37,436 nt of DNA, from the NCBI GenBank assembly GCA_003279455.1, contig QCHU01000012.1:1-37436 (forward strand). Direction: 5' to 3'. The position numbers and the translations under genes were made by a program. This document shows positions 1-37,436 of this stretch, one piece after another (the stretch's first letter is position 1; every line of letters starts with the position of its first letter). Source of the DNA: Prochlorococcus sp. AG-402-G19. Its GTDB lineage: Bacteria > Cyanobacteriota > Cyanobacteriia > PCC-6307 > Cyanobiaceae. The notes under the pieces are model-generated. The model ran no database searches, was not told where the DNA came from, and saw only the letters and a list, made by a program, of their open reading frames with translations.

Positions 1-2
1 TA

Positions 3-86
3 AGAAAAAATACACCATTTTCAAAAGAAGAAGGTTATGATAATTTTGTAAGAAAATTACAAGATTATATTTTTAATCATTGTTAA
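3..86 (+). CDS. C-terminal end of an unidentified protein (partial)
   Basis: An open frame enters from the left edge and ends at TAA 84-86, giving 27 residues ending in VRKLQDYIFNHC. It is charged and helix-like and reads like a genuine C-terminus. It overlaps the 3' end of the convergent ABC transporter gene by 14 bases, which is common in compact genomes. Too little is visible to name a family; the position suggests another surface-polysaccharide gene. Confidence 0.4.
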   Translation, partial: RKNTPFSKEEGYDNFVRKLQDYIFNHC

Positions 87-1878
87 CTAATTTAGGTAAA
101 ATTTCTTTTGGTGAGCCTATACGATTAATGAAACCATCCTTTAATTCTATTATTCGATCACAGTCAACAATAGAATAATAATCATGGGATACAATTATCA
201 GTGTAATATCTCTAGTGAATTTAAATAATTCATCTTTTATCTCTTTACTAGTCTTTATATCCAGAGCACTTGTTGCCTCATCTAAGATAATAATTTTTGC
301 TCTCTTATAGAAAGCTCTAGCAATTAAGATTCTTTGCTTTTGACCTCCGCTTAACGTAGTTCCATCCTCGTTAATCAACGTATCGTAAGAATATGGCAAA
401 CTTTCAATAAATTCAGAAAGATTCGCCATTTTTGCCGATTTATAAAGTTGATTAATATCTATCTGATCTGGCTCAACACCGAATGCAATATTTTCTGCAA
501 ATGTTCCTGCTTTAATAAAAATCTCCTGAGGAACGTGGGAAAATAAAGGCTTATTTCTATTTATTGTTAAAGGACTTCCATCTAAAGTAATCGAGCCCTT
601 ATCGGGCTTTAGTAAGCAAAGTAATAAATCAATAAATGTACTTTTTCCACTTCCAGATTCACCAATCACTCCGATCCTTTCACCTTGTAGAAGGCTAAAG
701 TTAAAATTATTAATTTCATAGTTTTTATTTTTATTATAAGAGAAATATACATTATTAAAATCTATTGATTTTTTAAACATCAAAGGAGGAATTATTTCTA
801 GATCATTTATTTCTTTATCATGGAAATTAACTGACTTATTTTCTAATAAATCAATAACATGAAGGACTGACTTTTCCTGAGTTATTAATGATGAATAAGA
901 TGCGTACGAGAGTTGTAAGGCAGGCAATAACTTTTGAGAAGCCAAAGCAAAAGAACCTAATAAAGTAATTAAACTAGTAGTATTAATAATACTTCCTGAA
1001 GTCGATATATAAGCAAATAAACAAATAGAAATAAGAGCCAGCATTTCAATAATAAATCTAGGTGAAGCAGCTAAGAAAGCCGTATTAGCAGTTGCTTTTC
1101 GAAGGAAATAATCGATTTGTTTATGATTATTTATATATGCATTCTCAATGTTAATATTCATCTTTATTTCTCTAATTGAAGATAAACTATCTCTAACAGA
1201 CCTATATAAATCTTTTGTATTTAATGCAATTATTTTACTATAAACTGAATACTTAAACTTCGTAAAAATAATAATAAAAATATATGTAATTCCAAAAAAT
1301 GAACCCGCTATTATAGAAGATTTGAAATCAATAAACAACAAGGCTACTAAGATAGAAAATGAAATTATGATATTAGTAAGCAATCTAAGACTAAGTGATA
1401 TTGCCTTAATTGTGGATTTTATATATTCGGTTAATGATGCTATAATGCTATTCTTGTCTATAGTTAAATGTTTTTCATAAGTTTCAGAAAGAATATTTGA
1501 AAATATTTTAGAACTAATTTCATGACCAATTAAATTACTTACTCTATGTGTTAAGTACAAAGTAACGAGTCTTAAAATTGCTGTTATTACAACAATAATA
1601 ATAAAAAATAAAACTATTATCGTAAATAAAATATCGCTATTATTTAAACTGAATATATTAGTTATCAGATTAAAATAATTTAAATTTTGAGCTATTGCAG
1701 GATCTGAAATAAATTTCAAGATGGGTACCAAAGCAGCTAGAGTAAATCCTTCTGACACTCCACTTAAAATCATCAAAAAAAGCAGGCCAACAAGTTGATA
1801 TTTCCTGCGCTTACTGATATAAAACCAAAGCCTTTGAATAAAAATGTTCTTTATTTTTAGCGGGAACTCATTAAGCAT
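73..1878 (-). CDS. ABC transporter, fused membrane and ATPase domains (flippase/exporter type)
   Basis: A 601-residue half-transporter with an N-terminal membrane domain of about six helices (roughly residues 28-330) and a C-terminal nucleotide-binding domain. Walker A GESGSGKST is at 406-414, the LSGGQ signature at 509-513, Walker B ending in D533-E534, and an H-loop SHD follows. This is the layout of MsbA/PglK exporters, which work as dimers and flip lipid-linked substrates across the inner membrane using ATP. It lies beside sugar-nucleotide genes and, further right, genes resembling the bacillosamine pathway. A PglK-like role in flipping an undecaprenyl-linked glycan is therefore a reasonable inference. 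Peptide or lipid A export cannot be excluded. The gene is transcribed alone on the minus strand, 129 bases downstream of the cytidylyltransferase gene. Confidence 0.9.
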   Translation of the reverse strand: MLNEFPLKIKNIFIQRLWFYISKRRKYQLVGLLFLMILSGVSEGFTLAALVPILKFISDPAIAQNLNYFNLITNIFSLNNSDILFTIIVLFFIIIVVITAILRLVTLYLTHRVSNLIGHEISSKIFSNILSETYEKHLTIDKNSIIASLTEYIKSTIKAISLSLRLLTNIIISFSILVALLFIDFKSSIIAGSFFGITYIFIIIFTKFKYSVYSKIIALNTKDLYRSVRDSLSSIREIKMNINIENAYINNHKQIDYFLRKATANTAFLAASPRFIIEMLALISICLFAYISTSGSIINTTSLITLLGSFALASQKLLPALQLSYASYSSLITQEKSVLHVIDLLENKSVNFHDKEINDLEIIPPLMFKKSIDFNNVYFSYNKNKNYEINNFNFSLLQGERIGVIGESGSGKSTFIDLLLCLLKPDKGSITLDGSPLTINRNKPLFSHVPQEIFIKAGTFAENIAFGVEPDQIDINQLYKSAKMANLSEFIESLPYSYDTLINEDGTTLSGGQKQRILIARAFYKRAKIIILDEATSALDIKTSKEIKDELFKFTRDITLIIVSHDYYSIVDCDRIIELKDGFINRIGSPKEILPKLVNND

Positions 1879-2007
1879 ATAAAATCATGAAAAATTTAGT
1901 ATGTATAATTAGTATATTAAATCATTTTAAAGATAAAGCTCAAAAAGGGAAAAAATATATCAGGATATACATCTAGTTTAAAAAAGGATGCAAAGCTATC
2001 TTAGATA

Positions 2008-2730
2008 TTAAGCAATATTATATTCTTCAATTGTAATAATCTTGTTTTTTATTAGGGACTCCAGTAAATATAAATCATGAATATTATCTAAATTAATACT
2101 CTTTATATCTTTCATTATGAAAGGCAAAGTATATTGTGAGAAAAATGAATTGTTTGCATAAATAGAATCTATGTTTGCCAAGTAAAAAGCACCATTTAAT
2201 GCATACACTTTCGGTAAAGATTGTCTTGAAACCATTGATTCGTTTCCTAAATATGATCTAACGTATCCATCTTTAATCACTTGTATTTTATTTGGATGAG
2301 GGTGATCAAAGCTTACTAGACTTACAGAGGAATCGAATTCATTAGATGATTTTTGAAACTCATTAAAGAATGAATTCAAATCAGAAAGAGTTCTTGTAGC
2401 ATTTGTCACTTGTAGAAGCAAAACCATCCCTTCGATAATATTATTTTTATTTAATGAATCTTTTATGACGTCAATTGTTTTAGCTCCATCAGTTGCTAAG
2501 TAGTTAGGCCTTAATGAGGTTTCATTTACTCCATAAACTTTTGCAATATCATACATTTCAATATCATCTGTACTAACAATGACTTTATCTATATGGTCAC
2601 ATAGTAATCCAATTTTTATCGCTCTTTCTAATAATGTATCATTTCCTAATTTATATAGATTCTTTCTAGGTATCCCCTTAGATCCTCCTCTTACAGGAAT
2701 GATTGCGGTAACTTTTTGATTATTTAACAT
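2008..2730 (-). CDS. Acylneuraminate cytidylyltransferase family protein (NeuA/PseF/LegF-like)
   Basis: A 240-residue protein with the family's N-terminal nucleotide-binding loop: IPVRGGSKGIPRKN begins at residue 11, close to the start. The VSTDD motif follows and a conserved QVT/R region sits mid-protein. Enzymes of this family transfer CMP from CTP to a nine-carbon nonulosonic acid (sialic, pseudaminic or legionaminic) or, in some members, to KDO-like sugars, in the cytoplasm. Length is normal. The gene start overlaps the end of the upstream methyltransferase gene by 11 bases, so the two are probably co-transcribed. The specific sugar cannot be read from sequence. A broken pseB-like gene at 19760 hints at a former pseudaminic-acid pathway, but no synthase (NeuB/PseI type) is in the window. 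Confidence 0.85.
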   Translation of the reverse strand: MLNNQKVTAIIPVRGGSKGIPRKNLYKLGNDTLLERAIKIGLLCDHIDKVIVSTDDIEMYDIAKVYGVNETSLRPNYLATDGAKTIDVIKDSLNKNNIIEGMVLLLQVTNATRTLSDLNSFFNEFQKSSNEFDSSVSLVSFDHPHPNKIQVIKDGYVRSYLGNESMVSRQSLPKVYALNGAFYLANIDSIYANNSFFSQYTLPFIMKDIKSINLDNIHDLYLLESLIKNKIITIEEYNIA

Positions 2731-3799
2731 TCTTAAATACCCCTATTAATCTACTACCTAAAAGATTCTTATGTATATATTCAGGTGTAATAAAATCAAA
2801 GAGACCTTCTGGGTCACCGTAGCCATGATATGGGTATTCTCCAGATAAATAACTCTTAATATTATCAATCTCAGTAATAGCTGTCTCAAGATGTACACAT
2901 TCAAATTGATGCTGATCCATTAATTTTTCCAAACTTGACTTGCAAAAATGAGAAACATGCTTCCAATTAAAGGTAGCTGATTTTTCTCTAATTAACCTAG
3001 AAGCCAAACTTTCAACATTTGGTACCATGATAAAAAATAATCCATTGATTTTTAAAAGTTTTTTAATAACAGATACTATTGTATTTAGATCATAAATATG
3101 TTCTAGAACATTCCACATAGAAATACAATCATAATTAGAGCCTAGTTTATTCATGTCTAAAGATTCAAATGTAGTTTGGATATACTGGATACCAGGGACA
3201 TTTTTATAACTTAATGAATATCTCTCATTAGCATCGACACCAATACATGAAGTCCATCCTAAGCTAGAAGCCTCCTCAAGAAAGACACCTGCACCGCAAC
3301 CAAGATCCATTATTAATTTTCTGGATGGAGTACCTATCTGGTCAATAAGTGATAAACCATATCTGTACTTATCTCTATCAATTTCCTTTTGGAGAGGTTG
3401 CAAATACATATCAGAGGCTGTTTTATCATCTGAATATATTTCGCAAACCTTTTTATAATTAATTCTTGGATTTAAATATCTATGGTCACAATTTCTACAT
3501 CTCCAAACTTCTAAGCCAAGTCGACTTAAAAAAGGATCTCGTTCACAAGATTTACATACTGGACAATTGTTAACCTCTTCCCAAAATCCCTTAATCCTCT
3601 GATATCTGTCAACGCCAGTATCAAAAACTACTTTGGCATGTTCACGAATCAAACCTCCATCTGCTGGTTTTCCCTTACCACTTCTATTTGTTTGGGAATG
3701 AAATTTAGCAGCTCCATGTTTCAAATTCCCGTCAAATTGATTTTTTATATTAAGTCTTTCTTCAAAACTGTTTATATCAAAACTTTTATTCATATTCAT
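2720..3799 (-). CDS. SAM-dependent methyltransferase with N-terminal zinc ribbon
   Basis: A 359-residue protein. Residues 1-75 are a polar, glycine- and lysine-rich stretch with no recognised domain. A zinc-ribbon-like Cys4 set follows (C79/C82 and C101/C104), then a class I methyltransferase fold with motif I DLGCGAG starting at D165 and the acidic VDAN ending strand 2. A later WNVLEHIYD segment is typical of the Methyltransf_23/UbiG-like group often found in polysaccharide clusters. It presumably methylates a sugar, sugar nucleotide or glycan end using S-adenosylmethionine. It is first of a two-gene minus-strand unit with the cytidylyltransferase. The substrate is unknown. Confidence 0.82.
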   Translation of the reverse strand: MNMNKSFDINSFEERLNIKNQFDGNLKHGAAKFHSQTNRSGKGKPADGGLIREHAKVVFDTGVDRYQRIKGFWEEVNNCPVCKSCERDPFLSRLGLEVWRCRNCDHRYLNPRINYKKVCEIYSDDKTASDMYLQPLQKEIDRDKYRYGLSLIDQIGTPSRKLIMDLGCGAGVFLEEASSLGWTSCIGVDANERYSLSYKNVPGIQYIQTTFESLDMNKLGSNYDCISMWNVLEHIYDLNTIVSVIKKLLKINGLFFIMVPNVESLASRLIREKSATFNWKHVSHFCKSSLEKLMDQHQFECVHLETAITEIDNIKSYLSGEYPYHGYGDPEGLFDFITPEYIHKNLLGSRLIGVFKNVK

Positions 3800-4103
3800 T
3801 CTTTGTTTATATCCTTTATTAAATCTATCATATCAATGAGTTAAAAAAAAAGTTAACAAAACATCTTTTCACTATAGGTTCATAGATTTGATTTGAATTA
3901 TATATAAAGTCGTAGTTTTTTTTATATGGATATCTAAAAAACAAAATGAAAGAGAAGGTGTTATGTATTTTTTGTAAAAGAATAGGGAGGGCGAACGAAA
4001 ATATAATTTGTCAGTATGTATTGAAAATTCAGGGTCATAGTACAGTATTTTGCTTTTATGCTTAAAATAAATTGAATTCCTTTGGCATCCTTTTTAGCAA
4101 AAG
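3800..4103. other. Divergent intergenic region
   Basis: 304 A+T-rich bases between the minus-strand methyltransferase unit and the plus-strand radical SAM unit, so it must hold promoters in both directions. I see no convincing -35/-10 pair, operator palindrome or ORF. Confidence 0.4.
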
Positions 4104-5267
4104 ATGGAAAACGCTTACGCTAATAAAAAAGTGTCTACTGGTGGTCAGTCCTTTAAAGTTAATAAAAATAAAAATACTTCTTCTATTCCCTGTCCTCAGA
4201 AGTATATAGATGTTTTTAACGAGGTTTCTAATTCCTCAATAGATTTTGCAGATAAGTATGAGATCAAATATTTTAATGAGTATAAATTAAAGGTATCTAA
4301 TTTTTCAGATAAAGGATGGTCTGGCTTATCTAAGCAAGAACAAAAAGTAATTACTGGTCTTGATCCATACAAAATCCCAGCTTACTTGGGGTATAGAAAC
4401 TCATTCGGCCTTGGCATTCACAGAGAAGGATATAAAAACAAACCTATTTTCGCATTAATAGAGGTTGCAAGTTCTTGCAACATAAAATGCCCATTTTGCT
4501 TCCAAAGTGATTCCACCTTCACAACAAAAGAATATATGGGAATAATAGATAAAGATCTTGCATTCAGGGTGATAAATGAAATTGATGATTTGATGATAAG
4601 AGGTATAACAATAGCAAGTAGGGGTGAGCCTTTATTGTGTAAAGATCTAGGTGAGATACTTCATCACATTGGTACCAAAAAAAATATTTTAGAAGTAAAA
4701 ATCAATACAAATGCCAAAAGATTAAATGAGAAAAATTTAAAAATGCTTGTTACTTCCCCAGTAAATATTCTCGTCATTTCTACAGACCATTATGAGAAAG
4801 AACTTTATGAAAAATATAGACATGGATCAAGCTATGAAAATTTCATCAATAATATTTCCCAAATAAACTCAGTGAGAGAAAAAAATAATAGGACCAACAC
4901 TTTATATACACGAGCCAGTGGAGTAAAAGTAGACGAAGCTATGGATATCGAAAAATATGATTCGTTTTATCTAAATTATTTTGATGAATCTGGCACCACA
5001 AGGATGTCAGAGAGATGGAATACTTATGCTAATGAAGTGGATACTAATGATCTAAGGCCTTGTGGTCTTCCCTTTGAAAGAATATATATTTGGTTTGATG
5101 GTGTCACAAATCCATGTGATAGTGATTATAAGTCCTATTTAACACCTGGAAATGTTAAGGAGAAATCATTAAAAGAATGCTGGGATAACTTAGCAAAGTT
5201 AAGAAATGATATGTTGACTCAAAAAAGAAAAGAAAATACTCCATGTGATAGATGCTATGTAGCATAA
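4104..5267 (+). CDS. Radical SAM/SPASM domain protein
   Basis: A 387-residue protein with the radical SAM cluster motif C125-x3-C129-x2-C132 (CNIKCPFC), which binds the 4Fe-4S cluster that splits S-adenosylmethionine into methionine and a 5'-deoxyadenosyl radical. The C-terminal region has a reduced SPASM-like set of cysteines: RPCGLPF, NPCDSD, then PCDRC at the end. SPASM proteins hold auxiliary Fe-S clusters and act on peptides, aminoglycosides or sugars. The N-terminal ~115 residues match nothing I recognise. The next gene, a Gfo/Idh oxidoreductase, overlaps it by 16 bases. A nucleoside hydrolase able to clear 5'-deoxyadenosine follows. A role in making an unusual sugar or modified metabolite is inferred; the substrate is unknown. 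Confidence 0.85.
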   Translation: MENAYANKKVSTGGQSFKVNKNKNTSSIPCPQKYIDVFNEVSNSSIDFADKYEIKYFNEYKLKVSNFSDKGWSGLSKQEQKVITGLDPYKIPAYLGYRNSFGLGIHREGYKNKPIFALIEVASSCNIKCPFCFQSDSTFTTKEYMGIIDKDLAFRVINEIDDLMIRGITIASRGEPLLCKDLGEILHHIGTKKNILEVKINTNAKRLNEKNLKMLVTSPVNILVISTDHYEKELYEKYRHGSSYENFINNISQINSVREKNNRTNTLYTRASGVKVDEAMDIEKYDSFYLNYFDESGTTRMSERWNTYANEVDTNDLRPCGLPFERIYIWFDGVTNPCDSDYKSYLTPGNVKEKSLKECWDNLAKLRNDMLTQKRKENTPCDRCYVA

Positions 5268-6238
5268 AAGTGCATATAACTTTTTTTGGGTATGGTTCAC
5301 AAGCTAAAAGAATAAAAAAATATTGCCAAAAATTCTTTGAAAATCATGAGAAAATACAATACTCAGGAATAGTTAGAAAAAATTTTAAAAATAATGATAT
5401 AAAACTATTCTCAAATATAGAAGATTGTATATATCAGAATGGTCTCATTGATTGTATTTTCATTTGTACTAATAATTCATCTCATCTTCAAGTATTTAAA
5501 GAATGTATACATAAAAAAATACCATATATTTATGTTGAAAAGCCTGCCATTGGAGTTGAGGATTATCTAGAATCAAAAAGAAAAATTAATAACATAAAAT
5601 ATATTCAGATTGGATACCACTTCAATTATCAAGAAGCATTTATTTCCTTAGAAAAACTGGTGAAATCTGATGAATTAGGAAAACTCCTAAAATTTGAAAT
5701 ATTTTATGGACATGGCTTAGCATTTAAGGATCAATTTCAAAATTCATGGAGAGCTAATGAGAAAGATGCATTGCTAGATACAGTGCTATGTCATTTAGTA
5801 AATCTAAGTATAAGGATTGGAAATATAGAGAGGCTTAGAGATTTTATTTTTTCACAAATCCCTAATATTAAAAATGGTATTTTAGATACTGCAAATTTAG
5901 CTTTTACGAATGAAAAAGGATCACTATTTTCACTAACATCTTCATGGGGCTCACCCTTAGAAAAAAGCGTTAAAGCATACTTTGATAATGGTATATGGGA
6001 ATATAACTTTAATGATTTAATTATAAAAAGTCCAAGAGACGTATTTGATGAAAATGGTATGTTTAAATCACCTCCTTCAGTTATTTCACCAATATCATTT
6101 AATGGTATTCAATCAAGTATATATAATTTTCTGGAAGTTGTTCAGAAAGATCTATCTGCTGATTATCAGCTGAATAATTCAAAAAAAACATCTGAGATAT
6201 TAAATTTACTTAAATCTGAACATCAAATTAAATACTAA
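5252..6238 (+). CDS. Gfo/Idh/MocA family NAD(P)-dependent oxidoreductase
   Basis: A 328-residue protein with an N-terminal Rossmann fold (ITFFGYGSQAKR near residue 10), the family EKP motif (VEKPAIG, about residues 95-101) and a mid-protein D-x5-H-type active-site segment (DTVLCHLVNL). These enzymes oxidise or reduce a hydroxyl or keto group on sugars, inositols or UDP-sugars using a nicotinamide cofactor. The ATG at 5252 overlaps the radical SAM gene by 16 bases. An in-frame GTG at 5270, just after that gene's stop, is an alternative start that would leave the Rossmann fold intact. Coupling to the radical SAM enzyme suggests sequential steps on one substrate. Confidence 0.82.
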   Translation: MLCSIKVHITFFGYGSQAKRIKKYCQKFFENHEKIQYSGIVRKNFKNNDIKLFSNIEDCIYQNGLIDCIFICTNNSSHLQVFKECIHKKIPYIYVEKPAIGVEDYLESKRKINNIKYIQIGYHFNYQEAFISLEKLVKSDELGKLLKFEIFYGHGLAFKDQFQNSWRANEKDALLDTVLCHLVNLSIRIGNIERLRDFIFSQIPNIKNGILDTANLAFTNEKGSLFSLTSSWGSPLEKSVKAYFDNGIWEYNFNDLIIKSPRDVFDENGMFKSPPSVISPISFNGIQSSIYNFLEVVQKDLSADYQLNNSKKTSEILNLLKSEHQIKY

Positions 6239-6256
6239 CTAAATAAAAATAAGATT

Positions 6257-7024
6257 ATGAATAACATTAAACACCTAGCGATACTTTCAGCAATGCCAGA
6301 GGAAGTTGGTGAAATTTTGACCCATTTAATTGACTTAGAAGTTAAAAACTTTGGAGATTTAACTATTTACTCTGGAAGATATCAGAACAAATCAAAGACT
6401 TTAATAAAAATTTCTGTAGCGTGGAGTGGATGGGGAAAAGTAAGTGCAGCGAGAGCAGCCACAAGAATTATAAGCACATCAAATTCAGAAACACCAATAG
6501 ATTTAATTTTGTTTACAGGTGTTGCTGGATCAGCAACTGTTGAATTTAACCAATGGGATGTTTTAGTTGCAAAAAAAGTTTTTCAACATGATATGGATGC
6601 AAGTCCAATCTTTGAAAGATTTGTAATACCAGCAATTAAAGAAAAGTACCTAGTATCAAATGATCAATTAACTAACTGGTGTATAACTACACTTATTGAG
6701 AATAAAAATACAAACGATCTAAAAAAGTTTAAGAAAATATCTTTAGGAGTTGTAGGTACTGGAGATAAATTTGTTAACCAAATTCGTGATTTAAATTCTA
6801 TCAAGGAGTCAACACCAGAAATCAAAGCCGTTGAGATGGAAGGAGCCGCCGTTGCACAGGTTGCTCATCAAGAAGAAATAAAATGGCTGATCATTAGAGT
6901 AATATCTGATTCTGCAGACAACTCAGCATCTCAAATATTTTCTGAATTTGTTAACGAATATAAGAACTTTTCATGGCAATTAATTAAAGTATTAATAGAA
7001 AATCTAGAAGCATTAAATACATAA
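6257..7024 (+). CDS. mtnN: 5'-methylthioadenosine/S-adenosylhomocysteine nucleosidase
   Basis: A 255-residue phosphorylase-fold hydrolase. Three catalytic residues align by motif with the E. coli enzyme: E16 in SAMPEEV, E195 in VEMEGAA, and D218 in VISDSAD. It splits adenine from methylthioadenosine, S-adenosylhomocysteine and, in characterised homologues, 5'-deoxyadenosine. It is third in the unit with the radical SAM and Gfo/Idh genes (18-base gap) and converges with an adenine phosphoribosyltransferase gene only four bases away. Together these would remove a radical SAM by-product and recycle the adenine. Whether it is the cell's only copy cannot be told from the window. Confidence 0.88.
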   Translation: MNNIKHLAILSAMPEEVGEILTHLIDLEVKNFGDLTIYSGRYQNKSKTLIKISVAWSGWGKVSAARAATRIISTSNSETPIDLILFTGVAGSATVEFNQWDVLVAKKVFQHDMDASPIFERFVIPAIKEKYLVSNDQLTNWCITTLIENKNTNDLKKFKKISLGVVGTGDKFVNQIRDLNSIKESTPEIKAVEMEGAAVAQVAHQEEIKWLIIRVISDSADNSASQIFSEFVNEYKNFSWQLIKVLIENLEALNT

Positions 7025-7028
7025 TAAA

Positions 7029-7541
7029 TCAGTAAGCAACTTGTGAATCAATTGGTATATTGATTCTTTTACGAGCTTTTAAAGCACTCAATTCAATAAC
7101 AATAGAAATACCAATAGCTCTTTTTTTACATTTATTCAAAAGTTTAATCACACATTCAGCTGTGCCACCAGTAGCCAAAAGATCGTCAACAATAACAAAA
7201 TCAGAGAAAGACTTTAAAGCGCTCCTCTGAATTTCCAAAGAGCTTTCTCCATACTCAAGTGTATAATTTTTTTTTACTAGATCTCCGGGTAATTTACCAG
7301 GTTTTCTTGCAGTAATTAAAGGTTTAGCAGCTTTAATTGCAATCGCTGAGCCAAAAATAAAACCCCTTGACTCAATCGCAATTATTGCTTCAGCTTTTTT
7401 TACGATTTCAGAAGATGCCATATTCTCAACAACCTCAGAGAACATTTTTGGACTTGCAAGAATTGGCATAATATCTTTGAACAAAATGCCTTCTTTAGGG
7501 AAGTCTGGATAGTCAGATACAAACTCGCTAAGGGTATCCAC
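7029..7541 (-). CDS. apt: Adenine phosphoribosyltransferase
   Basis: A 170-residue protein of normal length. It has the family's N-terminal PDFPKEGILFKDI segment, the ESRGFIFG loop and the PRPP-binding motif VIVDDLLATGGT, with the two acidic residues intact. It converts adenine plus PRPP to AMP in the cytoplasm. The start is GTG at 7541: no in-frame ATG lies between it and the upstream TAG, and the protein begins at the expected distance from the conserved motif. It is transcribed toward mtnN and ends four bases from it. The pairing of an adenine-releasing enzyme and an adenine-salvaging enzyme is functionally coherent. Confidence 0.9.
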   Translation of the reverse strand: MDTLSEFVSDYPDFPKEGILFKDIMPILASPKMFSEVVENMASSEIVKKAEAIIAIESRGFIFGSAIAIKAAKPLITARKPGKLPGDLVKKNYTLEYGESSLEIQRSALKSFSDFVIVDDLLATGGTAECVIKLLNKCKKRAIGISIVIELSALKARKRINIPIDSQVAY

Positions 7542-7884
7542 AAATTTTTCGAATAAGTAATTCTATTATAAGTTCATTTAGCAAATCAAGCCTAAATTAT
7601 TAGATTTATTTGCTATTTTAGATTAAACATATACAACCTTTTATAGCAAAAACTTATAATGAAAGAGTAAATTAGTTTATATCTTTAAAAGAAAAATCAA
7701 ATGATTTTAAGTGTTAAATAAATTATTGCTATTGATACTGAAATTCTATGATTTCCTTTTGCTGTCTATAACTATCATATCAATTGAAATAGTAAAAAAT
7801 CCAATAAAAATTGTTAATCTAGTTAAAAAAATTATGAAGCAACATAAAAACCGACTATAGTTTTTTTATATACATTAAAGTTTA
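7542..7884. other. Divergent intergenic region
   Basis: 343 A+T-rich bases between apt (minus) and the acyl carrier protein gene (plus). It must carry the promoters of both units. No ORF, tRNA or strong hairpin seen. Confidence 0.4.
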
Positions 7885-8160
7885 ATGACCACAAGTGAAT
7901 TAATTAATTTGATTGATAACACAATACAAGAAAAGTTAGGACTTGATGAAAATACTCCTTTAATAGGAATTAATTCATCTATAGACTCCATGAATCTAGT
8001 CCAAATATGTATTGCATTAGAAGAGAAATCGGAAGAAGAAGGATTTGAATTTGATTGGAAATCAGAAAAAGCAATGTCTGTTCTAAACAGCATTTTCAGA
8101 AACCCTAAAGCCTTGACAGAAGAATATAATCGACAAATGAAACAAAAATCTAAGAAATGA
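7885..8160 (+). CDS. Acyl carrier protein-like phosphopantetheine protein
   Basis: A 91-residue acidic protein. Residues 31-38 (SSIDSMNL) match the carrier-protein attachment site, with S35 as the likely 4'-phosphopantetheine serine in the usual D-S-[ML] context. It is distinct from the housekeeping AcpP (DSLD) and has a Lys-rich tail. The following SDR overlaps by four bases (ATGA) and an AMP ligase comes next, so it probably carries an activated acyl or amino-acyl group made and modified by these partners. It is the first gene of a four-gene operon (7885-10778). Confidence 0.78.
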   Translation: MTTSELINLIDNTIQEKLGLDENTPLIGINSSIDSMNLVQICIALEEKSEEEGFEFDWKSEKAMSVLNSIFRNPKALTEEYNRQMKQKSKK

Positions 8161-8834
8161 TTATAGTAACTGGTGGTCTCACCGGCCTGGGGAAAGAAAT
8201 AACAAAAAATCTTCGCTCTCGAGGAGAAAAAGTACTGACAATATCCCGAACTAAATGTAGCAAGAATAGTAATCATCTATCTTGCGATTTATCTGAATAC
8301 AGCTCTATTAAAAAAGTTTATAAGAAATTATGCATTCTAAAGGAACCTGTTAATGCTCTTATAAATTGTGCAGGTATAGCCTCTATGAATTTAGCAATCA
8401 CTACTCCTCCAGATGTCACAGAAAGAATAATAAAAACGAATCTACTAGGAACTATATTTTGCAATCAAATATTCTCCCCACTTCTTATCAGGAATAAAGG
8501 TGGAAGAATTATAAATTTCAGCACAATAGCTGTAAATATAGGTTTAAAAGGGGAATCAGTTTATGTCGCTTCCAAAGCTGGTATTGAGGGGTTTTCTAGA
8601 GTAATTGCTAAGGAACTAGCACCTTTCAATATCACGGTTAATTGTATTGCTCCTGGCCCAATCAAGACAAATCTAATCAAAGGTATTTCAGATAAACAGA
8701 TTAAAGATATAATTGAATATCAAATAATAAAAAGAGAAATGAAAAAAAACGACATTTTTCATATAGTAGATCTACTTCTTAGTGAATCAGCATCAAATAT
8801 TACTGGCCAAGTTTTACATGTTGGAGGAGTTTAA
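8157..8834 (+). CDS. Short-chain dehydrogenase/reductase (FabG-like)
   Basis: A 225-residue classical SDR. It has the cofactor loop TGGLTGLGKE at residues 5-14, NCAG in the middle, an active-site Ser in the NFSTIA strand, and the catalytic pair Y136/K140 (YVASK). The C-terminus GQVLHVGG is typical of FabG-type 3-oxoacyl-ACP reductases. It overlaps the carrier protein gene by four bases and the ligase gene by one base (TAATG), implying translational coupling. The likely job is NAD(P)H-dependent reduction of a keto group on the carrier-bound acyl chain, or on a sugar. Confidence 0.85.
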   Translation: MIIVTGGLTGLGKEITKNLRSRGEKVLTISRTKCSKNSNHLSCDLSEYSSIKKVYKKLCILKEPVNALINCAGIASMNLAITTPPDVTERIIKTNLLGTIFCNQIFSPLLIRNKGGRIINFSTIAVNIGLKGESVYVASKAGIEGFSRVIAKELAPFNITVNCIAPGPIKTNLIKGISDKQIKDIIEYQIIKREMKKNDIFHIVDLLLSESASNITGQVLHVGGV

Positions 8835-10144
8835 TGATATTTTCCAAGCTTGAAAAAATTTGGGAAGAAATTGATTATCCTTTTTTCCAAGATTCTGATG
8901 GTAAAAAATTATTTTTCAACCAACTAAAAAATATACATATTGAAGGTATTGATAAAATTAAAAGAGGAGATGTAGTTGCATTAATTGGTGATTTCAATCC
9001 GGAATCTATTGCTAGCCTTCTATACTTAATAGAAAAGGGTGCAATTGTTGTACCTCTTACTGTAGAGACAAAAGAACAACACAATTATTTTCTTGAACAA
9101 TCATTTTGTCAATATGTATTTGAAAAGAATAAGTTAATTAATTCAATATCAAAAATACAAAAAAAGCATCCACTTTTAGATGATTTAAGAAATCAAGATC
9201 ATGCAGGGTTAATTCTTTTTACTACAGGTACAACTGGTAGACCAAAAGCAATCTTGCATGATTTTGTACCTTTCATATCACGCTATAGTACTCCCAGGCC
9301 ACCTTTAAAAGCATTATCTTTTCTTTTATTTGATCATATTGGTGGACTAAATACTCTTCTTCATATGCTCTTCAATCAAGGCCAAGTAGTATCAATTAAA
9401 GAAAGAACAATCGAATCAGTAATCAATGCTTTACAAAAATATTCAATAGAATTACTTCCAACCACTCCTACTTTTTTGAGGATGATGTCTTTATATAAAG
9501 GCATCAATACAAAGATACCAAAATCATTAAAAATTATCTCATATGGTACGGAAAGAATGGATCAAGTAACTTTAGATATTTTATGTAAGCAATTTCCTAA
9601 AGTTGATTTCAGGCAAACTTATGGTATGTCTGAGTTGGGTATTTTACGAATAAAATCTAAATCAAGAAATTCCCTTTTTATGAAAATAGGAGGTGAAGGA
9701 ATTAAAACCAAAACAATTAATAAAATTCTCTATATTAAAGCAAAAAATAAAATGCTGGGATATTTAAATGCTAAATCTCCTTTTGATTCAGAGGGTTGGT
9801 ATTGTACCAAAGATATAGTGGAGGAAACAAATGAAGGGTTTATTAAAGTCACTGGTAGAGATAGTGACGTAGTTAACATTGCTGGTCTTAAATTTTTACC
9901 ATCCGAAGTAGAACTTGAATGTTTAAAAATTCCTCATATAAAGCATGCTAAAGCGATAGGTATCTCAAATCCAATCACTGGACAACATTTAGAACTTATA
10001 GTAGAAGTTGAAAATAATAAAGAAGAAAAATTAGTAAAGGAATTAATAATGTCGCAACTAAAATCAACTCTTCCTAAGCATATGATTCCTAGTAAGATAA
10101 GATTTAACAAGTTAAAATTATCCCACAGGTTTAAAAAACTTTGA
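8834..10144 (+). CDS. AMP-dependent acyl ligase (ANL superfamily)
   Basis: A 436-residue adenylate-forming enzyme, shorter than the usual 500-550 because the N-terminal domain is reduced. The phosphate loop TTGTTGRPK is at 130-138, the A5-like motif QTYGMSE follows, then YCTKDIV in place of the common GD motif, and the A8 hinge VNIAGLKFLPSEVE. It should activate a carboxylic acid with ATP and load it onto the carrier protein encoded at 7885 or onto CoA. The C-terminus ends soon after LSHRFKK, so the usual A10 lysine region is present but minimal. Substrate unknown; operon context suggests an acyl decoration of a sugar. Confidence 0.82.
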   Translation: MIFSKLEKIWEEIDYPFFQDSDGKKLFFNQLKNIHIEGIDKIKRGDVVALIGDFNPESIASLLYLIEKGAIVVPLTVETKEQHNYFLEQSFCQYVFEKNKLINSISKIQKKHPLLDDLRNQDHAGLILFTTGTTGRPKAILHDFVPFISRYSTPRPPLKALSFLLFDHIGGLNTLLHMLFNQGQVVSIKERTIESVINALQKYSIELLPTTPTFLRMMSLYKGINTKIPKSLKIISYGTERMDQVTLDILCKQFPKVDFRQTYGMSELGILRIKSKSRNSLFMKIGGEGIKTKTINKILYIKAKNKMLGYLNAKSPFDSEGWYCTKDIVEETNEGFIKVTGRDSDVVNIAGLKFLPSEVELECLKIPHIKHAKAIGISNPITGQHLELIVEVENNKEEKLVKELIMSQLKSTLPKHMIPSKIRFNKLKLSHRFKKL

Positions 10145-10148
10145 ATTA

Positions 10149-10778
10149 ATGACCACATCTAAAATAGAAGTAATTGTAGTTGGAACAGGCGGACTAGCGA
10201 GGGAGTTCACAAGTTTTTTTTCCCAACAATTAAAAATATTAGGTTACTCAACAGCTGATAAGAAAGAATATGAAAAGTATAATTTAGAGGGAGAAGTTTA
10301 TAGTCCTGATTTAGATATAGAATTAGTATCTACAAATAATTTAGTATTGGCGATAGGATCGCCTTTTCTTAAAAGAGAGTTGTATACAAAATATAAAAAA
10401 AAAGGATTTATATTCCCAAATATAATTCATAAAAATTCTATGATTGTTAATTCTTTAAGCCTAGAAGAAGGTGTAATAATTTCACCAATGTGCGTAATTG
10501 GTCCTTTTGTAAAAATCAAAAAGTGTGCCTATATTAACTATCAAGTTGGTATAGGTCATGATTCATTTATTGGAGAATACACTCAAATCAATCCTGGCTC
10601 TCAATTAGGAGGAGGTACAATTATTAAGGGAAATTCAGTGATTGGTTCAAATTCAACATTACTTCAAGGAACATCTCTAGAAAAGAACATTGTTGTAGGT
10701 TCTGGTTCTATTTTAGTTGGGAAAAAATCAAAGTTAGGAACAATAGCACCATCTTATTCTAAATACTTACCTTTTTAA
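10149..10778 (+). CDS. NeuD/PglD-type hexapeptide-repeat acyltransferase
   Basis: A 209-residue protein. The N-terminal dinucleotide-like domain starts VVGTGGLARE (residues ~10-19), and a left-handed beta-helix of hexapeptide repeats occupies about residues 100-209. The catalytic-type His lies in GIGHDSFIGE, as in PglD/NeuD enzymes that transfer acetyl (or other acyl) groups from CoA to an amino sugar. It begins four bases after the ligase gene and ends 32 bases before the convergent PglF-like gene. Two roles are possible: PglD-like N-acetylation of a UDP-4-amino sugar made by the PglF/PglE pair, or transfer of the acyl group prepared by its operon partners. Sequence does not decide between them. 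Confidence 0.82.
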   Translation: MTTSKIEVIVVGTGGLAREFTSFFSQQLKILGYSTADKKEYEKYNLEGEVYSPDLDIELVSTNNLVLAIGSPFLKRELYTKYKKKGFIFPNIIHKNSMIVNSLSLEEGVIISPMCVIGPFVKIKKCAYINYQVGIGHDSFIGEYTQINPGSQLGGGTIIKGNSVIGSNSTLLQGTSLEKNIVVGSGSILVGKKSKLGTIAPSYSKYLPF

Positions 10779-10810
10779 TTTTATATAAATAATATTTAAT
10801 TTTCTAAGTT

Positions 10811-12727
10811 TTAATTTTTCTTTTTATAAAGCTGAGACTCCCATTCACTTACCAAATCTAAAACAATTTCTAAAACAGAGTTTGTATTTTGTATTTTAAT
10901 TTGCTTTTCAAGTTGCTTTAATTTTAAGAATAATAATTCATAACTTATTTTTCTTTCTTTTGCAGAGAAAATTAATGGATGATCAGTTGGATTTGCCGTT
11001 GCATCTATCAATAATTCTTCATATAGTTTTTCCCCAGCTCTTAACCCAGTTATTGAGATTTCGATATCCCCTTTAGGGTTATTAGGCTCTTTGATAGTCA
11101 ACCCATTTAGGCGAATCATTTTCTTGGCCAGATCAAGAATTCGTACAGGCTCCCCCATATCAAGTAAATAAACTTCCCCACCCCGCTTTGCAAGAGATAC
11201 TGCTTGTAAAACCAATTGTGCAGCCTCTGGGATAGTCATAAAAAACCGAACAGCTTCTTTATTTGTAAGTGTTATGGGACCTCCATTCATTATTTGATTT
11301 TGAAATAAAGGAACTACCGAGCCTGATGAATTAAGTACATTTCCAAATCTCACCATTGAATAACAACATTTAATAGGTTGATTTAAATAATTTGAGGTTT
11401 CTTCTGCTTTTTCTGCAAAGGCTTGAACTACTAATTCTGCGAGTCGCTTAGAAGCTCCCATCACATTCTTTGGTCTTACAGCCTTATCACTCGAAATAAG
11501 TAACATTTTCTTTACTCCTGCAACCTCTGCAGATTTACAAATAGAAAATGTCGAAAATACATTGTTGCTTATACCTTGTATTGGATTTGTTTCAACAAGA
11601 GGTACGTGTTTATAAGCTGCTGCATGAAAAACGACATCAACTGAATAGTCTATGAATATTTTTTCTACTAAAAACTGGTCAGAAGCACTTCCAAGAATTG
11701 CTATGGGATGTTGATCTTTAGGAAGAATTTGACATAGCTCTTCATTAATATCGTATAAATTAGGTTCACTTATTTCTAAAAGTATAAGTTTTGAAGGTGA
11801 TATTTTTGCTATCTGCCTACAAAGTTCACTCCCTATAGATCCCCCTGCGCCAGTGACACAAACAACTGAACCATGTATTGAATCTCTAAGAAGCTCTTCA
11901 TTTGGTATTGCTGGATCTCGTCCTAATAAATCCTCTATATTGATCGGTCTAAAAGAATCAATTCGAGCCTTACCACTGGTCAAATCTTCTAAGGAAGGTA
12001 TCCGAGAAACTGATAATCCTTGATTTTCTATATTTTTTATAATTTGCCTACAATTTGATCGGCCAATTGACGGAATAGCTAAAAAAATGTGACTAAATTT
12101 ATGCTTAAGTTTTGTAATTTCTCTTGGAGAATTAATCTTAATGCCATTGATTGTTCTTCCCCATAATTTCTCATTATCATCAAAAAATGAAATAACTTGA
12201 TAATCTCTAGATAGGCGTAAAGATAATGCTAGTTGGGCTCCTGCTGATCCTGCACCATAAATAGCAGCTTTTGGAATTATATTTTTTTGAGAAGCACACA
12301 TACTTAAAAATATATCTCTAATTAAAAGTCGTATGGAAATAAGTAAAGTTGTTATTATCAGCCACAATAAAAGCCAACTACTAGTCGAAGGCATTTCTTT
12401 TTGAAAAACATTACCAATAATAAAAAGTAGGGCTATTAGAACAAAATTGCGAATTGCAAGACGGTAAAAACCAGAACTACTTGAATATTTAGTTAATCCA
12501 AAATATTGACCTGTTAAAGCAAAAAACGGGATCCCAACAAAAAAAATCGAAGGTGCTAACCATCTACTTATCTCATATATGATAATTTCTTCACTATTGC
12601 CCTGAAAATAAAAAGTAATAAAAACTCCTAAAATAATTAATACAGTATCAATCGAGATAAGTAGAATAAGACGAAAGATAGGGTTCAAAAAAAATAATAA
12701 TCGAAGGAATTTTTTTATCAGAATCAT
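10811..12727 (-). CDS. Membrane-bound NDP-sugar 4,6-dehydratase/epimerase (PglF/WbpM/CapD family)
   Basis: A 638-residue protein of the long form. About four transmembrane helices occupy residues 1-135, followed by a CoA-binding-like Rossmann domain (AAIYGAGSAGAQLA) and a catalytic SDR domain with TGAGGSIGSE from residue 292. The later SSDKAVRPKNVMGASKR segment carries the active site, where this subfamily has Met-x3-Lys in place of Tyr-x3-Lys. Family members convert UDP-GlcNAc to the 4-keto-6-deoxy intermediate at the inner membrane. It is followed on the same strand by a DegT aminotransferase gene and a PglC-like transferase gene, matching the first steps of diacetylbacillosamine or N-acetylfucosamine-type synthesis. 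Confidence 0.9.
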   Translation of the reverse strand: MILIKKFLRLLFFLNPIFRLILLISIDTVLIILGVFITFYFQGNSEEIIIYEISRWLAPSIFFVGIPFFALTGQYFGLTKYSSSSGFYRLAIRNFVLIALLFIIGNVFQKEMPSTSSWLLLWLIITTLLISIRLLIRDIFLSMCASQKNIIPKAAIYGAGSAGAQLALSLRLSRDYQVISFFDDNEKLWGRTINGIKINSPREITKLKHKFSHIFLAIPSIGRSNCRQIIKNIENQGLSVSRIPSLEDLTSGKARIDSFRPINIEDLLGRDPAIPNEELLRDSIHGSVVCVTGAGGSIGSELCRQIAKISPSKLILLEISEPNLYDINEELCQILPKDQHPIAILGSASDQFLVEKIFIDYSVDVVFHAAAYKHVPLVETNPIQGISNNVFSTFSICKSAEVAGVKKMLLISSDKAVRPKNVMGASKRLAELVVQAFAEKAEETSNYLNQPIKCCYSMVRFGNVLNSSGSVVPLFQNQIMNGGPITLTNKEAVRFFMTIPEAAQLVLQAVSLAKRGGEVYLLDMGEPVRILDLAKKMIRLNGLTIKEPNNPKGDIEISITGLRAGEKLYEELLIDATANPTDHPLIFSAKERKISYELLFLKLKQLEKQIKIQNTNSVLEIVLDLVSEWESQLYKKKN

Positions 12728-12829
12728 CTAAATATCTTTTATGTTCACATCATATTTTAACTTAAGTAATCTTTTTTTTCTAAATTATTTCTTTAACAAT
12801 AACAAGTGAACTAATCTGCAAAATTCTTC

Positions 12830-14008
12830 CTATTTTGAAGCTTCCGTCAGTATTTGATATATCGTTTGAGCATATTTCAACATTTGTTGTTTTGATATCG
12901 TTGGATGAACAAGCATCATCAAACTTGTTTCACCTAGTTCTCGTGCGTTTTTTAAAGGCTTTGAAGGTGAGATGTTTTTATCTTTAAAGCACTTCTCAAG
13001 ATAAATTTCGCTACAGCTTCCAGTAAGTGCTGGGTAGCCGGCCTTCTTAATTTCTATAAGAATTCGTTCACGATCCCAACCTTGAGAGAGATTTTCTTTA
13101 TTTATAAAGATATAAAATTTATACCAGGCATGTATAAATTTTTTTTCTGGGATTGGAATTCTTATATTTTTTAGCTCACTTAATGTATCTTTCAAAATCA
13201 TCGCATTTCTATTGCGCTGAATTGTCCATTTTTCTAAATTCCTGAGTTGAATCTTCCCTATTGCACTTTGCATTTCAGTTAAACGATAATTAGATCCAAA
13301 GCGTTCATGGAGCCATTTAAAACCAAGAAAATCATGCGATTCTTTACCAGAATTAAATATTTTTCCATGATCTTTTAAGGACCAAACTTTATCCCATATT
13401 TTATGGTTATTTGTCGTAATCATTCCCCCCTCTCCACCTGTAGTCATTATTTTATCTTGACAAAAACTCCATGTCGCAATGTCTCCAAAACTTCCGACCG
13501 ATTGTTCAATACCATTGACTATAATTTTTCCACCATGAGCTTGTGAACAATCCTCTATTACTTTGAGCCCATATTCCTTTGCAAGTCTACAAATACTAGG
13601 CATATCAGCAGGCCATCCGCCTAAATGCACTACTGAAATAGCTTTTGTTTTAGAATTTATCAAAGGTTCTATATTTTCAGCCGTAATAGCTCCAGAATTT
13701 TTGTCAACATCAGCAAAAACAGGTTTTGCTCCTTTTAAGACTATGCACGAAGCTGTCGCAATAAAAGTCCTTGGAGAAGTAATCACTTCATCACCTAAAC
13801 CTAAGCCAAGAACCTCGTAGGCAATTGAGAGTGCTATAGACCCATTCGCAACTGCTACTGCATATTGAGTTCCGCACCAGCTTGCAAAAAGATTTTCAAA
13901 TTCTTTTCCATGGTTACCTGTCCAATAATTTACATTTCCAGAAGATAAAACCTCCATAACAGCCTGTTTTTGCTCATCATCGAAAAAAGGCCAAGGAGAA
14001 AGACTCAT
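12830..14008 (-). CDS. DegT/DnrJ/EryC1 (PglE-like) sugar aminotransferase
   Basis: A 392-residue PLP enzyme. The pyridoxal lysine is K186 in the SFCQDKIMTTGGEGGM segment, the EDCSQAHG motif that contacts the cofactor precedes it, and a TGNHGKEFE substrate-loop region lies near the N-terminus. It should transfer an amino group from glutamate to a 4-keto sugar nucleotide. It lies 102 bases upstream of the PglF-like gene on the same strand, the natural source of its keto substrate. Length and start are normal. Confidence 0.88.
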   Translation of the reverse strand: MSLSPWPFFDDEQKQAVMEVLSSGNVNYWTGNHGKEFENLFASWCGTQYAVAVANGSIALSIAYEVLGLGLGDEVITSPRTFIATASCIVLKGAKPVFADVDKNSGAITAENIEPLINSKTKAISVVHLGGWPADMPSICRLAKEYGLKVIEDCSQAHGGKIIVNGIEQSVGSFGDIATWSFCQDKIMTTGGEGGMITTNNHKIWDKVWSLKDHGKIFNSGKESHDFLGFKWLHERFGSNYRLTEMQSAIGKIQLRNLEKWTIQRNRNAMILKDTLSELKNIRIPIPEKKFIHAWYKFYIFINKENLSQGWDRERILIEIKKAGYPALTGSCSEIYLEKCFKDKNISPSKPLKNARELGETSLMMLVHPTISKQQMLKYAQTIYQILTEASK

Positions 14009-14118
14009 AGGTTTACTAGTCTCTAAGTATTAATAAAAGAATTAATGTCTTTAATATTTATTTTATACGTCAATTGAATAAACGAAATAGGTTGCTAGTT
14101 ATTCTGAAATTTACTTTT

Positions 14119-14727
14119 TCATTTTGAACCTTTGAATGGATCAGTATATGACTTGCTTTTATTATTTATCCCTTCAGGGCGAAAGACTTTAATAAAGGTA
14201 ATAAATAATATCTTCAAATCTAATAAAAAACTTTGATTATGAAAATACTGAATATCATACTCAAATTTTTTTTCCCAACTAATCATATTCCTGCCTGATA
14301 TTTGAGCCAAACCTGTTATTCCAGGTTTTACGGATAAACGAAGAAATTGTTCTTTTGAATATAGAGAACAGTACTCATGTCGCAGTGGTCTCGGCCCAAC
14401 AAAACTAATATCACCTTTTAAAACATTTATTAATGTTGGTAGTTCATCAATTGAGTAGCTCCTAATCCATATACCAAAAGAACAAAGTCTTAATTCGTCA
14501 GGAAGTAAATTATTATTAGAATCATACAAATTAATCATTGATCTGAATTTATAAAGCTGAAATGGGGAGCCTTTAAAACCAGTTCTTTTCTGAATAAAAA
14601 AAATAGGTTTACCCATCTTAATTCTAATAACAACTGCTATAGATAATAAAAAAGGTAAAATTATTACTAATAGCATTAGAGCTAAAATACGATCTACAAA
14701 ACCTTTTAATAATGTATAGTTATTCAT
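14119..14727 (-). CDS. Polyprenyl-phosphate phosphoglycosyl transferase (PglC/WcaJ-C-terminal type)
   Basis: About 202 residues, the minimal monotopic form. An N-terminal re-entrant hydrophobic helix (VDRILALMLLVIILPFLL) is followed by the catalytic core with KFRSM, DELPTLINVLKGDISFVGPRP and PGITGLAQISGR. Such enzymes move a phospho-sugar from UDP-sugar to undecaprenyl phosphate, starting a lipid-linked glycan. ATG 14727-14725 is preferred over the in-frame TTG at 14730 because it overlaps by one base the TGA that ends the upstream glycosyltransferase relic. With the PglF- and PglE-like genes downstream it makes a bacillosamine-lipid initiation set. Confidence 0.88.
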   Translation of the reverse strand: MNNYTLLKGFVDRILALMLLVIILPFLLSIAVVIRIKMGKPIFFIQKRTGFKGSPFQLYKFRSMINLYDSNNNLLPDELRLCSFGIWIRSYSIDELPTLINVLKGDISFVGPRPLRHEYCSLYSKEQFLRLSVKPGITGLAQISGRNMISWEKKFEYDIQYFHNQSFLLDLKILFITFIKVFRPEGINNKSKSYTDPFKGSK

Positions 14728-15160
14728 CAATCTCTTATTATTTCAAAAATAAATTGATTTAGCTTATTCTCATTATATTTTTTCTTAGCCACTTGAAATC
14801 TTTCATATACCATTTTTTCTATTTTTTTTTAGATTTTTCTATAATAATACACCTTGCTTCTGCTAGAAAATTACAATCTTGAAGAGATATAAGATCACCG
14901 TTAAAATAATTAATAAATTTATGTGTAGATCCTAGAAAACCTTTTTCAATTATCAGCCTACCAATTGCCAAAGCTTCTAATTAAAAAAATGGATGACATA
15001 GTCTGTTAAGAGAGGGCACATAGAAATGAAAGCATGAAAACTCTTTCTGAATATTTTCACTAAAGTCTCTATATTCTATTATTACATTTTCAGTCATTAG
15101 ACTTTAAGATTTCTATTATTTGAAGCAGCATCTAAGTCTAAATCTCTAATCATTCTAAAA
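14727..15160 (-). pseudogene. Decayed family-1 (GT-B) glycosyltransferase, C-terminal half
   Basis: Minus-strand fragments in shifting frames spell a GT family 1 C-terminal domain in the right order: RMIRDLDLDAAS (about 15155-15110), a stretch ending FHFYVPSLNR, then EALAIGRLIIEKG with GDLISLQDCNFLAEA, and finally MVYERFQVAKKKYNENKLN ending at TGA 14729-14727. The EALA-I-GR segment is the family's nucleotide-sugar-binding E-x7-E region. Stops and frameshifts occur at A-rich runs (for example near 14830 and 14985). The last frame ends one base into the PglC-like start, showing this was the upstream operon partner, as in pglA-pglC layouts. Confidence 0.6.
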
Positions 15161-15575
15161 ATTAATTTAAGATACTTTTTTTAAACTCTGTTGGGAAATT
15201 TGTAAATTCATTAATGAAATTACAAAATAAAATCCTTAAAACAAAAATTTCTATTTTGACATAGGAATAAATTAAAACATATAGATCCAAACAAAACCTA
15301 CTCATATTCCTGCTTTAAGAGTAGATATTCAATATCTAGAGAAATCTGCTTGATCATTTTTTCTGAACAATTACTTTTCTGGAATTAAATATCATCCAAT
15401 TTGACCTAATTAATAGTCTAAAATTACTTGATACCTAGATTAATAGGCTATAAAAAATCATTTTAAACTTCTAAGATCATAACCTTAAGTAAAGAACTTT
15501 TAAAATCTAATAAAGAGTGTCAAGACAAAAAATAATATTTTCATGGGAACTTATTTGAAAAAAGGATATATTTAA
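15161..15575. other. Non-coding remnant region upstream of the glycosyltransferase relic
   Basis: About 415 bases without an intact ORF. It occupies the place where the N-terminal half of the decayed glycosyltransferase should be, but I cannot recognise it any longer. No hairpin or RNA gene seen. Confidence 0.35.
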
Positions 15576-16937
15576 TTATGGTCTAATAGCATTCATTTCC
15601 CTAGGTATCAAACCTTTTAAATCAAATATTATTGAAAAATGTTTAGTAATACTTCTCCAATCACTTAAGGTCATCTCAATAAAATGCTTATGCGATGTAG
15701 CAAGTATTACTAAATCATATTTCTCATGAAATGGTATATTATTAGTTATATCTATATTATACTCATTTTTAGCCAATTCTATATTAGCAAGTGGATCAGT
15801 TACTTCAACATTTATACCGTATTTTTCTAATTCATTAATCAAATCAATAACTTTTGTATTTCTAATATCAGGACAATTTTCTTTAAATGTAAAACCAAGT
15901 ATCAATGCTCTTGATCCACTAATCATAATTTTTTTTATTGCCATTTGTCTTATGATTTTTTCAACTATCCATCTTCCCATCTCATCATTAACTCTCCTAC
16001 CAGCAAGAACAACTTGTGGATGATAACCAATCTGCTGGGATTTATAAGTTAAATAATACGGATCTATACCAATACAGTGACCTCCCACAAGACCTGGCTT
16101 GAAAGATAAAAAATTCCATTTTGTGTTTGCAGCATCGAGAACATCTAAAGTATCAATTCCTATTTTACTAAAAATTATAGACAACTCATTAATAAGAGCT
16201 ATATTTATATCTCTTTGAGTATTCTCAATTACTTTAGCAGCCTCCGCAACCTTTATACTACTTGTAGAATAAGTGCCAGATTCAATAATTGAACCATATA
16301 AATCATCAACCCAATATTTAACCTTTTCCGTGCTTCCACTTGTGACTTTTACAATGTTAGTTAACTTATGTTTTTTATCTCCAGGATTAATTCTTTCAGG
16401 ACTATAGCCACAAAAAAAATCAACATTAAATTTAAGCATTGACTCTTTCTCAATTATTGGGACACAAAATTCTTCAGTAGCTCCTGGATAAACTGTGCTT
16501 TCAAATATGATCACTGGCTGAGTATTAATAAGACCTTGCTTATTTTGAATTTCTAATATTGATCCTACAAGTCTGCAAGCTTGTAATAAAGGGTTTAAGT
16601 TTGGAACTTTCGAAGAATCAATTGGAGTTGGTACAGTAATAATAAAGACTTCACATTGCACTAATTCAGTTTTTTTATTGCTATACTTTAATTTAGTTTT
16701 TATTAATTCTTCTGTAGATATTTCATTTGTAGTATCAAAATTATTTCTTAATTCATCAAGTCTTTTTTTACTTATATCAAAGCCAATAACATCTCTATTA
16801 ATCTTTAAATGTGTTCTCCTACATAATTGATCTTTAGCAAACTCAATTGCCAATGGCAAACCAACATAACCTAGTCCTATAACAGCAAGATTACAATTCC
16901 ATATATTTGGAAGGTTTGAATGTGAGTTATAAATCAT
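15576..16937 (-). CDS. UDP-N-acetylhexosamine / UDP-glucose-type dehydrogenase (TviB/WbpO-like)
   Basis: A 453-residue nucleotide-sugar dehydrogenase. It has the NAD loop VIGLGYVGLPLA at residues 19-30, the PERINPGDKKHKLTNI segment typical of the TviB/WbpO branch, and the catalytic Cys C288 in GGHCIGIDPYYLT. It performs two NAD-dependent oxidations that turn the C6 alcohol of a UDP-sugar into an acid (UDP-GlcNAcA or UDP-GalNAcA in the named homologues). It overlaps the upstream epimerase gene by 11 bases. The pairing mirrors TviB/TviC in Vi-antigen synthesis. Confidence 0.9.
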   Translation of the reverse strand: MIYNSHSNLPNIWNCNLAVIGLGYVGLPLAIEFAKDQLCRRTHLKINRDVIGFDISKKRLDELRNNFDTTNEISTEELIKTKLKYSNKKTELVQCEVFIITVPTPIDSSKVPNLNPLLQACRLVGSILEIQNKQGLINTQPVIIFESTVYPGATEEFCVPIIEKESMLKFNVDFFCGYSPERINPGDKKHKLTNIVKVTSGSTEKVKYWVDDLYGSIIESGTYSTSSIKVAEAAKVIENTQRDINIALINELSIIFSKIGIDTLDVLDAANTKWNFLSFKPGLVGGHCIGIDPYYLTYKSQQIGYHPQVVLAGRRVNDEMGRWIVEKIIRQMAIKKIMISGSRALILGFTFKENCPDIRNTKVIDLINELEKYGINVEVTDPLANIELAKNEYNIDITNNIPFHEKYDLVILATSHKHFIEMTLSDWRSITKHFSIIFDLKGLIPREMNAIRP

Positions 16938-17955
16938 AAAAATCTTTATACCATTTCACGAAACGACTTACACCTAATCTTATGGGAGTACTAGGCTTAA
17001 AGTCTATCCAAGATTGAAGTAAAGAAGTATCAGCGGCAGTTGCTTTAACATCTCCAGGTTGCATCTCCATAAGTTTAATTTTGGCTTTAATTCCTACACA
17101 GTCCTCTATTGCACTTATATATTCAAATAAAGGAGTTGGCTTTGAATTACCTATGTTAAAAATCCGGTGAGGTGCCCAACTAGTCGCAGAATCTGGAGAC
17201 CTTGAATCAAAATTCTTATTAGGAATAGCTGGTTTATTTATTACACGAAACATGCTTTCTATTATGTCATCTATGTAAGTAAAATCTCTAATCATTTTAC
17301 CTTCATTAAAAACTTGTATAGGTTTATTCTCTAATATCGATTTAGTAAATAAAAACAAGGCCATGTCGGGCCTGCCCCATGGACCATAAACAGTAAAGAA
17401 CCTTAGACCTGTTGCGGACAAGTTATATAGATGACTATAAGAATGAGTCATCAATTCATTAGATTTTTTACTTGCAGCATAAAGGCTAACAGGATGGTCA
17501 ACATTCTGATGTTCAGAGAAAGGTAGATTAGTATTACCTCCGTATACCGAACTACTACTAGCGTAGACCAGATGTTTAACTCCAAAGTTGCGACACCCTT
17601 CAAGAATAAATCCAAACCCAACAAGATTTGATTTAATGTAAGACAGAGGATTCTCTATCGAATACCGCACTCCGGCTTGAGCGGCAAGATTAACAACTAT
17701 ATCAGGCTTAAATCTTTCAAATACACCACGAATAGCGCTTTCATCCGCAAGATCTGCATGAACAAATTCAAACAGGTTTTTATTATTTTTGTTTATAGAA
17801 TTCTTAGTAATATCTTCTAGTCGAGCCTTCTTTAACTTAACATCATAGTAGTTATTTAGATTGTCCAACCCAACCACGAATGATCCATGTTTTATTAATC
17901 TTTTAGTTAAATGATAGCCAATAAAGCCAGCAGCACCAGTAACTAATATAGTCAT
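16927..17955 (-). CDS. NAD-dependent UDP-sugar epimerase (UDP-glucuronate 4-epimerase type)
   Basis: A 342-residue extended SDR. It starts ILVTGAAGFIGYHLTKRL with a GxxGxxG cofactor loop, carries DNLNNYYD after strand 2, the catalytic YAASKKSNE (Tyr-x3-Lys), and RFFTVYGPWGRPDMA. The last motif is characteristic of CapI/LpsL-like UDP-glucuronate 4-epimerases. It inverts C4 of a UDP-uronic acid. The product of the coupled dehydrogenase gene would be a fitting substrate, so the pair likely makes a galacturonate- or GalNAcA-type building block for the surface glycan. Confidence 0.9.
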   Translation of the reverse strand: MTILVTGAAGFIGYHLTKRLIKHGSFVVGLDNLNNYYDVKLKKARLEDITKNSINKNNKNLFEFVHADLADESAIRGVFERFKPDIVVNLAAQAGVRYSIENPLSYIKSNLVGFGFILEGCRNFGVKHLVYASSSSVYGGNTNLPFSEHQNVDHPVSLYAASKKSNELMTHSYSHLYNLSATGLRFFTVYGPWGRPDMALFLFTKSILENKPIQVFNEGKMIRDFTYIDDIIESMFRVINKPAIPNKNFDSRSPDSATSWAPHRIFNIGNSKPTPLFEYISAIEDCVGIKAKIKLMEMQPGDVKATAADTSLLQSWIDFKPSTPIRLGVSRFVKWYKDFYDL

Positions 17956-18327
17956 TGTTTATAAAATCATCAATTAATTATATAGTGTTCTGATGATAAA
18001 GACAATAGCATTTAAAGATATGTATTTTTCATGCTCTGATCTAAATTTAATAACTATCTAACGAAAGATTTAATTATTAAACTGCTTCTGGGGATCCAAA
18101 ACTAATTAATCATGCTATAAAGTTTCTTCAAAAAAATTAGTTTAGCAACAAATAATAAAGGGAAAGATAGATAAAGATTAATACTAATTAGAAAATTACT
18201 CTAAAAAAATATTAATCATAATATAAATAGGTTTTAAAGTGGTAAAAAGACACTAAGAATAAGTTTTTCATTTCAATTTTCTTTTCTTTTATTCATTACC
18301 TAGAAATTTATTATTTATTTAAGAGCC
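17956..18327. other. Intergenic region with a possible coding scrap
   Basis: 372 A+T-rich bases. At 18081-18140 (+) a 19-codon open stretch TASGDPKLINHAIKFLQKN ends in TAG and is protein-like, but it is bounded by a stop immediately upstream. It may be a gene relic. Nothing else recognised. Confidence 0.3.
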
Positions 18328-19167
18328 TTAATCTTTTTGATAAAGTCTAAACTCTAAAGACACCCTTGTTGTGTCTTCATTGTTGTTAATACCTAACCCA
18401 TGGATTAAATGAGATGAAAATATGAGCATTTCGCCTTCAGATGGAGTCATTAATCTTAGGAACGATTTATCTCTCCATGATTTTATACAATTTACAGAAA
18501 ACTTTCTACCATCAATAATTACACCATTTTTAGTTCTAATTATCTCAGACTCTTTGATAAGATGTGATCCTGGAACTATACCAAGGCCAGCATTTTTATT
18601 AACTCCACAAATTGGTATCCAAGAATTGACCATCCTAGGAACAAATTTATCTTCATCGTAAAATCCATAAATATCCTTGTGAACTGGATTGTATCCAACT
18701 GAATTTGGAATATTTATTCTAGCTATTACCCAGTGGATAAAATCACTCCCTTTAGGAGAGTAGCTAAGCCGAACTTTTAAAATACTTTCTAAAAAGTCAA
18801 TAATCTGACGATCAGGAAAGTCAACATCCTGCAAATATAATCTTTTTGCTCTCTTATTAATTTCTAGATTCTGCTCATAGTTAACAAAATAATGATATTT
18901 TTCTAATGTAAATCCATTCAGATCAATAGCAGGGTAGGTTTTATTGATTATTTGCTTTATATGCTCTCCAACAGCATTCTTAAGTAAATTAAAATTAATT
19001 TGTTTTTGAAAATCAACTACTTTATAGCCATCTTGATACCAGTCCAAATCTGAAATCACATCGAAGAACTCCCTACTCAGGCAAATATCATCTCCTTTAA
19101 AGAAAACAGTATTATCTAAGGCCTCAATCTCAACTTTAGTTTCATCAATTAAATATGCAAGTTTCAT
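18328..19167 (-). CDS. Phytanoyl-CoA dioxygenase-like Fe(II)/2-oxoglutarate oxygenase
   Basis: A 279-residue protein with a cupin-type facial triad: H163-x-D165 (PVHKDIYG) and a distal H256 (LIHGLG), with an Arg ten or so residues later (TRVSLEFR) placed to bind 2-oxoglutarate. The segment NAGLGIVPGSHL between them is a hallmark of PhyH-like enzymes. It probably hydroxylates a small molecule or glycan precursor, using iron, oxygen and 2-oxoglutarate. It is a single-gene unit with 372 empty bases downstream and 592 upstream. Substrate unknown; the neighbourhood suggests a surface-sugar modification. Confidence 0.78.
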   Translation of the reverse strand: MKLAYLIDETKVEIEALDNTVFFKGDDICLSREFFDVISDLDWYQDGYKVVDFQKQINFNLLKNAVGEHIKQIINKTYPAIDLNGFTLEKYHYFVNYEQNLEINKRAKRLYLQDVDFPDRQIIDFLESILKVRLSYSPKGSDFIHWVIARINIPNSVGYNPVHKDIYGFYDEDKFVPRMVNSWIPICGVNKNAGLGIVPGSHLIKESEIIRTKNGVIIDGRKFSVNCIKSWRDKSFLRLMTPSEGEMLIFSSHLIHGLGINNNEDTTRVSLEFRLYQKD

Positions 19168-19759
19168 AGTGTAACTATTTTCATTAATAGCTTAACATAC
19201 AAAATATAAATTCTTATTCAAGAAGAATAACATGAAGTTCTCTAGTGAACTGTTATGTTTTCATTATGAAAGGTTTTATATTATCATTTATCATTTGAAT
19301 ACTAATATATTTAAATAATTGAATTTTAAAACTTACATAAGGCTTTTCCGGTAATTATAATTAAAATACATATATTAAACGAAGTGATTCTTCATTAGGT
19401 TGCTTACATATACTAATATAGAAAGAAATAAGTTATATTTATTATGCTTTGAACCAGACTATCTATTTTCAATATCTCTAAGGAAAAAACCAAATAAAAT
19501 ACTTTTACTTAATATCCCTCGACCTGATCAATAAATATGTTAGTTAAACCTATTGCACTAATGGATGCAATTAAAAATGGTGGAAAACAAGAATGATTAT
19601 TTTTATTTCAACTCTTATTATAAATGTATCTAAATAGATAAAAAACAAGCAATTAATCTAGGTGTTAGAGATAACACTCATGTCACATTTTCTAAAACTT
19701 TAAATATATAAATTATTAATATTTAACTTTAATACTGCTTTCATGTAAAATAATATAGT
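19168..19759. other. Intergenic region with decayed coding scraps
   Basis: 592 bases with no intact gene. A plus-strand open stretch at about 19388-19534 ends LRKKPNKILLLNIPRPDQ and looks like the end of a former protein. A second short frame begins MLVKPIALMDAIKNGGKQE at 19537 and stops after 19 codons. Both lie directly before the broken pseB-like gene, so this may be a relic of upstream pathway genes. No family recognised. Confidence 0.35.
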
Positions 19760-20611
<852 letters not shown>

Positions 20612-20896
20612 CTATAAGATTAATTATATAGTTTTTAAACAAAATTCATCAACTAAAATAGAGAGAGAAGTTTTGAATATGAAGTCAAAACAAACCTTTT
20701 ATTTGGGTTGTAAATTTTATAAGCTAGAGCATGTATTTATTAAATAGAGAACATTATTAGTAAATTTAGTAATTATTTTTGATACTATAATTATTAATAA
20801 TATTTAATCATTAGAGAAAAGTAGTATATATAACCGCAATAAAGTCGTATCTAGTTGAGATATTAAATCCTTAAAACAAATAAAGAATCAAAAAGT

Positions 20897-21748
20897 TTAA
20901 CTTTGACTAATCCTTTTATAATAATCATCCCCTAAGCTAAAGTTAATTAAGTTCTTATTATATATACCCAATGGGGCTTCCTGTAACTCAAAAAAGTGTT
21001 GGTCCCAATCTTCTGAATAAAAATATGCCCAATCTCTTTGAAGATTTGTTTTTAAAAAGCGTGAGTTCGCTCCTCTACCATCAACACATATAAGGGTGCC
21101 AGGCTGAAGAAAATGTTCAAACGCAAGTATATCAGCGCTCATTGGCATTCTATCCTTATGAGCTGTCGACAAGCCTCTAACAGCACCATTTACATAAAAC
21201 TGATGAGGCGCATCTAGATAAATAAAATCTGGTGAAATATTAGGTAGATTTTGATAATATGTACACACTCGATCATTAAAAGTAGAAATAGCAACTTCTG
21301 TAAAATGGAAAAAATGATAATTTATTTGGTCCTCATTAATTTCATTTCTACATTTATTAATCCATTCATTTGAATTATCAATTGAATGACATTCAAAAAT
21401 ATTATTTCTTCTAATCATACCAAGGGATTTAATCTCTGATAAATATTTATTTGAATTATCTTTTAATGCATTGCCAAAAATTCTCGTGCTATGGCCTACA
21501 CCAAATTCAAGTATTGTAGTAACTTTTCTTTTGCGCACCAAATAATGAAGCCTTGTTAAATCGTCAAGCTTCGTTTCTGCTACATATGGAGTCTTTTTAT
21601 TTGGATCAACAGCGTAGTCAGGCTCATGGTAAAACTTAGATACTTGAGCATTTTCATCCAAAACATCTAGTAATTGGCCAATTCTATGCGCTTTAAAATA
21701 TTCATTTATATCAAAATTATTCGGAATAAGATCTTCAGACTTTAACAT
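20897..21748 (-). CDS. Class I SAM methyltransferase-like protein
   Basis: A 283-residue protein. TTILEFGVGHSTRIFGNAL matches methyltransferase motif I, preceded by a hydrophilic N-terminal ~85 residues. Later, PDFIYLDAPHQF occupies the strand 4 position and LICVDGRGANSRFL strand 5. This is the pattern of SAM-dependent methyltransferases of the kind found in O-antigen clusters, but a degenerate, non-methylating member is possible. It is a single-gene minus-strand unit between the pseB relic and the tRNA-anchored element. Confidence 0.65.
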   Translation of the reverse strand: MLKSEDLIPNNFDINEYFKAHRIGQLLDVLDENAQVSKFYHEPDYAVDPNKKTPYVAETKLDDLTRLHYLVRKRKVTTILEFGVGHSTRIFGNALKDNSNKYLSEIKSLGMIRRNNIFECHSIDNSNEWINKCRNEINEDQINYHFFHFTEVAISTFNDRVCTYYQNLPNISPDFIYLDAPHQFYVNGAVRGLSTAHKDRMPMSADILAFEHFLQPGTLICVDGRGANSRFLKTNLQRDWAYFYSEDWDQHFFELQEAPLGIYNKNLINFSLGDDYYKRISQS

Positions 21749-22212
21749 AAAAGAACTTGATTTTAATATATTTTAAATGCTAAAAGGGAGAATTTAAGTT
21801 TATTCCTAAAATTATATATATTTTAAATATCTAGTGATCACAATAGTATTTTCATATCCTCTTGCATATAGTTACATTATTTTTATTTATCTTGAAGCTA
21901 GACTCTATAAAATATAAATTTATCGATATTGAAATCACTGCAGAGCAAGGTAAAATCAGCTCTACTTATAACTGCATTCCTAAAATACCTAAGAATGTTT
22001 TCAAATAATTATTCATCATAGTTATTATTAAAAAATATCGAGTTTAATCATAGATGTCAAAAATGTTTTTTGAAATTTCACATTAGGAGAAGAGTTAGAG
22101 TTATGTATTCTTTCTATCTAAGTGCACTAACTTTTCCACTAAATTTATCTATAAAGGTTTAATACCTTTGAGAATTAGGCCCTAAGTCAGTTGTGTAAAT
22201 GTTTTTGAAGGA
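21749..22212. other. Intergenic region left of the tRNA-anchored element
   Basis: 464 A+T-rich bases. A plus-strand open stretch without a start codon (about 21847-22008), ending CIPKIPKNVFK, is protein-like and may be a relic. No promoter or terminator is convincing. Confidence 0.3.
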
Positions 22213-22285
22213 TGGAGCCAAGCGGACTCGAACCGCTGACCCCCTGCATGCCATGCAGGTGCTCTACCAGCTGAGCTATGGCCCC
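22213..22285 (-). tRNA. trnA(GGC): tRNA-Ala (anticodon GGC)
   Basis: A complete 73-nt cloverleaf on the minus strand, 5' end at 22285. The 5' acceptor strand GGGGCCA pairs with TGGCTCC, including the G3:U70 wobble that defines alanine tRNAs, and the discriminator is A (22213). The anticodon stem CCTGC/GCAGG encloses a loop ATGGCAT with anticodon GGC at 22252-22250. The T arm GGTTCGAGTCC is normal. CCA is not encoded. Bases 22247-22285, the 5' half up to tRNA position 39, are repeated exactly at 36570-36608. This marks the gene as the attachment site of the element to its right. Confidence 0.97.
22247..22285 (-). repeat. Attachment-site repeat, left copy (inside intact tRNA-Ala)
   Basis: 39 bases covering tRNA positions 1-39, identical to 36570-36608. 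Flanking bases differ on both sides, so the identity ends exactly at the tRNA 5' end and just past the anticodon. Confidence 0.85.
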
Positions 22286-22302
22286 ATGCGTGAGTTTTAC
22301 TA

Positions 22303-22308
22303 GTTATA
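22303..22308 (-). promoter_or_regulatory. Likely -10 box of the reconstituted tRNA-Ala gene
   Basis: On the minus strand the sequence TTGGTATAAC lies just upstream of the tRNA; TATAAC is a good -10, ending 17 bases before the mature 5' end, with no strong -35. It lies inside the element, so the tRNA would now be transcribed from an element-borne promoter. Confidence 0.5.
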
Positions 22309-22381
22309 CCAAGCAATTAGAGAGATTCTGGTAAATCGGTGATGTTGCTTGATACCGCTTGATATTGCATATTATAGCAAG

Positions 22382-22402
22382 ATCCCGCCACGAATCCCGC
22401 CA
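22382..22402. repeat. CCCGCC double motif, left end of element
   Basis: ATCCCGCCACG followed at once by AATCCCGCCA: two CCCGCC cores 11 bases apart. It lies about 97 bases inside the left end. The same 21-bp unit occurs near the right end with two mismatches. GC-rich sequence is rare in this window. A second direct repeat, GCTTGATA, occurs twice (22347-22354 and 22357-22364) between this motif and the tRNA. Likely recombinase arm-type binding sites. Confidence 0.6.
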
Positions 22403-22751
22403 AAGCGGCCTAGTAGTGACAATGGCTTTACGGCAAAAATAGAAGAGAAATAAACATCAAAATATTTTAAAAAACTGAGTTGTCAAGCCATTTGATTTCT
22501 GTCTCGAAAAACAGATTACTTCTACAATTCCTGGCGCCAGAAAGAAAGAAGGAATTATTACAAGCGGAGAGAGACTTCTTCTTAAAATCATAGTTAAACT
22601 GTTTTATATATAAACTTTATAAGTTGACCCAAGAAAAAAGTTTCTTTCGATCATGTAATCATTTGATTTGTTAATGGTAATTAAAATCTCTTGGCTTTGC
22701 ATGGAAATCAATTAAATTAAATACTTTAATTAGAATCTTAATTTAAAGTAC
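22403..22751. other. Non-coding left arm of the element with a possible mini-ORF
   Basis: Holds the end of the CCCGCC region and the likely promoter area of the SPFH operon. A perfect 10-bp palindrome CTGGCGCCAG is at 22531-22540. A 37-codon plus-strand frame from TTG 22480 to TAG 22593 reads LLLQFLAPERKKELLQAERD and is helix-like, possibly a gene remnant. No certain promoter. Confidence 0.35.
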
Positions 22752-23747
22752 ATGGCAATATCAACAATCACATTTAAGGGGGCTATAGATTCTGTAGTTT
22801 GGAAACATCCAGAAAGTAATATTACTATTGGTTCTCAGCTAATCGTCAATGAAACGGAGGTAGCTCATATTTTTGAAAATGGTCAATTACTTTCTACTCT
22901 TCAAGCAGGAAGACATACTATTGAATCAGGTAATATTCCTGGATTAGAAGGATTAATTGAAAGAGCTTTTAATAATAGAACTCCAATAATAGTTGAAATT
23001 TGGTTCTTCAAAAAAATAGCTGGCTTCGATTATAAATGGGGAGCTCAGATTCCAGTAGTAGATAAACAAACAAAATTAGCGATTCCATTGGGTGCAAGAG
23101 GAAGTTATTCATTAAGAATTAAAGATCCAATGTCATTCATGTTGCAAATGGTTGGGACTGAAAGTTCTTATACAAAAGATCAAATTAAAGCAAATCTATT
23201 AGATAATGTTATTAGGAACCTAAAAGACTATATAAGTGAGGAAGTTCAAAATAAAGGTTCGGACCCATTTACATTAACTACAGAAATTAAAGAGATTTCA
23301 GAAGGGGTTAAAAAATCACTAACTAATGATTTCGCAAGATTCGGGCTTGAGTTAATAGATTTTTTTGTAATCGGTATTGATGTAATCAGTGAAAATCCAG
23401 AGGTTCAAAGGATTATGAAATTGCGAGGTTTCAGAGCTGACGCAGATTTTTATAAATTGGAGAGAAGTTTTGATGCACTTAACAAAGCTGCGGAGAATGA
23501 AGGTGGATTAGCAGGAACTTTTTTATCAGGAGGATTAGGCCTTGGGCTGGGAATGAATGCTGGCCAGCAGATGGGCCAGGCAGTCAGTCAATCTACTAAC
23601 ATTAATGGAAACAATAGTCAGCAAAATTCTCAATCTAGCGAGGACATAACGTCTAAACTTAGCAAGCTTAAATCATTACTAGATGCAGATTTAATAACTA
23701 AGGAAGATTATGATATGAAGAAATCAGAGTTATTAAATTCACTTTAG
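22752..23747 (+). CDS. SPFH-domain protein with C-terminal SHOCT domain (YdjI/virion-core-like)
   Basis: A 331-residue protein of the YdjI-type SPFH (stomatin/flotillin-like) family. The N-terminal half has the characteristic VVWKHPESNITIGSQLIV start and the GARGSYSLRIKDP strand region. A helical segment with EVQRIMKLRGFRADADFYKLE (about 217-238) follows, then a Gly-rich linker (GGLGLGLGMNAGQQMGQ) and a Gln/Asn/Ser-rich stretch. A SHOCT domain ends the protein (about 298-331, ITSKLSKLKSLLDADLITKEDYDMKK). SPFH proteins form large rings or scaffolds on membranes. There is no transmembrane helix, so attachment is presumably through the next gene's membrane protein. It is first in a four-gene operon with gaps of 20, 0 and 1 bases. 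Confidence 0.85.
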   Translation: MAISTITFKGAIDSVVWKHPESNITIGSQLIVNETEVAHIFENGQLLSTLQAGRHTIESGNIPGLEGLIERAFNNRTPIIVEIWFFKKIAGFDYKWGAQIPVVDKQTKLAIPLGARGSYSLRIKDPMSFMLQMVGTESSYTKDQIKANLLDNVIRNLKDYISEEVQNKGSDPFTLTTEIKEISEGVKKSLTNDFARFGLELIDFFVIGIDVISENPEVQRIMKLRGFRADADFYKLERSFDALNKAAENEGGLAGTFLSGGLGLGLGMNAGQQMGQAVSQSTNINGNNSQQNSQSSEDITSKLSKLKSLLDADLITKEDYDMKKSELLNSL

Positions 23748-23767
23748 AAAAAAATTTAAATAAAAAA

Positions 23768-24400
23768 ATGAAACGTCGTCTTTTTGGTATTACATGGTTA
23801 CCCCTTTTAGCCTTTTGGGCTTTCCTACTGGCCTTAGCAAATGGAAGAAACTTTAATGTCTCTGGTTTTTATATTCCATTTTTAATTTATGCACTAACAT
23901 CTTCTGTGTTCATTTCTTTAGCACAAAAAGAGCTTTCTGAAAGGGTTGAATTCGCAATATCTGGAATTTCTAGGTTAAACAGTATTTTGCTTTGCCTATT
24001 TATATCTTCGATAATTATTCTATTAAATACACTTACAGGCACTAACAATGGAGCAAATCAAATATGGGCTTCAATTCTTATTTTAATTCCGCTGATAATT
24101 AATTTTATTATTTATTCTCTGGTTGATTATCAGCAAGAACAACTAACTACTGGTTTTGATTCTAGAAGTAAAAATAGAAATCAATCACTTTTAGTGATTA
24201 AAGATTGGGAAGAATATTTGCTATCTTTGAGTAAAACATATAAAAACAATGACATTCTAATTACAGAAATTGAACGAATTCAAAATATTATTAATTATAG
24301 TTCATTTTTCCGTTCAACAGAATCTAAAGATCTACTTAATAGAATAAAATCGAGCTCAAATATAAATGAATTATTGGATTTATTCTCTGAAGTAAAATAA
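23768..24400 (+). CDS. Four-helix membrane protein of the SPFH operon (YdjH-like position)
   Basis: A 210-residue protein. Two hydrophobic hairpins are visible: about residues 8-24 with 34-50, and about 75-93 with 102-118. A soluble helical C-terminal tail of about 90 residues with charged heptad-like spacing follows. I recognise no enzyme motif. It sits between the SPFH gene and the zinc-ribbon membrane protein gene with almost no spacing. In Bacillus subtilis ydjGHI, a membrane protein, a zinc-ribbon membrane protein and an SPFH protein occur together. The likely role is a membrane anchor or partner for the SPFH scaffold; this is inference from context. Confidence 0.7.
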   Translation: MKRRLFGITWLPLLAFWAFLLALANGRNFNVSGFYIPFLIYALTSSVFISLAQKELSERVEFAISGISRLNSILLCLFISSIIILLNTLTGTNNGANQIWASILILIPLIINFIIYSLVDYQQEQLTTGFDSRSKNRNQSLLVIKDWEEYLLSLSKTYKNNDILITEIERIQNIINYSSFFRSTESKDLLNRIKSSSNINELLDLFSEVK

Positions 24401-25759
24401 ATGAAATCATACAAATGTTGTGTTTGTGGTGCTGCTTTAGAAGTATCGGAGTTCACTACTGTAGCTATATGTGATTATTGTAATGCTAAAACTGATCTAG
24501 AAAGAAGTGATTTAAAGAAACTAGATGATAATGCAGATCAAATTTCATTAGCAGAATACTCGAAACAAATAAATCGAGCAGCAGAGTATTTTGAAGAAAA
24601 ACTATATTCTAGTGCTTTTGACATTTATCAAAAGTTAAAAGTATATACAAATTCAAATATCAAATTTAATTCTTATTATTCAATTTATAAACTTTGCAAT
24701 GATTATCAATCGTACTTTTTAAATTCAGCATATCCTCAGTGGGAATCAGCATGTGATAATTCTGGTAATAATTTCTATGAAGATTACAAATCAATGGATT
24801 TCACGAAAATTCATCTAGATTATGAGAATTGTTTAGAAGATTGTGAGCAGTTAATTGCAAAGTCTGATCATAAAACAGCTCTAGAATATGCTGAAGTTAT
24901 TATTATGGGCTTAACTAAAGTAGAGGAAATTGTAACTGAATCATTGGATCATTTTCTGCATGAATATTCATTTAAATATGAGCTTGACATTACATATTAC
25001 GAGGGAGATAAAAGAGTTAGCGAGATATACCACAAAAACAAACAAGCAGAAAAAGTTTTCATAAGGATTGCAGCAGACTTTCTTGTTTTTCATAATAAAA
25101 TTTATGTAAGGTTAATAGACGGAGGGTGGAAATCTCCTAAAGAATTCAAACAAGCTGAATTTGACCATATATATAGTTTCTTAAATTATTTTAAAAAAGA
25201 TAAGAAAGTTCCTAATACAATTGAGTATTTCAAATTAAATAGAAAGTCTAATGTCTTTCTAGCTTCTAAATATAGTCTGGCATCTTTTACTGATGAATTT
25301 ATCGAAGATTTTTATGATTATAACTTAATAATTGACCCTACTTGCAAAAATCCATTAGGCTCATCTTTAATATTTGATAAGCTTTGTAATTATAATTTGA
25401 AAATTAAACAATTTGCTAATAAATATGTTGAGCAAGGTCTAATTTCTTCTGATTTCGTAGAATCATATCTTTATGATATTGATTCAATGAGAGATGATGC
25501 ATTAAAAATCAGGAAGTTTTATAGATATGGTTTGTTGTTCGTTGTTCCAGTTACAATTTTATTATTTTCTACTGAATCTATACCAATAGGAGCTAGTTTC
25601 TTTACTATTGGTTGGATCATCTCATTTATATATGGTACAGCTAAAACAGAAAAGATTCATAAACGTATAAAGTCATTATATGCAACCACATCAAGGGATA
25701 TAAGATTACAAGCAAGTAGGGAAAGACACAGGAAGAACACTAACACAAATTTTAGTTAA
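24401..25759 (+). CDS. Zinc-ribbon membrane protein of the SPFH operon (YdjG-like position)
   Basis: A 452-residue protein. The N-terminal zinc ribbon has C6/C9 and C24/C27 (two CxxC knuckles). A long helical, possibly repeat-like region with many aromatic residues (about 50-365) follows, then two transmembrane helices near 375-391 and 395-415, and a basic tail. ATG 24401 directly follows the TAA of the preceding gene. The ribbon faces the cytoplasm if the two helices form a hairpin. No catalytic motif seen. By neighbourhood it fits an adaptor linking the SPFH scaffold to the membrane and to the Hsp70 chimera encoded next. Confidence 0.75.
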   Translation: MKSYKCCVCGAALEVSEFTTVAICDYCNAKTDLERSDLKKLDDNADQISLAEYSKQINRAAEYFEEKLYSSAFDIYQKLKVYTNSNIKFNSYYSIYKLCNDYQSYFLNSAYPQWESACDNSGNNFYEDYKSMDFTKIHLDYENCLEDCEQLIAKSDHKTALEYAEVIIMGLTKVEEIVTESLDHFLHEYSFKYELDITYYEGDKRVSEIYHKNKQAEKVFIRIAADFLVFHNKIYVRLIDGGWKSPKEFKQAEFDHIYSFLNYFKKDKKVPNTIEYFKLNRKSNVFLASKYSLASFTDEFIEDFYDYNLIIDPTCKNPLGSSLIFDKLCNYNLKIKQFANKYVEQGLISSDFVESYLYDIDSMRDDALKIRKFYRYGLLFVVPVTILLFSTESIPIGASFFTIGWIISFIYGTAKTEKIHKRIKSLYATTSRDIRLQASRERHRKNTNTNFS

Positions 25760-25760
25760 T

Positions 25761-27923
25761 ATGAATAAAAGAAAAGAATCAAGCTCCTCTTCTTCCATAG
25801 ATTGCATATTTGGTATCGACATAGGAGAGTCTTATTGTTCTATAAGTACTTTTGAAAATAATAGACCAGTCCTGCTTGCAAAAGCTACATACGACAAACC
25901 TTTGTCTTATCAAAATATCACAATAGAAGAAATCAACTTTATATCTTTACTTGACCCTGATGATATTAATTATAATGAAAATTATAACTCTTTTATTACA
26001 GTTTTAAACTGGTGTAAATCAATTCTTGAAAAGACATTTCCTGAATATAAATTTAATAAATTTAAATGTTGTTTATCAATACCAAGCTTTCTTAATTCAC
26101 CTAGTAAAATAAATCTAAACAATGAAAGTCTTTCATTGTTTAGTATAAAAGAAGTATTTAATAATTCAGGATTTGAAATTATAAGATCCCTCGACAAGTG
26201 TAGTGCTTTTGCTTTAACTGATGAAATAACAATTCTATCAGACTGCAATATTTTAATTCTGGAATTTGGTACAAACTATTTGGAAGCATTATCGCTTTCT
26301 CCTTCACATGGAGCTATAGAAATACTCTCAAAATCTAGTAGTTATTTAGAACGAGATGATATTGATCTTCGTAAAAAAACGATAGCAAATTTGATAAACC
26401 ACGTTAGTAATCAGGGTCAAGTAGTTGTTCCATCAGATAAATATGATTATGTTCTAATTAATTCTGCATCCCTAGATCCAGATGAATTGAAGGAAATCGC
26501 TACGAGTACAAAAAGCACTGTAAAAAGTATCACTGTTTTAGAAGATGCTTGTGCTAAGGGTATTGCTCAACAGGCAGCAATACTAGATGGTAAACAAAAA
26601 GAAGTACTACTACTTGATCTCGCATCATTTAATATTTGTTTTAAACAAGGGAATCAATCTTCATATATTTATTATAAGAAAGAGACTATTCCAAAAAAAG
26701 TTTCTAAACTGATAGTCTTAGATGAAAAAATAAAATTTTTAGATATCTTTCTTGATTTTCCTATATTTAAATCAAATGTATTAGGAAGTTATAATAATAA
26801 AATCACTAGAATTGATTTAGAAAGTGTTTTCAATAAGGAGTTTTCATCTTTATTTTTCGAATTAGATATTAAAACTAATGGTGATTTGAGTTTAAACTTT
26901 AATAAAGAAAAATATATTGAAGATATAAAGCCTAAAGACCAATTTAAAAGTAATTCTGAATTAAAAAATATCAAGAGTCTTTCAAAGCAATCATTAGCTT
27001 CTTTTCCTCTTTTCGCTTTTTCCTTATGTTTTGGAGGATTAATATTAGGTTCAATATTTGATTACTACAATAATAAGTCAAACAAAGTTAGGAGCTCATT
27101 CCAGTCACAAAATCAGTTCAGAGAAAAAGATTCTAATTCAAGACCATTGGGGTTTAATTATTCAAGCAGTAACTTTGATGAAAATATTCCAGCTGGATCA
27201 ACAGTTTCAATCTTAAGCGCCATAGATAATGATGCTAATGATAACCATACTTTTTCTTTAATTGATGGATACAATCAAAGCGTTGGTAATAAATTTTTTA
27301 CTATTGTTGGTAATAAACTGAAGATTAAACAATCTCCTGATTATGAGGACAAAAAAGATTACACAGTTGTAATTCAAGTTACTGATTCTAAAGGTTTAAG
27401 TTCTGAACCTAAATATATGTCCTTAACAGTTAATAATTTAAACGAAAGATCTATTCCCAATAATAATGTTCAGTCCATAAATGCAGATGAACTTTTTATC
27501 AACGCTATAAAAAAATATAGAGATAATGATTATTACTCTGCAATCAGTGGTTTTCAAGAGGTAATAAGATTTGATCCTAGTTGCTATAAATGTTTTTATA
27601 ATATTGGCCTTTCTCGAGTGAACCTTAAGCAATATCAAGCTGCAATACTTTCATTTAATAAAACAATTGAGTTGAACCCAAATTTTCTTCCTGCATATAG
27701 GCAGAGAGGGCAATCTAAATTTATTTTGAAGAATTATAATTCAGCAATAAAAGATCTTAACTATGTGATTTCATTAAATAATAAAGACATATCTGCTTTG
27801 AATGTTCGTGGATATGCGTATTTGATGCTTGAACAACCCTCTAACTATTGTCGTGATTTTAGTTCTAGTGCTTTTCTCGGCGATAAATATGGAAAGGAAA
27901 ATTATCAGAAATTTTGTGAATAA
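25761..27923 (+). CDS. Hsp70-like ATPase fused to TM segment, cadherin-like domain and TPRs
   Basis: A 720-residue chimera. Residues 9 to ~280 follow the DnaK nucleotide-binding domain in order: FGIDIGESYCSIS (phosphate 1), CCLSIPSFLNSPSK, IIRSLDKCSAFAL, ILILEFGTNYLEAL (phosphate 2, with Glu for the usual Asp), and LEDACAKGIAQQAAIL (the helix after the adenosine loop). The GGSTR-type adenosine loop is replaced by NSASLDP and subdomain II is shortened. EVLLLDLASFNICFKQ from about 283 to ~395 matches the start and strands of the DnaK beta-type substrate-binding domain. A membrane helix lies at about 411-436, a cadherin-like domain at 464-560 (NFDENIPAGSTV, IDNDANDNHTFSL, DYEDKKDYTVVIQVTD), and TPRs from ~575 to the end. 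I infer a cytoplasmic chaperone half and an external sensor/binding half. It ends the SPFH operon. Confidence 0.85.
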   Translation: MNKRKESSSSSSIDCIFGIDIGESYCSISTFENNRPVLLAKATYDKPLSYQNITIEEINFISLLDPDDINYNENYNSFITVLNWCKSILEKTFPEYKFNKFKCCLSIPSFLNSPSKINLNNESLSLFSIKEVFNNSGFEIIRSLDKCSAFALTDEITILSDCNILILEFGTNYLEALSLSPSHGAIEILSKSSSYLERDDIDLRKKTIANLINHVSNQGQVVVPSDKYDYVLINSASLDPDELKEIATSTKSTVKSITVLEDACAKGIAQQAAILDGKQKEVLLLDLASFNICFKQGNQSSYIYYKKETIPKKVSKLIVLDEKIKFLDIFLDFPIFKSNVLGSYNNKITRIDLESVFNKEFSSLFFELDIKTNGDLSLNFNKEKYIEDIKPKDQFKSNSELKNIKSLSKQSLASFPLFAFSLCFGGLILGSIFDYYNNKSNKVRSSFQSQNQFREKDSNSRPLGFNYSSSNFDENIPAGSTVSILSAIDNDANDNHTFSLIDGYNQSVGNKFFTIVGNKLKIKQSPDYEDKKDYTVVIQVTDSKGLSSEPKYMSLTVNNLNERSIPNNNVQSINADELFINAIKKYRDNDYYSAISGFQEVIRFDPSCYKCFYNIGLSRVNLKQYQAAILSFNKTIELNPNFLPAYRQRGQSKFILKNYNSAIKDLNYVISLNNKDISALNVRGYAYLMLEQPSNYCRDFSSSAFLGDKYGKENYQKFCE

Positions 27924-28104
27924 TTTTGAGTTTAATTTGAAAAAAAAAATATTTTTTATAGAATTGATAAAGCCAATTAGGAGTTATGGTTTCAACTTAG
28001 ATTTTATTTTCCCTATATATTCCTTCATTAAATTTACTCAATTCAATTGCTAGTTTAGCTATTGCTGATAACTTTTTTCTAATGAGAACAAATTTATAAA
28101 TAAC

Positions 28105-28599
28105 TTAAACTTTTTCTTTTTCTTTTTCTTCGATATCTTCGCTGTCAGCTTTTAAGAAGATTGCCATTGTAGCCAATGAAGCCACATTAAAGCCTAGCAA
28201 TCCTATTAGTAGTTTTCCTTGGATATTTGAACGAGTATTCTCTAGCCTATTAAATGAGTCAGCATAAAGCCTAATTTTGTACCCAACGACTTCATATAGT
28301 ACGTCATATTCTTTTAAAGGATATTGTTCTAATAACTTCAATTCATCTTTGGTTTCTTTAGAAACATATTTAAGGCAATAGTCTTTTATATTGATCAAAT
28401 CAAGAACTTTTGGCCGGTCTTCATAAGGAAGACCATCTAGATTATTATAAGAAAATATTTTTTGGAGATTAGATTGTCTACAGTGTGATATTAGTATATT
28501 TTCATTCTCATAAGATAATAATTTTTGACCAACTAATATACCTAAAAATGCAAAAGAAAATGAAATTAGAAGTGGTTTAACTTTTGGTAAGATTTTCAT
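28105..28599 (-). CDS. Two-helix loop membrane protein B
   Basis: A 164-residue protein. An N-terminal signal-anchor helix (about 11-29) is followed by ~100 residues of polar loop with two cysteines (C39, C73), a second helix (about 129-150), and a short acidic/lysine-rich tail of alternating E and K. The topology is N-in, large external loop, C-in, as in sensor or scaffold proteins without an enzymatic domain. It starts one base after the stop of the neighbouring gene and shares its topology. The two gene products probably act together. No family recognised. Confidence 0.65.
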   Translation of the reverse strand: MKILPKVKPLLISFSFAFLGILVGQKLLSYENENILISHCRQSNLQKIFSYNNLDGLPYEDRPKVLDLINIKDYCLKYVSKETKDELKLLEQYPLKEYDVLYEVVGYKIRLYADSFNRLENTRSNIQGKLLIGLLGFNVASLATMAIFLKADSEDIEEKEKEKV

Positions 28600-28600
28600 T

Positions 28601-29362
28601 TTAATTTACCTCCTTTATTCCTGTAATAATATTATTGTTAAGTGTATCTATGATCGCAACAAGGAGGAATAAACCAATTTCAGAAAAGACTAAAACTAGA
28701 TAAGCAGTATTTACATTTTTCATAATATCAGGAATTAAAGTCGAAGATTTATTTTTCATTTCTATCCATTGATCAATATCCTTATATAGGATATTGATTG
28801 AACTTATTAAATTTTTATTGCTTGAATTATAATTAGATAATGAGTATTTTTTATTCAGAGCTAATTCAATATACTGAGATGCATTACTAATTTTTTGTTC
28901 TTTTGCTTCTTGAAAAGACAAATCAAATGATTTTTTAGCAACAATATCGGTCTGCTTATATAAGTAAGACATAATATCGTACAAAGGTTCTTCTTTTGAA
29001 AGACCTAGAGTTTCAGTAAATGCAATTTGATAGTCTTTTACTCTATTTCTTATTTGTATTAAAGATGTAAAATAAGTCTCACAATTTGATGGAAATGAAG
29101 ATTTGCAAATTAAATAATTTCTTTTTAGATCTGCAATGGTGCTAATTTGATCTGTTGCAGATGAGGTTTGCAATGCATCTAAGGCTTCTACATTTTTAAT
29201 TGAACTTGATAGTTTATTTTGTGTGTAGGAGAAAAAGAATGAATTAATACCAAAAATACTAGTCAAGGCAAGAGAAGTTAAAACTAACCTTTCAACTGTC
29301 CTATGTCGTTTTGACCCTTCCTTGAATTTATGTACTTTCCTAGGTTTTTTATTAATGTTCAT
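28601..29362 (-). CDS. Two-helix loop membrane protein A
   Basis: A 253-residue protein with a strongly basic first ~25 residues, an N-terminal helix (about 27-48), a ~165-residue external region predicted mostly helical, a second helix (about 221-242) and a short cytoplasmic tail. The arrangement resembles the four-helix-bundle input domains of chemoreceptor-like sensors, but no signalling domain follows. It is the first gene of a two-gene minus-strand unit converging on the SPFH/Hsp70 operon. No family recognised. Confidence 0.65.
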   Translation of the reverse strand: MNINKKPRKVHKFKEGSKRHRTVERLVLTSLALTSIFGINSFFFSYTQNKLSSSIKNVEALDALQTSSATDQISTIADLKRNYLICKSSFPSNCETYFTSLIQIRNRVKDYQIAFTETLGLSKEEPLYDIMSYLYKQTDIVAKKSFDLSFQEAKEQKISNASQYIELALNKKYSLSNYNSSNKNLISSINILYKDIDQWIEMKNKSSTLIPDIMKNVNTAYLVLVFSEIGLFLLVAIIDTLNNNIITGIKEVN

Positions 29363-29517
29363 ATTTTAGCTATATCTTAATTTATTTTAGTAGCTAATTC
29401 TAATTCATACATCAGTCTTGATAATATAGAATCACAAAGCTTAAACTTAAATTATTTTTAAATTGCTTCTATCTAGGTATATTATCGAATTAGTAAGATC
29501 ATTAATCTTGATTTTCG

Positions 29518-29955
29518 ATGTCCAACTTGCTTAACCATACTCAAAGAATCTTAGGACTATCTTTCTTCCTCTTGACTATTACTAGCGTAGAGCTAGTAAA
29601 GGCTGATGACTGTTTAAAATCAGTTAAAAACAATATTGTTAAATGGTCTATATCAAAAATCCAATCAAGTGAAATGGCAAATGTAAGTTCATTTAGCTGT
29701 AAGGAAGCTAAAGAAATGAATAAAATGGACGGTGATCAAATTTATATTACTAGTGGCAGAAAAAGAGGAAAAGCAACAATTTGTTTGAGTGATGAAAAGA
29801 GTTATCCTTGCAAATTTGTTATTGGATTTATTAATACAGAATTTGACTCAGCAACAGCACTTTCTGAAATATATTCATTCACCCCGCCTAAGTCTTCACA
29901 ACTAAACGAAACTGTAGAGAGATTATTTCTAAAACCTTCTTCGCTTATTCAGTAA
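29518..29955 (+). CDS. Small exported protein with four cysteines
   Basis: A 145-residue protein with a clear signal peptide: a hydrophobic core at about 11-24 and probable cleavage after A29 (LVKA-DD). The mature part has four cysteines (C32, C61, C89, C98), which could form two disulfides in the periplasm. RKRGKATICLSD and YPCKFVIGFI are the most structured-looking parts. No known family. It is divergent from the two-helix protein unit (155-base gap), so the two may share regulation. Confidence 0.65.
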   Translation: MSNLLNHTQRILGLSFFLLTITSVELVKADDCLKSVKNNIVKWSISKIQSSEMANVSSFSCKEAKEMNKMDGDQIYITSGRKRGKATICLSDEKSYPCKFVIGFINTEFDSATALSEIYSFTPPKSSQLNETVERLFLKPSSLIQ

Positions 29956-30561
29956 GAATTAAATAGAAGTTTAAAGTAAAATATTAAAATAATTAATCAT
30001 AAAATATTACAGATAATTTATTTTCTATCTAGTTATTATTTCTTAGTTATTTGTAAATAGCACATCCATACTTATAAATCAAAGCATCTAATTCATCTTT
30101 TAATGATGTACAAAAAAAAAAAAAATAGATTGGTCTAGAAGAAATGCGTTGATGGATTAGTGGACTAAGGAATTAGTGAATAAAGAATTTGAGATATAAA
30201 AATAAAAATTTTTATTTAGATTGTAGTTATCTCTTTGTGCATGACAAGATTGACTCATGATCAGGGACTAACCGCTAATCAGTATTTAAATCAGGTAGGA
30301 TTAGTATTATGCGCTCTCAAGTAGAATATTACTATATTCTACTTTGGATGAGAGTACTCTTAAAAAACAAAAAGTGTTTCAATTGAATATATAATTCGTA
30401 ACTAATTTTTCATCTATAAAATCATATTATCATTCTAAAACTATAGGATTGAGTTTACTATCTTTTCAGAAAAAAAGTATGTGATGATTTACAAAGTAAA
30501 GATAATTATGAATTAAAAAAAGTGTATTATGGTTTTATAAAATAGTTCTGTTAAAAGTGAA
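29956..30561. other. Long non-coding region with inverted repeat
   Basis: 606 bases with no credible gene. Contains a run of 14 A at 30112-30125, repetitive ATTAGTG-like words (30150-30180), and the inverted repeat annotated at 30314-30354. The promoter of the 30562 gene should lie at its right end, but no clear box pair is seen. Confidence 0.4.
30314..30354. repeat. Inverted repeat / hairpin
   Basis: AAGTAGAATA (30319-30328) pairs perfectly with TATTCTACTT (30335-30344) around a 6-base loop. The outer CTCTC (30314-30318) can pair with GAGAG (30350-30354) across a bulge. No T-run follows, so it is not a standard terminator. It could be a protein-binding site or part of a small RNA. Confidence 0.45.
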
Positions 30562-30975
30562 ATGAGAGGTGATCGTTATTTTCCTGAGAGGGATCGTTAT
30601 TATTTCACTTTAGAGGATTGGATTTGGATTGTAAAATTTATAATATGGTGGACATTGGCGATTTATTCAATCAGCCTGGTTTTAGGGATTGGCTTTTTCT
30701 ACAGTATTTATTACTTGGTAAATGGTAGAAAAGGTATACCTTTATTAAATCAATTTTTTAAGAACTTTTGGAATAATATTGAGAACACACACATTCCGTA
30801 TTTACTAGCATTATCATTTAGATTAACAGTAGGTATATTTTTACTAAGTATTTGGGTTTGGGTAGGACCTATATATGGTATTTATTATTTGATAAATGGG
30901 AGAAGAAGAAATCCTACAATCCACAACCTCTGGGCAAATTGTTGTGATTATGTCTTCCTTGGGAAAATTAGATAA
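30562..30975 (+). CDS. Membrane protein with an internally duplicated motif
   Basis: A 137-residue protein, very hydrophobic and rich in Trp/Tyr. Two related segments are visible: FFYSIYYLVNGRKGIPLLNQF (about 48-68) and IYGIYYLINGRRRNPTIHNLW (about 108-128). Each follows a hydrophobic stretch, giving two to four membrane spans, with the basic NGR loops probably cytoplasmic. The N-terminus is charged and aromatic (RGDRYFPERDRYYF). No family recognised. It stands alone between two long non-coding regions. Confidence 0.6.
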   Translation: MRGDRYFPERDRYYFTLEDWIWIVKFIIWWTLAIYSISLVLGIGFFYSIYYLVNGRKGIPLLNQFFKNFWNNIENTHIPYLLALSFRLTVGIFLLSIWVWVGPIYGIYYLINGRRRNPTIHNLWANCCDYVFLGKIR

Positions 30976-31671
30976 TTCTCACTCCAGGATATAGAAAGTT
31001 CCAATTTGGTTCGTTATAGATTTTGTTCTCTATTAAAATCAGTTCGTTGAGAACTCTTAATTAATTAACGATTCAATTAAGAACTCTGGTCTCATTCTTC
31101 TTTTCTTCGATAAATCATTAAGCATTTCAAAAAAGAGTTGTGACTTTGATGTTCTTATGCATGAGAAATAGATAGAGATTCTTTTGATTTCATTCCGTTC
31201 TGGATGTAGTACCTAAATAGAGTTGATTTAGGTACTAGATATAGCAAAGACTCTCTTTGCATCTTTTCTTATAGATCTTCATCATCTTTTCCAAAACTGA
31301 TTTTGACCATTTTTTTTGTTTCATAGTTGGGTGACTAATAATTGTTGTGAATATCACCTACACCTAAAATCCAAGTCATAGATTTATTTCTGATCTGTAT
31401 GAAGAGTTCTGATGATTCCTGACACATTAAAAATACGGAGAGGGTATCCGTGAAGTAGACCAAAAAAGGTACTTTATGACACGTTATGGGACAACCAAAC
31501 GAGCAAAAGGTGGTTTTTCCCTAGCACGACACTGGGACTCTATGGATCTTTCTTGATGAGTCAAAAGATGGGATCAAGTTGAAATTTATTTGCAAAAAAA
31601 AAAAAAAAAAAACGACTCTCTAGAAAGGTCTCAACTGAACTAGATTAGATATCAAATCTAGAAAGGTTTCT
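30976..31671. other. Long non-coding region upstream of the first protease gene
   Basis: 696 bases without an ORF of note. Holds two strong hairpins (31207-31260), a small stem ACGGA/TCCGT (31435-31451), the left end of the 1.13-kb duplication (from 31517) and a 19-base A-run (31594-31612) about 60 bases before the protease start. Confidence 0.45.
31207..31260. ncRNA. Two adjacent hairpins, possible small RNA or terminator
   Basis: TAGTACCTAAAT (31207-31218) and ATTTAGGTACTA (31226-31237) form a perfect 12-bp stem with a 7-base loop. Six bases later GCAAAG (31244-31249) and CTTTGC (31255-31260) form a second stem with a 5-base loop, followed by the T-rich ATCTTTTCTTAT. On the plus strand the second hairpin plus T-rich tail could end a transcript. 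Its distance from the preceding gene (about 230 bases) leaves room for an independent RNA. Confidence 0.35.
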
Positions 31672-32648
31672 ATGAGACTAAGAAATCAAGCAGTTGCGCT
31701 TGCTTTGTCTCTTCTACCCATAGGACAAACCTTCTTATTGGGAACAATCACTGCTTCAACAGCAGTGGTTGTTCTCTCTGCATCTTCTGCGCAGGCAAAG
31801 AAGGCATCAGAAATTGCCAATATCTCTAAACGAATCACTGTTCTTATAGAAGGTGTTCAGGGTGGATCAGGCGTTTTAATTAAACGAGAAGGCAATCGAT
31901 ATACAGTTTTAACTGCTTGGCATTGTGTAAAAGATATCCGTAAAGGAGATGAATTAGAAATTAATACTCCCGATGGCAAATGGCATCAAATAGATACAGG
32001 AAGCATTAAGCGCATTGGCAAAGTCGATCTCGCCGTGTTCACATTCTCTAGCAATAAGTCATATAAAACTGCATCTATTGGTGAAATAAAAAACATCTCC
32101 ATGGGTGATCCTATTTTTGTCTCCGGATTCCCATTGGCATCTTCTTCTGTTCCAACCAGATTACTGCGCTTTCTTAAAGGAGATGTGATTGCCAACGCAA
32201 CGGTTGACATTCCTGATGGATATCAACTCTTATATACCAATCCAACGCTTCCTGGAATGAGTGGCGGTTCAGTTTTGAATACTCAAGGGAAATTAGTTGG
32301 CATACATGGACGATCAGAAAGAGATGATGAAGTCAGCAACAAAACAGGTAAGGCAGTTTCAACTGGAACAAACCAGGCAGTTCCTATTGCTTTCTACAAT
32401 CTTTTTAACCAAAACAAAAAAGTAGTTGCTTCTAATTCAAAAGCAACCAGTGCTGATGACTACTTGGCAAAAATAGGAGCAATTCTAGAGGTAAAAGGTA
32501 AAGAAAAAGAAGTTATACGTCTTGCGAATAAATCACTAGCAATCAAAGAAACAGCAAAAGCATATTTTTATAGTGCTTATGCAAAGACAGTGTTAGATAA
32601 TGCTCAAGGGGCAATTACTGATTACACAAAAGCAATAAATATTGATCC
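31517..32648 (+). repeat. 1.13-kb direct duplication, copy 1
   Basis: Matches 33522-34649. As far as I can read, it is identical except that the A-run before the gene is 19 long here and 15 in copy 2. It includes ~155 bases of leader, the start codon, signal peptide, whole protease domain and the first TPR up to IDPK. Identity stops abruptly after ATTGATCC. Confidence 0.9.
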
Positions 32649-33450
32649 AAAAGTAGCGGGAGCTTATTACAATCGTTCTTTCATATATCAAACTAAAGGG
32701 AATATCAAAGCTGCGATATCTGACCTCAACAAAGCAATAGAACTTAATCCAGAAATGCCTGATGCATTTAACAACAGAGGCATAATAAAAAAAGATTCAG
32801 GTGATATTAAAGGAGCTCTAATCGATTTCAAAAATGCAATAAAAGTAAATCCTTCCTATCCAAACTCATACTATAATAGGGGCTTAATTAGACAGAGTTC
32901 AGGGGATTACCAAGGGGCATTTGATGATTACACAAATGCAATAAATAATAATAATGAGTATTCTAGTGCATACCTTAATCGTGGTATAATCAGACTAAAT
33001 TCAGGAGATAGTTATGCTGCAATAACTGATTTTAATAAAGCAATTAATTTGAATCCGAATAAATATTTAGCTTATAATAACCGTGGAGCTGCTAAAATGA
33101 ATTTAGGAGATAATTATGGCGCATTAAATGATTTCAACGCTGCAATAAAGATTAATCCACATGACACAAGAGCATATTTTAATAGAGGACTTCTTAATAC
33201 GAATCTAGGAAAGAACGAATCAGCAATTGATGATTACACAAATGCAATAAATAATGACCAGAAAAATGCAGATGCATATATTAATCGAGGTATCCTGAGA
33301 TTAAATCTCGGTAATAGAGGAGGACCATTAGCAAATTCTTACATAAAAGGCGCTTGCTTTGATCTCAAGAAAGCTGCATCTTTGGGGCATAAAGGAGCAC
33401 AACAGGCTTTAAAAAGCCCAAAGCGTGCATGGTGTACAAACATGAGATAA
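31672..33450 (+). CDS. Exported trypsin-like serine protease with C-terminal TPR array
   Basis: A 592-residue protein. A signal peptide with probable cleavage after A42 (SSAQA-KK) precedes a trypsin-2/Deg-like protease domain (about 50-250) with the triad H84 (TAWHC), D119 (VDLAVF) and S197 (PGMSGGSV). A linker is followed by about eight TPRs from ~290, and a Cys-containing cap CFDLKKAASLG ends the array. The protease should act in the periplasm or at the cell surface, with the TPRs binding partner proteins or substrates. There is no PDZ domain, unlike Deg proteases. The first ~325 residues are repeated exactly in the next gene. A 19-base A-run lies ~60 bases upstream of the ATG and may affect promoter spacing. 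Confidence 0.92.
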   Translation: MRLRNQAVALALSLLPIGQTFLLGTITASTAVVVLSASSAQAKKASEIANISKRITVLIEGVQGGSGVLIKREGNRYTVLTAWHCVKDIRKGDELEINTPDGKWHQIDTGSIKRIGKVDLAVFTFSSNKSYKTASIGEIKNISMGDPIFVSGFPLASSSVPTRLLRFLKGDVIANATVDIPDGYQLLYTNPTLPGMSGGSVLNTQGKLVGIHGRSERDDEVSNKTGKAVSTGTNQAVPIAFYNLFNQNKKVVASNSKATSADDYLAKIGAILEVKGKEKEVIRLANKSLAIKETAKAYFYSAYAKTVLDNAQGAITDYTKAINIDPKVAGAYYNRSFIYQTKGNIKAAISDLNKAIELNPEMPDAFNNRGIIKKDSGDIKGALIDFKNAIKVNPSYPNSYYNRGLIRQSSGDYQGAFDDYTNAINNNNEYSSAYLNRGIIRLNSGDSYAAITDFNKAINLNPNKYLAYNNRGAAKMNLGDNYGALNDFNAAIKINPHDTRAYFNRGLLNTNLGKNESAIDDYTNAINNDQKNADAYINRGILRLNLGNRGGPLANSYIKGACFDLKKAASLGHKGAQQALKSPKRAWCTNMR

Positions 33451-33521
33451 AAAAAGTTAGTTTTTCTTCCGGATTAATTAGAAAAATAATATTGAGAATT
33501 AAGAATCTTTTCTACTAAAAA

Positions 33522-34649
33522 TTCCCTAGCACGACACTGGGACTCTATGGATCTTTCTTGATGAGTCAAAAGATGGGATCAAGTTGAAATTTATTTGCAA
33601 AAAAAAAAAAAAACGACTCTCTAGAAAGGTCTCAACTGAACTAGATTAGATATCAAATCTAGAAAGGTTTCTATGAGACTAAGAAATCAAGCAGTTGCGC
33701 TTGCTTTGTCTCTTCTACCCATAGGACAAACCTTCTTATTGGGAACAATCACTGCTTCAACAGCAGTGGTTGTTCTCTCTGCATCTTCTGCGCAGGCAAA
33801 GAAGGCATCAGAAATTGCCAATATCTCTAAACGAATCACTGTTCTTATAGAAGGTGTTCAGGGTGGATCAGGCGTTTTAATTAAACGAGAAGGCAATCGA
33901 TATACAGTTTTAACTGCTTGGCATTGTGTAAAAGATATCCGTAAAGGAGATGAATTAGAAATTAATACTCCCGATGGCAAATGGCATCAAATAGATACAG
34001 GAAGCATTAAGCGCATTGGCAAAGTCGATCTCGCCGTGTTCACATTCTCTAGCAATAAGTCATATAAAACTGCATCTATTGGTGAAATAAAAAACATCTC
34101 CATGGGTGATCCTATTTTTGTCTCCGGATTCCCATTGGCATCTTCTTCTGTTCCAACCAGATTACTGCGCTTTCTTAAAGGAGATGTGATTGCCAACGCA
34201 ACGGTTGACATTCCTGATGGATATCAACTCTTATATACCAATCCAACGCTTCCTGGAATGAGTGGCGGTTCAGTTTTGAATACTCAAGGGAAATTAGTTG
34301 GCATACATGGACGATCAGAAAGAGATGATGAAGTCAGCAACAAAACAGGTAAGGCAGTTTCAACTGGAACAAACCAGGCAGTTCCTATTGCTTTCTACAA
34401 TCTTTTTAACCAAAACAAAAAAGTAGTTGCTTCTAATTCAAAAGCAACCAGTGCTGATGACTACTTGGCAAAAATAGGAGCAATTCTAGAGGTAAAAGGT
34501 AAAGAAAAAGAAGTTATACGTCTTGCGAATAAATCACTAGCAATCAAAGAAACAGCAAAAGCATATTTTTATAGTGCTTATGCAAAGACAGTGTTAGATA
34601 ATGCTCAAGGGGCAATTACTGATTACACAAAAGCAATAAATATTGATCC
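33522..34649 (+). repeat. 1.13-kb direct duplication, copy 2
   Basis: Second copy of 31517-32648, beginning at TTCCCTAGCACG in the space after the first protease gene. The encoded first ~325 residues are identical to copy 1. Confidence 0.9.
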
Positions 34650-35631
34650 CAAGTCATCGAATGCATATACCAATCGAGGAACAGTTAAGAGTGAACTGTT
34701 AGGAGATTATGAAAGTGCAATTCTTGATTTAAATAAAGCAATAAAGATTGATCCTCTGAATGCTGATGCCTATAACAACCGAGCGTTTATCAAGTATCAG
34801 TCAGGTGACAATTACGGAGCGATTAAAGACATTAACAAAGCTATCGAAATAAACCCGCGGCACAAAGGTTACTACATCAATCGTGGTCGGGGTAAACTGA
34901 GTTTAGGGGACAATCAAGGGGCCTCTGATGATTACACAAAAGCAATAAAGATTGATCCTCTGAATGATATTGCCTACCACAACAGAGGGATTAGCAAGAG
35001 AGAGTTAGGTGACAATTACGGAGCGATTTAAGACTATAATAAAGCTATCGAAATAAACCCGCAGGTGAGCAAAAGCTATTACAATCGTGGTGTTTCTAAG
35101 GGTGAATTAGAAGATTATTCAGGTGCAATTGCAGATTACACAATGGCAATAAAGATTAATCCTGAGTTTGATTATGCTTATATCAATCGTGGCTTTATTA
35201 AACAGACTTTAGGGGATACTCAAGAAGCAATTGCAGATTACACAATGGCAATAAAGATTGAGCCTCTGAATGCTGATGCCTATATCAATCGTGGGTTGGC
35301 TAAGAGTAACTCAGAAGATTATTCAGGTGCAATTGCAGATTACACAAAGGCAATAAAGATTAATCCTGAGTTTGCTAAAGCCTAGCTCAATCGTGGGCTT
35401 GCTAAGAGTAACTCAGAAGATTATTCAGGTGCAATTGCAGATTACACAAAGGCAATAAAGATTGACCCTCTGTATGCTGATGCCTATGCCAACCGATCCA
35501 CACCCAGGCTTAGACTGGGTGATAGAGAAGGATCGTGTTCTGACATGAAGAAGTCAGAATCTCTAGGTAATCAAAGAGTTACACAATTTCTAAACAGCTC
35601 AAAGGGTGCATGGTGCAGAAATATGAGATGA
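33673..35631 (+). pseudogene. Second trypsin-like/TPR protease copy, interrupted by two in-frame stops
   Basis: Same signal peptide, triad and first TPR as the 31672 gene, then a different TPR array. TAA at 35029-35031 interrupts GAI-DYNKAIEINP, where the parallel repeat at about 34822 has AAA (Lys). TAG at 35383-35385 stands where other repeats have TAT (Tyr). Reading through both, the same frame continues to TGA 35629-35631 and ends SKGAWCRNMR, like the intact copy (PKRAWCTNMR). The original protein would have had about 651 residues. The part before the first stop (452 residues, complete protease plus five or six TPRs) could still be made and exported. Two 102-bp tandem units (from 35290 and 35392) are nearly identical, so the array has recently expanded. 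Confidence 0.85.
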
Positions 35632-35699
35632 AAAAATTAGATTTTATTCCTGATTAATTAGAAACATAAAATTGATAATTGAAAATTCACTTGTTCTTT

Positions 35700-36062
35700 T
35701 CAAAAAGTTCTCCTTCCTCTTGAGTTGTATTGAGAATCAGCAGCTAATCCAGCCAGTGAAATAATTTGTCTTGCACAGGCAGCGACACCACTTGATTGGT
35801 TGTTGAGCAATCCTTTTTGCATCCCCTGTTCAAGATTCACGAGTAGTTTTGCAACCATTTGCGACCGTTCAATATTGATCTCTTCAAAGTCTTGAACGAT
35901 CAAGTCCATTGCCTTCGCTGTAATTCTTCGAGCTTGTCTTCTGCTTAATTCGTACTCTTCGGTCACTCGGGTCGTTACCACGGTGCAACTATGACCTTGA
36001 GCAAGTAAGTCAGCAGCAAAACCTGCCCTTAATTCCATCTCTTGTTTATTAGCTTTTTTCAT
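35700..36062 (-). CDS. Small HTH-like DNA-binding protein near the element's right end
   Basis: A 120-residue protein. The segment AADLLAQGHS..VTTRVTEEYELSRRQARRITAKA (about 16-50) has the spacing and composition of a helix-turn-helix in which SRRQARR is the recognition helix. A long helical region with SQMVAKLLVNLEQGMQKGL follows, then a basic tail ending RGRRTF. It converges with the protease pseudogene. HTH-plus-helix proteins of this size include small terminase subunits of phages and satellites as well as repressors. I cannot choose between them. Its place next to the right attachment repeat fits an element-specific gene. Confidence 0.6.
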   Translation of the reverse strand: MKKANKQEMELRAGFAADLLAQGHSCTVVTTRVTEEYELSRRQARRITAKAMDLIVQDFEEINIERSQMVAKLLVNLEQGMQKGLLNNQSSGVAACARQIISLAGLAADSQYNSRGRRTF

Positions 36063-36569
36063 ATTCCAGCTCGATGCAATGTAGATTTAATTCCCTCTGG
36101 AGCATGTGCAAACACAATGCCAACTAAGGAACCAAAGAAGGCATTAGATCCCAGGCTTGATTCTTTTCTATTACTGAAAAGGCGGAAGTCATTGCTTCTG
36201 CGACAGTTAAAAAATCAGAGTGAATGACTTTAGTCATTTGAGACTTTCTAGGTGTTGCTATTTAGCGAGAGTTTATAAATATGAATAACCATATAAGCAA
36301 CCAAAGTAATAGCAAAAGTAGCTTAAAACTATAGTAATTTCAATTAAAAACGACCTCTTATCTTTGTTGGCATTTATTATTTGGGCTGCCATTAGAGGCT
36401 CTTTTTTATATAAACAAATAAGAAATAAATGAGCTATAATTCAGTTATATCAATAGAAGGCATTAAAAAAGCGGGTCTATCAAAATCCCGCCACGGCTCC
36501 CGCCATTTACATTCTCTTGTATGCATATATCTCAGTGACTTCAGCCCTTTTCGGAGATTTGAAGTGCTT
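36063..36569. other. Right arm of the element, mostly non-coding
   Basis: 507 bases that include the CCCGCC double motif. A 36-codon plus-strand frame (36117-36227, MPTKEPKKALDPRLDSFLLL...) is basic and could be a small gene. Another short frame without a start codon (about 36322-36432) encodes a single hydrophobic helix, LLSLLAFIIWAAIRGSFL. Neither is certain. Confidence 0.4.
36485..36505. repeat. CCCGCC double motif, right end of element
   Basis: ATCCCGCCACG followed by GCTCCCGCCA, 19/21 identical to 22382-22402 and in direct orientation, ending 64 bases before the orphan tRNA half. A GCGGG at 36471-36475 forms a short inverted repeat with the first CCCGC. Confidence 0.6.
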
Positions 36570-36608
36570 CATGCCATGCAGGTGCTCTACCAGCTGAGCT
36601 ATGGCCCC
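36570..36608 (-). repeat. Attachment-site repeat, right copy (orphan 5' half of tRNA-Ala)
   Basis: Exact 39-base copy of the tRNA-Ala 5' half, in the same orientation as the full gene 14.3 kb to the left. It starts at the acceptor GGGGCC (36608) and stops in the anticodon arm (36570). No 3' half adjoins it, so it cannot make a tRNA. Confidence 0.88.
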
Positions 36609-36656
36609 TATTCGTTGACATGATAGTGATTGCAATCAATCTCACGCAACCTACCC

Positions 36657-36685
36657 ATTATACTTTACCACTCAAATATACCCAA
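36657..36685 (-). promoter_or_regulatory. Probable original tRNA-Ala promoter, now upstream of the orphan half
   Basis: On the minus strand TTGGGT (36685-36680), a 17-base spacer and TATAAT (36662-36657) make a good sigma-70 promoter, 48 bases before the orphan tRNA 5' half and pointing into it. In the uninterrupted genome this would have driven the tRNA gene. Confidence 0.55.
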
Positions 36686-36741
36686 ACACGCCCAGGCATA
36701 CCCAATGTGCGGTAGATTCTGGAGTAATTCTGTAGCTACAT

Positions 36742-37436
36742 GTGACCAAAAGAAAAGTAGATCAAGATAAAGAAAAAACTGAAATACAAGCTTTCACAGT
36801 TCCATATATTTCAGGAGAAATCAAAGAAAATATCACTATTACTACTAATACTCCCTCTAAACCTTCTAAACCTTCTAAACCTTCTAAAGAACAAATAATT
36901 AATCAAGCATTTGAGTTTCACTCACAAGGAAACATTTCAGAAGCAGCCAAACTTTATCAATATTTAATTAATCAAAGTCTTAATGATCATAGAGTTTTTT
37001 CGAATTATGGAGTCATTTTGAGAGATCTTGGCAATTTACAAGAAGCAGAAATCTCACTACGCAAATCAATTGAACTAAATTCTAATTTCGCGATAGTGCA
37101 TTCCAATCTAGGAGGCATATTGAGAGGTCTTGGCAAGTTAAAAGAAGCAGAAATCTCCAGTCGCAAAGCAATTGAACTCAATCCTAATTTCGCAATGGCG
37201 CATTCCAATCTTGGAGGCATATTGAGTGATCTTGGTAAATTACAAGACGCAGAATTGTCATACCGCAAAGCAATTAAACTAGATCCTGATTATGCAGAAG
37301 CTTATTTCAACCTTTCACTAATAGAACTTCGAAAAGGGAAATATCAATCTGGTCTAGAAAATTATGAATTTAGATTTAAAAATAAGAAATCTCATATAAC
37401 TCACGGTCAAACAAAACTCAAACGAATCGATAATCA
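36742..37436 (+). CDS. TPR protein, N-terminal part (runs off the window)
   Basis: Starts at GTG 36742; the in-frame codons upstream meet TAG at 36733, so no ATG is available. At least 231 residues. A basic leader leads to VPYISGEIKENITITTNTP, then a (PSK)4-type linker from three exact CCTTCTAAA repeats plus one variant (36853-36888), then about four TPRs (NYGVILRDLGNLQEAEISLRK and similar). GLENYEFRFKNKK, a segment common before a C-terminal glycosyltransferase-like domain, is the last visible part. This leader-plus-TPR type resembles a family I associate with Prochlorococcus. It lies outside the tRNA-bounded element. Confidence 0.85.
   Translation, partial: MTKRKVDQDKEKTEIQAFTVPYISGEIKENITITTNTPSKPSKPSKPSKEQIINQAFEFHSQGNISEAAKLYQYLINQSLNDHRVFSNYGVILRDLGNLQEAEISLRKSIELNSNFAIVHSNLGGILRGLGKLKEAEISSRKAIELNPNFAMAHSNLGGILSDLGKLQDAELSYRKAIKLDPDYAEAYFNLSLIELRKGKYQSGLENYEFRFKNKKSHITHGQTKLKRIDN

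Follow-up and report, generated by a model that had tools for sequence, protein, structure and literature searches.

A Prochlorococcus SPFH operon ending in a protein best read as a membrane-anchored pseudo-Hsp70

Introduction

The question raised by this locus is what a 720-residue protein comprising an Hsp70-like N-terminal half, a membrane helix, a cadherin domain and TPR repeats does in a picocyanobacterium, and in particular whether its Hsp70 half can still operate as an ATP-driven chaperone. The stretch of DNA analysed (the window) is the whole 37,436-nucleotide contig C12 of Prochlorococcus sp. AG-402-G19, whose draft genome comprises 1.28 Mb, is divided into 45 contigs and is 67% complete. 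The earlier note on this DNA described a chimera joining a cytoplasmic chaperone-like domain to an external adhesion or sensing module, a layout for which a limited literature search found no described protein. The reading preferred here is that of a pseudo-Hsp70 anchored in the membrane, and the best clue to the protein's function is the four-gene operon in which it is encoded, a setting absent from the earlier note.

Domain architecture of the 720-residue protein

The gene is a single uninterrupted frame from ATG to TAA that occupies exactly the span given in Table 1; no long frame is found on the opposite strand of that span, and a search for a frame error joining two genes, the circumstance that would have undone the proposed chimera, disclosed no break. 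The layout, with an Hsp70 nucleotide-binding domain (NBD) and beta substrate-binding domain (SBD-beta) followed by a transmembrane (TM) helix, a cadherin domain and TPRs, is borne out by Pfam, a DnaK hidden Markov model (HMM) and hydropathy, and this architecture is well supported.

Table 1. Position in the window of the operon genes and of the parts of the 720-residue protein.
Feature	Coordinates	Strand	Evidence
SPFH protein, 331 aa, operon gene 1: Pfam Band_7_1 (17-223), C-terminal SHOCT (302-328)	22752..23747	+	Pfam 1e-27; SHOCT 1.9e-6
Multi-TM protein TMP3, 210 aa, operon gene 2, conserved SPFH partner in relatives	23768..24400	+	Homologs, E 1e-14 to 1e-35, adjoining SPFH gene
Zinc-ribbon protein, 452 aa, operon gene 3: N-terminal CxxC...CxxC, C-terminal TM segments	24401..25759	+	Sequence
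Pseudo-Hsp70-TM-cadherin-TPR protein, 720 aa, operon gene 4	25761..27923	+	Frame and Pfam
Reduced actin-like (Hsp70 NBD) domain, residues about 14-281; IB and IIB collapsed, ATP-site residues lost	25800..26603	+	HMM, DnaK alignment, structure model
Hsp70 interdomain linker VLLLD, residues 282-286, retained	26604..26618	+	DnaK alignment
SBD-beta-like domain, residues about 287-383, no alpha-helical lid after it	26619..26909	+	Pfam, HMM, alignment, model
Transmembrane helix, residues about 411-433 (SLASFPLFAFSLCFGGLILGSIF)	26991..27059	+	Hydropathy
Cadherin domain, residues 471-557, calcium-type motifs DENIP, DNDANDN, PDYE, VTDSKG	27171..27431	+	Pfam 1.1e-6
TPR repeats, residues about 577-690, C-terminal tail with cysteine	27489..27830	+	Pfam and locus comparison

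Pfam HSP70 (PF00012) matches the protein at 1.8e-5 with 23.6 bits against a cut-off of 20.6, the alignment covering only residues 261-318, and the same stretch scores 20.3 bits, just below that cut-off, in a genome-wide six-frame scan. An HMM made from 39 DnaK/Hsp70 sequences of the fetched loci gives 24.3 bits, as compared with 2.7 bits for the best among 200 shuffles, through three colinear blocks: (i) residues 16-42, (ii) residues 132-221, and (iii) residues 262-377, corresponding to DnaK 4-30, 157-245 and 364-480 and spanning phosphate-1, connect-1/phosphate-2, and linker to SBD-beta, respectively. In addition, the full alignment shows 18-22% identity to 37 DnaKs over 415 residues. Given the HMM score relative to the shuffles together with this identity, the homology is real, and residues 16-383 comprise a very divergent Hsp70 NBD and beta substrate-binding domain that stand in Hsp70 order and are joined by a VLLLD-type linker; the DnaK-order motifs that the earlier note had recognised in both parts are confirmed by the colinear blocks.

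Structure prediction agrees with this assignment, the modelled fold being Hsp70-like and not an unrelated one. AlphaFold2 run without an alignment gives a model of low confidence (pLDDT 33), whereas the 37-DnaK alignment raises it to pLDDT 65.5 and pTM 0.64, values that are partly circular since the alignment itself carries the DnaK signal. Hsp70-family structures dominate the 50 best PDB matches listed by Foldseek for the alignment-based model, with a best E of 2.3e-18 for a DnaK match. The model from the single sequence, built without any DnaK, matches the alignment-based one in helix and strand at 87% of the assigned residues, against a mean of 28% and a maximum of 42% for circularly shifted secondary-structure strings.

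Beyond SBD-beta the alpha-helical lid is absent, the chain reaching within about 30 residues the single hydrophobic helix of the protein, after which Pfam detects one Cadherin domain (PF00028; 29.3 bits against a cut-off of 28.8) and TPR_1 (PF00515; 6.6e-12); HSP70 and Cadherin thus both exceed their Pfam cut-offs, and the replacement of the lid by a membrane helix, a cadherin fold and TPRs stands as first described. The relatives of the cadherin domain, 50-58% identical, are repeats in large secreted repeat proteins of the same genus. The proteins inspected comprise 880-1523 residues, and three of them share a C-terminal motif, which we take to be DUF4214-like and typical of secreted proteins. 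The charges on the two sides of the TM helix are balanced and do not fix the topology; nevertheless, since the protein displays no N-terminal signal sequence and the cadherin domain is of an extracytoplasmic type, its N-terminal half likely lies in the cytoplasm and its cadherin/TPR part outside. An adhesive role for the outer part, one of the two first suggested, is not indicated, the protein containing only one cadherin domain set in an SPFH membrane operon.

The ATP site

The residues of the ATP site were compared through the DnaK alignment of the protein. The equivalents of Asp8 and Gly371 are kept (D20 and G267), as is one phosphate-2 glycine (G170), the GGGT motif having become GTNY (170-173) with the loss of two glycines. 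On the other hand, Thr11 and Thr12 are replaced by E23 and S24, Glu171 by K146, the phosphate-2 Asp194 by E168, Thr199 by Y173 and Asp201 by E175, whereas Lys70 is deleted together with most of subdomain IB. The adenosine loop GGSTR reads NSASL (234-238), and the adenosine-helix residues Glu267, Lys270 and Ser274 are unconserved (a gap, N210 and H214) because subdomain IIB has collapsed. The set of Hsp70 ATP-binding and catalytic residues (Thr11, Lys70, Glu171, Asp194, Thr199, GGGT and GGxxR) is therefore not present. Two spans of the nucleotide domain are shortened: phosphate-1 to connect-1 comprises 89 residues versus 135 in DnaK, and phosphate-2 to adenosine (lobe II) 66 versus 143, whereas SBD-beta keeps its length (85 versus 86).

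The altered adenosine loop, the Glu in place of the phosphate-2 Asp and the reduced subdomain II had all been remarked upon in the earlier note and are present; a reading of the N-terminal half as a working ATPase is, however, unsupported, nearly all nucleotide contacts being lost or replaced. Judged from the alignment, the Hsp70 half has probably lost its ATP engine, and an Hsp70-type ATP cycle is very unlikely given the loss or replacement of the ATP-site residues and the shortening of IB and IIB. Compared to DnaK/Hsp70 (PF00012), the protein thus displays the same motif order, VLLLD linker and SBD-beta, a Pfam score above the cut-off and a like predicted fold, but departs in its destroyed ATP site, collapsed IB and IIB, missing lid, identity of about 20%, membrane anchor and extra outer domains.

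The SPFH operon and its exchangeable position

The gene is the last of a flotillin-like operon with the order YdjI-type SPFH, multi-TM, zinc-ribbon/TM and pseudo-Hsp70, the intervening gaps being 20, 0 and 1 bases. The zinc-ribbon part of the third product bears weak similarity to ribbon proteins of related loci (E 1.7e-4). The operon displays three features of the YdjGHI type, namely (i) a Band_7_1 SPFH gene, (ii) a linked zinc-ribbon membrane protein, and (iii) a second membrane protein. In Bacillus subtilis, YdjI is encoded together with pspA, ydjG and ydjH, and the membrane proteins YdjG/H are required to bring PspA to the membrane (PMC8581546), the pspA-ydjG-ydjH-ydjI system having been surveyed more widely (PMC11237479). 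The present operon resembles this system (PMC8581546; PMC11237479) in combining a Band_7_1-type SPFH protein with two membrane proteins, one of which bears a zinc ribbon, but no pspA is found among its four genes, its SPFH protein ends in SHOCT and not in a zinc ribbon, and it includes a pseudo-Hsp70 protein that the B. subtilis operon lacks. Among the control genomes, B. subtilis also yields a match to PF13421, the family to which the SPFH protein belongs.

Homologs of the SPFH protein (E<=1e-10) occur in 37 of 400 family genomes, and most neighbourhoods with a close homolog display a TMP3-type gene directly after it. The genes that follow include (i) zinc ribbon-TM-TPR proteins after SPFH-TMP3 in loci L061, L130 and L132; (ii) a zinc-ribbon DUF4234 protein and others after the SPFH-TM pair in the congener G008; and (iii) a small TM gene other than TMP3 directly after SPFH in L062 and L063, followed by a second TM protein and a short zinc-ribbon protein. 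The TPRs of L061, L130 and L132 give the best matches to those of the 720-residue protein among the loci compared (1e-18 to 1e-28, values that the repeats may inflate). These three operons preserve the same core and the same N-domain-TM-TPR plan, whereas their N-terminal domain is a zinc ribbon, not an Hsp70, and they contain no cadherin domain; this Hsp70 domain was found in none of the 400 family genomes. Because the relatives keep the SPFH-TM pair and differ in the following gene, gene 4 occupies a place in the operon at which the next membrane partner is swapped, and its inner domain is an Hsp70 remnant, not a zinc ribbon. On the far side of the operon, the three flanking genes are kept in G008 at 65-78% identity.

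Several features of these neighbourhoods are recorded besides. Zinc-ribbon-TM proteins with varied C-terminal parts (TPR, DUF4234, unknown) cluster around picocyanobacterial SPFH-TMP3 operons (L129 6446-7096, L130, L131, L132, L133, L136 and L137) and apparently form a diversifying partner family. The three far-side genes of the window, all small, at 28105-28599, 28601-29362 (-) and 29518-29955 (+), include two with TM segments and have the same order in G008 (L129). A tRNA-Ala gene at 22210-22286 (-), 466 bases upstream of the SPFH operon, might mark the edge of a variable island; a tRNA-linked island was nevertheless set aside, since ARAGORN detects none in the corresponding part of G008, and tRNAs are only scattered in some of the other loci.

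Proposed role

An explanation of the whole, to which about an even prospect is given, is that the 720-residue protein would be a bitopic, ATP-independent peptide-holding adaptor of a YdjI-type SPFH membrane complex. Its cytoplasmic half would be a degenerate Hsp70 whose actin-like core no longer binds or hydrolyses ATP in the Hsp70 manner, nucleotide binding in another pocket being possible, and whose VLLLD linker still joins the dead nucleotide domain, as a putative platform or docking surface, to the lidless SBD-beta. The latter would constitutively hold a peptide segment of a partner, perhaps the tail of the operon's SPFH, TM or zinc-ribbon protein, or of a membrane-protein client. The TM helix would carry this contact across the membrane to the calcium-type cadherin domain and the TPRs, which may bind an outer partner, the protein acting as a tether or sensor, and not as a folding machine, by which the SPFH assembly might be placed at certain sites of the membrane or during envelope stress, positioned or triggered from the outer side. 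More tentative, with prospects somewhat short of even, is the broader proposal that an SPFH adaptor spanning the membrane carries a catalytically dead Hsp70 as an exchangeable module on its cytoplasmic side, in place of the zinc ribbons of related operons, and that a peptide-holding domain within the cell is thereby coupled to a calcium-type cadherin/TPR sensor outside it.

Ssz1 of the yeast RAC offers a likeness, since this Hsp70 has no ATPase activity and serves within a complex, where its SBD holds a segment of the partner as a pseudo-substrate (PMC9197937); nevertheless, Ssz1 still binds nucleotide, is ribosome-bound, and contains no membrane helix, cadherin domain or TPR. If the adaptor reading is true, an Hsp70 fold entirely deprived of its ATP cycle can be put to new use as a membrane adaptor, the locus gives a means of learning how YdjI-type SPFH assemblies acquire partners on the two sides of the membrane in bacteria with very small genomes, and the loss of the ATP site with linker and SBD-beta kept constitutes a natural test of the beta domain without nucleotide control.

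Relatives of the Hsp70 half and alternative explanations

Searches with the N-terminal half returned only DnaKs or nothing in about 600 family genomes and 390 overlapping class genomes, and no relative in genome_contigs, viral contigs, phages or plasmids; sought in other genomes as the earlier note had advised, the Hsp70 half is a singleton among the family genomes. As no relative was found by which selection might be measured, this half could be decaying, the gene being a recent non-functional fusion in which an Hsp70 fragment came to stand ahead of a TM-cadherin-TPR gene and its ATP site drifted away. The singleton status, the strong divergence of the Hsp70 half and a neighbouring gene broken by in-frame stops (33673-35031) are consistent with such decay, which is nevertheless considered unlikely: the 720-codon frame is intact and starts one base after the preceding operon gene, and drift alone is unlikely to favour a pattern in which linker, SBD-beta length and core glycines are kept whereas active-site residues are lost.

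Three candidate relatives were set aside, the partial matches in L072 and L075 being due to chance and L081 displaying a normal DnaK core. The latter (496-3279, genome G429) is a 928-residue frame encoding a DnaK in which ATPase and SBD-beta are intact and a long C-terminal domain of a different kind takes the place of the lid. The same genome as the window encodes, on contig C28 (L100 1772-3439), an Hsp70-like protein of 555 residues with intact ATP motifs and a divergent substrate domain.

The protein could also belong, as a sensor or partner module, to a conflict system (anti-phage or other) carried by a variable genomic region, given that the locus is variable and patchy in the family, that the neighbouring trypsin-TPR genes weakly match LmuA and RT-protease models, and that Hsp70 and TPR parts are known in described conflict systems (PMC7159879). 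This is held to be improbable, since PADLOC matches none of the four operon genes, the LmuA matches fall largely on the generic trypsin domain, and the operon is without an effector enzyme.

A functional membrane-anchored Hsp70, recruited by the SPFH complex and cycling on membrane clients with a remodelled site that binds ATP, would account for the retained D20, G170, G267, VLLLD linker and SBD-beta. The loss or replacement of Lys70, Glu171, Thr11, Thr199, two phosphate-2 glycines, the adenosine-loop Gly-Gly/Arg and the IIB adenosine helix, together with the absence of J-domain and GrpE genes among the window families scanned, makes it distinctly improbable.

Small IB and IIB subdomains are a trait of simpler actin-like proteins, and the Hsp70 likeness might in principle reflect the shared actin fold only, the protein being a polymerising or docking scaffold of the FtsA, PilM or MreB kind. 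The homology nevertheless runs through the Hsp70-specific linker into SBD-beta, and Pfam gives HSP70 and no FtsA, PilM or MreB family, which leaves this reading very little probability; to our knowledge, actin-like ATPases other than Hsp70 have no beta substrate-binding domain. An assembly or frame artefact joining two genes, to which the fragmentation of the draft genome would lend itself, is scarcely credible in view of the single open frame, along which GC3 is uniformly low (0.17-0.27), the recurrence of the X-TM-TPR plan in the operon gene that follows in other genomes, and the flanking genes that match G008 in order.

Other features of the window

Two tandem trypsin-TPR genes are encoded at 31672-33450 and 33673-35665 (+), the second of which is broken by two stops in its own frame, TAA at 35029-35031 and, farther along, TAG, with TPRs continuing in that frame. 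At 18328-19167 (-), a weak match to TIGR04324 (2OG-Fe(II) oxygenase of sporadic carbohydrate clusters) stands in a region where surface-sugar genes abound (10811-17955).
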